Part shown: in pieces, positions 1 through 64,000 of the stretch
How the letters are laid out: each line of letters begins with the position of its first letter
How positions within the stretch are numbered: the first letter of the stretch is position 1
Assembly: GCA_021776925.1 (NCBI GenBank)
Contig: JAJFFB010000016.1
Coordinates: forward strand, 1-64,000
DNA from: Planctomycetota bacterium
GTDB taxonomy: Bacteria; Planctomycetota; UBA1135
Length of the DNA: 64,000 nt
Reading direction: 5' to 3'
Notes under the pieces: model-generated
Told to the model about the DNA's origin: nothing
What the model saw: only the letters and a program-made list of their open reading frames with translations
The model's database searches: none
Position numbers and translations under genes: made by a program

Positions 1-1
1 G

Positions 2-730
2 GCCATGCCGACGGCGATGCAGCAAACGCTTTCGGTGGCGGAAAACCCGCACCAGTTGGTGGTCACCCTCGGCGCCATGTGGACCGTGACCGTTCTGGTG
101 GTGGTTTACATCACCCGCGGACAACGCCGCATTCCGATCCACCAGGCCAAGCTGATGCGCGGGCGCAAGGTGATGGGCGGGCAGAAGCACTATCTGCCGC
201 TGCGCGTCAACCAGGCCGGCGTCATGCCAATCATTTTCGCCGGCGCCCTGTTCATCGTGCCCAACGTGCTCGGCAGCATGCCGGGCCTGTCCTGGATCAG
301 CGATATTTTCCGGCCGAGCAGCTTCCTCTACCTGGCCTTCTATACCTGTCTGATCTTCTTCTTCTCCTTCTTCTGGGTGCGGCTGATGTTCCAACCCGCC
401 GAGATTGCCAACAACCTGAAGGAGCACGGTTCATTTGTGCCTGGCATTCGTCCGGGCAAGGCCACCGCCGACTACCTCGGTTTCGTCCTCAATCGCGTAA
501 CCCTGGCCGGTTCGGCCTTCCTTGCGGTGATCGCGGTGATCCCGACCATAATCACCGCCAACATGAACGTCACCCAGAGCGTCGCCTACTTCCTCGGCGG
601 CACCTCGATCCTGATCGTGGTGGGAGTGGCGCTGGACATGGTCGACAAACTTAATTCCCATCTGCTGATGCGGAATTACGAAGGCTTCATGAAGGGCGGC
701 GGTTCCGGTTGGGCCCAACGTCGCAAATAG
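2..730 (+). CDS. secY: Preprotein translocase subunit SecY, C-terminal part (cut by window start)
   Basis: The frame is open from the first bases, so the gene begins before the window and only about 242 C-terminal residues are visible. SecY is the channel-forming subunit of the SecYEG translocon in the inner membrane. The cytosolic loop motif RRIPIHQAK followed by a KHYLPLRVNQAGVMPIIFA-like segment is diagnostic for the family. Four or more hydrophobic segments follow, as expected for the second half of its ten helices. The next gene is adk after 19 bases, the usual spc-operon order. No map gene (methionine aminopeptidase) follows adk, unlike many bacteria. Identification is firm; the true start is not visible. 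Confidence 0.97.
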   Translation, partial: AMPTAMQQTLSVAENPHQLVVTLGAMWTVTVLVVVYITRGQRRIPIHQAKLMRGRKVMGGQKHYLPLRVNQAGVMPIIFAGALFIVPNVLGSMPGLSWISDIFRPSSFLYLAFYTCLIFFFSFFWVRLMFQPAEIANNLKEHGSFVPGIRPGKATADYLGFVLNRVTLAGSAFLAVIAVIPTIITANMNVTQSVAYFLGGTSILIVVGVALDMVDKLNSHLLMRNYEGFMKGGGSGWAQRRK

Positions 731-749
731 CCTGAAGGCAGAACCCAAG

Positions 750-1322
750 ATGATCGTCATCCTCCTCGGACCTCCCGGTGTCGGCAAGGGCACGCAGGCC
801 TCCCTGGCCGCGTCCAGCCGCAGGGACCAGGGTTGGCAGCATCTGTCTACCGGCGCGCTGCTGCGCGAAGAGGTGGCGCGGGGCAGCGACCTCGGGCGCC
901 AGGCCGACGAGTTCATGAGCCGCGGCGATCTGGTCCCGGATGAACTCATGGTCGAAATGGTTGCTGCGCGCGTGGCCAGCCTCGGCGCCGATGATGTCCT
1001 GCTGCTCGACGGATTCCCGCGCACCCTGCCGCAGGCGCAAGCATTGGCCGACAAGGCCCCTGGCGGCTCGATCGGCCTGGCGCTATACTTCACGGCTCCC
1101 GATTCGATCCTGACCGATCGATTGCTGGGGCGGGGGCGTGCCGACGACACCGAAGAGGTGATCGCCCACCGTCTCACCGTCTACCGAGAGACCACTGCTC
1201 CGCTCGAGCGTTACTACCGCGAGCAGGGCATTCTTGTCGAGATCGACGCCGATCGCGACATCCCCGAGATCCAGGGCAGCATGGCCGAAGTGGTCGGTGA
1301 TGCCCTGGCTCGCTCTAGTTAG
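750..1322 (+). CDS. adk: Adenylate kinase
   Basis: This enzyme catalyses ATP + AMP to 2 ADP in the cytoplasm. The 190-residue protein has the Walker A loop GPPGVGKGTQ at residues 7-16, the AMP-binding motif DGFPRT near residue 89 and a short LID region with the GRGRADD stretch around residue 126. It therefore belongs to the short-LID type without the four zinc cysteines, and its length is normal for that type. The ATG start lies 19 bases after secY. It sits between secY and infA in the ribosomal protein operon, a common arrangement, and is presumably co-transcribed. Confidence 0.97.
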   Translation: MIVILLGPPGVGKGTQASLAASSRRDQGWQHLSTGALLREEVARGSDLGRQADEFMSRGDLVPDELMVEMVAARVASLGADDVLLLDGFPRTLPQAQALADKAPGGSIGLALYFTAPDSILTDRLLGRGRADDTEEVIAHRLTVYRETTAPLERYYREQGILVEIDADRDIPEIQGSMAEVVGDALARSS

Positions 1323-1334
1323 CACAACGCCTGC

Positions 1335-1640
1335 ATGGCAAAAGAAGAGCCCATCACCCTGATCGCGGTCGTCAGAGAAGCACTCCCTGGCGCCACCTTC
1401 CGGGTGGAACTCGAAAACGGCCAGCAGGTCCATGCCCACATGTCGGGGCGGATGCGCAAGCACTACATCCGCATCACCCCCGGCGACACCATCACCGTCG
1501 AAATGTCTCCTTACGACCTGACCCGCTGCCGCATCGTCTTCCGGGGCGAGCGCCGGCCGCGGCGCCCCGGCGAAGCCGGGCGCAAGGGTCCGGTGCGGCG
1601 CAAAGCCAAGCGTCGCGGCAAGGGAGGCAAGAGGCGCTAG
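1335..1640 (+). CDS. infA: Translation initiation factor IF-1 with a basic C-terminal tail
   Basis: Residues 1-72 match the whole single-domain OB-fold IF-1: MAKEE start, the [15 protein letters not shown] strand pair, [12 protein letters not shown] and [13 protein letters not shown] near the end. IF-1 binds the ribosomal A site during initiation. Typical IF-1 is about 72 residues; here 29 more follow, almost all Arg, Lys, Gly and Pro. The frame stays open to a clean stop and the next gene (rpmJ) follows at once, so the tail looks genuine rather than a read-through artefact. Its function is unknown; an extra RNA contact is a reasonable guess. Confidence 0.95.
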
Positions 1641-1667
1641 GGCTTCTGCGCGCAAACGAGATTCATC

Positions 1668-1784
1668 ATGAAGGTCCGAACCAGCGTCCGCAAAATCTGC
1701 GATTCCTGCAAAATCATCCGCCGCCACGGAACGGTGCGCGTGATCTGTACCCGCGACCCCCGTCACAAGCAGCGTCAGGGCTGA
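1668..1784 (+). CDS. rpmJ: 50S ribosomal protein L36
   Basis: This small gene encodes 38 residues starting [15 protein letters not shown]. It has the L36 zinc ribbon: a CxxC pair (C11, C14), a further cysteine at 27 and a histidine five residues later (CTRDPRH). It is therefore the zinc-binding (C+) form. Size and position between infA and rpsM are exactly as in other spc/alpha operons. The ATG is 27 bases after infA. Confidence 0.95.
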
Positions 1785-1830
1785 GATCCCCGCGCCCTCC
1801 TTACCTCCGAGATCTGAAAAATAGAGCAAG

Positions 1831-2214
1831 ATGCCGCGTCTGATCGGTGTAGACATTCCTAACGAGAAGCGCCTCGAAGTCGCTCTCACCTATATCTATG
1901 GTGTGGGCAGTGCCCAGGCTGCGCTGGTCTGCAAGACCCTCGACCTGGACCCTGATCTCAAAGCCAAGGACCTCAGCGACGAGGCCCTGGGCGCGATCGC
2001 CGGCTATCTCGAGCGCAACCTCGACGTCGAGGGTGACCTGCGCCGGCGCAATATGCAGAACATCAACCGCCTGCGGGACATCGCCTGTTTCCGCGGCCTG
2101 CGCCACCGCCGCGGCCTTCCGGTCCGTGGTCAGCGCACCAAAACCAACGCCCGCACGCGCAAGGGTCCGAAGAAGACCGTTGCCGGCAAGAAGTCCGTCA
2201 AGGCGATGAAGTAA
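1831..2214 (+). CDS. rpsM: 30S ribosomal protein S13
   Basis: S13 sits in the head of the small subunit and contacts the P-site tRNA and the large subunit. The 127-residue product begins MPRLIGVDIPNEKRLEVALTYIYG, the S13 helix-two-turn-helix core, and carries the conserved RGLRHRRGLPVRGQRT motif near residue 95 with a lysine-rich tail. Length is normal. It is followed by rpsK after 3 bases, so translation of the two is probably coupled. Confidence 0.98.
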   Translation: MPRLIGVDIPNEKRLEVALTYIYGVGSAQAALVCKTLDLDPDLKAKDLSDEALGAIAGYLERNLDVEGDLRRRNMQNINRLRDIACFRGLRHRRGLPVRGQRTKTNARTRKGPKKTVAGKKSVKAMK

Positions 2215-2217
2215 CAG

Positions 2218-2601
2218 ATGAGTGCAGCCAAAGCCAAGCGCAAGAGCCGCAAAGTCGGAGCCCGTGGAATCGCCAACGTGCGCTCCACCTTCAACAACAC
2301 CACCATCACCCTGACCGACCCGCAAGGCAACGTCATCGCCTGGGGCTCCCCGGGTGCGGTGGGTTACAAGGGCTCGCGCAAGTCCACACCTTTTGCCGCT
2401 CAACAAGCTGCGATCCGTGCCGCCGAAAGCGCCTACAAGATGGGCCTGCGAGAAGTCGTGGTGCGCGTCAAGGGTCCCGGCTCCGGGCGTGAGAGCGCGG
2501 TGCGCGGCCTCAACCAGGCCGGCCTGCGCGTCACCATGATCGAAGATGTCACCCCGCTGCCGCACAACGGCTGCCGTCCCCCGAAGAAGCGTCGCGTCTG
2601 A
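2218..2601 (+). CDS. rpsK: 30S ribosomal protein S11
   Basis: S11 is part of the small-subunit platform near the E site. The 127-residue protein has the family hallmarks: [18 protein letters not shown] near the start, the [14 protein letters not shown] segment, the [13 protein letters not shown] loop and the [13 protein letters not shown]-terminus. It lies 3 bases after rpsM and 4 before rpsD in the alpha operon. Confidence 0.98.
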
Positions 2602-2605
2602 TCCC

Positions 2606-3238
2606 ATGGCCCGTTACCACGGAAATGTCTGCCGCTTGTGCCGCCGCGAAGGCCACAAGCTCTTCCTCAAAGGACGCCGCTGCGAGACCGAGAAGTGTGC
2701 GGTCGACCGACGCAACGTGCCCCCGGGTTCCGACCTGCGCAGCCGTCCGCGACGCCTGTCGGACTACGGTGTGCACTTGCGCGAAAAGCAGAAGGTCAAA
2801 CGCATCTACGGCGTGATGGAACGCCAGTTCAAGCGTTACTTCCACAACGCCGAACAGATGAAAGGCAACACCGGTGAGAACCTGTTGTCGATCCTGGAGC
2901 GGCGCCTCGACAACGTCGTCGACGCCGCCGGCATGGCGACCTCCAGGCCGCACGCGCGCCAGCTGATCAACCACGGCCACATCACCATCAACGGGCGCAA
3001 GGTCGACATCGCCAGCTACACAGTGCGCACCGGCGACGTCGTCGGCGTGCGCGGCAAAGAGAACTCCAAGAAGGTGATCTCCGAGTGTCTTGAGCTGAAT
3101 AGCGACAAGGGCGCACCGCAATGGATGAGCGTCGACCGCGAGAGCAATACGATCACCATCAACGCGCTGCCCAAGCGCGAGGACGTCCGCTTCCAGGACA
3201 TCCAGGAGCAGTTCATCATCGAACTCTGCTCCAAGTAA
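2606..3238 (+). CDS. rpsD: 30S ribosomal protein S4
   Basis: S4 nucleates assembly of the 5' domain of 16S rRNA and in several bacteria represses its own operon. I chose the ATG at 2606 because the product then begins MARYHGNVCRLCRREG, the normal S4 start; the longer frame upstream overlaps rpsK. The N-terminus has four zinc-type cysteines (C9, C12, C26, C31), so this is the C+ form. An S4 RNA-binding domain follows from about residue 97 (LERRLDNVVDAAGMATSRPHARQ). The product is 210 residues, normal for S4. Confidence 0.97.
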   Translation: MARYHGNVCRLCRREGHKLFLKGRRCETEKCAVDRRNVPPGSDLRSRPRRLSDYGVHLREKQKVKRIYGVMERQFKRYFHNAEQMKGNTGENLLSILERRLDNVVDAAGMATSRPHARQLINHGHITINGRKVDIASYTVRTGDVVGVRGKENSKKVISECLELNSDKGAPQWMSVDRESNTITINALPKREDVRFQDIQEQFIIELCSK

Positions 3239-3268
3239 TCCACACCAGCAGCTAGTCCAGGAACCATC

Positions 3269-4264
3269 ATGAGAATCCGTTGGCGCGAATTCGAGCTTCC
3301 CTCCGGTGTCATCCGTGACCGCGAGAGTGCTACCGATTCCTATGGCAAGTTCGTGATCGAGCCCTTCGAAAGGGGCTTTGGTCACACCATCGGCAACGGC
3401 TTGCGCCGTGTGCTGCTGGGATCGATTGAGGGGGCTTCGGTCACCGCAGTCGAGATCGGCGGCGTCGAACACGAATTTAAGACCTCTCCCGGGGTGGTCG
3501 AAGACGTGGTCGACCTGGTGCTTGCTTTCAAAACCTTGCGCGTGCGTTCCGAGGTCGATGACGCGGTGCGCCTGGAGATCAGCAAGCAGGGGCCGTGCGA
3601 GGTCACCGCTGCCGATATCCAGTGCCCGACCGGGGTCACGATCCTCAACCCCGAGCACCACATTGCCACCGTCACCGGCGATCACAAGTTCGAGGTCAAC
3701 CTCACCGTACGCCGCGGTCGCGGTTACACCGCCGCCGAGGAGACCGGTGAACCAATGGATCAGATCGGTCTGATTCCGCTCGACGCCGCCTACAGCCCGG
3801 TGCTGCGCATGCGCTACACCGTAGAGGCCACCCGGGTCGGCAAGTTCACCAACTACGATCGCCTGGTGGTCGAAATCTGGACCGATGGCACGGTGCGTCC
3901 GGAAATGGCCTTGGTCGAAGCGGCCAAGATCTTCCGCAAGCACCTCAACCCATTCGTCCAGTTCAGCCAGGCGGTTCAAGGCGTGCCGGTTGCCGAAGAG
4001 GTCAAGGCGATTGACGCCGCAGCCGAACGCCGTCGTGACCGACTCAACAATCTGCTCGCCGAGCCGATCGACCGCCTCGACCTGTCGACGCGTGCGCGCA
4101 ATTGTCTCGATGGTGCCAGCATCGCCACCCTCAGTGAACTGGTGGTGATGTCCGGTGAGGACCTGTTGCAGATCAAAAACCTCGGTCAGACCGTACTCAC
4201 CGAGATCGAAAAGAAACTCGCCGAACTGGACCTGACCGTCGGCATGGCCACCTCCGACAACTAG
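3269..4264 (+). CDS. rpoA: DNA-directed RNA polymerase subunit alpha
   Basis: The alpha subunit nucleates RNA polymerase assembly and contacts UP elements and activators. The 331-residue protein has the N-terminal dimerisation domain (residues 1 to about 235, with FERGFGHTIGNGLRR near residue 35) and a C-terminal helix-hairpin domain from about residue 265 (IDRLDLSTRARNCLDG, then IKNLGQTVLTEIEKKL). Length and domain order are normal. It follows rpsD and precedes rplQ, the classic alpha-operon order. Confidence 0.98.
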   Translation: MRIRWREFELPSGVIRDRESATDSYGKFVIEPFERGFGHTIGNGLRRVLLGSIEGASVTAVEIGGVEHEFKTSPGVVEDVVDLVLAFKTLRVRSEVDDAVRLEISKQGPCEVTAADIQCPTGVTILNPEHHIATVTGDHKFEVNLTVRRGRGYTAAEETGEPMDQIGLIPLDAAYSPVLRMRYTVEATRVGKFTNYDRLVVEIWTDGTVRPEMALVEAAKIFRKHLNPFVQFSQAVQGVPVAEEVKAIDAAAERRRDRLNNLLAEPIDRLDLSTRARNCLDGASIATLSELVVMSGEDLLQIKNLGQTVLTEIEKKLAELDLTVGMATSDN

Positions 4265-4304
4265 CGGGTTTTCCGCTGCAAATCTCCCAACTGGAAGCTG
4301 AAAC

Positions 4305-4700
4305 ATGCGGCACCGCGTCAAAACCCGCAAGCTCTCTCGCACTCCGGCCCACCGCCGCGCCCTGGCGCGCAACATGGTGGCGGCCCTGATCGAGCACGAG
4401 CGCATCGAAACCACCTTGACCAAGGCCAAAGCGATGCGGCCCTTCGCTGAAAAGCTGGTCACCCTGGCCAAGGACAAAAACCTGCACAACTACCGGCGCG
4501 CCCTGGCGCTGCTGGGTAACAACAAGGCCGCCGTGGCCAAGTTGTTCGACGTGCTTGGTCCGCGCTTCAAGGAGCGTCCTGGCGGCTACACCCGGATCCT
4601 CAAGCTGGAACAGCCGCGGCTCGGTGACAAGGCGCCGCGCGCCTACTTCGAGTTCGTCGAGCGGACGCCGAAAGAAATCGACCTGGGCCTCGACGACTGA
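4305..4700 (+). CDS. rplQ: 50S ribosomal protein L17
   Basis: The 131-residue protein starts MRHRVKTRKLSRTPAHRRA and has the EHERIETTLTKAKAMRPFAEKLVTLAK-type core, both typical of L17. The second half is the variable part (GGYTRILKLEQPRLGDKAPRA). L17 lies near the polypeptide exit tunnel. It is the last gene of the operon; a strong hairpin terminator begins 27 bases after its stop. Confidence 0.98.
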   Translation: MRHRVKTRKLSRTPAHRRALARNMVAALIEHERIETTLTKAKAMRPFAEKLVTLAKDKNLHNYRRALALLGNNKAAVAKLFDVLGPRFKERPGGYTRILKLEQPRLGDKAPRAYFEFVERTPKEIDLGLDD

Positions 4701-4726
4701 TCCGCAGCTCCAGCAGGCGGGCCCAG

Positions 4727-4761
4727 CGCTCAGCCGGTCAAGTGGCCGGCTGAGCGTTTTT
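4727..4761 (+). terminator. Rho-independent terminator of the ribosomal operon
   Basis: An 11-bp perfect stem (4727-4737 with 4746-4756), an 8-base loop and five T residues (4757-4761) follow rplQ. The stop codon of convergent dnaE (4738-4740) lies in the loop, so the right arm also encodes the last residues of DnaE. There is no T-run on the other side, so it should act only in the plus direction. Confidence 0.87.
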
Positions 4762-7700
4762 CCAAGGCGGCGGGACCGCACGCTCGACCGCCTTGCGGGC
4801 GGCCGCGGCCACCGCCCTGCCGGCCGGACCGAGGACCGCGTTGAGCTGGTCAAAAAGACCCGCCTGCATGTCGACTTTCCAGTCCGGGCCGGCGCGCATC
4901 GCCACGCTCTTGCCGTCGAGGTCACGGTAGAGGAAACGCACCGGGCTCTCGCCTGGGAAGGCGCGCAAAATGCGCTGGATCTCGGCCACCGGCGGGGTGC
5001 CGTCGCTGAGCAGAATCTCGAGGTGTCCGCTCAGCTTGATGCGTTCTCTTCCTTGCAGCGCTTCGATGCGGTCGACGCGCAGGATCGCTTCTTCACCGCT
5101 GACGTCGAGGGTGCCGTGGAACAGGCCGATGTAGTCCTCGACCACAGCTTCGCGGTTTTCTTCCAAGGTGCTCGGCCACACCAGCGCGGCGGTGGACCCG
5201 TAGAGGTCCTCGATGCGCATGCGCGCCATCTTGCGGTTCGGATCCTTGCGCAACGGGCGGATGTTGACGTGCGATGCAATGCCCGCCAGGCACACCAGCG
5301 CGTTGTCGCCGACCTCGTGCACGTTGCGGGAGTCCCATGGAGAAAGACCTCGCAGCATGCCGCGATAGGGGTCGAGCGGGTGCTGGGTAAGGAACAGGCC
5401 GAGGGCTTCCTTTTCCCACTGCAGCGACTGTTTGATTTCTGCCGGACTGAGTTCGCGGCCAGTTCCGTCAGCGGATGCGCCGTCGCTTGAACCCTGACCG
5501 GTGGTGGCGTCCCCGGCTGAGGCTCGCTGTGGTGGTGCAGGCGGTGCGGCCTCGAACAACAGGCCCTGGCCGCGCTCGCGGTCTTTGGACACTGCTTGGG
5601 CAAATCCCATCTCCTCGGCCAGGCTCTCGAACAGATCGACCCGGGCCATTTGGAAGCAGTCCATCGCGCCGGCCTTGATCAGGCACTCGAGCGTGCCTTT
5701 GTTGACCAGGGCGCCGTTGCAGGCGATCAGGAACTCGCCCAACTCGCTGTAGCGCCCGTCTTCTTGCTGGGTGCGGCCCTCCAGGATCGCTTCGGCGGCG
5801 CCGCTTCCCACCCCTTTGATCGCCGCGAGGCCGAAGCGGATCTGGCGCCGGTCAGCGGAAACCGTGAATCGGATTTCCGATTGATTGAGGCACGGCGGCA
5901 GGATCTCGAGGTCGTGGTGGCGGCCGTCCTCGATCAGAGTGGCGAGTTTGGCGGTATCGGCGGCTTCGTAGGTGAAGCTGGCGGCGAAGAACTCGGCCGG
6001 ATGGTGAGTTTTCATCCACGCTGCCTGATAGGTGACCAGCGCGTAAGCCGCCGAATGGGACTTGTTGAAGCCGTATTCCGCGAACTTGGCCATCATGTCC
6101 CAGATGTCCTGGGCGACCGCGTCCGGGACGGTGCGTTCCACCGCACCCTGCAGGAACTGCGGCTCGTAACGGCCCATGTATTCGGCGTCTTTCTTGCCCA
6201 TCGCTTTGCGTAGGGCATCGGCGTCGCCGAGGCTGAATCCGCCCATGCGCTGCGCCACGCGCATGATCTGCTCCTGGTAGATCAGCACGCCGTAGGTTTC
6301 TTGCAGGATCTCTTCGAGCAAGGGGTGGGGAAAGCTGACCTTTTCTTCGCCGTGCTTGCGCCGGGTGAAGATGTCGTGCAGGCCCGAGCGGAGCGGGCCC
6401 GGCCGGTACAAGGCAAGGACCGCGATCATGTCCTCGAAACAACTGGGCTTGAGATTGGCGAGCAGGCGGCGCATGCCCCCTGACTCAAGTTGGAAAACGC
6501 CTTCGGTGTCGCCGGCCTGCAGCAACTGATAGGTGGCGGCATCGTCCAGCGGCAGTTCATCCAGATCAATCTGCTCGCCGCCTCCTTGGGCAACCAGGCG
6601 CACCGCCTCGTGCAGGATGCTGAGGGTGCGCAGGCCGAGGAAATCCATCTTCAGCAGGCCGAACTCCTCGCTGATCTTCATGTCCCACTGGGTAGTGACG
6701 TTGCCGTCCTGCTTGGCCAGTGGCACCACGTCGATGAGTGGCTCGTCGGAGATGATCACCCCCGCGGCGTGTACCGAGGAATGCCGCGACAGGCCCTCCA
6801 ACTTGGTTGCCAGCTTGACCCATTGCTGATTGCGCTCGCTCGAATCGCGCAGTTGCTGCAGTTCCACGTCGGCGTCGAAGGCCTCGGCCAGCTTTACTCC
6901 AGGCCCCTCAGGCACCTTTTTGGCCAACTGATCGACCTCGGCCAGGGGGACGTCCATGACCCGGGCGACGTCGCGCAGCGCCGCACGTGCTTTCATTTTG
7001 CCAAAGGTGATGATCTGGCACACCCGGTCGTCGCCGTATTTGGAGCGCGTGTAGGCGATCATTTCTTCACGACGGTCCTTGCAAAAATCGATATCGATAT
7101 CAGGCATTGAGAGCCGGCCCGGGTTGAGGAAACGCTCGAAAATGAGGTCGTATTTAAGCGGGTCGAGCCGCGTGATTCCGAGCACGTAGGCGACGATGGA
7201 ACCGGCGGCGGAGCCGCGCCCGGGACCAACCGGAATGCCGACCGAACGCGCGTGGTGGATCAGATCCCAGACAATCAGGAAATAGGTGACAAAGCCCATT
7301 TCCGCGATCACCCGCATTTCATACTCAAGCCGGTCGTGGGCTTCCATTTCGCGACCGGGGTAAAGGCGGGCGAAGCCCTCTTCGCACAAGCGGCGGAAAT
7401 ACACCTCGGCCTGTTCGCCCCCGGGGGCCTCGAAATGCGGCAGACGATACTTGCCGAACTCGATCTTGACGTCGATCTGATCGGCCACCAGCTGGGTGTT
7501 GCGCAACGCTTCGGGGATGTCAGCGAAGACCTGGTTCATCTGCTCGCGGGTGCGGAAGAACAAGGTGTCGGTGTCCATGCGCCAGCGTTTTTCGTCGTCG
7601 ATCTTGGCGCCGGTATGGATGCAGATCAGCGCGTCCTGGGCGTTACAGTCCTCGTGACGCAGATAATGGATGTCATTGGTGGCGACCAGGGGAGCGCCAA

Positions 7701-8289
7701 CCTGGTCTCTCATTCGAACCATTTCCTGAGTGACCCGTTCTTGAATATCCATACCGTTGCGCATGATCTCGAGAAAGAAATGCTCGCGGCCGAACATGTC
7801 TTGCAACCTGCCGGCCTCGCGCAGGGCCTGGTCATATTGCTCCTGTCTCAGCAGGCGGTTGACCGGCCCTGAAAGACAGCCTGACAAGCACGTCAGGCCG
7901 GCGCTGTGCTGTGCCAGCAGTTCCATGTCGACGCGGGGGCGGAAATGATGCCCGTCGAGATAGGCGTAGGAGGACAGCTTGTGCAGGTTCTTCCAGCCCT
8001 GTTCGTCGCGGGCCAGCAGGGTGAGGTGGGAATAGGGATTCTCCTGACGGTGGTGGCGCTGGTGCATCGACTTCAGCGCCACGTACATCTCACAGCCAAG
8101 GATCGGCTTGACGCCTGCCTTGGTGCAGGCCTTGTAGAACTCCATCGCTCCGAACAGATTGCCGTGATCGGTGATGGCGATGGCATCGTGGCGGTCCTCG
8201 ACCGCCGCCTGCACCAGATCAGGAATCCGGTTCGCTCCGTCCAGCAGCGAGTACTCGGTATGGACGTGAAGATGGACGAAGGGTTCCAT
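4738..8289 (-). CDS. dnaE: DNA polymerase III subunit alpha
   Basis: This is the catalytic subunit of the replicative polymerase: 1183 residues, normal for the DnaE1 type. From the N-terminus it has a PHP domain (HLHVHTEYSLLDGANR, then ITDHGNLFGA), the palm with the VGPGRGSAAGS motif and the catalytic aspartate motif PDIDIDF at about residue 395, and the fingers region with the YGFNKSHSAAYALV motif. A C-terminal OB-fold region lies around residues 1000-1080. No intein is present. It is convergent with rplQ, and its 3' end is shared with the ribosomal operon terminator. The start is the ATG at 8289, directly before the PHP motif. Confidence 0.97.
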   Translation of the reverse strand: MEPFVHLHVHTEYSLLDGANRIPDLVQAAVEDRHDAIAITDHGNLFGAMEFYKACTKAGVKPILGCEMYVALKSMHQRHHRQENPYSHLTLLARDEQGWKNLHKLSSYAYLDGHHFRPRVDMELLAQHSAGLTCLSGCLSGPVNRLLRQEQYDQALREAGRLQDMFGREHFFLEIMRNGMDIQERVTQEMVRMRDQVGAPLVATNDIHYLRHEDCNAQDALICIHTGAKIDDEKRWRMDTDTLFFRTREQMNQVFADIPEALRNTQLVADQIDVKIEFGKYRLPHFEAPGGEQAEVYFRRLCEEGFARLYPGREMEAHDRLEYEMRVIAEMGFVTYFLIVWDLIHHARSVGIPVGPGRGSAAGSIVAYVLGITRLDPLKYDLIFERFLNPGRLSMPDIDIDFCKDRREEMIAYTRSKYGDDRVCQIITFGKMKARAALRDVARVMDVPLAEVDQLAKKVPEGPGVKLAEAFDADVELQQLRDSSERNQQWVKLATKLEGLSRHSSVHAAGVIISDEPLIDVVPLAKQDGNVTTQWDMKISEEFGLLKMDFLGLRTLSILHEAVRLVAQGGGEQIDLDELPLDDAATYQLLQAGDTEGVFQLESGGMRRLLANLKPSCFEDMIAVLALYRPGPLRSGLHDIFTRRKHGEEKVSFPHPLLEEILQETYGVLIYQEQIMRVAQRMGGFSLGDADALRKAMGKKDAEYMGRYEPQFLQGAVERTVPDAVAQDIWDMMAKFAEYGFNKSHSAAYALVTYQAAWMKTHHPAEFFAASFTYEAADTAKLATLIEDGRHHDLEILPPCLNQSEIRFTVSADRRQIRFGLAAIKGVGSGAAEAILEGRTQQEDGRYSELGEFLIACNGALVNKGTLECLIKAGAMDCFQMARVDLFESLAEEMGFAQAVSKDRERGQGLLFEAAPPAPPQRASAGDATTGQGSSDGASADGTGRELSPAEIKQSLQWEKEALGLFLTQHPLDPYRGMLRGLSPWDSRNVHEVGDNALVCLAGIASHVNIRPLRKDPNRKMARMRIEDLYGSTAALVWPSTLEENREAVVEDYIGLFHGTLDVSGEEAILRVDRIEALQGRERIKLSGHLEILLSDGTPPVAEIQRILRAFPGESPVRFLYRDLDGKSVAMRAGPDWKVDMQAGLFDQLNAVLGPAGRAVAAAARKAVERAVPPPWKNAQPAT

Positions 8290-8388
8290 GGACGCCTTAA
8301 TCTAGCGCTTCGAAGCGGGGCATCGGGAGGGCAATCTGGTTCTGCGTTCTGTGGTAGCCTGGATCACCAGCCTCGGCGCGCTTTCCCC

Positions 8389-10794
8389 ATGTTTTGCCCC
8401 ACCGTGCGCACGTTTTTTCTGTCATTTCTCCTGCTGCTCGCCCTGGCCCTGGTCGGTTGCGGAGGTGGTGGTGGGGGTGATTCTTCGGCGCCTGCCGGTG
8501 GATCCTCCAACGACGGCAATCGCAATGAGCAAGGGGGGGACCAGGGCAACGGCCAGGGCGACGACGGCGAAGACGAAGGCAACGGCGATGAGGAGAATGG
8601 CGACGGAGAAGAAGAAAATGGCAACGCCGCCGGCAGCGTGCTGCAGTTCCGGCAAAGCGGTTCGTGGCTCGAAGTCGAGGTCGACAACAGCGGCGAGGTA
8701 AGCCTCAACCTGAGCCTCGAAGCTCCGGGCGGCACCACCCGCAGCCGCGCCCCGGCCGGGGTGCGCACCACGCTGTTCCTCGATGTTCCGGCCGGCGATG
8801 ACCCCTTGCAGGACGTGGCTGCCGACCTGCTCCTTAAAGCGCCTGATGGTGGCGTTCTGGACCGCCGCAGCCTCACCGTGCTGGAACCGGTCGCACTAGG
8901 CAGCGCACCGCTGCTGGCTCTCTCGCCGACCGCGCGTGATGACCTGATCCAGCGCTATCAGAACGACAACCGCACCGCCTACGCCCTCGGCCAGCAGGTG
9001 CTGCTGCCCGCCGACAACTATCTGGCCCAGCCGACCGCGGTACCCGAGCGCGGCGGCGCCTGGGCCGGATCCGGCGATGCCGACGGCCTGCTGATCACGC
9101 GCACCCACAAGGAACTCGCCGAAGTCTGCTTCAAGCTCGGCATCGCCTACGTGCTCAAGCAAGACGTCGCCTACGCCGAGGGTGTGCGCGACATGCTGCT
9201 GGAGTACGCGCGTCTTTACCCGACCTACAAACTGCACGACCGCTCCGGTGCCGAAGAAGGACAGCGCCTGCTCCCCGATGCTGCGCGCATGATGGCGCAG
9301 ACCCTGGACGAGGCGCGCTGCCTGATGGAATTCGCCCGCGCCCTCGACCTGATCCGCGGCTCTGGGGTGGTCGACGCAGCGCAACAGGAAGCCATCGCCA
9401 ACGATTTCCTGCGGCCGTCGGCGCAACTTCTGCGCGGACATGAAAAGGGCATCCACAACATTCAGTGCTGGCTCAACCTGGCGGCTTTTCTTGCCTTCCT
9501 CCAGGCCGATGACCTGGCCGCCGCCCGCGCCTGCGTAAGCGGCAAGAACGGCCTGGAACAGATCCTCGCCGAAGGAGTGGCCAGCGATGGCACCTGGGTC
9601 GAGGGCTCCTTCATGTACCACTATTTCGCCGGCGAGGCGCTGGTGCCGCTGGTGCGGGCACTGCAGGCCTGTGCGGTTCCGTGCGACACCTCTGCGCTGG
9701 AAAAGATGCTCGAGGCGCCCTTCGCCCTCGCCGCCCACGACGGCACTCTGCCGATGGTCAATGACGGGGTGCAGATCGGGTTGGGACAATCCGCCATCTC
9801 CCAGGCCAAGCTCTACGAACAAGGCGTCCGTATCTATTCCGGCGACCGTCTGGCCTGGCCCTTGCGTCGCTGGACCCGTGGCCAGGATTATCTGTCCCTG
9901 ATTTACGGCGGTGCCGTGTTGCCGCCGGATCCGCCCGCCGACCCGCCCCCCAGCATCGTGCTGCCCGACCTCGGCATGGCGATGGTGCGCACCGGGCCGG
10001 CTGCCTTTGAGTCCACCCTGGCGATTGATTACGGGCCGCACGGCGGCGACCACGGGCATCCGGACAAACTCAGCCTGCACGCCTGGCTGGGCGGGCGACC
10101 CGCCTTCGGCGAAGCGAGCACCAACCTCTACGGCGAGCGTCTGTACCAGGATTATTTCAAACGCAGCCTGGCGCATTCGACCGTGCTCCTCAACGGCCAG
10201 GACCAGAGGCCCGCCCGCGGCACTTTGCTGCGCTTTGACAGCACCGATCAGATCATCGAAGTGCGCTCCGATCAGGCCTATCTCGGCGCCACCTTGACGC
10301 GGCTCAGCCACCTGACCCCTGATGGTCACCTGATCGATCTATTCCTGGTCGAGGGCGCCGGCAGCGCCAGCGTCGATTATGTTCTTCACGGCTATGGCCA
10401 ACAGATCTCGACCTCGGCCCCGTTCCTCGATGCTGCAGACGCCGGTTATCAAGCCAATCCGGCCTACCGAGCTCTGCGCAAGGTCAAGGTTCTCGACACT
10501 GCCGACGACGTCGACATCCGTTTCAGCGACGCTTTCGGCAGCCATACGGTGCGCATCGCCGGCCTGCCGGGAACCCACCTGATTCTGGCCGAGGGTCCGT
10601 GGTTCCAGGTCGGCACCTACGCCCCGATGCTGATCGTGCGGCGCAGCGGTGCCCGCGCCCTGATCGGCGTCGCCGCGGTCGATGGCCCCAGTTTCCCCAG
10701 CGATTTCCTGCTGCAATGGGATCTGGCCAAGGCGGCGGTCCAGTACCAGTCCGCCGGACGCCTCGAGGGCCTGGAATTGGAGATCAGCCCATGA
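8389..10794 (+). CDS. Heparinase II/III-family polysaccharide lyase, lipoprotein (copy 1)
   Basis: 801 residues from the ATG at 8389, chosen because the product then opens with a lipoprotein signal peptide (LALALVGC, lipid-bearing C24). A very acidic Gly/Asp/Glu linker (about 30-80) leads into a small beta domain, then a helical toroid (about 150-530). The toroid has an HN pair in the HEKGIHNIQCWL motif (about 354) and a tyrosine in DGTWVEGSFMYHYF (about 400). A C-terminal beta-sandwich opens with DYGPHGGDHGHPDKL (about 550). In alginate/heparin lyases of this superfamily (PL12/15/17/21 types) these Asn/His, Tyr and His positions are catalytic or metal-binding. The substrate is unknown, likely a uronate-containing polysaccharide. 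It is the first gene of an operon and is coupled to copy 2 by ATGA. Confidence 0.82.
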   Translation: MFCPTVRTFFLSFLLLLALALVGCGGGGGGDSSAPAGGSSNDGNRNEQGGDQGNGQGDDGEDEGNGDEENGDGEEENGNAAGSVLQFRQSGSWLEVEVDNSGEVSLNLSLEAPGGTTRSRAPAGVRTTLFLDVPAGDDPLQDVAADLLLKAPDGGVLDRRSLTVLEPVALGSAPLLALSPTARDDLIQRYQNDNRTAYALGQQVLLPADNYLAQPTAVPERGGAWAGSGDADGLLITRTHKELAEVCFKLGIAYVLKQDVAYAEGVRDMLLEYARLYPTYKLHDRSGAEEGQRLLPDAARMMAQTLDEARCLMEFARALDLIRGSGVVDAAQQEAIANDFLRPSAQLLRGHEKGIHNIQCWLNLAAFLAFLQADDLAAARACVSGKNGLEQILAEGVASDGTWVEGSFMYHYFAGEALVPLVRALQACAVPCDTSALEKMLEAPFALAAHDGTLPMVNDGVQIGLGQSAISQAKLYEQGVRIYSGDRLAWPLRRWTRGQDYLSLIYGGAVLPPDPPADPPPSIVLPDLGMAMVRTGPAAFESTLAIDYGPHGGDHGHPDKLSLHAWLGGRPAFGEASTNLYGERLYQDYFKRSLAHSTVLLNGQDQRPARGTLLRFDSTDQIIEVRSDQAYLGATLTRLSHLTPDGHLIDLFLVEGAGSASVDYVLHGYGQQISTSAPFLDAADAGYQANPAYRALRKVKVLDTADDVDIRFSDAFGSHTVRIAGLPGTHLILAEGPWFQVGTYAPMLIVRRSGARALIGVAAVDGPSFPSDFLLQWDLAKAAVQYQSAGRLEGLELEISP

Positions 10795-13193
10795 GGCCGC
10801 GCAACCTCCTGTTCCTGGTCCTGGTCCTGGCGGGGATGGTTGTATGGCGGCCGTGGCAGCTCCCGGCAGACGGCGGTCTCGGCGCCGAATCCTCGGCCGG
10901 CGACACCGGTGGCAGCATCGAGGGCGGTGGCGGCAGTCGTGGATCGGGCGGCAGCAACGGCAGCAACGGCACCACGACTGGCGACGGCGGCATCCCCGAC
11001 GGTGGTCAGGCCGGCGGCTCCAGCGCGGGCAGCACTCTGCGTCAGACCCGTCAAGTGGGTTCCTGGTTGGAGGTCGAGGTCGACAACCGCGGCAGCGGCG
11101 CACTCGAAGTCAGCCTGGTTGCTCCCGGCGGCACCACCCGCGGACAGGCGTCCGCCGGGGTCGAATCCACCGTCCTGCTCGACGTCCTCGCTGGTTCCCA
11201 GCCGCTCGCCGAGGTCGCCGCCGAAGTGATCCTGCGCGCGGCCGACGGCAGCGTTGCCGACCGTCTCAAGATCCGCGTGCGCGAGCCGGTGGACCTGGGC
11301 AACGCGCCGCTGCTGGCACTCACCCCCAGCGCCGCCGATGAATTGCGCGCGCGCTACCAGGGCGATGGCCGGGTCAACTACGTGTTGCGCCACCAGGTTC
11401 TGGGTCCTGCAAGGGATTTCCTCCAGGCCCCTCTGGCCGTGCCTGAAATCGGCGGCGCCTGGAGCGGTGCCAGCAACGATGCAGACGGCCTGCGCGCCTC
11501 GCAAGAGCACTCGGCGCTGGCTGACATGAACTTCAAACTCGGGCTGGCCTTCGTGCTGACCAACAAACCCGAATATGCGGAAGGGGTGCGCGACATCCTG
11601 CTGCAATACGCCAGCCTCTATCCGACCTACCCGTTGCACGACCGCACCGGTGCGGTGGAGGGGCGGCTGCTGCCTGATGCCGCGCGCATGATGGCGCAGA
11701 CCCTCGACGAAGCGCGCTGTCTGCTCGATCACGCGCGTGCCTACGACTTGATCCGGGGCTCCGGAGTGGTCGACGCGCAGCAGGACGAGCGCATCACCGA
11801 GAGTTTCCTGCGGCCCTCGGCGCAATTGCTGCGCGGGCACGAAAAGGGCATCCACAACATCCAGTGCTGGCTCGATTCTGCGGCTTTCCTGGCCTTCGTC
11901 CAGGCCCGGGATCCGGTTGCCGCGAGCGCATGCATTTCAGGCAAGTACGGGCTTGATGAGCTGCTCAGCCAGGGCGTCGGCGCCGACGGCACGTGGCTCG
12001 AGGCCTCCTTCATGTACCACTTTTTTGCCGCCGAAGCGGTGGTGCCGATGGTGCGTGGCCTGCAGGCGCTCAACCTCCCCTTCGACGAGGCCAGCGTGCA
12101 ACGGATGACGGAGGCGCCGTATGCCCTGAGCGGCCCGGACGGCACTCTGCCGATGATCAACGATGGCGTGCAGATCGGCCTCGGCGGTACGGCGATGTCG
12201 CAGACCAGCTTCTATGAACAGGTCGCGGTGATGTTCGACAGCGAAGACGTCAGCCGGCCGCTGCGGCGCTGGGGACGCGGCCGCGATTATCTGACCGCGG
12301 TCTACGGCGGACCGATCTTCGCCCAGAATCCACCCGCCGATCCGCCGCCAGCGGTCAATCTGGCCGACCTCGGCGTGGCCATGCTGCGCGTCGGTCCGAC
12401 CGCCTACCAGTCTTCGGTAGCGGTTGATTACGGGCCGCACGGCGGCGACCACGGGCACCCGGACAAGCTCGGCATTCATGTCTGGCTGGGCGGGCGTCCG
12501 GCGATCGGCGAGGCCAGTACCAACCTCTACGGCACTGCGTTGTACCGCGACTACTACAAGCGCAGCCTGGCCCACTCCACCGTGGTGCAAAATGGCAGCG
12601 ACCAGAGCCCGGCCAGCGGCAGCCTGAAGCTCTTCGAAGCGGCTTCCGGCACCCTCGAAAGCGCCTCCAGCCAGGCGATCCCAGGTGCCCAGCTCGGGCG
12701 CCTGTGCCACCTGACTCCCGATGGATACCTGATCGATTTGTTCCGCGTACAGGGGGGGGGCGGCCAGTCGCTCGACTATGTGTTGCATCACTACGGCAAC
12801 CAGGTCAGTACCGCTGCGCCCTTCGTCGACTCCGCCGACGCCGGTTACCCCGGTGATTCCGCTTACGATTCGTTGCGCAAGGTCAAGATCCTGGACACCA
12901 GCGACGACGTCGACCTGACCTTTTCCGACAGCAGCGGTGCGCACACCGTACGCGTTTCCGGGGCTCCTGGCACGCGCCTGATCCTCGCCGAGGCGCCGTG
13001 GTTCGAAGCGGGCAGCTTTGCTCCGGTGCTGATTATCCGGCGCAGCGCCTCCACCACCCACTTCGGGATCGCCGCCGTCGATGGCACCACCTTCCCAGCC
13101 GACTTCCAACTGCAGTGGGACCTGGCCGCGGGCAGCGTCCATTACCAGTCTGCCGGGCGTCCCGAAGGACTCCAACTCAGCTTTGCTCCATGA
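10791..13193 (+). CDS. Heparinase II/III-family polysaccharide lyase, membrane-anchored (copy 2)
   Basis: 800 residues, collinear with the preceding gene throughout. Long identical stretches include LLPDAARMMAQTLDEARCL, LLRGHEKGIHNIQCWL and DYGPHGGDHGHPDKL, so this is a tandem duplicate. The catalytic-type HN pair, tyrosine (MYHFF segment) and metal-type histidine are all kept. The N-terminus differs: there is no lipobox cysteine but a hydrophobic segment ending in WRPW, then a Gly/Ser-rich linker in place of the acidic one. I infer an uncleaved inner-membrane anchor with the enzyme in the periplasm. Start (ATGA) and stop (ATGA) both overlap the neighbouring genes by 4 bases. Confidence 0.82.
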   Translation: MRPRNLLFLVLVLAGMVVWRPWQLPADGGLGAESSAGDTGGSIEGGGGSRGSGGSNGSNGTTTGDGGIPDGGQAGGSSAGSTLRQTRQVGSWLEVEVDNRGSGALEVSLVAPGGTTRGQASAGVESTVLLDVLAGSQPLAEVAAEVILRAADGSVADRLKIRVREPVDLGNAPLLALTPSAADELRARYQGDGRVNYVLRHQVLGPARDFLQAPLAVPEIGGAWSGASNDADGLRASQEHSALADMNFKLGLAFVLTNKPEYAEGVRDILLQYASLYPTYPLHDRTGAVEGRLLPDAARMMAQTLDEARCLLDHARAYDLIRGSGVVDAQQDERITESFLRPSAQLLRGHEKGIHNIQCWLDSAAFLAFVQARDPVAASACISGKYGLDELLSQGVGADGTWLEASFMYHFFAAEAVVPMVRGLQALNLPFDEASVQRMTEAPYALSGPDGTLPMINDGVQIGLGGTAMSQTSFYEQVAVMFDSEDVSRPLRRWGRGRDYLTAVYGGPIFAQNPPADPPPAVNLADLGVAMLRVGPTAYQSSVAVDYGPHGGDHGHPDKLGIHVWLGGRPAIGEASTNLYGTALYRDYYKRSLAHSTVVQNGSDQSPASGSLKLFEAASGTLESASSQAIPGAQLGRLCHLTPDGYLIDLFRVQGGGGQSLDYVLHHYGNQVSTAAPFVDSADAGYPGDSAYDSLRKVKILDTSDDVDLTFSDSSGAHTVRVSGAPGTRLILAEAPWFEAGSFAPVLIIRRSASTTHFGIAAVDGTTFPADFQLQWDLAAGSVHYQSAGRPEGLQLSFAP

Positions 13194-15373
13194 ATCGAAA
13201 CGCCTTCCTTTCCTTGCTCGTGCTCCTTGCGGCCGTCTTGGCGCTGCTGATCTGGCGGCCTTGGGCAGGCGGTGACGTCACCGACGACGGCGGCGGCGGA
13301 GACCCGGCCGCAGGGTTAGGGGCCGGCAACGAAGAGGAAGTGGTCGGTGGCGGCGACGGCCGCGGCCAGCAGAGGCGCCCGGGTGGGGCGCTGCAGCCGC
13401 AGACTGCAGGGGTCTTTCTCGCCGATGGCACGCGCGCACCGCACTTCCATCCGCCTGGGGGGGGGCCTGAAGTCCTCTACAGCAATGTCAAGACCTCCGG
13501 CTACTACCTGGTCGGCGACGCGCTGGAAGAATGGATCGATGAATTCCAGCTCGAAGATGACGGTGGACTGGCGCTGCACCAGCTCAACGGCATCGAATTC
13601 GCCTATTGTTCGGAACAGCCCGATCCGAGCCGCAATCAAGGCAATGCAACCTTGCGCATCTACGACGAGATGGTTGGCGGTCGTGCCCCGCGCGGCGACA
13701 TCCTCGCCGAGTACCAGTTGACCGGTCTGCCGCTGGGCGGCCCCGATGGCGAAGTGCGTTGCTGGAAGATCCGCCTCGACCTGGCCAGCGCCGGTTTCTG
13801 CGATCTGCCGATCTACGACGATGGCAGCGGGCTCGGCTTCGGCCTGAGTTTCGACAGCGACAAGACCGGCCCACTGCTGGCCAGCGGCGCCCCCGGCAAA
13901 CACCCGACCGCGGTCTCGCCGCAGGGTGCGGCGCTGTCGGTGTCCAAGGCCGATGCCGATTTTGCCCTGCGACTGTACGGGCCCGGGCGTGGCACCCACG
14001 TCTACGCGCCGCGTGACCCGGGGCCCGCCGACCACCTGGTGGTGCGGCGCCACACTACGGCTCAAGGCACGCACGAATTCCGCGTCATGCGGCCGCGCCG
14101 CGACCGCGACTACACCCTGCTGATTTCAGGCGCCCCTGACGAAACCTTCGCCGGCGAGGGTTCTCGCCTGATCGCGCCCGAAGCCCAGTTCCAGGACGGC
14201 GTCGTGCCGATGGCCAAGGGCGTGGTCGAACTCGAAGGCGACCTCGGCGGCAACGGCAACGTCTTCCTGCAGGTCGTCGAACACCAACCCGGTGCTTACC
14301 AGCCCGGCCTCGCCACCGCCTGGTCCCAGGGCTTGCTGCTGTACCCCTCGGCGCAGGACTTCCTCGCCGTGAAGCTGCCCGGCAACCCCGAGCGCCCCGG
14401 CGCCCGCCGCGGCGCCGCCGACGCTGGTGGCGACCCCGAGGCCGCCTACTGGTGGGCTTCCATCGGCGCCTCCGCCGACGCCGCCCTGGCCCCAGCCGAG
14501 CCAACCTCCGAATCGGTGGATCTGCTACTTGCCTTGCTCCAAGCCGATTCGCAAGGCACGCCTGAGCTCCAGGTCGCGGCGGTTCTCGCCCTGCTGTCGG
14601 CCGCACCGGCCAGCGCCGAGAACACCTGGCAATCCCAATTGCTGGCGCTGCGTGACCACAACGGCGTTTCGGTCCCGGTGCGCGCCGTTCTCGCCAGCCA
14701 GGCGCGCTCGCCCGAGGACGGGCAGGCCCTGGCCGCCTGGATCGGCCAGCCCGGCCTCGATCCGCTGCTGCGCCGCGCCGCCGCTCTCGGCCTGGCCAGG
14801 CTGACCGACCCCGAATCGGTGCGCGCGCGCGATGTCCTGCTGCCCACCCTGCAGGCATCCCCCGACCCCCTCGACCGCGGCACCGCGATGCTGGCCCAGG
14901 CGCTGAGCCTGTCCCAAGCCGACGCCACCGCCACCGACGCCTGGATCCAAGCCATGCTCGAGCGCCTGCGCCAAGGCGACACCCACGACCGCCACTGGGC
15001 CGCCGCCGCCCTCATCGAGGCCGGCCAAAACCCAGCCCAGCGCCCCAAACTGCTCCCCACCTGGAACCAATCCCTGCTCCCCCTCCACCATCGTGCCACC
15101 GACCCGCACCTGGTCGCCATCTGCGAACCGATTGGAGGCGGTCTGGTGCCGGCTCCAGGGATGAACAAACCGCACATTCCCGGAAGTCAGGAAGGCCCAC
15201 CCTTGGTGCTTGAACAGACCTTGACCAGCGCCGACACACCACCTGAAGACCAGCTCCGAGCCGTACTCGAATGGGGCAAGCAACAAGCCGGAACCGAGCG
15301 ATGGACATTAGTAGCAAGCCAATCCCGCGTCCCAGGTATTCCCTGGCCGCTGGAGGCGCTCTACTGGGATTAA
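13190..15373 (+). CDS. Membrane-anchored protein of unknown function with HEAT-like C-terminal half
   Basis: 727 residues, third gene of the lyase operon, starting at an ATGA overlap. I do not recognise the family. The N-terminus is one hydrophobic segment ending in WRPW, as in lyase copy 2, then a Gly/Asp-rich linker to about residue 65. Residues about 70-400 look beta-rich (for example SGYYLVGDALEEWIDEFQ and GLGFGLSFDSDKTGP). From about 400 the sequence is alpha-helical and Ala/Leu-rich with repeating short helices (LLALLQADSQGTPELQVAAVLALL and later), resembling HEAT-type repeats. No catalytic motif is evident. Co-translation with the lyases and the same anchor suggest a periplasmic partner, such as a binding or scaffold protein. 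Confidence 0.7.
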   Translation: MNRNAFLSLLVLLAAVLALLIWRPWAGGDVTDDGGGGDPAAGLGAGNEEEVVGGGDGRGQQRRPGGALQPQTAGVFLADGTRAPHFHPPGGGPEVLYSNVKTSGYYLVGDALEEWIDEFQLEDDGGLALHQLNGIEFAYCSEQPDPSRNQGNATLRIYDEMVGGRAPRGDILAEYQLTGLPLGGPDGEVRCWKIRLDLASAGFCDLPIYDDGSGLGFGLSFDSDKTGPLLASGAPGKHPTAVSPQGAALSVSKADADFALRLYGPGRGTHVYAPRDPGPADHLVVRRHTTAQGTHEFRVMRPRRDRDYTLLISGAPDETFAGEGSRLIAPEAQFQDGVVPMAKGVVELEGDLGGNGNVFLQVVEHQPGAYQPGLATAWSQGLLLYPSAQDFLAVKLPGNPERPGARRGAADAGGDPEAAYWWASIGASADAALAPAEPTSESVDLLLALLQADSQGTPELQVAAVLALLSAAPASAENTWQSQLLALRDHNGVSVPVRAVLASQARSPEDGQALAAWIGQPGLDPLLRRAAALGLARLTDPESVRARDVLLPTLQASPDPLDRGTAMLAQALSLSQADATATDAWIQAMLERLRQGDTHDRHWAAAALIEAGQNPAQRPKLLPTWNQSLLPLHHRATDPHLVAICEPIGGGLVPAPGMNKPHIPGSQEGPPLVLEQTLTSADTPPEDQLRAVLEWGKQQAGTERWTLVASQSRVPGIPWPLEALYWD

Positions 15374-15416
15374 TCCGGTCACGAGCTCTGTTTTTCTGCT
15401 TGCGGGTTTGGGGGAC

Positions 15417-15495
15417 GGCGCGTGGGTGGCGCCTTTGCCGCTAAAGCGGCGGCGCCGCGCCGCCGAAGTCGCGTCAAACGCCCCACCCACGCGCC
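15417..15495. repeat. Inverted repeat with 13-bp arms and an internal hairpin
   Basis: Bases 15417-15429 are exactly complementary to 15483-15495. The 53 bases between contain a second hairpin (GCCGC, loop TAAA, GCGGC) flanked by two copies of GGCGCC. The whole could fold as a branched rod about 79 bases long in either strand's RNA. No T-run follows, so simple intrinsic termination is unlikely. It could be an mRNA 3'-end stabiliser or a repetitive palindromic element. Confidence 0.6.
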
Positions 15496-15817
15496 TCGCC
15501 CCACGCCCTCTGCGACAAGGGGGCTTTTGTTGCGGAGTTCCATTCGGGTTCAGGCGGGGCGGCGGAAGGTGTCCCAGGCTTGCTTCGTCTGGCAAATGGA
15601 TTCATCTTGGTCCTGAGCGAGCCCGCGGAATTCAACGGCGCGGGCAGAGGCAAGAGGACGCTCCCTCAATGATCATGCGGGATAGGGGCCTCATGTCCTT
15701 GCTTTCCCACCCGCGCAGGATCTGAATCGAAATGAATGACGTATCCCAGGTGCAGCAAGGTCGGCGCGTGCGGACACCTGCATGACCCTTGAGGTATGGC
15801 TATGGCATGAGTGCTCT

Positions 15818-15891
15818 GCCCGGGTCGGCCCGCGTTGCCGCGACTTTTAGCGCCTTGGCGCGCCTTAGCGGCAACGCGGGCCGACCCGGGC
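15818..15891. repeat. Perfect 24-bp inverted repeat (REP-like palindrome)
   Basis: Bases 15818-15841 are perfectly complementary to 15868-15891, with a 26-base GC-rich loop. The arms are much longer than an ordinary terminator stem and no T-run follows on either side. It lies 21 bases after the stop of the caspase-like gene (minus strand) and between two convergent transcription units. A bidirectional 3'-end structure or a REP-type dispersed element would fit. No second copy was seen in this window. Confidence 0.65.
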
Positions 15892-15911
15892 TACCCAATC
15901 ACCCAAACCCA

Positions 15912-18173
15912 TCACCGCAAAGGCCGATAAACAACCAAATCCGCACTCGCCACGCCAAAGCCAGGCTTTTTAGGCATCAGGCTGCCGCCACGCTTGGTGC
16001 TCCCGATCAGGGCTTGCTTCAGAACCGGAGGGAGATCGTCGGCGCCTGGGGGCAAGGAGCCGGAACTGCCACGTTTGGCGGAAGGGCCGTGGGCGAGGAA
16101 GGCCGGGCTCACCAGCGGGGCGAAGTCTTGGTATTGGGGAGTGAGGATCGCCAGGTAGCGGTCGCGCAAGGGCTGGCTGTCGGGCCACTGCGGACCGACG
16201 AAGACGTTGATCGGCGGCAGGACCAGAGTTTCGCCGGGTTCGAGCAGATTGTCCTGGCGCGTATCCTTGGGGAAGATCGGCTCGGTCGAGCGGTCCTGGC
16301 TGACGCACAAAACCGACAGGTACATCGCCTTCTGTGCCGGTCCGGTGGGCATGTGGACCGAGAGTTTGACCAGGTCGAGCTGGGCATCTCCGGGGCGGTC
16401 GACGATGCGCATGGCGGGGGCGTCGCCGCGCAGGGCGCCGCCTTCGGGGCCAGTCGGCTCCTGATAGGGACCGAGACCGTAGACAGGTGCCCATTCTTGC
16501 CAGTCCGCTTCGCTGGGGGCGCTGAATTCCAGTTCCACGGCTACCGAGGAGGGCGATTCTGCCAGTGCCAGCAGCGCTCGGTGGCGGTGTTCCAGGCGCA
16601 GGCGCGCGGTGAGTTGATCGGTAATGCGCAGCAGGCGTGTGTCTTCGGCCGTGGGTGGATCGACCTCGTTCCACAGCCCGAGCCCGCTGTCGGTGCGCAA
16701 GACGTAGGCGCCATCATGCTTGCTCGCCTGGAGTTGGTATTCCGCCGCCAGCGGTTCGCGCAGGATTTCCAGCGGGCAGTCCTCGGCCTCGGCCAGCGCC
16801 GCGGCCAGCTGGTCCTCGAAGTCGCCCGGCGGCAGGTAGATACGCAGCGGTGGGTCGTTGCTGGGGCGCGACAATTCGATCACCCGGGCGGCGACCGAAG
16901 CGGTCAGATCGGGAGCTTCCCCGCTCCAGTTCGCCAGGCTGGTGCCGTCGCCGACGCGCACCAGTTCGGCCTCGCCCAGGGGGGTGCCGTCCTCGCCCAG
17001 CACCTGCAGCCGCGAGCCCACCCGTAACAGGTGCAACTGTCCGGCCTGGACCTCGATGGGCAGCCGGGCTTCGGGATCGATCACCGCGGCAAAGCCGGCG
17101 GGGGGGGCGCTGAAGTCGCCGGCAAAAAGCAGGCGGTCGAGCGGCCCTTCGAATTGCACCGACTGCATCGGTGCGTGGCGCGCGACGCGCACCGCGGCCT
17201 CGCGCGCGAGCCAGCGGAAGGACACAGCCGGCGGTGCCTCGCGCAGCGCCTGGCAGAGGAAAAAACTGAGCGCACCGAAGTGCCGCACCCGGCCACGCGC
17301 GTCACGCACGCGAATTTCTTCAGCCTGTTCGTAGGAAGCGCAGGCAGCAATATGGATGTAGGGCAGCGGCGTACCGCGCAGCGGATCGCCGTCTTCGAGG
17401 AAGGGCACCCCTGCCGGCCAGCTCGCCGGCAGGCCGCCGCGGTCGGTGCCGTCGCTGCCGGCGGGGGCACCGCGCACCACGCGTTCGCCGGGCCCGCGCG
17501 TTACGCCGCCGGAATGGCAGCTGTCGGTGATGACGGTGACGCGATCAGTCTTGGCGCACAAGGCGCGCAGCAGCGACTGCATTTCATCGTCGGTGAAGTC
17601 GTGGCCGCCGGAGCGCGCGTCGTAGGGCACCAGGGTGGAATCCTGTTCCTGAAACTCGGCCTCGGGGTGATCGCTGAGGTCGGGAACGCGGGAGCCGTGA
17701 CCGGAGTGCCAGTAGAGCACCTCGGTGTCGGGCCCGGCCTGTTGGATCAGGTGCTGGTCGATGGCGCGCACCAGGGCCTCGTGGGTGGCTTCCTCGTTGG
17801 TCAGCACCAGGATGTCCTCGGCGCGGAAGCCGAAGCGTTGCTGCAGCAGATCGGAAACGCGTTCGATATCGCCGACACAGCCGCGCAGGGTGGGCCAGTC
17901 AGTGCCCTCGCCCTGGGCGTATTGGTCGATGCCGACGAGCAGGGCGAGTCTGTTGCCACCGCTGTCGATGACCGGCGCCACGGCCCCCGCGTCGCTGCCT
18001 GCATGGGCGACGGAACCAGCATCGCCGCCGACCGCCGCTTGGCCCTCGATCACGCCGCCGGCATCGCTGCCGCGGTCACAACTCCATGCGGTCCAGGCAC
18101 AGAGCAGGGCGGCAGGAAAAAGAAGAGTGCTGGAGCGGGGCGGCGTCAGCCGTCGAAGCAGGTGGCGAGACAC
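15912..18173 (-). CDS. Exported caspase-like (peptidase C14) protein
   Basis: 753 residues from a GTG start. A hydrophobic N-terminus (about 15-31) ends near C32; its lipobox is imperfect (AWSC), so it may be a lipoprotein or a secreted protein. A low-complexity Gly/Ala/Asp spacer leads to a caspase-fold domain at about 72-350. It begins NRLALLVGIDQY and carries the catalytic dyad His159 (YWHSGHGSR) and Cys219 (ITDSCHSGG), so an active metacaspase/orthocaspase-type cysteine protease is expected. The C-terminal half (about 370-753) is beta-rich and unrecognised. It is transcribed alone, convergent with the lyase operon and divergent from the tRNA-Arg promoter. Confidence 0.85.
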   Translation of the reverse strand: MSRHLLRRLTPPRSSTLLFPAALLCAWTAWSCDRGSDAGGVIEGQAAVGGDAGSVAHAGSDAGAVAPVIDSGGNRLALLVGIDQYAQGEGTDWPTLRGCVGDIERVSDLLQQRFGFRAEDILVLTNEEATHEALVRAIDQHLIQQAGPDTEVLYWHSGHGSRVPDLSDHPEAEFQEQDSTLVPYDARSGGHDFTDDEMQSLLRALCAKTDRVTVITDSCHSGGVTRGPGERVVRGAPAGSDGTDRGGLPASWPAGVPFLEDGDPLRGTPLPYIHIAACASYEQAEEIRVRDARGRVRHFGALSFFLCQALREAPPAVSFRWLAREAAVRVARHAPMQSVQFEGPLDRLLFAGDFSAPPAGFAAVIDPEARLPIEVQAGQLHLLRVGSRLQVLGEDGTPLGEAELVRVGDGTSLANWSGEAPDLTASVAARVIELSRPSNDPPLRIYLPPGDFEDQLAAALAEAEDCPLEILREPLAAEYQLQASKHDGAYVLRTDSGLGLWNEVDPPTAEDTRLLRITDQLTARLRLEHRHRALLALAESPSSVAVELEFSAPSEADWQEWAPVYGLGPYQEPTGPEGGALRGDAPAMRIVDRPGDAQLDLVKLSVHMPTGPAQKAMYLSVLCVSQDRSTEPIFPKDTRQDNLLEPGETLVLPPINVFVGPQWPDSQPLRDRYLAILTPQYQDFAPLVSPAFLAHGPSAKRGSSGSLPPGADDLPPVLKQALIGSTKRGGSLMPKKPGFGVASADLVVYRPLR

Positions 18174-18207
18174 TTATCCAGTCTACACGGGGTTCTGTGG
18201 AATTGCC

Positions 18208-18236
18208 TTGACGCCACCGCCCGGATCCCGTGTAAT
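18208..18236 (+). promoter_or_regulatory. Sigma-70-type promoter for tRNA-Arg and tadA
   Basis: TTGACG (18208-18213), a 17-base spacer and TGTAAT (18231-18236) match the housekeeping consensus well. The expected start site, near 18243, lies about 12 bases before the mature 5' end of tRNA-Arg. Confidence 0.72.
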
Positions 18237-18254
18237 TTTCCGCCCTGAACGCGT

Positions 18255-18331
18255 GCGCCTGTAGCTCAATTGGATAGAGCACCTGACTACGGATCAGGAG
18301 GTTGGGGATTCGAGTTCTCCCGGGCGCGCCA
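18255..18331 (+). tRNA. tRNA-Arg (anticodon ACG)
   Basis: A 77-base cloverleaf with encoded CCA. The acceptor stem GCGCCTG pairs with CGGGCGC (one U-G pair), the D arm reads GCTC..GAGC, and the anticodon stem CCTGA/TCAGG encloses loop CTACGGA, giving anticodon ACG. A T arm with TTCGAGT and discriminator G follow. In bacteria A34 of this tRNA is converted to inosine by TadA so that it reads CGU, CGC and CGA. The tadA gene starts 12 bases downstream. Confidence 0.96.
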
Positions 18332-18342
18332 TTCAGTCAGCC

Positions 18343-18852
18343 ATGACCCTGCTTTTCCCGCTGGGGCCTCCCTCCGACCCGCAGGAGCGCGATCGGCGCC
18401 TGATGGAAGTCGCCCTGGCCGCGGCCCGCGCTGCCGCAGCACGTGACGAAGTCCCGGTCGGCGCGATCGTGGTGTACCAGGAGCGTCTCATCGGCCGCTC
18501 CGGCAACCAGGTCGAACAGCTGGTCGATGCCACCGCCCACGCCGAGATCCTGGCGCTGACCCAGGCCTTTGCCGCGATAGGGAAAAAGCGGCTTGAGGGC
18601 GCCGAAGTCTATTGCACGCTGGAGCCGTGCCTGATGTGCGCCGGAGCGCTGCTGCACGCGCGCGTCCAGCGGGTGGTCTACGGCGCCGCCGACCCCAAGT
18701 TCGGCGGCGTCGAATCGCTCGTCCGCTGTTTCGAGCTGCCCGGTTTGAACCACCGCATCGAGGTCCGCGGGGGGGTGCTCGCCGAGGAGTCCGCCGAGCT
18801 GCTGCGCACCTTCTTTCAGGCGCGCCGACGCTCCGCAGGCCACTTGCCGTAA
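18343..18852 (+). CDS. tadA: tRNA-specific adenosine deaminase TadA
   Basis: TadA deaminates A34 of tRNA-Arg(ACG) to inosine and is usually essential. The 169-residue protein has the zinc deaminase signature: HAE (H66, catalytic E68) and PCLMC (C96, C99), with the DEVPVGAIVV segment near residue 35. The usual DPK-x-GA segment reads DPKFGGVESLV, a mild variation. It begins 12 bases after the CCA end of its own substrate tRNA and has no other visible promoter, so enzyme and substrate are probably made from one transcript. Confidence 0.94.
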   Translation: MTLLFPLGPPSDPQERDRRLMEVALAAARAAAARDEVPVGAIVVYQERLIGRSGNQVEQLVDATAHAEILALTQAFAAIGKKRLEGAEVYCTLEPCLMCAGALLHARVQRVVYGAADPKFGGVESLVRCFELPGLNHRIEVRGGVLAEESAELLRTFFQARRRSAGHLP

Positions 18853-18864
18853 GCAAAGGGGTGC

Positions 18865-18893
18865 TTCACGCGGGCAATGGGTGCCGCTATGAT
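18865..18893 (+). promoter_or_regulatory. Sigma-70-type promoter for tRNA-Ser(CGA)
   Basis: TTCACG (18865-18870), 17 bases, then TATGAT (18888-18893). The predicted start, near 18900, is a few bases before the tRNA 5' end. The -35 box is a moderate match and the -10 box a good one. Confidence 0.6.
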
Positions 18894-18905
18894 TCCCCGT
18901 CCCGT

Positions 18906-18996
<91 letters not shown>

Positions 18997-19065
18997 CCTT
19001 TGTCTTGCCGCGGGTGGTCTGGTGAGTGTTCTTTGTCCGGAGCTGGAGCCCCCAGAGGCTCCCCA

Positions 19066-19154
<89 letters not shown>

Positions 19155-19171
19155 CCGGACCGATCCAGCAA

Positions 19172-19278
19172 CTGGGGGCTCGGCGCCGCGCAGCGAACTC
19201 CGCGTGAACCGGGTCAGACCGGGAACGGAGCAGCCCTAAGCACGGTAGATCGGGTGCCGTGGCTGTCCGGGCCTCCAG
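19172..19278 (+). ncRNA. ffs: Signal recognition particle RNA (4.5S-type)
   Basis: The conserved domain IV is clear around 19211-19240: GGTCAGACC, a GGAA tetraloop closed by CCG/CGG, then GGAGCAGCC, the Ffh-binding signature. The ends pair as a 12-bp helix (19172-19183 with 19267-19278, two wobble pairs), giving a hairpin of about 107 bases, the size of the short bacterial form without an Alu domain. Its place between serine tRNAs and dnaX matches the order known in other bacteria (tadA, SRP RNA, dnaX, ybaB, recR). It lies 18 bases after tRNA-Ser(GGA) and may be processed from the same transcript. Confidence 0.93.
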
Positions 19279-19280
19279 CT

Positions 19281-19393
19281 GCTGGGTCGTTCTTCCCGCC
19301 AGCGGTCGAACGAGGCTGGGTCGTTCTTCCCGCCAGCGGTCGAACGAGGCTGGGTCGTTCTTCCCGCCAGCGGTCGAACGAGGCTGGGTCGTT
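19281..19393 (+). repeat. 34-bp tandem repeat, three full copies plus a partial
   Basis: Units start at 19281, 19315 and 19349 and are identical; a partial unit starts at 19383. Each unit contains TCGTTC and GAACGA able to form a 6-bp stem, and GCTGG / CCAGC able to form a competing stem. The array fills the space between the SRP RNA and the dnaX start (19428). Confidence 0.9.
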
Positions 19394-19427
19394 TTCTGCG
19401 GATTGCTAGGATCCTCCTGCTGATTTC

Positions 19428-21062
<1,635 letters not shown>

Positions 21063-21066
21063 ATGG

Positions 21067-21390
21067 ATGGCAGGAAGCCTCGGTGACCTCGGTGGGCTGC
21101 TCAAGCAGGCCCAGAAGATGCAGCGTCAGATGTCTGATCTGCAGGACGAACTCGGCAAGCAGAACTACCCTGGCAGCGCCGGCGGCGGCATGGTCCAGGT
21201 GGTGGTCAACGGCAAGCGTGAGCTCAAAAGCCTGACCATCGATCCGCAGGTGGTCGATCCGCAAGAGGTCGAAATGCTCGAGGACCTGGTCGCCAGCGCC
21301 TTCCGCGACGCCTTGCAGAAAGCCGACAAGGCTGCCTCCGAGGCGATGGGCGGAATCACCGGCGGCATGGGCATGCCCGGCATGATGTAA
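21067..21390 (+). CDS. ybaB: YbaB/EbfC family nucleoid-associated protein
   Basis: 107 residues. The start is the ATG at 21067; a nearer ATG at 21063 is out of frame. Family features are the helical start GLLKQAQKMQRQMSDLQDEL, the central GGGMVQVVVNGKRELKSLTIDP strand pair and a Met/Gly-rich tail (GGMGMPGMM). YbaB forms dimers that bind DNA and is almost always encoded between dnaX and recR, as here. Confidence 0.95.
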   Translation: MAGSLGDLGGLLKQAQKMQRQMSDLQDELGKQNYPGSAGGGMVQVVVNGKRELKSLTIDPQVVDPQEVEMLEDLVASAFRDALQKADKAASEAMGGITGGMGMPGMM

Positions 21391-21414
21391 GCAGGCGCCG
21401 GTTCCGGTCGCAGC

Positions 21415-22029
21415 GTGGCATTTCCCGAACCCCTCGAACGCCTGATCCGGGCCCTGGAGCGCTTCCCCGGCGTGGGTGCGCGCAGCGCCGAACGCATGGC
21501 CTTGCACATCTTGCGCTCGCCGCGGGAAGAGGTCGCCGATCTGGCCATTTCGCTGCGCGATGCGCGCCTGGAAACGGTGCGTTGCAGCCGCTGTCGCAAC
21601 GTCAGCCTGCAGGAGCTGTGCCCGATCTGCGCCGATCCAGAACGAGATGCGCGTCTGGTATGCGTGGTCGAAGGGCCGCGCGAGGTCGAAAAGATGGAGA
21701 GTTCAGGCGCCTTCCACGGTCTGTATCACGTGCTGCTCGAGGGCTTCGCGCCGCGCGAAGGGGCCAGTCCCGAGGCCGACGCGCTGGCCGCGCTGCACGC
21801 ACGGGTGAGCGCCGACGGCGTCGAGGAAGTGGTTCTGGCCACCGCACCCGACCGCGAGGGCGAGGGCGCCGCGCTGCTGGTGGCTGAGCACCTGCATGGC
21901 TTGCCGGTGCGTCTGACCCGGCTGGCGCGCGGGGTGCCGGTGGGCTCGCGCCTGGAATACCTGCACGGCGAGATCCTGGCCGAGGCCTTCCGCGGCCGGT
22001 GCAGCCTGCCGGCCAAGGAAAAGCCCTGA
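21415..22029 (+). CDS. recR: Recombination mediator RecR
   Basis: 204 residues from a GTG start 24 bases after ybaB. RecR acts with RecF/RecO to load RecA on gapped DNA. Visible are the N-terminal helix-hairpin-helix (FPGVGARSAERMA), a four-cysteine zinc finger (CSRCRNVSLQELCPIC) around residues 56-71 and a Toprim domain (VCVVEGPREVEKME). Length is normal. Its TGA overlaps the truA ATG by one base, so translation is likely coupled. Confidence 0.96.
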   Translation: MAFPEPLERLIRALERFPGVGARSAERMALHILRSPREEVADLAISLRDARLETVRCSRCRNVSLQELCPICADPERDARLVCVVEGPREVEKMESSGAFHGLYHVLLEGFAPREGASPEADALAALHARVSADGVEEVVLATAPDREGEGAALLVAEHLHGLPVRLTRLARGVPVGSRLEYLHGEILAEAFRGRCSLPAKEKP

Positions 22030-22820
22030 TGCAGCCGCGCCGTATCGCCCTGCTGCTGGCCTATCACGGCGGCGGTTTTCATGGTTTCCAGCGTCAGCCC
22101 GGTTTCGCCACCGTGCAGGGCGAAGTGGAAGACGCCTTCTGCGCGGTGACCGGAGAAAGCGTGACCGTGATCGGCAGCGGCCGCACCGACGCCGGGGTGC
22201 ACGCGTGGGGGCAGGTGGCGCACCTCGACACCTGGTCGCGGCTGCCGGCGGCGCGCCTCGGCCACGCGCTCAACGCCTATCTGCCCGATCCGATCGTGGT
22301 GCGCCAGGCGGTCGACAGCGACGCTTCCTTTCACGCCAACGGCAGCGCGGTCGGCAAGCGTTATGGCTATCGCCTGGCGGTGGCCGAAACGCGGCCGGTG
22401 CTGCACCGCGGTCTGATGGCGTGGGAGCGTCGCGCCGACCTCGACCTCGCGGCGATGCGCTCAGGGGCGCGCCATCTGCTCGGGCGCCACGACTTCTCCG
22501 CCTTCGCCGCGGCCGGGCGGACCACCACCAATGACGTGCGTACCCTGCAGGCCGTGCACATCCAGCGTCGGCGCGGCGGCCTGGTGTTCGCCTTTCAGGG
22601 CGACGGCTTCCTCTACAAAATGGTGCGCAATCTGGTCGGCAGTCTGATCGAGGTCGGACGCGGCCGCTGGGGCCCGCCCTGGATCGCTTCGGTGTTGCAG
22701 TCGAGGGAGCGCAGCCGCGCCGCCGCCACCGCTCCGCCCGAGGGTCTGGTGCTATGGCGGGTGCTCTACCCGAAGCCGCTTTTCACCCCTGTTCGCGGAC
22801 ACTCCGCTGGCCTAGACTGA
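22029..22820 (+). CDS. truA: tRNA pseudouridine(38-40) synthase TruA
   Basis: 263 residues from the ATG overlapping the recR stop. TruA isomerises uridines 38-40 of many tRNAs. The catalytic aspartate lies in the GSGRTDAGVHA motif (about residue 59), and the family motifs YHGGGFHGFQRQP near the start and FLYKMVRNLVGSLIEVGRG near residue 200 are present. Length is normal. It is the last gene of the dnaX-recR group before hpf. Confidence 0.95.
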   Translation: MQPRRIALLLAYHGGGFHGFQRQPGFATVQGEVEDAFCAVTGESVTVIGSGRTDAGVHAWGQVAHLDTWSRLPAARLGHALNAYLPDPIVVRQAVDSDASFHANGSAVGKRYGYRLAVAETRPVLHRGLMAWERRADLDLAAMRSGARHLLGRHDFSAFAAAGRTTTNDVRTLQAVHIQRRRGGLVFAFQGDGFLYKMVRNLVGSLIEVGRGRWGPPWIASVLQSRERSRAAATAPPEGLVLWRVLYPKPLFTPVRGHSAGLD

Positions 22821-22859
22821 CCGATGGCGGCGGCCCAGGTCACCGCTTGATTGATCCAA

Positions 22860-23180
22860 ATGAAGATCCACGTCATCACCAAAAACGACGAGATCCACGA
22901 CCTGCTGCGGACCTACGCCGTGAACCGGATCGAGGAGATTGAGCATTTCGGCCAGGAGTTCGAAAAGGCCGAAATCATTCTCGATCAGCAACGCCATCTG
23001 ACCCGCTGCGAAGTGGTCCTCCATCCGCGCCGCGGCCCCGCCTTTGTCGCCCACCAGGAATGCGAAGACGGTCGTGCCGCGGTCGACGGCGCAGCTTCAA
23101 AACTGGAGCGGCAGATTCTCAAGGCCAAGGACAAACACTCGCCCCAGGCGAGGCGCCGTCAAGCCAACGACCAATCCTGA
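22860..23180 (+). CDS. hpf: Ribosome hibernation promoting factor, short form
   Basis: 106 residues from the ATG at 22860, preferred over a TTG three codons earlier. The beta-alpha fold of HPF/RaiA is recognisable in MKIHVITKNDEIHDLLRTYA and in the ILKAKDKH helix. It lacks the C-terminal dimerisation domain of long HPF, so it should act like the short enterobacterial proteins that stabilise 100S ribosomes or block the A site. It is followed within 15 bases by a PTS EIIA gene, as in the nitrogen-PTS clusters of other bacteria. Confidence 0.85.
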   Translation: MKIHVITKNDEIHDLLRTYAVNRIEEIEHFGQEFEKAEIILDQQRHLTRCEVVLHPRRGPAFVAHQECEDGRAAVDGAASKLERQILKAKDKHSPQARRRQANDQS

Positions 23181-23195
23181 TTCCACTCCCCGATC

Positions 23196-23660
23196 ATGAC
23201 CTACAGTCATCTTTTTACCACTGATTCCGTGTTGCTGGACATGGATCACGGCGACGCCGACGCGGCGCTCGGCGCGCTTGCCGACGCGCTGGTGCTGCAG
23301 GATCCGGCGCTCGTCGAGCGCCGTGACGAACTCCACCTCGCGCTGCAAGCACGCGAAGCGCGCGGTTCCACCGGTTCGCAGGGTGTCGGCATTCCACACG
23401 TCAAACTCGCCGGCCTGGACAAGGTCTCGGTGGTGATCGGCGTGCATCACAACGGCCTCGATTTCAATGCCCTTGACGGTGAAAACGTTTACGTGCTGTT
23501 CTCGGTGGTGCGCCCCGAGGTTGGCGCCGACGAACACCTCGACCTGTTGCGCTGGATCGCCGGTCTCGCCCAGCACCAGGATTTCGTTTCCTTCGCCTGC
23601 CAGGCTTCCAGTTCGGAACAAGTGCTGGAGCTGTTGTCGGAGCTGTCGCCGGCGGGCTGA
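23196..23660 (+). CDS. PTS EIIA-type (PtsN-like) protein
   Basis: 154 residues, the size of PtsN/EIIA-Ntr. The phosphorylatable histidine is H68 in GVGIPHVK, preceded by the conserved Arg/Gly-rich loop (REARGSTGSQ). There are no membrane or sugar-permease domains, so a regulatory phosphoacceptor is more likely than a transporter part. It lies between hpf and an HPr gene; no ptsI, rpoN, rapZ or hprK is visible here. I leave the gene symbol open because the fructose-type EIIA has a similar motif. Confidence 0.85.
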   Translation: MTYSHLFTTDSVLLDMDHGDADAALGALADALVLQDPALVERRDELHLALQAREARGSTGSQGVGIPHVKLAGLDKVSVVIGVHHNGLDFNALDGENVYVLFSVVRPEVGADEHLDLLRWIAGLAQHQDFVSFACQASSSEQVLELLSELSPAG

Positions 23661-23682
23661 CCCGCCTCGCGCCTGCTATCCG

Positions 23683-23964
23683 ATGCTGGAGACCGCCAGC
23701 CGCAGCGTGACGGTGCGGAACGCCCACGGGCTGCACGCGCGCCCCAGCCACGCCGTGGTCTCTCTCGCCACTCGTTTCGAGGCCCGGATCACTTTGCGGC
23801 GTGGCGAGCGTCAGGCCGACGCGCGCTCGATCCTGGCGGTGATGACGCTGGGCGCCGCCCACGGCGACGAAGTCGAGATTACCGCCCAGGGCGTCGATGC
23901 CGCGGCGGCGGTCGAGGAACTGGCCGAGCTGTTTGAGCAAGGCTTTCAGGAGATCGGTAAGTGA
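23683..23964 (+). CDS. HPr-family phosphocarrier protein
   Basis: 93 residues. The active-site histidine is H18 in NAHGLHARPS. The regulatory-site region reads ARSILAVMTLGAA, so a serine equivalent to Ser46 is kept and control by an HPr kinase elsewhere is possible. The protein passes phosphate from enzyme I to EIIA proteins and lies directly behind the EIIA gene. Its stop overlaps the next gene's GTG start (GTGA). Confidence 0.9.
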   Translation: MLETASRSVTVRNAHGLHARPSHAVVSLATRFEARITLRRGERQADARSILAVMTLGAAHGDEVEITAQGVDAAAAVEELAELFEQGFQEIGK

Positions 23965-24536
23965 ACCACCGTTACTGCGTCGAATACGCCAAGGACCAGG
24001 GCGCCTGCCAGGGGCGGTCGGGATGGCTGCGCGACCAGCTCACCCGCATGGCCGTCGCCGCGTGCCTGCCGCTGGTGCTGCGCCGTAGTGGCAAGCCCAA
24101 GCTGGTCCTCGAAGACGGTCTGCCGCCGGCGTGGCCGTCCGAGCGCGAACGTCTGTGGCTCGACTGCGTCCACGCCTACCCGAGCCAGGTGCTGCTGAGT
24201 CGTCTGCAGGGCACCGCGCCAGCCGGAATCCGCCCGCTGCGCGCCTACCCTTGGCGCGGTCCGGCGCGCCACCACCAGGAGCGCCACTTCCGCGTCATCG
24301 GCCTGCCCTTGGAGCCCCTGCTGGAGCGGGCGCCACAGCTACCGCACGGCTGGATCCCGGTCAACCGGCCGGCCAGCGAAGTGCGTCTGGTGCGCTCCGA
24401 TCCCCTGGCCTTGGATTTCCTGCTGCGGGCGCAGACCCCGCCGCTGCCTTCCTTCAAGGAACTGCTCGAGTCTCTGCTCGGCCAGGACCTGCCCGCCCAC
24501 GTCGAGGTGCTGCGCCTCGCGCCTTTGGTCCGATGA
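23961..24536 (+). CDS. DUF2344-like protein preceding RNase E/G
   Basis: 191 residues from a GTG overlapping the HPr stop. The pattern of an N-terminal YCVEYAKDQG strand, a helix with RDQLTRMAVAACLPLVLRRSGKPKLVL, and later LLSRLQGTAPAGIRPLRAYPW resembles the DUF2344 / radical-SAM-linked domain. That domain is usually encoded between a radical SAM protein and RNase G, just before rplU-rpmA-obg. The context here is the same except that no radical SAM gene is present. The match is by eye and divergent; function is unknown. It overlaps the RNase gene by ATGA. Confidence 0.6.
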   Translation: MNHRYCVEYAKDQGACQGRSGWLRDQLTRMAVAACLPLVLRRSGKPKLVLEDGLPPAWPSERERLWLDCVHAYPSQVLLSRLQGTAPAGIRPLRAYPWRGPARHHQERHFRVIGLPLEPLLERAPQLPHGWIPVNRPASEVRLVRSDPLALDFLLRAQTPPLPSFKELLESLLGQDLPAHVEVLRLAPLVR

Positions 24537-26101
24537 GCACCAGTCCCCTGCAATTGGCCGTCAACGGACGCGACCCGGAGGAGATCCGGGTGGTCCTGCA
24601 CCATGGCGCCCTGATCCAGGACTTGCGCTGGAGCCACGGCGAACAGGCTTCGCTGGTCGGCAACGTCTACCTCGGTGAGGTGCGCCAGGTCGAGTCCGGC
24701 CTCGACGCAGCCTTCGTCGATTTCGGTGGCCGGCGCTCCGGCTTCCTGCACCATGGCAACATCCACCCGGGCTATGGCGGCGAGGTCCAGGATCCCTTCG
24801 TCATCGCCGCCAGTCCGAGCCGCACCGCGGCGGACCTGGAAGACGCCGACGAGGGCGCCGACGCCGAGCCTGCAGGGGAGCCGCCGGAGGCGTTCCGGTT
24901 GCCGCCGATCGACCAACTGCTGCGCCCAGGGCAACGGGTGCTGGTGCAGATTCAGCGCGATCCGGTGCGCGGCAAAGGGGCCACCTTGACCACCTACCCG
25001 TCGCTGGCCGGGCGCCTGGTGGTGCTGGTGCCCAGCCTCGACCGCATCGGCGTGTCGCGGCGCATCATGGACCTCGATGAGCGCAACCGTTTGCGCGAGG
25101 CGGTCGAGGAGCAGCTCGAGGGTGCCCGCCTTGGCGTCATCGTGCGCACCGCCGCGGTCGGCGCCAGTGCCGAGGCGCTGGGTCGCGACCTGGCGCCGCT
25201 GCTGCAGCAGTGGCGCGAGATCGGCGAGCAACTGGCTGGCGCCGAACAGCCCGGCCTGCTCGCCGCCGAGGCCAGCGCCGCGGCGCGCGCGGTGCGCGAA
25301 TTGTTCAGCGATGCGGTCGAGGCGATCGTGGTCGACGATGAAGAACGCGCCGCCGAGGTCGAAGCCGAGCTCGACCGTTACGTTCCTGGTCACGGACTCG
25401 AGGTGCGGCGTTATCGCGGCGGCCGTCCGTTGTTCGAGGAACTCGGTCTGGAACGCGACTGGCAGCAGCTGTTCCGGCCGCGCGTGCCGATCGGGCAAGG
25501 CGCTTCGATCGTGGTTTCCGATACCGAGGCGCTCACCGCCATCGACGTCAACAGCGGCCGCCTCGACCGCGGTTCGCTGGAGCAGACCGCCTTCGAAACC
25601 AACAAGTTGGCGGCGGTCGAGATCGCGCGCCAGATCCGCCTGCGCGATCTCGGTGGCATTCTGGTGGTCGACTTCATCGACATGCTCGACGCGGCCCACC
25701 GGCTTGAGGTCGAAGAGGTTCTGCACACCGCTCTGCAGCACGACCGCGCGCGGCTGAAAGTCGGGCGCATGGCGAGTTTCGGCCTGCTGCCCTTGACCCG
25801 GCGCCGCCAGGGCGCCGGCCTGGCCACCGCCGCCGATCACCTGTGCCGCGGTTGCGGTGGTTCCGGCAGCGTGCAGCACCACCACAGCGGCGCGCTGAGG
25901 CTGTTGCGACGCATGCGCGCGGCCGAACCGTCGATCTCGTTACAGGTGCGTGCCCAGGCCGGGGTCATCGCGGTGCTGCAGGAATTCCACGCCGCCACCC
26001 TCGAAGCGCTCGGCCACCGCCTCACCTGGATCGAAGATTCCCAGGTCCCGGCGGGGGAATCGGTGCTCGAGGTGCTTGCCGCCCCTACGCTCGAGGGCTA
26101 G
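24533..26101 (+). CDS. rng: Ribonuclease E/G family protein
   Basis: 522 residues from the ATG overlapping the previous stop; the size fits RNase G. It is an endoribonuclease for rRNA maturation and mRNA decay. The N-terminal S1-like domain (VGNVYLGEVRQVESGLDAAFVDFG) is interrupted by an acidic insertion (about residues 88-130). The catalytic aspartates lie in AIDVNSG (about 338) and VVDFIDM (about 380), and the zinc-link cysteines in CRGCGG (about 438). There is no long C-terminal degradosome scaffold. It precedes rplU, rpmA and obg, the common order. Confidence 0.93.
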   Translation: MSTSPLQLAVNGRDPEEIRVVLHHGALIQDLRWSHGEQASLVGNVYLGEVRQVESGLDAAFVDFGGRRSGFLHHGNIHPGYGGEVQDPFVIAASPSRTAADLEDADEGADAEPAGEPPEAFRLPPIDQLLRPGQRVLVQIQRDPVRGKGATLTTYPSLAGRLVVLVPSLDRIGVSRRIMDLDERNRLREAVEEQLEGARLGVIVRTAAVGASAEALGRDLAPLLQQWREIGEQLAGAEQPGLLAAEASAAARAVRELFSDAVEAIVVDDEERAAEVEAELDRYVPGHGLEVRRYRGGRPLFEELGLERDWQQLFRPRVPIGQGASIVVSDTEALTAIDVNSGRLDRGSLEQTAFETNKLAAVEIARQIRLRDLGGILVVDFIDMLDAAHRLEVEEVLHTALQHDRARLKVGRMASFGLLPLTRRRQGAGLATAADHLCRGCGGSGSVQHHHSGALRLLRRMRAAEPSISLQVRAQAGVIAVLQEFHAATLEALGHRLTWIEDSQVPAGESVLEVLAAPTLEG

Positions 26102-26163
26102 AATGCTCGGCCCTTCGCGCCGGTCCTACCTTCTGGGGACCGCGCCCAACCTACTGGGTTCTG

Positions 26164-26481
26164 ATGTACGCCATTGTCCGTGACCGCTCCCGCTGCCTGA
26201 CCCTCGCCGAGGGTGACGAGCTGTGGATCGACCAGATCGCCGATGCCGAAGCCGGCAGCGAGCACGTTTTTGATCAGGTCCAACTGCTCAAGGGCGAAGA
26301 CGGCAACGTCCGTGTCGGCACCCCGACCGTCGACGGCGCCTCGGTGGTCGCTGAAATCGTCGGCCAGGTCCAGGACAAGAAGATCCACGTGCGCACCTTC
26401 AAGCGCCGCCAGGACAGCCATCGCCACATCGGCCACCGCCAGTCCTACACCGCCATCCGCGTCAAAGAGATCCGCGGCTGA
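26164..26481 (+). CDS. rplU: 50S ribosomal protein L21
   Basis: 105 residues starting MYAIVRDRSRCLTLAEGDEL. The C-terminal signature FKRRQDSHRHIGHRQSYTAIRVKEI is typical of L21. L21 binds 23S rRNA near L20 and is nearly always encoded directly before rpmA. The 62 bases after the RNase gene contain a short hairpin (GGTCC / GGACC, about 26122-26140) that could be a leader structure, but this is weak. Confidence 0.96.
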   Translation: MYAIVRDRSRCLTLAEGDELWIDQIADAEAGSEHVFDQVQLLKGEDGNVRVGTPTVDGASVVAEIVGQVQDKKIHVRTFKRRQDSHRHIGHRQSYTAIRVKEIRG

Positions 26482-26517
26482 TTCGCGCCCACTTTCCTCG
26501 CATACCCACCTCGATCC

Positions 26518-26766
26518 ATGGCACATAAGAAAGGCGGAGGCTCGTCCAAGAACGGCCGCGATTCCAACCCGCAGATGCGCGGGGTCAAGCTCTATGGTGG
26601 CCAGTCGGTCAAGGCCGGCAACATCATCGTGCGTCAGTGCGGCACCAAGTTCCACGCCGGCCGTGGGGTCGGCATGGGCAAAGACTTCACCCTCTTCGCG
26701 CTCGCCGACGGGGTGGTCACTTTCCAGTCACGGCGACGTGTTGCCGTGACTCCGGTCGACGGCTGA
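26518..26766 (+). CDS. rpmA: 50S ribosomal protein L27
   Basis: 82 residues starting [17 protein letters not shown], the L27 N-terminus that reaches the peptidyl transferase centre, without the cleavable extension seen in Firmicutes. The body has [19 protein letters not shown] and [15 protein letters not shown], both diagnostic. It lies 36 bases after rplU. Confidence 0.97.
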
Positions 26767-26787
26767 TACCCAGCGTCGATCCTTGGT

Positions 26788-26868
26788 GACCGGGAGGCCC
26801 AAGCGTAGTCAACCGGGAGGCCCTTGCGTCGTTAACCGGGAGGCCCTTGCGCCTCCCGATGGCATTTT
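26788..26868 (+). repeat. 23-bp near-tandem repeat ending in a terminator-like hairpin
   Basis: The core ACCGGGAGGCCC recurs at 26789, 26812 and 26835 with a strict 23-base period. The third copy runs into its complement, forming CGGGAGGC / GCCTCCCG (26837-26844 with 26851-26858), and TTTT follows at 26865-26868. It lies between rpmA and obg and could be an attenuator or partial terminator between ribosomal genes and the GTPase. Confidence 0.7.
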
Positions 26869-26883
26869 GGGGTACTGCTGATC

Positions 26884-27918
26884 ATGGCACAAGAAGGGAT
26901 GTTTCGCGACGAAGCCCTGCTCCGGGTTCAAGGGGGCAAGGGCGGCGATGGGTGCAGTTCCTTCCACCGCGAGAAATACGTCACCCAGGGCGGCCCCGAC
27001 GGCGGCGACGGCGGCAAGGGCGGGGCGGTGATCCTGCGTTCGGTGGTGCACGAGAATTCCTTGTTCCGCGTCGCCCGCCAGCGCCAGGTCGCGGCCGACA
27101 ACGGCATGCCCGGCGGCGGCAACAATCGCAGCGGCCGCAGCGGCGAGGACAACGTGGTGTTGGTGCCGGTCGGTACCCAGGTGCGCGACGCCGAGCACGG
27201 CAACCTGCTTGCCGATCTGGCTTTGCCCGACCAGTCGGTGGTTGCCGCCGCCGGAGGCCGTGGCGGCAAGGGCAACGCGCGCTTTGCGGGCCCCACCGAC
27301 CAGACCCCGCGGCGCTTCACGCGCGGCGAAGACGGCGAGCTGCGCGAATTGCGGCTGGAATTGAAGCTGGTCGCCGACATCGGCCTGATCGGCCTGCCCA
27401 ACGCCGGCAAGAGCACCCTGATCTCGCGCTTGACCGCGGCGCGGCCGAAGGTGGCTTCTTATCCGTTCACCACCCTCGATCCCAATCTGGGCATCATGCT
27501 CACCGGCGGCGAACCCGAGACCCTGGTGCTCGCCGACATTCCCGGCCTGATCGAGGGGGCTTCCAGTGGTCGCGGTCTCGGCCTGCAGTTCTTGCGCCAC
27601 GTCGAGCGCACCCGGCTGCTGCTGCATCTGGTCGATTGTTCGGCCCTGGCCGAAGATCCGCAGGCCTCGTGCGACGCGGTGGCGGCGGAGTTGGAGGAAT
27701 ACGAGGAAGACCTGGGCGACCGCCCGCGCCTGCTGGTGGCGACCAAGGTTGAAGACCCCGAGGCCGAGGAGCGCGCCCGCGTGCTCTATGCCGCGTGCGG
27801 TCCGGCGGCGATGGAAGCCCCTCCAATCATGATCTCCTCGGTCACCGGCCAGGGGCTCGACGTATTACGCCGCGTGCTGTTACAAACATTTCACTCCTTA
27901 GGCGGTCACCCCGCCTGA
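26884..27918 (+). CDS. obg: GTPase Obg (CgtA)
   Basis: 344 residues. The N-terminal glycine-rich Obg fold (GGKGGDGCSSFHREKYVTQGGPDGGDGGKGG) is unmistakable. The G domain has G1 GLPNAGKST (about 171), the PFTTLDPNLG switch I motif and G3 DIPGLIEGAS (about 218). There is no C-terminal OCT extension. Obg takes part in large-subunit maturation and stress control. Its position after rplU-rpmA is conserved. Confidence 0.97.
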   Translation: MAQEGMFRDEALLRVQGGKGGDGCSSFHREKYVTQGGPDGGDGGKGGAVILRSVVHENSLFRVARQRQVAADNGMPGGGNNRSGRSGEDNVVLVPVGTQVRDAEHGNLLADLALPDQSVVAAAGGRGGKGNARFAGPTDQTPRRFTRGEDGELRELRLELKLVADIGLIGLPNAGKSTLISRLTAARPKVASYPFTTLDPNLGIMLTGGEPETLVLADIPGLIEGASSGRGLGLQFLRHVERTRLLLHLVDCSALAEDPQASCDAVAAELEEYEEDLGDRPRLLVATKVEDPEAEERARVLYAACGPAAMEAPPIMISSVTGQGLDVLRRVLLQTFHSLGGHPA

Positions 27919-27940
27919 TTTCCACCGTTAGTCTTACCTC

Positions 27941-28912
27941 GTGAGCTACAAGCTTGTCCGCCTGCTGTTGTCCCTGATCGGCCTCGGGTCTCTCGGCGGC
28001 TTCGGCTGGTCCTTCTATGAGTTCCTGACCCACCGCGACGCCTACAGCCATCCGCTGACGCGCTCGCAGGTCGACAAACTCGACGCTTCGGTCCGCGGTC
28101 CGGCGCGGGGTGGGAACGCCCACCTGAAGTCCTACCAGCCGCACTTCGACAACCTGCACATGCTCAACGTCACCGGCAAGGTGCCGCCACCAGATAATCC
28201 GGACGCGCCGCCGCCACCGCCGCCGCCGCCGCGTTTCGGTCCCGACGACGTCGCCGTGCGCAGCATCCTCTTCCTCAAGGGCAACCCGGAAAGGTCACAG
28301 GTGTTCCTGCTCGCTTCCGGTTCCGAGGACAGCGAGGGCGTTCCCGCCGGCGACCTGGTCGGCGTCGGCGAAGACTTTGTCGTGCCGGCCAAACAGTCGG
28401 CCAAGCTGCGCGTGGTCGAGGTGCGCGCCGACGAGGTCGACTTCGCCACCCCCGAGGGCGAGTTCCCCTTCACCGTCGGCATCGGTGAGAACGAGGTCGA
28501 CGCTGGTTCGATCATGACCGAGGGAGGTCTGCGCCCGGACGACCCGCGTTACATCGCCCCGCGCGAAACGCGCATGGTCGGGGATGGCCAGTGGGAAGTT
28601 GGCGACGAGGACATCAAGGAATGGCAGGCCATGCCCGACGATCGCATCTACGCGGCGGTCGGCCTGCAGCAGGCGCGTGACGGCCTCAACGAGGTGCGTG
28701 GTCTGCGCATCACTTCGATCGAGGCCGGTTCGCTGTTCGAGCGCGTCGGCCTGAAGAAGGGCGACATCGTGCTCTCGGTCAACGGCCTGGCGGCCACCGA
28801 CCGCGCCGAGCTGCTGCGCAAGCTGCGCAACTCGGAACCGCGCAATGTGATCGAGGTCCAGGTCGAGCGCTACGGCTCACCGCGCACCATGAGCTACCGC
28901 GTTCCGCGCTGA
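27941..28912 (+). CDS. GspC-like inner-membrane protein with PDZ domain
   Basis: 323 residues from a GTG start. One hydrophobic helix near the N-terminus (LLLSLIGLGSLGGFGWSFY) is followed by a periplasmic region with a proline run (about 85-97). A beta-rich domain (about 103-200) resembles the HR domain of GspC (VRSILFLKGNPERSQVFLLASG, then VVPAKQSAKLRVVEV). At the C-terminus there is a PDZ domain (about 235-323: GLRITSIEAGSLFERVGLKKGDIVLSVNG). This order is that of the type II secretion component GspC. No other gsp gene adjoins it, so a stand-alone PDZ protein is the alternative. Confidence 0.65.
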   Translation: MSYKLVRLLLSLIGLGSLGGFGWSFYEFLTHRDAYSHPLTRSQVDKLDASVRGPARGGNAHLKSYQPHFDNLHMLNVTGKVPPPDNPDAPPPPPPPPRFGPDDVAVRSILFLKGNPERSQVFLLASGSEDSEGVPAGDLVGVGEDFVVPAKQSAKLRVVEVRADEVDFATPEGEFPFTVGIGENEVDAGSIMTEGGLRPDDPRYIAPRETRMVGDGQWEVGDEDIKEWQAMPDDRIYAAVGLQQARDGLNEVRGLRITSIEAGSLFERVGLKKGDIVLSVNGLAATDRAELLRKLRNSEPRNVIEVQVERYGSPRTMSYRVPR

Positions 28913-28916
28913 GCGG

Positions 28917-29627
28917 ATGGCCACCCCGGCGCTGCTGCTGGACCTGGGCAACCAGCGCTTGAAGGCGGCGACCAGCTCGGCCGGCGGAGTGTGGACGGCA
29001 CTCGAGATCACCCTGCAAGACCTCGCTGAGGTGCTGCCAGAGCACCGCGGTGCGTGGGTTTCGTGCACCCGGCCGGCGGCCTTGCAGGAGCTGCTCGACC
29101 AGCCCGATCTGGCGCCCTGGCTGCGTCCGGTCGACGCCGACGCGGTGCCCATGGAGCGCGCCTCGCGCGGCACCGGCAGCGACCGCCTGCTCGCCGCTCT
29201 GGCCGCGCACCGGCTCCGTGGGGGGGCGGCGTTGGTGGCCGACTTCGGCACCGCCTGGACCCTGGACCTGGTCGATGCCGGTGGCACCTTTCGCGGCGGC
29301 GCGATCGGCCCTGGTCTGGGGGTGCAGGTCCAGGCCCTGGCAGCCGCCTGCCCGCACCTGGATCCGCCCGACCCGGATCCTGCCCCTGGACTGCCGACCG
29401 ACACCGCCGCCGCGGTGGCGGCGGGCACCGCCTGGGCGCTGGCCATGGCGGTCGACGCGCTGGCCAGGCTTTGGCAGGAAGAAGCGGGTGCGCCCGCCGC
29501 ACGCCTGTTCACAGGCGGCGACGCGGCGGCGCTGGCGCGCTGGTTGCCGGCGGCGTGGCAGCAGCATCCCAATCTGGTGCTCGAAGGACTGAGCTGGGTG
29601 GCCGCTGGACAGCCCGCGGTGCGATGA
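28917..29627 (+). CDS. coaX: Type III pantothenate kinase
   Basis: 236 residues. CoaX phosphorylates pantothenate in the first step of coenzyme A synthesis. The acetate-kinase-type motifs are present: DLGNQRLK near the start (usual form D-x-GNT-x-x-K), GSDRLLAALAA near residue 88 and ADFGTAWTLDLVDAGGTFRGG-type core near 108-128, followed by IGPGL. The conserved threonine after GN is Gln here, a mild change. It begins 4 bases after the PDZ gene and overlaps the next gene by ATGA. Confidence 0.88.
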   Translation: MATPALLLDLGNQRLKAATSSAGGVWTALEITLQDLAEVLPEHRGAWVSCTRPAALQELLDQPDLAPWLRPVDADAVPMERASRGTGSDRLLAALAAHRLRGGAALVADFGTAWTLDLVDAGGTFRGGAIGPGLGVQVQALAAACPHLDPPDPDPAPGLPTDTAAAVAAGTAWALAMAVDALARLWQEEAGAPAARLFTGGDAAALARWLPAAWQQHPNLVLEGLSWVAAGQPAVR

Positions 29628-30640
29628 AGTTATTCCAGCTGTGGTCGGCTCCCGGCCAGGCGGCGTTGTCCATCTGGCGCCTGCACGCCACCCCGCAACA
29701 GGTGCAGGCCGCGCTCGGCCTGGCCCAGCTGCCGGCTTGCGACTGCATGCGCTTGCAATGGCTCCACGACGGCGCCGGAGTTCGCTTTGATCAGGGGCTG
29801 GTGGGCATGTTTGCCGACCGCGGTGGCGAGGTCGCCGAACTGCACCTGCACGGCGGCCACGGGGTGGCTGCGGCCTTGCGCAAAACGCTCACCGGCAAGG
29901 GCTGGAGCGAACAGGCGCCGACCTTGGCCGCCGATGAGCAGGCTCTGCTCGACGCGCGTTCTCCCGCGCAGGCCCGCGCCGCAGCGCAGCGCCTGCGCTA
30001 TGCGGGGGCTTACTCCGATCCCGATCCCGACCACGCCCGCCTGCGAGCCAGCCGGGGCTGGCTGGAAATCCTTGGGCGGCGCCCGCGCATCCTCATCGCC
30101 GGACCGCCCAACGCGGGCAAGTCGACGCTATTCAACGCCTGGCTGCAGCAGCAGCGGGTGACCGTGTCAGCCGATCCCGGCACCACCCGCGACAGCGTCG
30201 AGGCCCCGGTGCGGCTGGGCCGGGGCGATTGGGCGCTCGACGCGGTGCTGGTCGACAGTGCCGGTCTGTGGGCCAGCGGCGAAGCCCTCGACCGGGCAGC
30301 AATGGCCACCGTGGAGTTGCAGCGGCAACAGGCCTGGCGGGTGGTGTGGGTGTTCGACGCGGCGCAGCCGCCGGACCCGGTGGCGCGCACCGCGCTGGCC
30401 GCCGCAGGCGACCACGATCTGCGTCTCCTCAACCGCACCGATCTGGGCCAGGCGTGGTCGCCGGAAGAAGAATTGGGCGGCAGCTGGCGCCCCTGCAGCC
30501 TGCTGCAGCAGCCGCACACCGCCGCGGCGCTGGAAAAGGAGCTGCTCGAGGGCCTCGGACCGCCGCCGCCGACCGATTTATGGCTGCCGCTGCACGAAGA
30601 GGAGCGCAGGGCATTCGGCCTGCTCGCGGGGCGGGGCTAA
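29624..30640 (+). CDS. MnmE (TrmE)-like GTPase, C-terminally short
   Basis: 338 residues from the ATG overlapping coaX. An N-terminal region resembles the MnmE folate-binding domain (GEVAELHLHGGHGVAAAL), followed by a short helical stretch and a GTPase domain. G1 is GPPNAGKSTLFNAWL (about 160), switch I has DPGTTRDSVEAPV and G3 is VDSAGLW. MnmE is normally about 450 residues and ends in a C-(I/L)-GK motif essential for uridine-34 modification; this protein lacks that end, and its G4 motif reads NRTD. It may be a degenerate paralogue with another task. It lies in a tight coaX-GTPase-pyrB run. Confidence 0.75.
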   Translation: MKLFQLWSAPGQAALSIWRLHATPQQVQAALGLAQLPACDCMRLQWLHDGAGVRFDQGLVGMFADRGGEVAELHLHGGHGVAAALRKTLTGKGWSEQAPTLAADEQALLDARSPAQARAAAQRLRYAGAYSDPDPDHARLRASRGWLEILGRRPRILIAGPPNAGKSTLFNAWLQQQRVTVSADPGTTRDSVEAPVRLGRGDWALDAVLVDSAGLWASGEALDRAAMATVELQRQQAWRVVWVFDAAQPPDPVARTALAAAGDHDLRLLNRTDLGQAWSPEEELGGSWRPCSLLQQPHTAAALEKELLEGLGPPPPTDLWLPLHEEERRAFGLLAGRG

Positions 30641-30652
30641 AATTCCCAGCCG

Positions 30653-31975
30653 ATGCGTCTCCTGCCCGTCCTCGAAGGCCTGCATTCGGCCGAGGCTTTC
30701 AACCGGCCCTTCCTCGAGTCCTTCCTCGAGCTGGTCAAGCGGGTGGAGCAGCAGCCGGAAGGATTCGCCGACGCGCTGCGCGGCCGCGTCATCGCCACGG
30801 TCTTCGAAGAGCCCTCCACGCGCACCCGCCTGTCCTTCGAGGCCGCCGCGCACCGCCTCGGCGCCGGCGTCATCACCGTGGCCGATCCGGGTTCAAGCAG
30901 CGCGAGCAAGGGCGAGACCTTGCGCGACAGCGCGCGCGTCATCGGCGGCTACGCCGATCTGCTGGTGTGGCGCCATCCGCGCGACGGCGCCTCGCGGCTG
31001 GTGGCGCAGTGCGCCGGGGTGCCGGTGGTGAACGGCGGCGACGGCCGCCTCGGCCATCCCACCCAGACGCTGCTCGATCTGTACACCCTGCACCAGCAGT
31101 GGGGCAGCCTGCAAGGGCGCACCATCGGCATCCTCGGCGATCTGCTGCACGGGCGCACCGCGCGCTCCCTGGCCTGGGGGCTGGCGGTGATGGGCGCGCG
31201 CGTGGTGGTGCTGCCCGGTCCCGGCCTGGACTGGGAGACCGGTTTCGAGCGCCGTATCCTCGACCGTTTCTCCTACCGGCTGCAGCGTGTGCGCCACCCG
31301 CTGTTCCGCGCCTGGACCGGCGCCGCCGAGGCGCGCTTGCTGGCCCCGGAGGGCCTGACCCAGGGGCGACTGTTCGCCGGCGATGCGCAAAGCCTGGACC
31401 ACCTCGATGCGCTCTACCTGACCCGCCTGCAGGCCGAGCGCGGGGCCGGTGAGCGCAGCCAGGGGGTTTTTCCGGGGCTTCTGGTGGCGCAATTGCGCGA
31501 TCCGCTGCTGGCCAAGGCGGTTTTCCTGCATCCGCTGCCACGGCGCCAGGAGCTGCCGGAAGAGGTCGATCGCGACCCGCGGGCGCTCTATTTCGAGCAG
31601 GCGCGCCTTGGGCCGCTGGTGCGCCAGGCGGTCTTCCTGGCCATGATCCGCTCGGATCTGCACCCATTGCCGCCGCTGCAGCCCCTGCCGGCAGGTTCGG
31701 CCGACCATGCCCTGGGAGCCTGCCCGAACCGCAACTGCATCAGCCACGCGGAGCAGGTGCGGGCCCCGTGGCGGGTCGAGGGCCGCATCAGGCGGACTTT
31801 TTTGTGCGCCTACTGTGACACCGTCCTGGAGGTGCACTATGTAGGATGCCGCTCTTCGCGGCGGGTCCATCCGGCCCATTCCCCCCAAGTCCCGAAGATC
31901 CTCCCCGAGAATCTACGGCCGTTTCCCAGCCGAGACTACGCTCTCGACCAAGGTTACTTGTGGGGAGGGGCTTAG
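30653..31975 (+). CDS. pyrB: Aspartate carbamoyltransferase fused to a PyrI-type zinc domain
   Basis: 440 residues. The first 340 or so are a complete ATCase catalytic chain: EEPSTRTRLSFE, SASKGETLRDS, GHPTQTLLDLY, GDLLHGRTARSL, YLTRLQAER and HPLPRRQELPEEVD contain the carbamoyl-phosphate and aspartate ligands known from E. coli. Residues about 357-388 form a PyrI-like zinc module (CPNRNCISHAEQV, then CAYC) with spacing Cx4C-x22-Cx2C, nearly that of E. coli PyrI. The PyrI N-terminal allosteric nucleotide-binding domain is absent. A further 50 unrecognised residues follow. The enzyme makes carbamoyl-aspartate in pyrimidine synthesis; the zinc module probably aids trimer contacts without CTP feedback. 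Confidence 0.9.
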   Translation: MRLLPVLEGLHSAEAFNRPFLESFLELVKRVEQQPEGFADALRGRVIATVFEEPSTRTRLSFEAAAHRLGAGVITVADPGSSSASKGETLRDSARVIGGYADLLVWRHPRDGASRLVAQCAGVPVVNGGDGRLGHPTQTLLDLYTLHQQWGSLQGRTIGILGDLLHGRTARSLAWGLAVMGARVVVLPGPGLDWETGFERRILDRFSYRLQRVRHPLFRAWTGAAEARLLAPEGLTQGRLFAGDAQSLDHLDALYLTRLQAERGAGERSQGVFPGLLVAQLRDPLLAKAVFLHPLPRRQELPEEVDRDPRALYFEQARLGPLVRQAVFLAMIRSDLHPLPPLQPLPAGSADHALGACPNRNCISHAEQVRAPWRVEGRIRRTFLCAYCDTVLEVHYVGCRSSRRVHPAHSPQVPKILPENLRPFPSRDYALDQGYLWGGA

Positions 31976-32185
31976 GGCCGTCGAGGCGGTTCCGGACCGG
32001 GTCCGGCGGGAACTCCGTGCGGAAGCGAACGTTTTCGCGTGAAAGCGCCCGAAAAGCTTGCTGTGTGGCTTCTTCCGGCCGTGGTACGGTATTTGCCTTC
32101 CTTCTAGTGGACCTTTGCTTCCGACAGCTAGGGTCCGCGGCCGGGTCCCGAGCCCGGTCTACCCCTTCGAACAAGAACGCGCATC

Positions 32186-35100
32186 GTGTTGACCAACCGC
32201 ACCTCCCGGTTCCTCTGCCTCGCTTCCCTCGGTCTGCTGATCGGGGCGCTGCCTGGCTGCTTCTCCCAGAACAAAGTCATTGGTGGCAGTAACACTGGCG
32301 GCGGCAACCAGAGCGCGCTGTTCCTGAGTTCCATCGAGTGGGGACGTCTGGTCGACGTGGTCGACATGAACGGCACTCCGGTCGAAAGCGATCTGGTGAT
32401 CCGGCCCAATCTCATCACCGGGGTCGACTACGAGATCTCGACCAACCCGGTGACCGAGGCCGAAACCCTGACCATCCTGCAGTTCGCCGTCGGCTCGGCC
32501 GGTTTCGATGCCCTGGTCGACCAGGCTCGCGCCGGCCTCAAGTCGGTGGCGCGCAAGGGTCCGGCCAGCCCGCCGGTCTACAGCCTGATCGCGCGCAATG
32601 GTGCTCTGCGCCTGACCTTCTCCGATGCGCTCGATCTGGACACGGTCAACGCCGACACTCTGCAGTTCTGGATCGGTGACCCGGCGACCACCCCCCAAGG
32701 CGGACGTCTGATCGCCTTCAACGACGAAAAATCCGGCAAGGGCGTGGTGATCTTCGATCCGACCATTTCCGCGCGCCAGTCGACGCAGCTCGGGCTGCCG
32801 CAAAACGCTTCCGGCTTCCCGGCTTCGCTGGACAGCTTCAACGACAACCTGCTGCTGCGCATCCCGACTGAAGTCAACGTCTTTGACAGTCGCCCCGAGG
32901 TTCTGAAATCCGCCGGCGGGCGCGCCATCGCGCCGAACGACGGCAGCGAGACCGAACCTTCGACGACCAACCTCGACGGCTCGCGCAACATCGTGCGCAG
33001 CATGCGTACCGGCAACGTCAACGATGCCTACTCGGGTTTCCTCGAAGACAACACGCGTCCCAATCTGGTCGGTGAATTCGACATCGTGCTCACCGGGGTG
33101 ACCGACCTCGGCGGCTCGCGCCGCGAGCTGATCTACAACATGACCCAGGCCGTCTGTGACGGCGTGCGCGCCAAGACTGGCGACGTGATCGAGGCCGAAG
33201 GCGGCGTCATCCTGCTGGTCACCGCCCCTGTGGCGGCACTCAGTTCGCCGTACCGGGTCCAGGCCAGCCTGCTTGAAGGCACCCTCGACGTGGTGCCGGC
33301 CAACCCCAACGCGCGCCTGACCACGCGTTATGCGGCCACCGACGCGGCGCTGCAGACCTGCTTCCTGAGCTTCTCGCCGTCGGCCGACACTTTCCCGGCG
33401 ACCGGGCTCGATCGCAACGCCACCATCTCGGTGCGTTTCGACGAGCCGATCAACGCCACCACCGTGCTGTCGATGCACTCGATGGTGCTGTCGGCGGTCG
33501 ACGAAAGTGCCACCGCGCCCGATCCTGAGGCCAGCTATCGCAACGCTGGCGGCGGCGGCGCCTTCGCCAACGAGTCGGTGGCGCAATACATCGACCGCCA
33601 GCGCGGTTACCACCTGCCGGTGACCAACTCGCAGAACATTCCGGCCAACGCCGAGTTCGGCGGGCGTGTCCTGTTCGGCGCGGTCGAGGTCGCCGACGGC
33701 AACCGTCAATTCACTCTGGCCCCGCTCGCCGGTTTCATCGATCCCGAGAACGACGGCGGTTCGACCACCTACGCCTTCTCGCTGCGTGACAGCGTCGACG
33801 GCATTCGCGACCTTGCCGGCAACCCGGTAGATTTCACTTCCTTCGTCGCCGGTTCCGCCGGCAGCGGTGCGATGGAGATCAGTTCCAAGGACCCGGGCGC
33901 CAACGACGTCAAGTACTTCAGTCTGCGCGGTGGCAGCTCCGACGAAGACAACGACGGCCTACCCGAGTTCGACGGCCAGTTCACTGTGCAGCCCGGCAAG
34001 CTCAGCGGCCGCACCCCGGCGATCATCGAACGCAGCGCCGACAGCGGCAACGAGTTCATCGGCGCCGGCAACGCGATCACCGATCCGCTGGCCTCGCCGG
34101 CCGAGCCGCTGACGCCCTTCGGCGCGGTGGTGATGACCGTGTACCGCCCCGAGGATTTCGGTTTCGGCAGCCCGGCCCTGGGGTCGAGCTTCTTCAACCG
34201 CAATGAATACAACATGGACGTCGGTTCCTTCGCCTGGGCGCCGTTCGGCGGCAACATCCTCGACGAGAACTTCCCGCGCGTTTCGCTGGCGCTGTCGCAC
34301 GCCAACGTCATTCCTGACGAGGTGCTCGACATCTCCGGCCGCCCGGTGTTCCCGGGCTCCGGTCTGTCCTCGGCGGTCGACTTCGTACAGAACGTGCTCG
34401 GCACCGACGAAGGCATCACCGAAGAGGTCGTCTTCGACAGCAGCTACCGCCTGTCGGCCCTCGACCTGTTCCGCTCCGAATCTGGCCAGCAGTACCTGCC
34501 GTGGCCAGACTTCACCAGCAACTACACCTGGCGCGACACCGCCATCGATCAGAGCATCACCGGGGGTGCGATCGATTCGCAGGGTTCGCCGCCGGCGCAC
34601 CTGGGCGCGCCCGCCTGGCTGCCCGAAGAAGTGCCCTCGATCGGGCTCGCGCTGCTGTGCCGCTTCCGTTGCTACTTCGTCGGCAACATCACGCCGCGCA
34701 ACCGTTTCACCGTCAGCCAGATGGTCGCCACTTCGGCGCTGCCGGCGTGGCGCGTGTTCTCGGCCGGTGGCATCGATTCCGGCGGCAACGAGCACCCGGT
34801 GATTCCGGATAACTCCGACTTCGGCGGCACCCGCCCGGTCGGCGGTTACGCCAACGGCCAGCAGACCAACCCAGCCGATAGCCTCGCCTACTGGGCGACC
34901 GCCGACTTCGTCGTGCGGGTCTCGCGGCTGCACACCCACTGGTTCGACATGGGCGGCGTTCTGCCCGTCGACGGACTGCTGGGCACCGTGACCGAGCCGT
35001 CCCTGGCCTTCCAGGAGACCGGCACCGAACTGATTGTCGAATACCGCGGCGCGTTCTCGGTCTCGCACCCGTCCAACCCGCTGACCGCGCCCTCGCCGCT

Positions 35101-35332
35101 GACCGACGCCGAAAAGGCCTTTGACGTCTACGGCGATTTCCGTTCCGAGCTGACCACCATCGGCAGCGTTTCTACTCCTGGTCCCTGGACGCGCGATTTC
35201 CGCGACCTCGAGGCCACTGCAACAGATTCCTTCCGCTACTTCCAAGCCCGCATCAGCTTCATTTCCAATGCAGATGCTGGCATCGGTGCGTCCTTGGACG
35301 GCCTCGGAGTGGCATGGGACCTGACTCCTTGA
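32186..35332 (+). CDS. Giant surface lipoprotein, subfamily A (copy 1)
   Basis: 1048 residues from a GTG start. The signal peptide ends in lipobox LPGC (C25), so an envelope lipoprotein is expected. No enzymatic motif is seen. It is paralogous along its whole length to the next gene: shared segments include WGRLVDV near residue 50, ARNGA near 145, DLAGNP near 540, WAPFGGNILD near 680, PWPDFTSNYTWRDT near 770 and VRVSRLHTHWF near 910. At about 405-430 (ISVRFDEPINATTVL) there is a Big_5-like Ig strand pattern. The C-terminal 50 residues share a W-x-D...F..R..F...W pattern with the other giant lipoproteins. The 210 bases upstream hold several GC-rich hairpins. Confidence 0.8.
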   Translation: MLTNRTSRFLCLASLGLLIGALPGCFSQNKVIGGSNTGGGNQSALFLSSIEWGRLVDVVDMNGTPVESDLVIRPNLITGVDYEISTNPVTEAETLTILQFAVGSAGFDALVDQARAGLKSVARKGPASPPVYSLIARNGALRLTFSDALDLDTVNADTLQFWIGDPATTPQGGRLIAFNDEKSGKGVVIFDPTISARQSTQLGLPQNASGFPASLDSFNDNLLLRIPTEVNVFDSRPEVLKSAGGRAIAPNDGSETEPSTTNLDGSRNIVRSMRTGNVNDAYSGFLEDNTRPNLVGEFDIVLTGVTDLGGSRRELIYNMTQAVCDGVRAKTGDVIEAEGGVILLVTAPVAALSSPYRVQASLLEGTLDVVPANPNARLTTRYAATDAALQTCFLSFSPSADTFPATGLDRNATISVRFDEPINATTVLSMHSMVLSAVDESATAPDPEASYRNAGGGGAFANESVAQYIDRQRGYHLPVTNSQNIPANAEFGGRVLFGAVEVADGNRQFTLAPLAGFIDPENDGGSTTYAFSLRDSVDGIRDLAGNPVDFTSFVAGSAGSGAMEISSKDPGANDVKYFSLRGGSSDEDNDGLPEFDGQFTVQPGKLSGRTPAIIERSADSGNEFIGAGNAITDPLASPAEPLTPFGAVVMTVYRPEDFGFGSPALGSSFFNRNEYNMDVGSFAWAPFGGNILDENFPRVSLALSHANVIPDEVLDISGRPVFPGSGLSSAVDFVQNVLGTDEGITEEVVFDSSYRLSALDLFRSESGQQYLPWPDFTSNYTWRDTAIDQSITGGAIDSQGSPPAHLGAPAWLPEEVPSIGLALLCRFRCYFVGNITPRNRFTVSQMVATSALPAWRVFSAGGIDSGGNEHPVIPDNSDFGGTRPVGGYANGQQTNPADSLAYWATADFVVRVSRLHTHWFDMGGVLPVDGLLGTVTEPSLAFQETGTELIVEYRGAFSVSHPSNPLTAPSPLTDAEKAFDVYGDFRSELTTIGSVSTPGPWTRDFRDLEATATDSFRYFQARISFISNADAGIGASLDGLGVAWDLTP

Positions 35333-35353
35333 TCCGTAGCGCCTTGATGCACC

Positions 35354-38300
35354 ATGGCTAAATCTCTTTCATCCTTGATCGCTCCGTGGCTCGGCCTGGC
35401 CGCCGCCGCCGGTCTGCTGGTCCTGCCCTCTTGCGGCGGCGGTTCCGCCACGCCCGCCGGTCCGGGCACCGGATTCGCCAACCTCGAACTGGAGCAGGCC
35501 TACTGGGGCAGGTTGGTCGACGTCTTCGACGAAGACGGCAACCTGTTCGAACGCGATGTGGTTGTGCGTGAGTCCATCGCCAACAACGCCACTTCGTACA
35601 ACCTGGTTCTCAACCCGATCACCCAGGCTGAAACGCTGACCATCGCGGCGCCGATGAAGAACCTGGACGGCAGCGCCAACCAGCAGTTCGAATCGCTGTT
35701 CAATTCGGCCACCAGCGGTCTAGCCGCGGTCACCCCCAAAGGGCGCATCGCCAACGGCACCTACACGCGGGTGGCGCGCAATGGTGCCATCAAGCTGGTG
35801 TTCTCCGAGATCCTCGCTCCGGCGACTGTCAACCGCCTCACCGTGCAATTGATGCTGGATGACCGGGTTGCCGACGTGCGCTACATCGTCAAGGAATCGG
35901 TCGGCAAGGATGGCGAGCCCAAGGGCGTGATCGTCATGGACAGCACCATTTCGGCGCGCGATGCCGCCAAGTACAACATTCCTGAAAACGGAGTCGGCTT
36001 GCGGCCTTCGGTCAACAGCACCGAAGGGAACGCGGTGCTGCGGATTCCGACCGTGGTCGAAAAACTGTTCGGCCAGACCCAGGTGCTCACCAACAAAAAT
36101 GGCACCCGCAACCTCGCTCCGACCAAGAGCGATCCGACCGAATCCTCGCAGGGCCTGAACCCGGTGGTGCTGCGCGTCATGCGCAGCGGCAACTCGTCGG
36201 ACCCGGCCAACGGCTTCATGATCGACAACCAGCGGCCGACGCTGCAGGCCGACCTCGAGACCGACGTGCTGATGATCAGCACCGGTGCGACCACAACTTC
36301 GATGACCTACCGGGTGCGCGCCGCGCGCTGCCGCCCGATCACTCCCAAGGTGGGCGACGTGGTGGCGCTGCAGACCGGCGCCTTGCTGGTCACTTCGATC
36401 GACGATGACAGCGACCACGACGCCATCGTCGTCAGTGGCGGCATCATCGACGGTTTCCTGGTCGATGGCGACTACACCAGTTCGCCGCTGGATGGGGGCC
36501 TGACCACTCTGTACCAGCCCCTGGACCAGGAATACCAGCTGTGCTGGCTGCGCTTCGACCCCGAGCCTGTGGATCTGCCCGGTTCCGGCGTGGATCCCTT
36601 CTCCACGGTTTCGGTGCGCTTCAACGAAGCGATCGACCCGGCCACGGTGCTGGCGCTCGAGACCTTCATGCTGCACAGTTTCGTCGATACCGCCGACGAA
36701 GACAATCCGCACGGCGGCTATCGGGCCGGTTCGGAGTCGGTGTGTGATTTCACCAAGGGTCTGCTGGGCTACACCACCACCGGCACCGGCTCGGGGCGCA
36801 TCTACCTCGGTCCGATCTCGGTCAGCGCCGACTCGCGCACCTTCACCATGGCGCCGTCGGCAGGGATCTCCGACGCCCACGACGAAGGCGTTGCCGGCCT
36901 CAACGTGGCGCTCGCTTTGTGCGACCGCAACATCTTCGACCTCGCCGGCAACCCGCTCGGCTTCCAGGGCTTTGTCGCCGGCAACATCGGCCAGGCGGAA
37001 ACGATCACCATGAGCGCGGCGGGGGGCACCTACCCCGACGACCGCTACTTCGCTCTGCGCGCCAACAGCCTGGACGAAAACCAGGACGGCCTTTCCGAGT
37101 ACACCGGCCAGTTCGTTTTTGACAGCCAAGGGCTGCCGGGCAAACTCAAGGGCCGCGACATCATGCGCTTCTCGCGCCAGGCCGACCCGTCCAACACCTA
37201 CGTCGGCCAGCGCGCGGCGTGGAAGCAATCGGGCCTGATGACGCCGCTGACCCCGGGGGGCGCGGTGCTGCAGACGGTCTACGGCTACCACCACCTGGGC
37301 CTCGGACTGACCTCGCCTTCGGAGTTCAACCTCGACATCGAAGGCCTCAGCTGGGCTCCCTTCGACGGCAACATCCTCGACGACGTGTTCGACCGCTACT
37401 CGATCGCGCTGGCGCACTCCAACCGTTACCCCGACGACTACATCGACCCCTTGTCCGGCTACCCGGCGTGGGGCGATTCAGGACTGCGTTCCTCGACCAA
37501 GTTCGACAACAACATCCTTGGCTTCAAGCAGCAGGGCTACAACTTCGACGAACAGATCGTCTTTGACCAGCCCTACTCGATCGCCGGCGCCAATTCCTTC
37601 GTCGCTGAGTCCGGAGCGATCTACGCGCCGTGGCCCGACTTCACCGATTTCTACACCTGGCGCGATACCGGCATGCCCGAAGACCTGACCGGCGGAGCAA
37701 ATGGTTCGCAGAAGGAATACGGGATTCCGGTCCAGCAGGTCGCCCGGACCAATGACCCCTACTACCTGTTCGCCGAATGGCCGACCGTGGCCGCTCCGCT
37801 GCTGATGCGTTTCCGCTGCTACCCACGCGGGGATTTCGCGGGTGGCAACGGCTTCCAGGTGCAGATCATGATGCCCAGCAGTTCGCTGCCCTCCTTCCGC
37901 GTGTTCTCCTTCGGCGGCAATGGTGGCGATCTGGTCCTGCCCGACGTCGGCACCACCGGCACCAAGCCCTCGGGTGGGGTGGCCACTGGCGGCGGCAACC
38001 AACGCGCCTTCGGCCCGGAACTCTACTGGGGCCAGGTCGATTTCGTGGTGCGGGTTTCGCGGGTCTACACCCACTGGTTCGCGCTCGGCGGTGTGCTTGA
38101 CGGGGTGTCCACCCAGGTCAACGAGCCGGTGCAACAGCCCGAGGGTGCCAGTCTGACGGTCGAATGGCGTGGTACCGAGGCGATCACCTTGCCGGGCGAT
38201 TGCATCGATCAGTCCAACCCCCTCAACGACTCTGCCCAGATCGACTTCTACGGCAACTACATCGGGGATACGATCCACCAGGACCGCCTGTTTGATCCCC

Positions 38301-38476
38301 CCAGCAGCTTCTGTGCTACTCTTGCATCCCCGTCCGATTGGACCACGGACGTGGACGCGCTTGCCGCCGAACAAAAGTGGCAGTTCTTCCAACTCCGGCT
38401 CACCTTCGTCGCCAACATCGACAAGGATCTAGAGCCTGTACTTGACGCATACGGATTCGCCTGGACCGTCCAATGA
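35354..38476 (+). CDS. Giant surface lipoprotein, subfamily A (copy 2)
   Basis: 1040 residues; lipobox LPSC (C27). Collinear with copy 1, 21 bases upstream: YWGRLVDVFDEDGN, NPITQAETLTI, ARNGAIKLVFSE, DSTISARDAAKYNIP, VSVRFNEAIDPATVL (Big_5-like Ig strand), DLAGNPLGFQGFVAG, WAPFDGNILDDVFDR and RFRCYPRGDF all have counterparts. It is acidic, with many DxDG-like turns but no clear catalytic site. The last 45 residues (WTTDVDALAAEQKWQFFQLRLTF...FAWTVQ) form the shared C-terminal domain. Its stop overlaps the next gene's start (ATGA), so the three giant genes form an operon. Confidence 0.8.
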   Translation: MAKSLSSLIAPWLGLAAAAGLLVLPSCGGGSATPAGPGTGFANLELEQAYWGRLVDVFDEDGNLFERDVVVRESIANNATSYNLVLNPITQAETLTIAAPMKNLDGSANQQFESLFNSATSGLAAVTPKGRIANGTYTRVARNGAIKLVFSEILAPATVNRLTVQLMLDDRVADVRYIVKESVGKDGEPKGVIVMDSTISARDAAKYNIPENGVGLRPSVNSTEGNAVLRIPTVVEKLFGQTQVLTNKNGTRNLAPTKSDPTESSQGLNPVVLRVMRSGNSSDPANGFMIDNQRPTLQADLETDVLMISTGATTTSMTYRVRAARCRPITPKVGDVVALQTGALLVTSIDDDSDHDAIVVSGGIIDGFLVDGDYTSSPLDGGLTTLYQPLDQEYQLCWLRFDPEPVDLPGSGVDPFSTVSVRFNEAIDPATVLALETFMLHSFVDTADEDNPHGGYRAGSESVCDFTKGLLGYTTTGTGSGRIYLGPISVSADSRTFTMAPSAGISDAHDEGVAGLNVALALCDRNIFDLAGNPLGFQGFVAGNIGQAETITMSAAGGTYPDDRYFALRANSLDENQDGLSEYTGQFVFDSQGLPGKLKGRDIMRFSRQADPSNTYVGQRAAWKQSGLMTPLTPGGAVLQTVYGYHHLGLGLTSPSEFNLDIEGLSWAPFDGNILDDVFDRYSIALAHSNRYPDDYIDPLSGYPAWGDSGLRSSTKFDNNILGFKQQGYNFDEQIVFDQPYSIAGANSFVAESGAIYAPWPDFTDFYTWRDTGMPEDLTGGANGSQKEYGIPVQQVARTNDPYYLFAEWPTVAAPLLMRFRCYPRGDFAGGNGFQVQIMMPSSSLPSFRVFSFGGNGGDLVLPDVGTTGTKPSGGVATGGGNQRAFGPELYWGQVDFVVRVSRVYTHWFALGGVLDGVSTQVNEPVQQPEGASLTVEWRGTEAITLPGDCIDQSNPLNDSAQIDFYGNYIGDTIHQDRLFDPPSSFCATLASPSDWTTDVDALAAEQKWQFFQLRLTFVANIDKDLEPVLDAYGFAWTVQ

Positions 38477-41400
38477 CCCCCCTCCGATCCTCTGTTCGCT
38501 TCCTGACCGCCGGCGCCCTGCTGGCGGTCACTGTGCTGCCGTCCTGTGGTGGCTCTTCGGTTTCTCCGGGCACCCGTTCCGCCGGGGCCTTCGAGGTACT
38601 CTCGACCACCATGTCCGACAATGACGTCTGGGCATTGAACCGGCCGATCGATTTCGTCTTCAACCATCCGGTGGACACTTCCACCATTGGTTTCAACTCG
38701 ATCATCATCAAGCCGGTCTCGCAAGAGATCCTGTCGCAGCCGGTGACCGGGTCCTTCTCGGTAGTCAGCGGGACCGGCGGCAAGGTCATCCGCTTCACCC
38801 CGGCCTGCCCGACCAACATCACCTTCTCCAATGGTGGTTTTATTCCGGGCGGTTTCGACTACACGCTGACCCTGCCGTCGAATGCCAACCAGGGTGGCCT
38901 GTCGCTGCTTCAGGACGACCAGGGCCGGACCCTTTCGGTCGGCCTCACGCGCAACTTCACCACGCCCTTTATCGGCGAGCCGCTGTTCATCGATACGGTG
39001 CTCGGCCCGCCCCAGCTGGTGGCGCGCCTGGCCGACGACTGGCCCAGCGGTCTGAACCTGTTCACCCGGCCTGACCCCTCCTTCGTGGTACGGGTCAATC
39101 AGCCGGTGGAGAGTTCCGACAGCAACCTCAACAACGACAACATCTTCATTCTCTACTCAGAAGCCGATGGCGTGACCTTTACCGGCACCAACAAGCTTCC
39201 CGGAGAGTGGCTGCTGATCGACAACTGCAATCTGACCGGAGCCACGCTGCGCTTCGAGGTCTCGGGAATCCTGCCACCCGGGCGCAAATTGCGCATGCAG
39301 TTGACCCCCGATTTTGCCGACCTGAGCGGCGAGACCAATACCACCACCCTGACCTATCTGGATAATTTCGGCGCGCCGCTGGATTACCAGCTGCCGACCT
39401 TGGGTGAATTCTACGGCGACGGTTCCGACTGGACCGCCAGTGTCACCTACGACGAATTCAGCGAGGATTTCGAGACCGATCTCGGCCTTGACCTTGCCGC
39501 CGAATTGTTCCTGCCGCCGATGAAGGTTTCCCGCGGCCACGTCGAAGCCAGTTTCGACTTCCCGCTGACCTCGATCGATCCGCAGGACAACTTCGTCGTC
39601 CGCAGTGGCATCTTCCTGATGGTCGACACCACCGGAACGACCACCGTCACCGACAGCAACGGACGCCAGTTCACCGTGGTCGACGGGGTGCTCGAGGTGC
39701 GTGATCTGACCGTCGAGGCAGGTGGCACCCTGAAGGCTGAAGGAGTGAATCCGCTGGTCATCTACGCCGCCGGGGCGGTCGACGTCCAGGGCACTCTGGA
39801 TGCCAGCGGCGACCACGCAAAATCTCCGCAGCGCGACAACGATCCGGGCCAGGTGGTCCCCGGCGCTTTCGGCCAGTGTGGTGGCGGCAGCGGTGGCACC
39901 GCTTCCTGGGTCACCAACGCCGAGACCTTGCGCGGCGAAGACGGCTTCGGTCCATTCGGGGTTCCCGCAGGGGGCGGGGGCGGTGGCGAAGGCGGATTCC
40001 AACAGGACCTCGGGGTGCTCAACGCCAACGAGACCGCCTCGGCGGAATTCCTGGTGGCAGCCGGCGCTGGCGGCGGCGGTTTTGCTCCGGGAGTGAATGA
40101 GTCTGTGCAGTGGGCCAAATGGTCGGGTGCGGAAAACTTGTTCTTCTTCATCAACGGGCAGATGACCCAGTTCGACAACAGCGGACCGGATACCCGTTAT
40201 CAGACCCGTCATACCGCGCTCGACATCTTCACCGATAACGATTTCGCGGGCGCTGAAACCGGTCTGCGCGGCACTTCGTGGAATTCGGGCAATACGGCCT
40301 TGCACGAAGGGCAGCTCGCGCCGCCGCCCTCGGCCGCCTACGGCATGGAAGATGGCACCCGCGATACCGGTCCGATCGATGGTCCCTTCGGTGGCCAGAG
40401 CCGTCTCTACGATCCGATCTGGACCAGCGGCAACCGGCGCTACAAGAAGGGGCAGCCGACCAATGGTCCCGACCAGGGGCGGGGTGGCTCGACGCTGTTC
40501 TCAGACGAGTTCACCGACAACGATTTCTGGGGAGCGCGCATCAATCCTGATGGCAGCGTCACCCAGGGCGAACTCACCGGCCCGATGGCGGGCAGCGGTG
40601 GCGGCGCCAGCGGCGACATGTCGATCATCGAGCGACCGATCATCGGCTTCGATCCAATGACGGGGGCACCGCTCTACGGCCCGTTGACCGACAACTACCC
40701 GGACCCCGAGTTCCCCAACGGCACCACCCTTGCCTACTACAAGGGCGCACCCGGCGGCGGCGGCGGTGGCCAGATGATGATCTTTGCCGTCGGCACGATC
40801 ACCATCGGCAACGACGCCCAGCTCAAGGTCAACGGCGGCAATGGCGCCGGCGGTGAGGCGGTGTTCCGCGATGACAATCAGGTTTCTGGTTCCGGCGGCG
40901 GCTCCGGCGGTCACATGGTCCTGCATACCGCCACCGGCCTCGACCTGACCGCGATCGACCTCGGGCTCGGCCCGGGTGCGACCATCGGCCAGATCAAGGC
41001 TCCCAACAACCGCCACGAGGTTGCGTTGGCGCTGGGCGGGCGGCGTGGCTGGAGCATGACCGGTCTGACCACCAATGGCGGTATCGTCGAGAACGACAAC
41101 CGCACCGACGGCAACTCCGACTACATGGTCGGCCGCGGCGGCGCCGGGGGCAATGGCCTGATCCAGATCCACGTGCCCAATCCGCTGACCGACATCGCCT
41201 TCCACCCCAACCTCGTTCCGGCGATCGATTCAGACGCCCCTGGTGGAATTCGCGAAGGACTGGATAGCGGGGTATTCCGCTATGCCAACAACGACAACCT
41301 GGAAGAAATCATGCGCGCCTTCTGTGTGCCGCAGCCGATGGTTTTGATCCCGGTCTTCGCCACCGGGTCGATGCTGCAGAGCCGCTGGCATGACACCGGC

Positions 41401-42096
41401 ACCGCACTCAACCGCAACCCGCTAGGCGACGTCGACGGCAAGTTCCTTTCCTTCGTCGACGCACAGCTGGCGATGGACGGCTTCATCACCGGCAACGCGG
41501 ATCTCGAACTCAATGGCCGCCTGAACATCACTGGGGACACGGTCGACGTGTTGCCGCCGGTGGCCTCGGGCACCACCCACTTGTCGGTGGGCAGCTTCTC
41601 GGCTCTGATGTCTTCGGCCAGCCTGCACTTCGCTGCCAATCCGCAGTTCCTCACCAATCCCAAGCTGTTGGTCGGCTACGACCTGCTGCCCTCGGCCCTC
41701 GGCCGTCCGACCGAATCCTTCGAGATCGTCGACGCGAGCTATGACGGCAATGGTCTGATGACCCTGACGACTGCGGCTTCCGACGGCGCCATGTCTCCCG
41801 CGCCCGGGGCGACCTGGTACATCCGGCCCAAGTTCGTGCGTCTGGACACCGCCGCGGTGAAGGATTCCATCACCACCGGTGGCTTCTTCCGCGCCGAGTT
41901 CCAAGGTGCCGATGGGTCGACCGACGGCAACAACACGATCACCAACCCGGGTTCGTGGACGACCGACCTGGCGGATCTGGCCGACCGCCGCTTCTTCCGT
42001 TACCGGATCACCCTGGAGATGGCTGAATCGGGTTCCTTCTCGATCTCCAACCCGCGGCCGCAGTTGCGCTACCTGAAGATTCCCTTCGCCTGGTAG
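38473..42096 (+). CDS. Giant Gly-rich surface lipoprotein, subfamily B (member 1)
   Basis: 1207 residues, lipobox LPSC (C25). After the anchor there are two Big_5/SbsA-type Ig-like regions (DVWALNRPIDFVFNHPVDTSTIGF near 50-75; a second near 200-300). A long region from about 430 to 880 alternates beta strands with glycine runs (VPAGGGGGGEGGFQQ, AAGAGGGGFAPG, APGGGGGGQMMIFAVG), suggesting a parallel beta-helix with Gly-rich loops. The C-terminal 50 residues (WTTDLADLADRRFFRYRITLEMAESG...FAW) match the end of the subfamily A proteins. Thus it links both subfamilies. A terminator follows 22 bases after the stop. No enzymatic motif was found; a structural or adhesive surface role is inferred. Confidence 0.78.
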   Translation: MTPLRSSVRFLTAGALLAVTVLPSCGGSSVSPGTRSAGAFEVLSTTMSDNDVWALNRPIDFVFNHPVDTSTIGFNSIIIKPVSQEILSQPVTGSFSVVSGTGGKVIRFTPACPTNITFSNGGFIPGGFDYTLTLPSNANQGGLSLLQDDQGRTLSVGLTRNFTTPFIGEPLFIDTVLGPPQLVARLADDWPSGLNLFTRPDPSFVVRVNQPVESSDSNLNNDNIFILYSEADGVTFTGTNKLPGEWLLIDNCNLTGATLRFEVSGILPPGRKLRMQLTPDFADLSGETNTTTLTYLDNFGAPLDYQLPTLGEFYGDGSDWTASVTYDEFSEDFETDLGLDLAAELFLPPMKVSRGHVEASFDFPLTSIDPQDNFVVRSGIFLMVDTTGTTTVTDSNGRQFTVVDGVLEVRDLTVEAGGTLKAEGVNPLVIYAAGAVDVQGTLDASGDHAKSPQRDNDPGQVVPGAFGQCGGGSGGTASWVTNAETLRGEDGFGPFGVPAGGGGGGEGGFQQDLGVLNANETASAEFLVAAGAGGGGFAPGVNESVQWAKWSGAENLFFFINGQMTQFDNSGPDTRYQTRHTALDIFTDNDFAGAETGLRGTSWNSGNTALHEGQLAPPPSAAYGMEDGTRDTGPIDGPFGGQSRLYDPIWTSGNRRYKKGQPTNGPDQGRGGSTLFSDEFTDNDFWGARINPDGSVTQGELTGPMAGSGGGASGDMSIIERPIIGFDPMTGAPLYGPLTDNYPDPEFPNGTTLAYYKGAPGGGGGGQMMIFAVGTITIGNDAQLKVNGGNGAGGEAVFRDDNQVSGSGGGSGGHMVLHTATGLDLTAIDLGLGPGATIGQIKAPNNRHEVALALGGRRGWSMTGLTTNGGIVENDNRTDGNSDYMVGRGGAGGNGLIQIHVPNPLTDIAFHPNLVPAIDSDAPGGIREGLDSGVFRYANNDNLEEIMRAFCVPQPMVLIPVFATGSMLQSRWHDTGTALNRNPLGDVDGKFLSFVDAQLAMDGFITGNADLELNGRLNITGDTVDVLPPVASGTTHLSVGSFSALMSSASLHFAANPQFLTNPKLLVGYDLLPSALGRPTESFEIVDASYDGNGLMTLTTAASDGAMSPAPGATWYIRPKFVRLDTAAVKDSITTGGFFRAEFQGADGSTDGNNTITNPGSWTTDLADLADRRFFRYRITLEMAESGSFSISNPRPQLRYLKIPFAW

Positions 42097-42118
42097 GCGC
42101 GCCCGCATCCTGGATCAG

Positions 42119-42159
42119 GCGCCTGTACCCGTTCGCGGGTGCAGGCGCTTCCATTTTCT
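42119..42159 (+). terminator. Rho-independent terminator with UUCG tetraloop
   Basis: A 13-bp stem (42119-42131 with 42136-42148, one U-G pair) is capped by TTCG and followed by TTCCATTTTCT. It ends the three-gene giant lipoprotein operon and separates it from the prepilin peptidase gene. Confidence 0.87.
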
Positions 42160-42206
42160 AGGGGTGGTGATTGAATCTGGGCCCTGGGCGAGCGCACCAT
42201 GGGGCG

Positions 42207-43193
42207 ATGGACTGGTGGCAGCAACTGCAGCAGGCAGACGTCCTGCGCACCATTTTCCTCGCCGTTCTGGGCGCGGTGGTGGGCTCCTTTGCCAGCGCGG
42301 CGATTTACCGGATTCCGCGCGAGGGAACTTCGCTGCTCAATCCGGTGCGCTCGCACTGTCCGATCTGCAGGGCGACCATCGCCTGGTACGACAATCTGCC
42401 GATCCTCAGTTATCTGCTCCTGCGCGGCCGCTGCCGTAGCTGCAAGATTGCCTATGGTCCGGGCTACATGATCCACGAGGTGGTCATGTCCGCTTTGTTC
42501 GTGGCCGCCGGCTCGAGCTGGGCGCTGCAGGCCGGGCCGTGGGCCATGCTCGTGGTGCTGGTGGTCCTGGCCGCTCTATGGATCGCCGCGGCGGTCGACT
42601 GGAACTGGCTGATCCTCCCTGACGGCATCACTTTAGGTGGAATCCCCTTCGCCATGGCGGCCTCCCTGCTGGTGCCGGAACTGCATCTCGGTGGTGATCT
42701 GACCCACCTGCCCTGGGGGGTGGATTGGGTCGGTCTGAGCCTCGAGGATGCGCCCGCCAAGGTCGCTTTCGCCTCTGCTGCATTAGGATCTTCGATTTCT
42801 TTTCTCGCACTGATTGGAATCCGTGCTCTGTTTTCGTATCTTCTTCGTCAGGAAGCCCTCGGGCTTGGGGACGTCAAACTCCTCGCGGCTGTGGGTGCCC
42901 TGCTCGGCTTGGAAGGGGCCGTCTGGACCCTTCTGATCGGCGTCGCTTCCGGCGCCGTTCTCGGGCTGCTGAACATTGTGCGGATGACCCTGGTGGTGCG
43001 ACAGCGCCGCCGCCGCCGCGGGCGGACCAGGGTTCTGAAAAGCTCCGTGTACATGGGATGGTGGCTCGGCCGGCTCTTTCCCTTCGGCCCGCCCCTGGTA
43101 CTGGGAACGGCCCTGGTACTGCTCCTTCCCGATCAGGTTCGTGAGTTCTTCCTCGTGACCTGGCCCAACTCACTACGGGGACCGCTTCCCTGA
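42207..43193 (+). CDS. pilD: Prepilin peptidase / N-methyltransferase
   Basis: 328 residues from the ATG at 42207; a TTG 12 codons earlier is less likely. This inner-membrane aspartic protease cleaves and N-methylates type IV prepilins and type II pseudopilins. The N-terminal methylase domain has the zinc cysteines C51, C54, C76 and C79 (HCPICRATI and GRCRSCK). The catalytic aspartates lie in AAVDWNWLILPDGIT and GLGDVKLLAAVGALLG. About seven to eight hydrophobic helices are visible. An Arg-rich cytosolic loop (QRRRRRRGRTR) near 275 is unusual. A pseudopilin substrate is encoded at 46016. Confidence 0.93.
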   Translation: MDWWQQLQQADVLRTIFLAVLGAVVGSFASAAIYRIPREGTSLLNPVRSHCPICRATIAWYDNLPILSYLLLRGRCRSCKIAYGPGYMIHEVVMSALFVAAGSSWALQAGPWAMLVVLVVLAALWIAAAVDWNWLILPDGITLGGIPFAMAASLLVPELHLGGDLTHLPWGVDWVGLSLEDAPAKVAFASAALGSSISFLALIGIRALFSYLLRQEALGLGDVKLLAAVGALLGLEGAVWTLLIGVASGAVLGLLNIVRMTLVVRQRRRRRGRTRVLKSSVYMGWWLGRLFPFGPPLVLGTALVLLLPDQVREFFLVTWPNSLRGPLP

Positions 43194-43238
43194 CCTCCCT
43201 GCCGCCCGCCGCAGACCCGCTCTCGACCCAGCAATTCC

Positions 43239-43934
43239 ATGAACAAGCTCATCACCCTCCTTGCCCTCGCCGCCGTCACCCTGCCGGCCTGCCAGACCGG
43301 CTTCCAACAGGAAAAACTGGCCGATGCGGACCGCCAGATCGAAGCCTACCGCAACCAGAACAACCAGCTGCGCAGCGACCGCGACATCGCCCTCGCTGAG
43401 AGCCAGCAGCTGCAGGAGGAACTTCAGTTCTCCCGCAGCCGCGGGAGTGAATTGGAGAACCGCGTCAGCGCCATGGAGGCCTCGGCGCAGCAAGCCGACG
43501 CCGAGGTCGAGAAACTGCGCGGCCAGCTCGCCGGCACCGGCGTCGGTGTCGAGCGCCGCGGCGACGTGCTGGTCCTCGACCTGCCGTCGAGCCTGACCTT
43601 CCCCTCGGGGTCTGCGACCCTCAATGACAAGGGGCGCAGCAGCCTCAAGGCTGTTGCCGCCGCCATCAAGGGCGAGTACGCGGCCAAGACCTTCTGGATC
43701 GAAGGGCATACCGACAATGACCCGCTCAACAAGACCAAGGACAAGTGGAAGACCAATCTGCGCCTGTCCTCCGAGCGGGCGATGGCGGTGGCCGACTATC
43801 TGGTCGGGGAAATGGGCATCAAGCAGTCCTCGGTGCGCACCGCCGCGCACGGCGAATGGGACCCGAAAGTGCCCAATTCCAACGTCAAGAACAAGGAGCT
43901 CAACCGTCGCGTCGAGATCCTGATCCTGGACTGA
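43239..43934 (+). CDS. OmpA-family peptidoglycan-binding lipoprotein
   Basis: 231 residues with lipobox LPAC (C18). Residues about 25-95 form a predicted coiled coil (KLADADRQIEAYRNQNNQL, then EENRVSAMEA-like heptads). Residues about 105-231 are an OmpA-like domain: LTFPSGSATLNDKGRSSL, WIEGHTDNDPL, LSSERAMAVADYL and the final NRRVEILI motif that binds meso-diaminopimelate. It probably tethers the outer membrane to the cell wall, as Pal does, with the coiled coil as a spacer. It is followed directly by a terminator. Confidence 0.9.
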   Translation: MNKLITLLALAAVTLPACQTGFQQEKLADADRQIEAYRNQNNQLRSDRDIALAESQQLQEELQFSRSRGSELENRVSAMEASAQQADAEVEKLRGQLAGTGVGVERRGDVLVLDLPSSLTFPSGSATLNDKGRSSLKAVAAAIKGEYAAKTFWIEGHTDNDPLNKTKDKWKTNLRLSSERAMAVADYLVGEMGIKQSSVRTAAHGEWDPKVPNSNVKNKELNRRVEILILD

Positions 43935-43953
43935 GAACGCCGCGGTAGCATGT

Positions 43954-43990
43954 CGGGCCGGGCCTGCTTCAGGCGCGGCCCGTTCCCTTT
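43954..43990 (+). terminator. Rho-independent terminator after the OmpA-like gene
   Basis: A 7-bp outer stem (CGGGCCG, 43954-43960, with 43976-43982) and a 5-bp inner stem (GCCTG / CAGGC) are followed by TTCCCTTTT. It lies 20 bases after the OmpA-like stop. Confidence 0.8.
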
Positions 43991-44028
43991 TCCCAGGTCC
44001 GGACGGACCGGTTGTTCATCCTCTGCTC

Positions 44029-46008
44029 ATGGCTGCTGCGGACATCCATAACATCACCTTCCTCGGCTACACCGATGGCGGGAAGACATCTCTGGTCGAA
44101 GCGGTGGCGCATCATTTTGGTGCCACCAAGAGGTTGGGAAGCGTCAACGAAGGCAATACCCTGACCGATTTCCTGCCGGAAGAACGGGACAAACACCATA
44201 GTCTGGCGGCGGGCATGGTCCACCTCGAGGCCCCGCATGGCAAGCTGAATCTGATCGACACCCCCGGCTACCCTGACTTCGTCGCCGATGCGATCACCTC
44301 GATGGGGGCCGCCGGGACCGCGGTCTTCGCGGTCGCCGCGCGCGAAACGGGAGTGCCTTTCCACACCCTGCGCTTGTGGAAGATGGCCGAAGAAACCGGC
44401 CTGGCACGTGCCGTGGTCATGACCAAGCTCGACGGCGACAATCTCGAACTCGAACAGATCATCGACGAGGTGCGCTCCACCCTGGGGCAACGCGTGGTGC
44501 CTTTCACAATGGCCAACGGCACCGGCAAGGAATTCACCGCGATCGAACTGGTTACCGGCGACGACAACCCACACCATTCCGACCTGGTCGACGCCATCGT
44601 CGAAGCCGACGACGACCTGATGGAGAAGTATCTCGAAAGCGGTGAGATATCGGCGGAAGAATTGGAGCGCGCGATTCCCGACGCGATGGCCAAGGGAACC
44701 TTCGCGCCGTTGTTTTGTGTCGACCCGATCCGCGGCATCGGCCTGGCCGAGTTCGCCGAATTCCTGGTGCGCGATTTCCCCAGCGCGCGGCGCCAGCTCG
44801 AAGTCATGCACAGCGAGAACATCGAGGACGGCAGTCCCGACTCGCGCGTCGTTGCCCGCGTCTGGAAGGTGCTGACCGACAAGCACCTGGGGCAGGTGAC
44901 CTACCTGCGCATCCTGCAGGGAACCGTCACCTCGGAGACCCAGTTGCTCGACCCCCATTCCGGGCGCACGGTCAAGGCCAATGGCCTGGCCATGGTCGTC
45001 GGCAAGGATCTGCAACCGGCCGCCAGCGCCGGCCCTGGCGACATCGTGGCGATCACCCGGGTCGACGATCTCGAGGTCGGCGACGTCCTGGTCAGCAACG
45101 GAGAAGCCACGCGCCACGAATTCCCGCTGCCCAAACCCTACTTCACCCTGGCGGTGAGCCCCAAGAGCCGCGCCGACGAGCAGAAGTTCTCTGGCGAACT
45201 GAACAAGGCAGCCAAAGAGGATCCGTGCATCCGCGTGCGCCGCGACGAAGCCACCCACGAGTCGCTGCTGGACGGCCTTTCCGAACTGCACCTTGAGACC
45301 GTGCTCAAGCGCGTCGATAGCCGTGGAGTCGGCGTCGAGACCAAACTGCCGCGCATCGCCTACAAGGAAACCATCACCGGTAAGGCAGACGGCCATCACC
45401 GCCACAAGAAACAGACCGGCGGCTCGGGTCAGTTCGGCGAGTGTTACATCCGCATCGCGCCGACCGTCCGCGGCGACGGATTCTTGTTCACCAACAAGGT
45501 CGTCGGTGGCTCGATTCCGCGCCAATTCATTCCGGCGATTGAAAAGGGCTGCAATGAACAGATGGTGGTCGGCATTCTTGCCGGTTCCGAAATCGTCGAC
45601 ATCGAGGTCGAGGTCTACGACGGCAAGCACCACGCGGTCGACTCGGACGAACTCTCCTTCAAGACCGCGGCACGCGTGGCCTTGCGCGAAGCCTTCATGA
45701 AGGCCAGCCCGATCCTGCTGGAGCCGATCATGAAGGTCGAGATCACTGTTCCCAGCCGTTACTTCGGCGACGTCAGCGGCGACCTAAACACACGGCGCGG
45801 ACAAATCTTGGGCATGGAGGCCGAAGGCGACTTCCAGACCATCCTGGCCGAAGTGCCGCTGGCCGAATTGCTGACCTACGGCACCATTCTGCGGTCGATG
45901 AGTCACGGTGAAGGCAGCTTTGCGATGGAATTCGATCGCTACGACCAAGTTCCCTCCCACGTGCAGGAGCAGGTGGTTGCCGGACTCCAGGCGCTGGCGC
46001 AAGACTGA
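44029..46008 (+). CDS. Elongation factor G-like GTPase
   Basis: 659 residues, about 40 shorter than EF-G. G1 reads GYTDGGKTSL (about 13-22) in place of GHxxxGKT, G3 is DTPGYPDF (about 76-83) in place of DTPGHVDF, and G4 is TKLD. The His-to-Tyr change in G3 removes the residue tied to GTP hydrolysis on the ribosome and is typical of the EF-G-like/EF-G2 branch rather than the main factor. Domains II-V are recognisable (HHRHKKQTGGSGQFGECYI near 455 opens domain IV). The true fusA is presumably elsewhere. The role of this branch is not settled. A pseudopilin gene follows 7 bases later. Confidence 0.88.
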   Translation: MAAADIHNITFLGYTDGGKTSLVEAVAHHFGATKRLGSVNEGNTLTDFLPEERDKHHSLAAGMVHLEAPHGKLNLIDTPGYPDFVADAITSMGAAGTAVFAVAARETGVPFHTLRLWKMAEETGLARAVVMTKLDGDNLELEQIIDEVRSTLGQRVVPFTMANGTGKEFTAIELVTGDDNPHHSDLVDAIVEADDDLMEKYLESGEISAEELERAIPDAMAKGTFAPLFCVDPIRGIGLAEFAEFLVRDFPSARRQLEVMHSENIEDGSPDSRVVARVWKVLTDKHLGQVTYLRILQGTVTSETQLLDPHSGRTVKANGLAMVVGKDLQPAASAGPGDIVAITRVDDLEVGDVLVSNGEATRHEFPLPKPYFTLAVSPKSRADEQKFSGELNKAAKEDPCIRVRRDEATHESLLDGLSELHLETVLKRVDSRGVGVETKLPRIAYKETITGKADGHHRHKKQTGGSGQFGECYIRIAPTVRGDGFLFTNKVVGGSIPRQFIPAIEKGCNEQMVVGILAGSEIVDIEVEVYDGKHHAVDSDELSFKTAARVALREAFMKASPILLEPIMKVEITVPSRYFGDVSGDLNTRRGQILGMEAEGDFQTILAEVPLAELLTYGTILRSMSHGEGSFAMEFDRYDQVPSHVQEQVVAGLQALAQD

Positions 46009-46015
46009 AGCCGGA

Positions 46016-46516
46016 GTGGCACGCGTTCTGCGCCTGGTCCGGCCTTCGCACAGGGGTGGGCGATCTGCGTTCACCCTACTGGAACTGGTCGCCCTGCTGC
46101 TGATCCTGGGCGCAGTGTCCGCGTTGTGGCTGCCCGGGCGCTACGAACACCGGCTCGCGGCCAATGAACACGGCGCCGAAGAGGTCCTGCGCATGATCCA
46201 GTCGGCTCAGGCCTGCTGGCTCGCCGAGCGTGGCCGCTACGCCGCACTGGGCATGCTCGCCAACGCCCCCGACGCAGATCTGCCCCGGGTCAACCAACGC
46301 GAGGCTCTGCTGCCCTTTCTCAAAGCGGGTTCGCACGGCCGCGCGCTTTATGGCGGCTATGAATTCAGCGAGCGGCGCAATGACCTGGGCCACCCCGGAG
46401 GGGTGTTGGCACGCCCTTCCCAAATGGGCTACAGCGGTCGTCGAGTGTTCCTGCTCGAATACGCCCAAGGCAGCCTGGTCGAGATCGAGGATCCGGGTCC
46501 GCCGCCGCTTTACTGA
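46016..46516 (+). CDS. Type II secretion / type IV pilus pseudopilin-like protein
   Basis: 166 residues from a GTG 7 bases after the EF-G-like stop, the only start near the prepilin motif. The N-terminus has a short basic leader (RPSHRGGRSA) followed by FTLLELVALLLILGAVSALWLPG, the class III prepilin signature with Glu at position +5. The residue before the cut is Ala rather than the usual Gly. The C-terminal part is small and globular (RMIQSAQACWLAERGRYAAL). It is a likely substrate of the prepilin peptidase at 42207. It is convergent with tatD. Confidence 0.8.
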   Translation: MARVLRLVRPSHRGGRSAFTLLELVALLLILGAVSALWLPGRYEHRLAANEHGAEEVLRMIQSAQACWLAERGRYAALGMLANAPDADLPRVNQREALLPFLKAGSHGRALYGGYEFSERRNDLGHPGGVLARPSQMGYSGRRVFLLEYAQGSLVEIEDPGPPPLY

Positions 46517-46534
46517 CCTGGATCCGCAGTCCCT

Positions 46535-47362
46535 TTACTGATCTGGGTTGCCTTGGATCGGGCGCGAATCAGGCGCCGCTGCAAACGAGGCCGGGGCACC
46601 GAAAAGGTCCACCGCGTTGTTCCAGGTCTGCTCGGCCAGTTCTTCCAGCGACACCCCGCGCAGCTCGGCCAGGCATTCGGCGGTATGGAGTACGAAGGCG
46701 GGTTCATTACGGCGCCCGCGGTGCGCTTGCGGCGCCAGGAAGGGCGCGTCGGTTTCGACCAGCAGGCGGTCGCTCGGCACCAGCGCCGCAGCCTCGCGCA
46801 GAGCGCCAGATTTCGGGTAGGTGAGGTTGCCGGCGAAGGAGACGTGCAGCCCGAGTTCGACGAAGGGGGCGACCCATTCGGGGCCCTGTGAGAAACAGTG
46901 CATGACACCACGCAGCGGGCCGGGCGCCGCTTCCAGGACCTGCAGCAGACGTGCCGCCGCCTCGCGGCAGTGCAGGATCAGCGGCAGGTCAAGGCGCGTG
47001 GCGAGTTCGAGATGAAATATGAGCGCGCTCTCCTGCACCGCGGCCTCGGTGCGGTCACGATAGAAGTCGAGACCGGTCTCGCCGATTGCCGCCCAGCCGC
47101 CTTGCGCCGCGAGGCTGCCGAGTTCTGCCAGGCTCTGTTCCAGGGCACCCAGCGGGCCAACGTCGTTGGGGTGAATGCCGACGCTGGCCAGCAGGCACGG
47201 GTGCAGATCTTGCAGGGCGCGCCCGTGGCGTGCGCTGGCGAGGTCGATCGCCACCGTCAGCATGGCCTCGACGCCCTGCTTGCCAGCACGTTCAATGCGC
47301 GCCGCGGCAGGGTCGCCCTCGATCTCCCAGGTGAGGTGGCAGTGGCTGTCGTACAGGCGCAT
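46535..47362 (-). CDS. tatD: TatD-family metal-dependent DNase
   Basis: 275 residues. The start is the ATG at 47362, giving MRLYDSHCHLTWEI; the longer frame upstream runs into the next gene. Family residues are DSHCHL (metal pair), GETGLDFYRD (Glu), LILHCRE (His), the GVMHCFSQG segment and LLVETDAPFLAP (Asp). TatD proteins are TIM-barrel 3'-5' exonucleases. It lies 11 bases after a HEAT-like exported protein and is probably co-transcribed with it. Confidence 0.93.
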   Translation of the reverse strand: MRLYDSHCHLTWEIEGDPAAARIERAGKQGVEAMLTVAIDLASARHGRALQDLHPCLLASVGIHPNDVGPLGALEQSLAELGSLAAQGGWAAIGETGLDFYRDRTEAAVQESALIFHLELATRLDLPLILHCREAAARLLQVLEAAPGPLRGVMHCFSQGPEWVAPFVELGLHVSFAGNLTYPKSGALREAAALVPSDRLLVETDAPFLAPQAHRGRRNEPAFVLHTAECLAELRGVSLEELAEQTWNNAVDLFGAPASFAAAPDSRPIQGNPDQ

Positions 47363-47373
47363 CGTGGGTGGCT

Positions 47374-48279
47374 TCAGGGCAGCGGCGGCAGACCGCGTTC
47401 GGCGCGCAGTTCCCGTACCAGAGCATAGAGGCCCGGCTGTACGTCGCGTGGCGGGACGCTGTCCATGAGCAGCTTTTCGCCCATTGCGGGGGCCAGTTCC
47501 AAGGTTGCCAGCAGCCCGGCCTTGCGCACGATCAGGTCGCCAGTCGAGGCGAGAAAAAGGCTGGCCATGTCGGCGGCGAGATCGGTGGCACCGCGTTCGA
47601 CCAGGGCATCGACGGCGGCGCGGCGGGCAGCGCCGTCGAGAGCATTGCGGTGCACTGCGGCGAGCAGCAGTTCTTTGGCCTGAGGTCCGACCTGGGCCGC
47701 GGCGACGTCGCGGATGAAACGCAGGTGCAGGTTTTCGGTGCCGCGCTCGGATTCGCGCAGCAGGCGGCCACCGCGCTGCAGCGCGATGTCGGGATCGTTC
47801 AGCCAGAAGACCCGGTGGCACCACAGCCTCAGTTCCACTGGAGTGGTGCGCTGCTCGACCGTCATCGCGCGTTGCATACTGCCACCTGGATCGGCGCGGT
47901 GGGCGGCGCGAAAAAGGGCGAGTCCTTCGTCGGCGTCGCGGCGCATACCCTGTTGCAGCCAGGCCAGCCACGGCAGCTCGGCGGTGCCGGGCAGGTCGGC
48001 GAGGGCGTCGAGGCAGGCGAACTGCAGCTTGCGCGCGGTGTGCAGATGTTCGGCGGTGTCGGCACTCATGCGCACGCGGCCCAGGGATTGTGCGGCAGCG
48101 AGCAGGGCTGCTGCGGGGGGGATGGCGGGGTCGAGTCCGGCACGCAGACGTGCGCGCTCGCCACAGGCACTGAAAGGAAGACTGGCGGGGTTGCTCTGGA
48201 CCGTGCCGCCGGCCACCGCGGCGGCGACGGCGATGGCGGCCGGAAATAGGGCACGGAGGCTTGCAAAGGCAGGGTTCAT
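47374..48279 (-). CDS. Exported protein of unknown function, alpha-helical repeats
   Basis: 301 residues. I recognise no family. The N-terminus looks like a signal peptide (ALFPAAIAVAAAVAGG). The rest is Ala/Leu/Arg-rich helices of about 30-40 residues that resemble HEAT or TPR-like repeats (KELLLAAVHRNALDGAARRAAVDALVERGATDL). There are three cysteines and no catalytic motif. It starts at an ATG, is divergent from the giant lipoprotein gene at 48423 and is followed by tatD. Confidence 0.7.
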   Translation of the reverse strand: MNPAFASLRALFPAAIAVAAAVAGGTVQSNPASLPFSACGERARLRAGLDPAIPPAAALLAAAQSLGRVRMSADTAEHLHTARKLQFACLDALADLPGTAELPWLAWLQQGMRRDADEGLALFRAAHRADPGGSMQRAMTVEQRTTPVELRLWCHRVFWLNDPDIALQRGGRLLRESERGTENLHLRFIRDVAAAQVGPQAKELLLAAVHRNALDGAARRAAVDALVERGATDLAADMASLFLASTGDLIVRKAGLLATLELAPAMGEKLLMDSVPPRDVQPGLYALVRELRAERGLPPLP

Positions 48280-48422
48280 GCGGTGTTTCGCCAGGAATGG
48301 AAAGGAGTTACTGCCGCTTCTCGGGTGCTAGAATCAAAGTGGCGGTCGGTGACGGAATCCCCCTTCCTGAAACTCCCGGCCGCAGCCCTGAGAGAGACGG
48401 TCAAGGCACCCGTCCCAGCACG

Positions 48423-51400
48423 ATGATCCGGATTCTACGGCTTTCCCTGCTCCTGCTTCCCTTCTCCCTGGCCGCCTGCGGTTCCGGCGGCTCCGGTGGT
48501 GCTTCCGGTGGCGCGGCGGCAACGCTGAAGCTCGACCTTTGTTCGCTCGGCTGTTCCGGAGGCAACTGCGCCATCCGCACGATTCAGGTCAACACCGACA
48601 TCGTCCTGACCTTCAATGATCAGGTCAACCCGGACACGGTCACCTTCACCGAGTTCTCGATTGTTGAGCGGGACACCGGCAGCACGCCTCCCGGGCAGTT
48701 CATGGTTTCCGGCAACCAGGTCATTTTCCGTCCGGCCTTTGTCGACGATGGCGTCAACGTATCCTTCGGATTCAACGATTCGATGGAGTACACCATCACC
48801 CTGTTCGCGGCGCCGCAGCACAGCGCGGTGGTGCGTTCCAGGATCGGCCGTCCGAATAGTTCGCCGCTCAGCTGCACGGTTCTTGCTTCCGGCATCCAGG
48901 ATTTCGTGCCCGGGCCGCCGATTGTCAGCGTGTCCCCGAACGAAGACGAACCGCCGACCAGCCGCTCCTTCCCGGTCACCATTCAGTTCAACGACATCAT
49001 CCTCAGTTCGCAGCTGATCGATGCACAAGGACAGAGTGCCACGGTGCAGGTTACGTTGGTCACCGACGACGGTCAGGGCAACCTGTCCGAGTTCGCGCTA
49101 CCCGGCAGCTTCGCTTTCCAATCCGACCTCGATCAGCGTCAATCCACCCTGGTGTTCAACTCGACCACCGACTTCCCGCTCGGTGGCAGCGGTCTGCGCT
49201 GGCTGCGCGTCGACGTCTCCAACCAGATCTCCGACCTGGTCGGCAACGGCCTCGGCAACCCCGGCTCCTACAAGATCCCGCTGATGGAAGGCAGCGGCGA
49301 CCTGGGGGAATTGGTCGAATCCTTCAATACGTCGACGGCGCGCGACGATGCCACCAGCACCTTCGGCCTGTGGACGGGCTCGGGTTTTCTCGACAGCGGC
49401 CTCGATCCGGTGACTGGCAACCACCACGGGGGCGGCCACGGCATCCTCGGCTTCGCCGATCTCGCCGGAATGGTTTTCGACACCGACAGCATGACCCTGG
49501 ATTCCGAACTGCTCGGTGTTCCGGTCACCCTCCAGGGCGCCCAGGCCGGAGTCTTCTTCTTCAGCGGTATCGAGGCCACCACCATCGGCCTGGTCAGCGC
49601 GATCGGAGCGCAGCCGGTGCGTATTTTCGTGCGCGGCAGCGCCGAGATCCAGACTCTGTTCGATCTCTCCGGAGAAGACGGCGAGGTCAATTTCGCCTTG
49701 CACCGTCCTTTCGACGAACGGCTTTCCTTCACCGCGCAGCAGGAACCGAGCGCTGCGATGCGCGCGCTGATGACCGATGACAACGAAGCCCTCGGCGGAC
49801 TCGGCGGCAGCGGCAAGCTCGGCGGCGGCGGCGGCGGTCAGGGGGGGGCTTCCTGGTACACCTTCCCGGGTTACTACGACGACGACAAGGTCGGTTGGTT
49901 CGTAGAGAGTTCCGGCTCTGGCAGCGCCGACACCACGCGCTACCTCGATGGTTTCGGCGGTGTCCAGGTGGTGGCCGCTCATGGCACCAATGGCGACGGA
50001 GTCGGCGGCACCGCTGCCAGTGGTCTGCCGCTTGGTGCAGAAGCCGCCAACCTGGTCGGCGACTTGATCGGGGGCTCCGGCATGGGTACCTGGGCGTGGC
50101 CGCCCAAGACCAACATGTTCCCGCTTGAGTCGGAAGTCAGCGGCGGCGACTGGTTCGGCACCCTGAACGGTCTCAAGGTCGAGGCCTACCGCGCCTCCAG
50201 CAACACCAACGCCTTCTATTCGCGCGCGCGCGCGCGCGGTGGCGGCGGCGGCGGTTTCTGGGGCGACGGCCAGCGTGGCTGGGTCCATGACAAGGCTGGT
50301 GCGGCCCGTGACCCTGAGAACAACAAGCTGGTCGGTCCCGACCTGGACCGCTGGGACGCTCCCACCAACTGGGACTTCAACGGCGACCGCACCCACAACG
50401 GCGGTGGCGCGGCAGACGAATTCGAGGTGTGGCCGTCGCTGCTGATGTGGGATGACCGCGCTGGCAAGTTAATCGAAGATGGCGCCGGCGGGGCTTACCG
50501 TCCCAAGGTCGGTGGCAATCCGGAGCCCTTCTACACACTTGACCCCGAGGCCGGCTTCCTGCGTGGCGGCGGCGGCGGCGGCGGCGCCGGCATGAGCCAG
50601 CACGGGTCGCACAACATCCACCTCAGTGGTCAGTCCGGAACCGTACCACGCCAGATCGAGACCTACCGCAGTGGTGACGGCGCCGGCGGCGGCGCCGGCG
50701 GCGCCGGGATGCAATTGCACGTCGGCAACGACCTGACCATCAGCGGCCAGATCTCGGTCGCCGGCGGCGACGGCGGTTCCTCGGCCTTCAAGGTGCCAAG
50801 CTCCTTCGGCGTCGACAAGAAAGCCTTCGTGCGCACCCTGCCCGGCGATGCCGGCGGCGGCGGTGGCGCGGCCGGATCGATGCTGCTGCAGGTCGGCGGC
50901 GACCTGACCCTGGACAATGGTGCGCTCAATCTGCAAGGCGGCAGCGGTGGCACCGGCTCGGTCGGCAATCACGGCGGCGACGGTGGTTATGGCCTTCTGC
51001 GCCTCGAAACGCCGCAGACCGTGACCCTCCCAGACCTGCAAAGTGTGGTTCTGCCGATTGAATCCTTCGATCTGGCTGACCGGCCTGAGTACGGGCTTAG
51101 TGGGGCCAACTGGTCCTCCTTCCCCGGGCGGCTGCCTGGCACCGTCGGCGACCTGACCGTGCCCCGCGCCGTCGGTGGGGGTACGGTCACCTTCGAAGGC
51201 AATTCCAGCGGCGTCGGTTCGGACTGGTACCTCGCCCCTGAAGCGGTGCTCTTCGCCCAGTTCTACGACTACGAGGTGGTGGTCTCGTGGAGCGACGGTC
51301 AAGGCGGATCCGGCGTGGTGCGCTACTCCGACATCAATCCGACCACTCCTGGAATCACTCCGCTGTGGTTGGCCATGCAGACCAGCTTCGCCGTCGACAA

Positions 51401-51623
51401 CAATGGCACCATCGAAGTCAGCGAAGGCTCCGAAAGCCCCTGGATCCTGCCCGGATACAACACCACCGGCGGCGGCGGCAATGCCCTGGAAACCGCCCCC
51501 GGCCCGACGCGGGCCATTCGCTTCCAGTTGGTCTTCGACCACGAACAGATCGCTGCTCTGATCGGCAGCAGCGCCGGCGCCACTTTCGAAGTGAGCGAGG
51601 TGCGTTTCCTGTGGCGGGAATAG
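48423..51623 (+). CDS. Giant Gly-rich surface lipoprotein, subfamily B (member 2)
   Basis: 1066 residues from the ATG at 48423, which places a signal peptide with lipobox LAAC (C19) first. A Gly/Ser spacer leads to CSLGCSGGNC (C40, C44, C49), two Big_5-type Ig-like regions (about 50-130 and 165-300), then a long beta-rich region with Gly runs (from about 430). Marked segments are GGASWYTFPGYYDDDKVGW, SRARARGGGGGGFWG, PFYTLDPEAGFLRGGGGGGGAGM and DLTISGQISVAGGDGGSS. It ends in a compact domain finishing VRFLWRE. No catalytic motif was found. The 5' leader has a TAGAAT box (48329-48334) but a poor -35. It is paralogous to the next gene end to end. Confidence 0.8.
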   Translation: MIRILRLSLLLLPFSLAACGSGGSGGASGGAAATLKLDLCSLGCSGGNCAIRTIQVNTDIVLTFNDQVNPDTVTFTEFSIVERDTGSTPPGQFMVSGNQVIFRPAFVDDGVNVSFGFNDSMEYTITLFAAPQHSAVVRSRIGRPNSSPLSCTVLASGIQDFVPGPPIVSVSPNEDEPPTSRSFPVTIQFNDIILSSQLIDAQGQSATVQVTLVTDDGQGNLSEFALPGSFAFQSDLDQRQSTLVFNSTTDFPLGGSGLRWLRVDVSNQISDLVGNGLGNPGSYKIPLMEGSGDLGELVESFNTSTARDDATSTFGLWTGSGFLDSGLDPVTGNHHGGGHGILGFADLAGMVFDTDSMTLDSELLGVPVTLQGAQAGVFFFSGIEATTIGLVSAIGAQPVRIFVRGSAEIQTLFDLSGEDGEVNFALHRPFDERLSFTAQQEPSAAMRALMTDDNEALGGLGGSGKLGGGGGGQGGASWYTFPGYYDDDKVGWFVESSGSGSADTTRYLDGFGGVQVVAAHGTNGDGVGGTAASGLPLGAEAANLVGDLIGGSGMGTWAWPPKTNMFPLESEVSGGDWFGTLNGLKVEAYRASSNTNAFYSRARARGGGGGGFWGDGQRGWVHDKAGAARDPENNKLVGPDLDRWDAPTNWDFNGDRTHNGGGAADEFEVWPSLLMWDDRAGKLIEDGAGGAYRPKVGGNPEPFYTLDPEAGFLRGGGGGGGAGMSQHGSHNIHLSGQSGTVPRQIETYRSGDGAGGGAGGAGMQLHVGNDLTISGQISVAGGDGGSSAFKVPSSFGVDKKAFVRTLPGDAGGGGGAAGSMLLQVGGDLTLDNGALNLQGGSGGTGSVGNHGGDGGYGLLRLETPQTVTLPDLQSVVLPIESFDLADRPEYGLSGANWSSFPGRLPGTVGDLTVPRAVGGGTVTFEGNSSGVGSDWYLAPEAVLFAQFYDYEVVVSWSDGQGGSGVVRYSDINPTTPGITPLWLAMQTSFAVDNNGTIEVSEGSESPWILPGYNTTGGGGNALETAPGPTRAIRFQLVFDHEQIAALIGSSAGATFEVSEVRFLWRE

Positions 51624-51663
51624 TCCACCTGGAGCTGCCACTCCCACCCCTGCCATCCTCCCC

Positions 51664-54600
51664 ATGACCAGGAGAACCGCCCCGATCCTCTGGTTTCCCA
51701 TGCTGGTGCTGGCCACCGCGTGTGGCGGCAGCGGATCTGGAAGCGGTGGCGGCGCTGCCGCCAGACTCAGCCTGATCGGCTGCACCCTGGGGTGCGCTGG
51801 CGGCAATTGCAGCGTTGGACAGATCGAAGAAAACGCCACCCTGGTGTTCAACTTCAATCAGGCGATCCAGGAATCCAGCGTTGGGCCAGACAGCATCTCG
51901 ATTACCCTTGCTGCGACGGGGGCGCCCGCAGTGGGGCAGTTCCAGGTCGCTGGCAAGGAGGTGCGTTTCGTGCCGACCTTTGTCGACGGCCCGGCCGGTC
52001 CGACCTTTGGGTTTGACCACGCCGGCCTGTATCGGGTCGAAATCGGCACCGGGTCCGCGACCCAGAAGCTGCGCAGCAGCAGCGGCGCGCTTGAGGGTCA
52101 GTTGTCGTGCCTGGTGCGCACCGAGGGCATCCAGGATTACGTGCCAGGCCCTCCGGTCGTGGCGGTCAGCCCCAGTGGCGGCAAACCCGCCGATGGCGCC
52201 TTCGACATCGTGCTGGTTTTCGCCGACGTATTGTCGCAGGTGCAGGTGCTCGACGGCGCCGGCGGGAGTCCGACCGTCGCGGTCGAACTGGTGACCGCCA
52301 CCGGTCCTGGACTGCCGGTGTCCGGCACCTTCTTTTTCCTCGCCGACGTGGATGCCGGGCAGTCGGTGCTGACCTTCCATCCAGACCAGGACTTTCCCTA
52401 CGATGCCAACGGCACGCGCCACCTCGAGGTGACGGTCGACGCCGCCATCACCGATCTGGCTGGCAACGCCTTGAGCAATCCCGGAGGGTTCCGGGTCGAA
52501 CTGCCGGCGGGCGGTCTGCAGGACGGCGAGCTGCTGGAAGACTTCACCGGCATCGTCCAACTCGACGCCGAGCGCAGCGCTGCCGGATTGTGGACCGGCA
52601 GCGGCTTTCTGGATTCCGGACTTGCCGCCGACACTGGGCGGCACCGCGGCGGCGGTCATGGCCTGCTTGGCGATGGCTCGCTCGACGGTCTGACCCTGAG
52701 CACCGAGGCGACCACTTTCTCTTCGCCCCTGCTCGGTCTTGACCTGGATCTGGACGGTGCCAACCAGGGCGCCTATTTCTTCACCAAGCTGGAACTCGGC
52801 ACCACCGCCAGCGCCAGCGGTTCCGCCCCCTTGCGTCTGATCACGCGTGGTGCGGTCAGCGTGACCGGAACGCTGAACCTGTCGGGAGCGGCGGGGGATC
52901 TGAACTTCCCGCTCTATCGGCCGGTGGACGAGCGCGTCTGGTTCCTGCCCGGCGAGGAGCCCAGCGCCGAAATGCAGTCCCTGCTGTCGGACCTGCAAGA
53001 AGCCACCGGCGGCCTCGGCGGCAGCGGTGAGCTCAGCGCCGGATCGGGGGGACAGGGTGGGGCCAGCTGGTACACCCTGGCCTTCTATTACGACGACGAT
53101 CTCGACGGCTGGTACGAGTGGGAGAAACCTCCCGGAGGCAACCCGCCCGATCCGGCGCGTTATTTCAACGGTGCCACCGGTCCCGCGACCACCACCGTGC
53201 ACGGCAGCAATGGTGGCCGCGTCGGCGGCGGTTTCGCCAGCGGCACGCCCTTCGGCGCCACCAACGCCGACCACGCGCTGGACCTGGATCAAGGCTCCGG
53301 CATGGGCACCTTCGCCTGGCCGCCGAAGAGCAATCGTCTGCCGCTGGACTCCGAGGTAAGCGCCAACACCTGGTGGAGCACCACCAATGGCGACGACATC
53401 GGCGCCTATTACTACACCGGCTCGGCGTTCTTCGAGTGGTTCTCACGCGCCCGCGCCCGCGGTGGCGGTGGTGGTGGTTATTGGCTGACCGGGGAGCGCG
53501 GCTGGGTGCACGACCCCGATCCGGCGTTCATGGACCCACGCGGAAGTCCGCTGGTCGTACCCGACCTGGATGATCTGCCCAATCAATCCAATTTCGATTT
53601 CAATGGAGTCCGCAGCTTCCTCGGCAGCGGCGATGAGCAGTGGCGTGACTGGCCCTCCTACCTGGCCTGGGATGGAGTCTCGGGTGGCAGCATGGAAGAC
53701 GGCGCCGGCGGCCAGCTCAGTGAAGAGAGCGGCGGGCTGCCGGTTGCATTCTTCACTTTGGATCCGGAAAGCGGATTTCTGCGCGGCGGTTCGGGTGGCG
53801 GCGGGGCCGGCATGGGACAACACGGCTCCTACAACCGCGAAGTCTTCAGCGGCGCCAACACCTTCGAGGCGATCGACAGCTATCGCACCTCCGACGGTGC
53901 CGGCGGTGGCGCTGGGGGGGGGGCGGTCCAGTTCCACTGTGGCGGCGACTTCCTGCTTTCCGGCCTGGTTGATCTGGCCGGCGGAGACGGCGGCAGCAGC
54001 GCCGCTCAGATCGCCGGCCCTTACGCCATCGATCCGGTCGCTTTCTTCAAGACCATGCCCGGAGACGCCGGCGGCGGCGGCGGATCGGGCGGAGCGCTGC
54101 TGTTGCAGGTCGGTGGCAATCTGCAGGCGGCAGCCAAATCGATCGACCTGAACGGCGGCGCCGGCGGCGTCGGCGCGGTCGGCAACCACGGCGGTTCCGG
54201 TGGTGCCGGGGTCCTGCGGCTGGAATCTGCCGCCGCCTTCGACCTCGGCGACCTCGATGGAATCGTGCTGCCGCTGGAAGCTGCCGACCTCGGCCAACGC
54301 CCTGAGTTTGGCCTCAGTGGTGCCAATTGGAGTGACTATGGAGTCGCGTGGCCCGGTGGATTCGGCGACTTCAGCGTCGCCCGTGCGGTGGGGGCTGGCA
54401 GCGTTTTCTTCAACGGCAACGCCAGTGGTGTGGCCTCGGGGTGGTACCAGGTTCCGACCACCGTGCTCGAGGCCACCTTGACTGGCTATCTGATCCGCTG
54501 CGAATGGAGCGACGGCAGCAGCGGTGCTCAGATCCTGGATTTCGACCAGGATCAGCCGCCGACGCCCGGACTGACGCCGCTGTGGATGGCCCTGCAGACC

Positions 54601-54804
54601 GCCGTTCCCGGCGGTAACGCGCGCCCTTGGCTGGTGCCCGGTTTCAACACGCTGGTCGGCGGCGTCGAGGAGCTGGCGACCCAGGCCACCGACCGCGCGC
54701 GATGGCATCTGGTCTTTGACCAAGATCTGGTCGCCGCCCTCATCGGCAACCACCCGAAGGCCTATTTCCGCGTGCTCGAGGTCCACCTCCTGTGGGAGGA
54801 ATAG
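51664..54804 (+). CDS. Giant Gly-rich surface lipoprotein, subfamily B (member 3)
   Basis: 1046 residues, anchored at C20 (LATAC). Collinear with the preceding gene: CTLGCAGGNC puts cysteines at exactly 40, 44 and 49. GIQDYVPGPPVVAVSP, GLWTGSGFLDSGL, GGASWYTLAFYYDDDLDGW, SRARARGGGGGGYW and FFTLDPESGFLRGG recur in order, and the end VHLLWEE matches VRFLWRE. The Gly-rich beta region suggests a repetitive beta-helix with loops. A run of ten G (53914-53923) encodes part of a Gly block. It starts 40 bases after the previous stop and its end overlaps the amidohydrolase start by 13 bases. Confidence 0.8.
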   Translation: MTRRTAPILWFPMLVLATACGGSGSGSGGGAAARLSLIGCTLGCAGGNCSVGQIEENATLVFNFNQAIQESSVGPDSISITLAATGAPAVGQFQVAGKEVRFVPTFVDGPAGPTFGFDHAGLYRVEIGTGSATQKLRSSSGALEGQLSCLVRTEGIQDYVPGPPVVAVSPSGGKPADGAFDIVLVFADVLSQVQVLDGAGGSPTVAVELVTATGPGLPVSGTFFFLADVDAGQSVLTFHPDQDFPYDANGTRHLEVTVDAAITDLAGNALSNPGGFRVELPAGGLQDGELLEDFTGIVQLDAERSAAGLWTGSGFLDSGLAADTGRHRGGGHGLLGDGSLDGLTLSTEATTFSSPLLGLDLDLDGANQGAYFFTKLELGTTASASGSAPLRLITRGAVSVTGTLNLSGAAGDLNFPLYRPVDERVWFLPGEEPSAEMQSLLSDLQEATGGLGGSGELSAGSGGQGGASWYTLAFYYDDDLDGWYEWEKPPGGNPPDPARYFNGATGPATTTVHGSNGGRVGGGFASGTPFGATNADHALDLDQGSGMGTFAWPPKSNRLPLDSEVSANTWWSTTNGDDIGAYYYTGSAFFEWFSRARARGGGGGGYWLTGERGWVHDPDPAFMDPRGSPLVVPDLDDLPNQSNFDFNGVRSFLGSGDEQWRDWPSYLAWDGVSGGSMEDGAGGQLSEESGGLPVAFFTLDPESGFLRGGSGGGGAGMGQHGSYNREVFSGANTFEAIDSYRTSDGAGGGAGGGAVQFHCGGDFLLSGLVDLAGGDGGSSAAQIAGPYAIDPVAFFKTMPGDAGGGGGSGGALLLQVGGNLQAAAKSIDLNGGAGGVGAVGNHGGSGGAGVLRLESAAAFDLGDLDGIVLPLEAADLGQRPEFGLSGANWSDYGVAWPGGFGDFSVARAVGAGSVFFNGNASGVASGWYQVPTTVLEATLTGYLIRCEWSDGSSGAQILDFDQDQPPTPGLTPLWMALQTAVPGGNARPWLVPGFNTLVGGVEELATQATDRARWHLVFDQDLVAALIGNHPKAYFRVLEVHLLWEE

Positions 54805-56078
54805 GCGCCGCCCGCAACCTGTTGCGACACTACCGTCCTGCGGCCTTGTTGGTGGATTCGCAGCGCCTGTTGCGGCGGCCGCTGCTCGAGGTCGACTCGC
54901 GCGGCCGGGCACGATTGCTCAGTGGCGAAGAAACGCCGCCGTCGGCGGTCGAAGAATACCCGCAACAGCTGTGGACCGCGGCGCCGGCGCTGGCGCACGT
55001 CCACCTGGAGAGTCATGACGCGCCCAGTGCAGAGTGGCCACGGGATAGTTTTGCCGCGTGGGCCGATGCCTTGCTGCGCTGGCGCGACCACAGCGATCGC
55101 CAGGACCCGGCGCTGAGTGCGGCCGCATCTCTGGAGGAACTGTACCTGGCAGGGTGCGGCGCGGCGCTCGGCCACCAGGCGGAGGCGGGCGCCGACGGCA
55201 GCACCTGGCCGCGCGCGACTGAGGCGGAAGGGGCCTTGCGGTGGACCTGCCTGAAGGAGGTTTTTGCCCCCGATCCCGCCGACGCCAGCAAGGTTCTGGC
55301 GGCCATGAGCTCGAACAGCGCCGGCGGCTGGGCCTTGCACGCGCCGTATTCGGTTTCGGCCGAACTGGCCACCGCCCTGTTCCGCCAGACGCCCGTGCAC
55401 CATGCGCGGCGTTCGATTCATCTGGGCGAACACCCTGAGGAGCGTGGCTTGCTCGCCGCGGGCACGGGCGCCCTGGCGGATCTCTTTGCCCGCCGCGGGA
55501 GGCAGCACGGCGATGCGCACTGGCCGTCCCCGGTGGACTGGCTGGAGCAGGTCGCCCCCGGCGCGCAACCGCAATTGCTGACCGTGCACTGTGGCGACCT
55601 CAAGGTCGAGGAACTGCGCCGCCTGGCGGTCAAGCAGGTGCACATCGTGTGGTGCCCAGGTACGCACGAGTACTTTCAGCGGCCGCTGCCGGCCTTCGCC
55701 GCCGCCGGTCTGCCGGCCCCCGCGCTGGGGTGTGACTCGCGCGCCTCCAACGCGGCGTTGGACCCGCTGCGGGAAGTGCGCCTGGCGCGCCGGCTGCTGC
55801 CGGCCTACGACGCCCAGCAATGGTGGCAGGCGATGACCGTGACTGGCGCCGCCGCCCTGGGTGGCGCGGTTGGACCGGCCCCGCGTCCGCCTGGCCGCGC
55901 AGCACCGGGCGGCACAGCGCCGGGCCGCGCAGCGCACTTCCAGGCGCCGCTCGGCCTCGCCGGAGGTTGCGCGGTGCTGGCCTTTACCGACCCCGGCTTG
56001 CATGACGCGGCCTCGGTCTGCGACCATCTGACCGCCGCCGACGGGCCCGCTCCGCTGGGTCCGGTGCGCTGGCTGTGA
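54792..56078 (+). CDS. Amidohydrolase-family protein (deaminase-like)
   Basis: 428 residues from a GTG inside the end of the previous gene (13-base overlap); no closer start exists. It is a TIM-barrel metal hydrolase: a possible HxH metal pair in AHVHLESHDAP (about 70), HAPYSVSAEL (about 184), IHLGEHPEERGLL (about 208), TVHCGDLKVEEL and the late CDSRASNAALDPLREVRLAR segment follow the pattern of cytosine, MTA/SAH or aminodeoxyfutalosine deaminases. The substrate cannot be told from sequence. A Pro/Ala/Gly-rich insertion near 362-385 is odd. The next gene, a DHH phosphoesterase, starts 13 bases later, so a role in nucleotide salvage is plausible. Confidence 0.72.
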   Translation: MGGIGAARNLLRHYRPAALLVDSQRLLRRPLLEVDSRGRARLLSGEETPPSAVEEYPQQLWTAAPALAHVHLESHDAPSAEWPRDSFAAWADALLRWRDHSDRQDPALSAAASLEELYLAGCGAALGHQAEAGADGSTWPRATEAEGALRWTCLKEVFAPDPADASKVLAAMSSNSAGGWALHAPYSVSAELATALFRQTPVHHARRSIHLGEHPEERGLLAAGTGALADLFARRGRQHGDAHWPSPVDWLEQVAPGAQPQLLTVHCGDLKVEELRRLAVKQVHIVWCPGTHEYFQRPLPAFAAAGLPAPALGCDSRASNAALDPLREVRLARRLLPAYDAQQWWQAMTVTGAAALGGAVGPAPRPPGRAAPGGTAPGRAAHFQAPLGLAGGCAVLAFTDPGLHDAASVCDHLTAADGPAPLGPVRWL

Positions 56079-56091
56079 AAGCGACCCACCG

Positions 56092-57105
56092 ATGACCTCC
56101 ACCACTCTCCCTGCGATCACCCCCGACGTCATCGAACGGCTTCGCCAGTCTGAGCGCGTGTTGGTCACCGGTCATCTGCGCGCCGATGGCGACTGCCTGG
56201 GTACTGCGATTGTCCTTGCGCGCTGTTTGCGCGACGCCGGCAAGCAGGTCGAGATCGTCATGCCCGATCCGCCCGACCCGCGCTACGGCTTCCTTTTCGA
56301 GAAAACCCCTTGGTCCATCTACGCGCCGGACAGCGAACTGCCGCCTTACGACCTGGCGATCGTGACCGACTGCAACGACTTCCGCCGCCTCGGCGCGATG
56401 GGGCCCTTGGTCGAGTTCGCCTCCGCCCCGCGCTTGCTGGTCGACCACCATCCGCTGGGCGATCCGGCAGGGCAGTGGGATTACCGCGTTCACGACGTCG
56501 CTGCGGCGGCGTCGGGCTTGCTGGCGGTACGCCTCGCGCGCGCGCTGGATCTGCAGCTTGATCGTGCCGCCTGCGAAGCGGCATTCGTTGCGCTGATGAC
56601 CGACACCGGTTGGCTCAAGTATTCCAACGCCAGCCCCGAGGCCTTTGCCGTGGCGGCGGCCTTGGTCGAGGGGGGGGTGCGCCCGGCGCAGCTGTTCCAG
56701 AACCTCTATCAACGCAACGATCCGGCCACTCCGGCGGGTCTGGCGGCAGCGCTGGGCAGCGCCGAATACCTGTGTGAACAACGCGCCGTGGTGGCCGGCG
56801 TCAGCGACGCCGAACTGGCCGCAGCCGGAGGCATCCTGGTCGAGAGCGATGACCTCATGGACATCCTGCGTTCGGTGGGTCGGGTCGAGGCAGTGGCTTT
56901 TTTGAGCGAACGCCAGGGCGCGGTCAAAGTGTCCTGGCGCAGCAAGGAATGGCTCGACGTCAATGCTCTGGCCAAGGCCTGCGGCGGCGGCGGCCACGCC
57001 CGCGCCGCCGGCGCCACCTTCCCGCCCGAGGTCGATCTGCAGCAGGCGCGCGAGCGGGTCAAGCAATTGCTGCGCGAAGCCTTCCAGGACGCCCCGCGCG
57101 CTTAG
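56092..57105 (+). CDS. DHH/DHHA1 phosphoesterase (NrnA-like oligoribonuclease or pAp phosphatase)
   Basis: 337 residues. Motif I is HLRADGDCLGTA (Ser of DGDSLG replaced by Cys), motif II DCNDFRRLG and motif III VDHHPLGD, the DHH triad. A DHHA1 domain with GGGGHARAAGATF (about 300) is present at the C-terminus. Proteins of this form hydrolyse nano-RNA, pAp or cyclic-di-nucleotide breakdown products using manganese. It lies downstream of the amidohydrolase and is convergent with proline dehydrogenase at only 5 bases. Confidence 0.9.
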   Translation: MTSTTLPAITPDVIERLRQSERVLVTGHLRADGDCLGTAIVLARCLRDAGKQVEIVMPDPPDPRYGFLFEKTPWSIYAPDSELPPYDLAIVTDCNDFRRLGAMGPLVEFASAPRLLVDHHPLGDPAGQWDYRVHDVAAAASGLLAVRLARALDLQLDRAACEAAFVALMTDTGWLKYSNASPEAFAVAAALVEGGVRPAQLFQNLYQRNDPATPAGLAAALGSAEYLCEQRAVVAGVSDAELAAAGGILVESDDLMDILRSVGRVEAVAFLSERQGAVKVSWRSKEWLDVNALAKACGGGGHARAAGATFPPEVDLQQARERVKQLLREAFQDAPRA

Positions 57106-57110
57106 CAGCA

Positions 57111-58046
57111 TCAGATCCCGGCGTCGGTCTGCATTTTCTCGCGCCGGCGGAACATCCCCATCAGCGCGTAGCGCGCCAGCTTCGGATTCTTGCTCAGGCG
57201 GCGCATGACGTAGGGATACCACTGCGTGCCGTAGGGCACGTAGGTGCGCACCGGCAGGCCTTCTTGACGGCAGCGCGCGCGCAGGTCTTCGCGCACCCCG
57301 AGCAGCATCTGCACTTCGCAACGCGCGCGCGCCTCGGGCATGTCGGCGAGGATTTCCTTGAGCCCTCGCACCAGGACGTCGTCGTGAGTGGCCACGCCGA
57401 CGCGCGCGCCGCCGGCCAGCAATAGGCGCAGGGTGCGCAGATAGGCGTCGTTGACTTCGCCTCCGTCCTGGAAGGCGATGCGGGCGGGCTCGACGTAGAT
57501 GCCCTTGACCAGGCGCACGTCAAGCGGCTGCGAGGATTGCAGCAGCTGGGCGGCGTCGTCCTCGGTGCGGCGCAGCATCGACTGCAGAACGCAGCCGACG
57601 TGCGCGCCGAACTCGTCGCGCAGGCGGCCGAAGACCTGCAGGGTGTCGTCGGTGGTCGGCGAATCCTCCATTTCGAAGCGCAGGAAGGCATCGGCATCAC
57701 GCGCCTTTTCGAGAATGCCGCGCACCGACTGGTGGCAGAAGTCGACGTCGATGGCCAGGCCGAGCTGCGTCGGCTTGAGCGAGATGTTGCGCTCCATTCC
57801 CTGGGCGATCAGCGCCTCGAGCAGCTCTACGTACTCGGTCGCCGCGGCGTCGACACCGGCGCGGTCCTCGACCGCTTCACCGAGGATGTCAAAGGTGATG
57901 CGGTAGCCGCCAGCCGCCAGTTTGCGCCCGACCTTGAGCGCTGCGTCGGCGCTTTCGCCGGCGATATAACGGCGTGACAGACGCCGCACCAACGGCCGGG
58001 GTACGAGGGGCAGCGAGGCGGCGACAATTCGGTCGAAGAAGCTCAT
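57111..58046 (-). CDS. Proline dehydrogenase (monofunctional)
   Basis: 311 residues. I chose the ATG at 58046 (MSFFDRIV...), since the longer frame upstream is unlike the family. It is an FAD-dependent TIM barrel that oxidises proline to pyrroline-5-carboxylate. Visible motifs are ISLKPTQLGLAID, the MEDSPTTDDTL substrate/FAD segment, VRLVKGIYVEP and GVREDLRARC...RTYVPYG near the C-terminus. Its size is that of single-domain bacterial PRODH, without the PutA aldehyde dehydrogenase part. No pyrroline-carboxylate dehydrogenase gene is in the window. It is divergent from the transporter gene. Confidence 0.92.
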   Translation of the reverse strand: MSFFDRIVAASLPLVPRPLVRRLSRRYIAGESADAALKVGRKLAAGGYRITFDILGEAVEDRAGVDAAATEYVELLEALIAQGMERNISLKPTQLGLAIDVDFCHQSVRGILEKARDADAFLRFEMEDSPTTDDTLQVFGRLRDEFGAHVGCVLQSMLRRTEDDAAQLLQSSQPLDVRLVKGIYVEPARIAFQDGGEVNDAYLRTLRLLLAGGARVGVATHDDVLVRGLKEILADMPEARARCEVQMLLGVREDLRARCRQEGLPVRTYVPYGTQWYPYVMRRLSKNPKLARYALMGMFRRREKMQTDAGI

Positions 58047-58113
58047 CGAAGGGTCCCGGTCGCCCAGGATGCCCATAGGATGGCGTCGCAGGCATGTTCC
58101 TGCCAGACCTGTC

Positions 58114-59643
58114 ATGGGGCCTGTTGCAGATTCCCCCCGTCCGCCTTTGCTGCGCTTCGTCTCCGGCCTGGCGTTGGCGGTGGTGGTCCCCTTCCTGCCG
58201 GGGATCGCGGCGATGCCAGGAGACGCACGCGCGGTCGCCGGCGTGGCCACGCTGACCGCGTGGTGCTGGCTGACCGCGGCGCTGCCGCTGCCGGTGGCCT
58301 CACTGTTGCCGGCGCTGCTGTTGCCGGCCACCGGCGTCGTGCCGGCCAGCGTCGTCGCTCCCTGGTACTACCACGACATCCTGCTGCTCTTCCTCGGCGG
58401 CTTCCTGCTCGCGGTGGCGCTGGAGAAACACGCCCTGCACCGGCGCTTCGCACTGCGCGCTCTGACCCTCTTTGGTTCCTCGCCGCGGCGCCTGGTACTC
58501 GGCTTCATGGTCGTCGCTGCCGGCCTCAGCATGTTCATCAGCAACACCAGCACCGCGCTGCTGATGCTGCCGGTGGCGGTGGCGGTGCTGGACCGCTGCA
58601 GCGAAACCGATCGCGAATGCCTGACCGCCCCGTTGTTGCTCGGACTGGCGTATTCCTGCTCCATCGGCGGCGTCGCCACGCCGATCGGCACGGCTCCTAA
58701 CAGCGTCTTTCTCGGCCAGTTGCATGACCGTTTTCCGGATGCGCCGGAAATCGGATTCGGCACCTGGTTCCTCGGCGCGCTGCCGCTGGTGGCGTCCTTC
58801 CTATTCGTCGCCTGGGTGGTCCTGACCCGCGTGGTCCACCGCGTCCCGGGGCGCTCCGAAGGCGATCCCAGCCGCTTCCGCGACGAGCGTCGCCTGGCCG
58901 GACCGCGCAATCGCGAACAGAACCTGGTGCTGGTGGTCTTCGCCGCGGTGGCCTTGCTGTGGATGACGCGCAGCGGCGCCGATTTCGGCAAATTCGCACT
59001 GCCAGGCTGGAAGATGCTCTTGCCCGAACGCATCGGCGCGGCGATCAGCGATGCCACCGTAGCCTTGCTCGGCGTGGTGTTCCTCTTCCTGCTGCCCGGG
59101 CGCGGCAGCCGCAGCGGCGCGCTGCTCGACTGGGAAGACGCGCGCCGTGTGCCGTGGGGAATCTTGCTGCTGCTCGGTGGCGGCTTTGCCTTGGCGCGGT
59201 CCTTCGAAAGCAGCGGCCTGTCGGCCGAGGTCGGACGCGCGCTGTCCGGCTCGCTCGGCCAGCTGCCGCCGGTGTGGACTGTTTTGATCCTGGTCCTGGT
59301 GGTGACCTTCCTCACCGAGATCACCTCCAACACCGCCACCGTCAACGTCATGCTGCCGCTGTTGTTCGGCGCCAGTGTCGAAGCGGGCATTCACCCGCTG
59401 CTGCTGGCGCTGCCGTGCACCTTCGCGGTGAGCTGCGCCTTCATGCTGCCGGTGGCCACCCCGCCCAATGCCATCCTCTTCTCCAGCGGACGCATCCGCG
59501 TGGCGCAGATGGCGCGCGCCGGAGTGATCCTGAATCTGGCCACCGCCCTCCTGGTGACCTTCTTCATCCTCAACTGGACCGCCGCACTGTGGGGTTTCGA
59601 CCTGTCGGTTTTTCCGGACTGGGCCAAGCCGGCGGAACCCTAG
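58114..59643 (+). CDS. SLC13/DASS-family anion transporter
   Basis: 510 residues from the ATG at 58114; an ATG at 58069 would add an Arg-rich leader and leave only 22 bases to the divergent gene. A polytopic inner-membrane protein with about eleven hydrophobic segments. Both family SNT motifs are present: FISNTSTALLMLP (about 152) and EITSNTATVNVMLP (about 412), which in VcINDY-type carriers bind sodium and the carboxylate. Likely substrates are di- or tricarboxylates, or sulfate. It is divergent from proline dehydrogenase, so a link through carbon supply is possible but unproved. Confidence 0.88.
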   Translation: MGPVADSPRPPLLRFVSGLALAVVVPFLPGIAAMPGDARAVAGVATLTAWCWLTAALPLPVASLLPALLLPATGVVPASVVAPWYYHDILLLFLGGFLLAVALEKHALHRRFALRALTLFGSSPRRLVLGFMVVAAGLSMFISNTSTALLMLPVAVAVLDRCSETDRECLTAPLLLGLAYSCSIGGVATPIGTAPNSVFLGQLHDRFPDAPEIGFGTWFLGALPLVASFLFVAWVVLTRVVHRVPGRSEGDPSRFRDERRLAGPRNREQNLVLVVFAAVALLWMTRSGADFGKFALPGWKMLLPERIGAAISDATVALLGVVFLFLLPGRGSRSGALLDWEDARRVPWGILLLLGGGFALARSFESSGLSAEVGRALSGSLGQLPPVWTVLILVLVVTFLTEITSNTATVNVMLPLLFGASVEAGIHPLLLALPCTFAVSCAFMLPVATPPNAILFSSGRIRVAQMARAGVILNLATALLVTFFILNWTAALWGFDLSVFPDWAKPAEP

Positions 59644-59686
59644 CAGATGGGATGAGAAGGCCGATCTGCTAGACCGGATTCGGGTC

Positions 59687-59692
59687 TATACT
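59687..59692 (+). promoter_or_regulatory. Possible -10 box (TATACT) before the sulfatase-fold gene
   Basis: TATACT is a near-perfect -10 hexamer, but no convincing -35 box lies 16-18 bases upstream. If used, transcription would start near 59699, coinciding with the first in-frame ATG and favouring the later ATG at 59774 as translation start. Confidence 0.35.
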
Positions 59693-59773
59693 TCGACCAT
59701 GCGAGGGGGACCGGATCGTGGCGCTGCAGTGGCAATCGGTGTGTTCGGCACGAAATCCCGCGTCGGTCGCGGC

Positions 59774-61153
59774 ATGATGCGTCTGGCCGCCCTCCTCACC
59801 GGCATCGCGCTGCTCTTCTGCGAACGCTCGAAGCCGCTGCCGGAGCACGATTTTATTTTCATATCGATCGACACGCTGCGCGCCGACCACCTGCCCTTTT
59901 ATGGCTATGGGCGCACCACCAGCGGTACCGCCAGCGAGCGGTTCAGCCTCGCCTGGCTGGCCGAGCAGGGCGAGGTGTGGGAGCAGTGCTGGTCGCCGGT
60001 GGGCAAGACGCTGCCGGCGCTCGGCAGCTTCTGGACCGGCGAGCATCCGCTCGAACACGGCGCGGTGGCCAATTCCACCCCGCTGCAGGCGTCTTCGCGC
60101 GCGCGCCGTTTTCAACGGCGGGGCTATCACACCGTGGCGCGGGTCGCCAATCGCGCCCTCGGTGCGGAAATGGGACTGGCCGACGGCTTCGAGGATTACG
60201 CGCTCGCCCCCGGCGCGCAGGAGGGCAGCATTCCGGTCTACATGATGGCAGCGGCCGCCCCGGCCATCGCCGCCGGCGAGCCGCTGATGTTGTGGGCGCA
60301 CTTCATGGCCCCGCACCAGCCCTACGCGCCGCCGCCGGCGTACCAGCGTCGTTTCATGCGCGACGACGAAGCGCTCGATCCGCTCGGCAGCAACGAGGTG
60401 CTGTCGGCCTTCCACCATGATCCCGATTCGCTGACGCCCGACCTGCACCAGCACATGGTCAATCTCTACGACGCCGAGATCGTGGCCGCAGCCGCCTGGG
60501 TGCGCCAGCTGCTCAGCTCTCTCGACCAGGCCTACGCCGACGCCGGCCGCGGCGGCCTGCTTGACAACGCGGTCGTGGTTTTCTTCAGTGACCACGGCGA
60601 AGAGCTGGGCGAACGCGCCGGCTATTTCATGCACGCCAAGAGCCTTTACCGCGGTGTGCTGCGCGTGCCGCTGGTGATCGCCGGCCCCGGCCACTCTGCC
60701 GGCCGCCGCACCCAGCCGATCGCGCTCGAGGAGGTGCTTCCCTGGGTCCTGGACCAACGACCACCCGCTGGCGGCCCCTTCTATAGTAGCTGGCAGACGC
60801 AGTTCTACGGCGTGCGCGACGCGCGTTGGACCTTGCTGCACAATCCCTGCGCCAATCCCCTGGGCCCGCTCGAACCCCCCGTCGACGCCGCCTATCCCTA
60901 CGCCGAGGTCGCGCTCTACGATCGCAGCGTCGACGCCAACGAGAGCAACGACGTGGCCGCGGCGCATCCCCAGGAAGTACGCCGGCTGCTCGGCCTGATG
61001 CGGTCCTGGTACCAGGATCTCGAACGCCCTGAGCCGCGCTTCCTTGGCCAGGATCCGCAGGCGCGTCAACAGATCCTGGCCAACCTGGGTTATCTCGACG
61101 AGGTTCCCGACGAGGTGTGTCCGCCGTGGCGTGCACAGGACTGGAAGCCTTGA
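59774..61153 (+). CDS. Sulfatase / alkaline phosphatase-fold protein lacking the formylglycine motif
   Basis: 459 residues from the ATG at 59774, so that a hydrophobic signal (MMRLAALLTGIALLFC) comes first; an ATG at 59699 is possible. The fold is shown by FISIDTLRADHLPFYGYGR (metal aspartate), the SFWTGEHPLEHGAV segment, HFMAPHQPYAPP and VFFSDHGEELGER (second metal site). The classical sulfatase CxPxR/SxPxR nucleophile motif is absent; the position reads CWSPVGKTLPALGS, so Thr or Ser may be the nucleophile, as in phospho-transferases. Export and coupling to the next membrane gene suggest modification of a cell-surface polymer or lipid. Confidence 0.8.
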   Translation: MMRLAALLTGIALLFCERSKPLPEHDFIFISIDTLRADHLPFYGYGRTTSGTASERFSLAWLAEQGEVWEQCWSPVGKTLPALGSFWTGEHPLEHGAVANSTPLQASSRARRFQRRGYHTVARVANRALGAEMGLADGFEDYALAPGAQEGSIPVYMMAAAAPAIAAGEPLMLWAHFMAPHQPYAPPPAYQRRFMRDDEALDPLGSNEVLSAFHHDPDSLTPDLHQHMVNLYDAEIVAAAAWVRQLLSSLDQAYADAGRGGLLDNAVVVFFSDHGEELGERAGYFMHAKSLYRGVLRVPLVIAGPGHSAGRRTQPIALEEVLPWVLDQRPPAGGPFYSSWQTQFYGVRDARWTLLHNPCANPLGPLEPPVDAAYPYAEVALYDRSVDANESNDVAAAHPQEVRRLLGLMRSWYQDLERPEPRFLGQDPQARQQILANLGYLDEVPDEVCPPWRAQDWKP

Positions 61154-62901
61154 TCTCGGCAGACTCGCGCGCCGGTCGCTGGGCGCCATGGCTCGAAGGC
61201 CTGTGCCTAGGGGGCGGGGTCTTATTGGTTCTGCTTCTCGGCGGCGAGGTGGTGCGCATGTCCTATCACGGCCTGCTGCACACCTCGATCGGCGAGGCGG
61301 TGCTGCGCGACGGATTGCGCCCGGAGAACCCCTATCACGCCGGATCGCCACTGCGCTACTACACCCTGTACCCGCTGCTCGGCAGCGCTCTCGGCCGGCT
61401 CGGCTGCGGCCCGCTGGCGGTGTTCGCCGCGTTCAACGTGATCGCCGGGGTGCTCTTCGCGCCGGCCCTCGACGCCCTCGGCCGCGCCTTCCGACTGGGT
61501 TTCCTGGCGCGCCGCGCCACGCTGCTGGCCGCGGTCTTCGGCTACAACGCCATCGGCTGGGTCGGCTGGCTGATGGCGGATCTGCCGCCCGCCGGCGAGG
61601 TGCCGGTGTTCACCTTCGAGGCGATGACCTGGGCCGAAGCCAGCTGGGGCTGGGACGCCCGCCTGCAGGCGTTCCTGCCCAAGTTCCTCAATGTGTCCTC
61701 CTTCGGTCTGGCCCTGCCCTTTGCCCTGTGGGCGCTGGCCGCCGGCGCCGACGAGGGCGCGCGCGCGCGGCGCTGCGTGCTGCCTGCCGCCGCCGCCCTG
61801 GCAATCAACCCACTGGTTGGCGCCTGGACCGGCCTGGTGCTGCTGGTCTGGACCATGCCGCGCATGCTGCTGGGCAAGTGGCGCCAAAAACTGGCCTGGC
61901 CGGCGGCCGGAGCCCTGGCCGTGGCCATGGCGCTGCCGTTCCTGCTCCCCGCCCTGGGGGGGGGCCCGGATGGCCCCAGCCTCACCGGCCAGGTGCGCTT
62001 CCAGCACACCGGTTTCGGCAACCTATTGGGACCGCTGCTGCTGCTGCTGCTGCCCGGCATGCTCGGCCTGCTGCGTCTTCCCAGGAGCGGGCGCCCGATG
62101 TGGATGTTCGCCTTCGTACTCACCGCCGCCGCCTTGCTGGTGGCGCGTCTGCCGTGGGGCAACGAGTACAAACTGGCGCGGCTGGCTGGGGTGCTGTGGG
62201 CGCTGCCGGTCGGGGTGTGGGCTGCCCAGTGCATCGCCGTGGCACATCAACAAGGCCGCCGCATGCCGGCGCTGCTGCCGTTGGCGTTGCTGGCGGTGAG
62301 CCTGCCGACCACAGTGTTGTGTGCGACCGCCTACGTACGTTGGGGGGGGGGCAACACCGCGCCGCTGATCACCCATGTTGGCGGACGCCTGCAGGTGCGC
62401 GCCTCCAGCTCTGCCGAGGTCCTGCCCGCCGCCATTGCGGCCGCCGAGGCAACGGCCCCAGCGGATGCGGTGCTGTTGCTGCACCCCTTTCAACCCGGAA
62501 CCCGCGCCGACGGGGGCGTCGTCCAGGGCAATGCCCTGGCGCCGGTGTTCCACCACCCGCTGGACTACGACCACCCGCAGATCCATAACGACCGGCTGCC
62601 CGATCTGCGCACCCGTCTGGACCAGGCCGCGCTGTTCTGGGTCGGCACCCTGTGGGGTGGCGGCGAAGCCCCTGCGGCCGGGACCACGCCCGGCGGAATG
62701 GAACGATCGGGGGGTGCCTTGCAGTCGATTCGCGAGCGCCACCGCACCCGGCCCTTGCTGGTGCTGGCTCCGCCGCAGACGCTGCCGCAGGCGCTCAAAT
62801 TGTTGCGCGCACAGGGCGAACCACGCGCCACGGCGAACGGCTTCAGCTTGTGGCTGCTCCCGGCGCTGGACCCGCCCCGGCCAGACTCAGACGGATACTG
62901 A
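61117..62901 (+). CDS. Polytopic membrane protein, GT-C glycosyltransferase-like
   Basis: 594 residues from GTG at 61117 (36-base overlap); a TTG at 61150 overlapping the previous stop as TTGA is also possible. About ten to twelve hydrophobic helices lie between residues 25 and 430, followed by a soluble C-terminal part of about 160 residues. The first periplasmic loop has ENPYHAGSPLRYYTLYPLLGSALG, a pattern seen in GT-C-type and DUF2298-like membrane proteins. No exact family could be fixed. It is coupled to the sulfatase-fold gene, so lipid-linked sugar transfer is a reasonable inference. Its 3' end overlaps the convergent comM gene by 59 bases. Confidence 0.65.
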   Translation: MSAVACTGLEALISADSRAGRWAPWLEGLCLGGGVLLVLLLGGEVVRMSYHGLLHTSIGEAVLRDGLRPENPYHAGSPLRYYTLYPLLGSALGRLGCGPLAVFAAFNVIAGVLFAPALDALGRAFRLGFLARRATLLAAVFGYNAIGWVGWLMADLPPAGEVPVFTFEAMTWAEASWGWDARLQAFLPKFLNVSSFGLALPFALWALAAGADEGARARRCVLPAAAALAINPLVGAWTGLVLLVWTMPRMLLGKWRQKLAWPAAGALAVAMALPFLLPALGGGPDGPSLTGQVRFQHTGFGNLLGPLLLLLLPGMLGLLRLPRSGRPMWMFAFVLTAAALLVARLPWGNEYKLARLAGVLWALPVGVWAAQCIAVAHQQGRRMPALLPLALLAVSLPTTVLCATAYVRWGGGNTAPLITHVGGRLQVRASSSAEVLPAAIAAAEATAPADAVLLLHPFQPGTRADGGVVQGNALAPVFHHPLDYDHPQIHNDRLPDLRTRLDQAALFWVGTLWGGGEAPAAGTTPGGMERSGGALQSIRERHRTRPLLVLAPPQTLPQALKLLRAQGEPRATANGFSLWLLPALDPPRPDSDGY

Positions 62902-64000
62902 GCGCCTGCAACAGGTGCGTGCGCTGAATAGAATCACTGTCATCGAGGTCGGCGAGAGTGCGTGCGACGCGCAAGGCGCGCAGGGTGCCGCGGCCGCTGA
63001 GGCTGAGGCGTTCGGCGGCGAGATGCAGCGCGGCTGCAGCATTGGGATTGACCCCGAGCTGGCGCAGCTGTTCGAGGCTGGCGTCGCCGGCCGGGCCGCA
63101 GGATGCCTGCGCGATACGCCGGCGCTGGCGCGCGCGCGCCACCTCCATTTGCGCGCGCACCTCTTCGTCGTGGGGGGGGGTGGGCTCGCCTTGCAATTGC
63201 TCGGCGGCCACTGGTCCCATTTCGACCAGCAGATCGAAGCGGTCGAGCAACGGTCCGCTGGTGCGCAGCTGATAGGCCGACAGCCGCGCCGGGGTGCACT
63301 GGCACGGCACCGTCGGATGAGTGGCGAAGCCACACGGGCATGGATTGCGCGTGGCCACCAGCAGGACCCGTGCGGGAAAGCGCGCCCATTCGCGCGCGCG
63401 CTGTAAACGCACCTCGCCCTCTTCCAGGGGTTGGCGCAAGCCCTCGAGCACCGGCCGCGCGAATTCGGGCAGTTCGTCGAGGAACAGCACCCCACCGTGG
63501 GCGCGCGCGATCTCGCCCGGGCGCAGCGGCGCTCCGCCGCCGAGCATGCCCTGCGCGGAAACCGTCGGGTGCGGGGCGCGCAGTGGCGGACGCAGGCCGT
63601 GCGGATGCACCGGGCCGAGCTGCGCTTCGATCTGCGCGAGTTCGAGCGTGGTGGTTTCGTCGAGCGGCGGCAGCAAAGCGGGAATGCGCCGCGCCAGCAG
63701 GCTTTTGCCGGTGCCGGGAGGACCCTGCAGCAGCAAAGGGTGACGGCCGGTGGCGCACAGCACCGCGGCCTTGCGCGCCTGTGTCTGGCCGCGCACGTCG
63801 TCGAGGCGCAGTTCGACTCCGTGTGCTGCCGCCGGGGGCGGCTGCGGCCGAGGTTGGGCGTTGCATTCCTGGTGGCCTTGCAGGAAATCAATCACCGCGC
63901 CGAGGTCGCGCAGGGCGAAGGCGGCGATGCCTGGAGCCATGGCGGCCTCTTCGACTGCTTCGGGGGCGGTGATCACCTGGCGGATGCCCTTACGCAGCGC
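62843..64000 (-). CDS. comM: ComM/YifB-family Mg-chelatase-like AAA+ ATPase (cut by window end)
   Basis: At least 386 C-terminal residues are visible; the frame is still open at 64000 (ALRKGIRQVITAPEAV), so the N-terminal Lon-type domain begins outside. Walker A is QGPPGTGKSLLARR, Walker B GGVLFLDELPEF, and a zinc module reads NPCPCG...CQC. The C-terminal segment SGRGTLRALRVARTLADL matches the family's SARGYHRILKVARTIADL-like motif. ComM is a hexameric helicase that extends branch migration during natural transformation. The gene ends inside the convergent membrane protein gene. Confidence 0.93.
   Translation of the reverse strand, partial: ALRKGIRQVITAPEAVEEAAMAPGIAAFALRDLGAVIDFLQGHQECNAQPRPQPPPAAAHGVELRLDDVRGQTQARKAAVLCATGRHPLLLQGPPGTGKSLLARRIPALLPPLDETTTLELAQIEAQLGPVHPHGLRPPLRAPHPTVSAQGMLGGGAPLRPGEIARAHGGVLFLDELPEFARPVLEGLRQPLEEGEVRLQRAREWARFPARVLLVATRNPCPCGFATHPTVPCQCTPARLSAYQLRTSGPLLDRFDLLVEMGPVAAEQLQGEPTPPHDEEVRAQMEVARARQRRRIAQASCGPAGDASLEQLRQLGVNPNAAAALHLAAERLSLSGRGTLRALRVARTLADLDDSDSIQRTHLLQALSIRLSLAGAGPAPGAATS

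Follow-up and report, generated by a model that had tools for sequence, protein, structure and literature searches.

Large lipoproteins with Ig-like domains and a glycine-rich region encoded at a conserved locus of Planctomycetota

HPI of Deinococcus radiodurans is an S-layer lipoprotein composed of an array of Ig-like domains, and its lipid anchoring in the outer membrane has been proposed (PMC10120038). The gp38 adhesin of Salmonella phage S16 displays a polyglycine sandwich (PMC6851490), and another planctomycete surface protein, which we set beside those studied here by its description, was reported to be without homologues in other bacteria (PMC12288469). We analyzed a 64-kb window (the whole stretch of DNA under study) from a 4.59-Mb draft genome of a Planctomycetota bacterium, which encodes three related lipoproteins, designated A, B, and C. 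These proteins had been called giant in the initial annotation; with 1046 to 1207 amino acids they are large, but their genes lie under the 5-kb threshold used for giant genes in Planctomycetes (PMC5177795).

Organization of the locus and relations among its lipoproteins

Genes and sites of the window are as follows.

32186–35332, + strand: P0005, large Big_5-containing lipoprotein of 1048 amino acids, first of a tandem of three (ORF; Pfam Big_5, 5.9e-6; syntenic in L037 and L039)
35354–38476, + strand: P0004, large lipoprotein of 1040 amino acids (ORF; homologues among relatives)
38473–42096, + strand: lipoprotein A, 1207 amino acids, with lipobox, Ig-like region, putative Gly-rich beta-helix, and C-terminal beta domain (alignment; profile match to the N-terminus of B)
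42171–43193, + strand: type IV prepilin peptidase (PilD), conserved neighbour (Pfam A24_N_bact/Peptidase_A24; synteny)
43239–43934, + strand: OmpA-domain protein with a lipoprotein-like N-terminus, conserved neighbour (Pfam OmpA, 2.7e-17; synteny)
44029–46008, + strand: EF-G-like translation factor, conserved neighbour (identity from sequence alone; synteny)
46538–47365 (start approximate), – strand: TatD-family nuclease, found next to and divergent from B across the order (Pfam TatD_DNase, 2.7e-68; synteny)
47377–48279, – strand: conserved hypothetical protein between TatD and B (no Pfam match; synteny)
48423–51623, + strand: lipoprotein B, 1066 amino acids from the ATG (ORF, alignment, AF2 model)
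48477–48479, + strand: lipobox Cys19 of B (alignment)
48540–48569, + strand: C40-x3-C44-x4-C49 motif of B (sequence, alignment)
48873–48875, + strand: Cys151 of B, putative disulfide partner of Cys49 (perfect co-occurrence in 86 sequences)
49713–51032, + strand: Gly-rich module of B with conserved glycine motifs including SRARARGGGGGG (mostly without a confident model)
51664–54804, + strand: lipoprotein C, 1046 amino acids, a diverged duplicate of B located 40 bases downstream (ORF, alignment, tree)
51781–51810, + strand: C40-x3-C44-x4-C49 motif of C (sequence, alignment)
52108–52110, + strand: Cys149 of C, which corresponds to Cys151 of B (alignment)
54792–56078, + strand: amidohydrolase-family protein whose gene overlaps the end of C, a conserved neighbour (synteny; Pfam Amidohydro_1 at 3.6e-5, slightly short of the cut-off)
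56092–57105, + strand: DHH/DHHA1 phosphoesterase, conserved neighbour (Pfam; synteny)

The reading frames of A, B, and C are real and are kept without stops in dozens of genomes. The mechanical ORF for B begins at a TTG at position 48261, and the length of B is counted from the ATG at 48423. Given that the stop codon of P0004 and the ATG of A overlap by 4 bases, P0005, P0004, and A are probably one transcript. The family as originally drawn, consisting of A, B, and C, holds together, but it left out the two further large lipoproteins that adjoin A (32186–35332 and 35354–38476); P0005 and P0004, directly upstream of A, are paralogues with 39% identity.

B and C are collinear from end to end with 48% identity, as had been described, and cysteines are located at exactly residues 40, 44, and 49 in both. 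The SRARARGGGGGG motif and the ends LWRE/LWEE were also found in B and C. Protein A, which has the Ig and Gly-rich parts without the cysteines, is a remote homologue of B: profile-profile comparison matched the Ig regions of the two proteins over 250 columns (probability 98.1, E 9e-14) as well as their first helix rungs (probability 98.9). Matches that would indicate a common C-terminal domain were weak, both between A and P0005 (probability 77) and between A and B (probability 49).

In the B–C tree (SH-aLRT support, quick search), C falls together with B and related sequences from the genomes G002, G011, and G008, and tandem duplication of B took place repeatedly, in several families. A single ancient duplication as the origin of the B–C pair is unsupported, given these tandem pairs in several families and the grouping of C with B and its nearest relatives.

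Domains, cysteines, and predicted structure

A lipobox cysteine preceded by a hydrophobic N-terminal signal is present in all 28 aligned members of the family, for which lipidation is predicted, and in 85 of 86 aligned homologues, the remaining one showing a gap. Big_5 (PF13205), found in 28/28 members of the family alignment, was the only Pfam family; scores against the cut-off of 23.6 bits were above it for B (26.2–26.4) and C (27.4) and below it for A (17.6). An NCBIfam scan of A, B, and C gave no match. The YTV repeat (PF07639) was absent from A, B, and C and from their own genome and five sampled members of the order or family. As an alternative wall protein, YTV was uninformative; seven genomes had it, and one other family accounted for five of these.

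B comprises two Ig-like domains (approximately residues 39–292), the start of a predicted beta-helix (293–430), the Gly-rich region (431–870), and a C-terminal beta domain (871–1066). The AF2 model of B, built from nine sequences, showed pLDDT values of mostly 70–90 for the Ig-Ig region, the helix start, and the C-terminal beta domain. In mature-chain numbering the model was fair at about 30–400 and 890–1047 and poor in between except for short helix rungs, with the Gly-rich core (approximately 400–740) lacking a usable model; that of A was unusable (pLDDT 43). Tandem Ig-like domains, among them Sap S-layer domains 4-5 and LdtMt2, made up most of the best Foldseek matches of the B model in the PDB. 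The lipid anchor, Ig-like domains, and Gly-rich beta region of the initial annotation stand on the lipobox alignment, Pfam, AF2, and Foldseek, and searches of Pfam, NCBIfam, and PDB sequences by profile gave no match to an enzyme or a named S-layer family. In one copy from G011 that lacks the Ig part, a lipoprotein-like start directly precedes the later part, and the helix part is therefore separable.

In the Gly-rich part, mean entropy was 0.44 bits in the conserved glycine motifs versus 1.5–2.1 bits in the stretches between them. These stretches are mostly variable in length, but their variability exceeds that of the Ig domains only to some degree, unlike in a fast-evolving adhesin. The glycine pattern is possibly compatible with polyglycine-II packing. 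Invariant Trp, Arg, and His residues adjoin the glycine motifs in the family alignment, and many carbohydrate-active enzymes are beta-helices, as would suit a polysaccharide-active surface enzyme whose catalytic domain is a beta-helix. However, Pfam and NCBIfam detected no enzyme family, PDB searches matched no enzyme domain across the helix, and invariant columns of the Gly-rich region in the order-level alignment are almost all glycine; we regard such an enzyme as highly improbable. PDB profile matches of Gly-rich stretches to Obg-type GTPases were at chance level. A viral fold library yielded two significant matches, one to an Ig-like domain protein and the other to an entry named oligo alginate lyase; these spanned about 245 columns at low TM-scores, and all other matches were weak. 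PHROGs yielded two families of unknown function (best E 0.003) and a weak tail-tube match.

The three-cysteine motif had been described as invariant, but 16 of 86 homologues lack C49, and C151 is always gone with it. Among the 86 aligned N-termini, 70 carried Cys49 together with Cys151, 16 carried neither, and none had only one of them. Each of the two cysteines changes state 4 times on the tree, and with so few independent events a sign test of this co-occurrence cannot reach significance. Cys40 and Cys44 were both present in 82 homologues and both absent in 2, and in the remaining 2 the second cysteine was shifted to give CSLGG[SA]PC. A further pair, an inserted cysteine near position 220 and Cys 260, appeared together in 20 of the 86 rows. 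Because such paired presence and absence is the pattern of disulfide pairs, the cysteines most likely form two structural disulfides around the first Ig-like domain, Cys40–Cys44 and Cys49–Cys151, rather than an active site. A metal-binding or catalytic role of the three cysteines was set aside as first choice, given that C49 comes and goes with C151 and that the homologue L099 of genome G167, from outside the class, lacks all four cysteines with the domain and some neighbours kept.

Distribution, codon bias, and proposed role

The family profile matched 149 of 151 genomes of the class, most of the genomes compared being incomplete drafts, and all 53 near-complete ones (completeness of 90% or more, contamination of 5% or less). 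Within the family of the host, the profiled proteins were matched in 25 of 26 genomes (its own included), usually over the full length and in one copy. Elsewhere in the class the match mostly spanned the N-terminal 400–480 positions, and many genomes showed a separate Gly-rich match. Outside the order, a phylum-wide sample gave weaker matches, mostly to Ig or Gly-rich segments only, with the exception of G167 (E 1e-56). An alignment scan of genome contigs retrieved seven named loci, all from Planctomycetota, whereas a single-sequence scan of such contigs found no relative. Among 61 relatives, homologues of A were found in all, with extra copies, and those of P0004 in 60.

Other families of the order keep the same arrangement of genes: Obg, PyrB, P0004/5, A, PilD, the OmpA-domain protein, the EF-G-like factor, TatD divergent from B (and C), the amidohydrolase, and DHH, with some pieces in each genome uncovered or undetected. 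In two genomes outside the order the B homologue lies near the DHH gene, and in G167 the amidohydrolase adjoins too. These neighbours, mostly housekeeping genes, give no functional hint; they mark the locus as old without explaining its role. The near-universal presence at a fixed locus speaks for A, B, and C being a constitutive envelope component, structural rather than accessory.

Accessory adhesins are patchy in distribution. In favour of one serving attachment to particles or hosts, the glycine motifs and variable loops of the family resemble the pattern of the polyglycine adhesin gp38 of phage S16 (PMC6851490), by analogy only. Against such a role, the family occurs in practically every genome of the class at a fixed locus, including assemblies of only 1.8–2.5 Mb, Pfam gives Big_5 only, and no annotated adhesin in PHROGs was matched. 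We consider an accessory adhesin very unlikely.

Codon adaptation, which reflects abundance only weakly when a genome is GC-rich, was ordinary for A, B, and C (0.58–0.60), and B and C are therefore unlikely to be bulk S-layer subunits. P0005 (0.685, E 1.13) and the OmpA-domain protein ranked among ribosomal proteins, and P0005 would be a better S-layer candidate than A, B, or C. The TatD and TrmE rows, whose coordinates are perhaps out of frame, were left aside in this comparison.

The initial annotation suggested a surface adhesin or layer component, and we likewise infer that B and C, and more distantly A, act as constitutive, surface-facing structural or adhesive lipoproteins of the outer membrane, a reading to which we give an even chance. 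B and C would be exported by Sec and lipidated at the lipobox cysteine. In Escherichia coli, lipoproteins without Asp at position +2 are sorted to the outer membrane, and by extrapolation of this rule A, B, and C, which lack that Asp, would be as well. A Gly/Ser linker would follow the anchor, and the two Ig-like domains, the first held by Cys40–Cys44 and Cys49–Cys151, would form a stiff stalk. This stalk would carry a beta-helix with turns extending into the glycine-rich motifs, possibly as a polyglycine-II lattice, so that the helix may serve as a platform and the C-terminal beta domain at its end as a binding or packing face. Together, A, P0004/P0005, B, and C would make up a permanent structural and adhesive surface coat.

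The same proteins might face the periplasm instead, as a scaffold on the inner leaflet of the outer membrane that ties it to the wall or fills the periplasm. OmpA domains typically bind peptidoglycan, and the conserved OmpA-domain neighbour would fit such a scaffold, as would near-universal conservation in the class and the predicted disulfides, which suit the periplasm as well as the surface. A Gly-rich beta-helix together with a C-terminal beta domain and loops of variable length is, however, commoner in exposed proteins, and Pfam revealed no peptidoglycan-binding domain; we consider the scaffold unlikely.

An extension of the preferred surface-facing reading, which we regard as unlikely, is that about five lipoproteins of the one conserved locus co-assemble into a permanent, class-specific surface apparatus of disulfide-fastened Ig stalks and polyglycine-II lattices. 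If it existed, such an apparatus would underlie an unusual envelope of these Planctomycetota, which might conceivably be the Saltatorellus clade, whose cells change shape, should that clade and the class coincide. A protein set at one locus in nearly all sampled members of the class may represent a defining component of the envelope of the lineage, and the family alignment provides a set for direct tests of polyglycine-type surface modules and co-evolving cysteine pairs.

Comparison with known systems

Big_5 covers part of the Ig stalk, amounting to less than a tenth of the protein, and the rest of B and C has no Pfam, NCBIfam, or PDB-sequence match. A, B, and C are an orphan family of a known kind, without a family name.

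As in gp38, conserved glycine-rich motifs with long glycine runs and variable loops are associated with a predicted beta-helix in B and C, a likeness by analogy only; B and C gave no match to the gp38 or an adhesin family in Pfam or PHROGs. B and C are much larger than gp38, lipid-anchored, and equipped with an Ig stalk, and polyglycine-II packing in them would be a reading of the sequence pattern.

A lipobox, Ig-like domains, and a conserved disulfide, putative in B and C, are common to these proteins and HPI (PMC10120038). Together with the Foldseek likeness to Sap S-layer domains, they would be consistent with an S-layer lattice subunit analogous to the Ig-array lipoprotein. HPI consists of consecutive Ig-like domains and forms a lattice, whereas in B and C two Ig domains are followed by a beta region rich in Gly and then by the C-terminal beta domain. 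In B the two Ig domains lie within approximately 290 of 1066 residues, and the bulk of the protein is not Ig, unlike an all-Ig protein of the HPI type. The family profile matched no S-layer sequence among PDB chains up to E 10, and codon bias is not high in B and C; a lattice subunit is in our view quite unlikely. Although architecture and sequence place B and C outside the HPI family, HPI appears to be their nearest functional analogue.

Copies and homologues of the large lipoproteins

The relative G011 carries a second copy (L042:4596-7019) of the family of B, a large Gly-rich lipoprotein; this copy lacks the Ig NH2-terminus and has a lipoprotein-like start, which shows that the helix part is separable. 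A paralogue of the large lipoprotein A (39% identity) lies at another site of the genome that contains the window (G000:C137, L132:5478-9086), with a lipobox present and no CxxxC close to its start. Homologues beyond the order, L099 (G167:C84) and L136:5391-8981 (G170), are both located close to the DHH gene, and the cysteine motif is absent from L099.

Genes near the lipoproteins

Four order-level genomes carry one more lipoprotein-like ORF, about 650-750 amino acids long, close to A or to the lipoprotein P0004, on the prepilin-peptidase side. The window has no such ORF at the corresponding place.

Additional lipoprotein-like ORFs near A or P0004
L126:9485-11473
L127:17068-19308
L128:13079-15034
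L130:12647-14584

A pseudopilin-like protein (window:45908-46516), with an FTLLE stretch close to its start and no Pfam match, is encoded by an ORF that overlaps the end of the EF-G gene and is kept in several relatives, close to the prepilin peptidase. Codon usage of the lipoprotein P0005 (window:32186-35332) and the OmpA-domain protein (window:43239-43934) was near that of ribosomal proteins, whereas that of A, B, and C was not.

Additional cysteines

Order members L044-L046, L051, and L052 contain extra cysteines near positions 29, 36, 220 (inserted), and 260. These residues mostly co-occur, which suggests further disulfides in these families.
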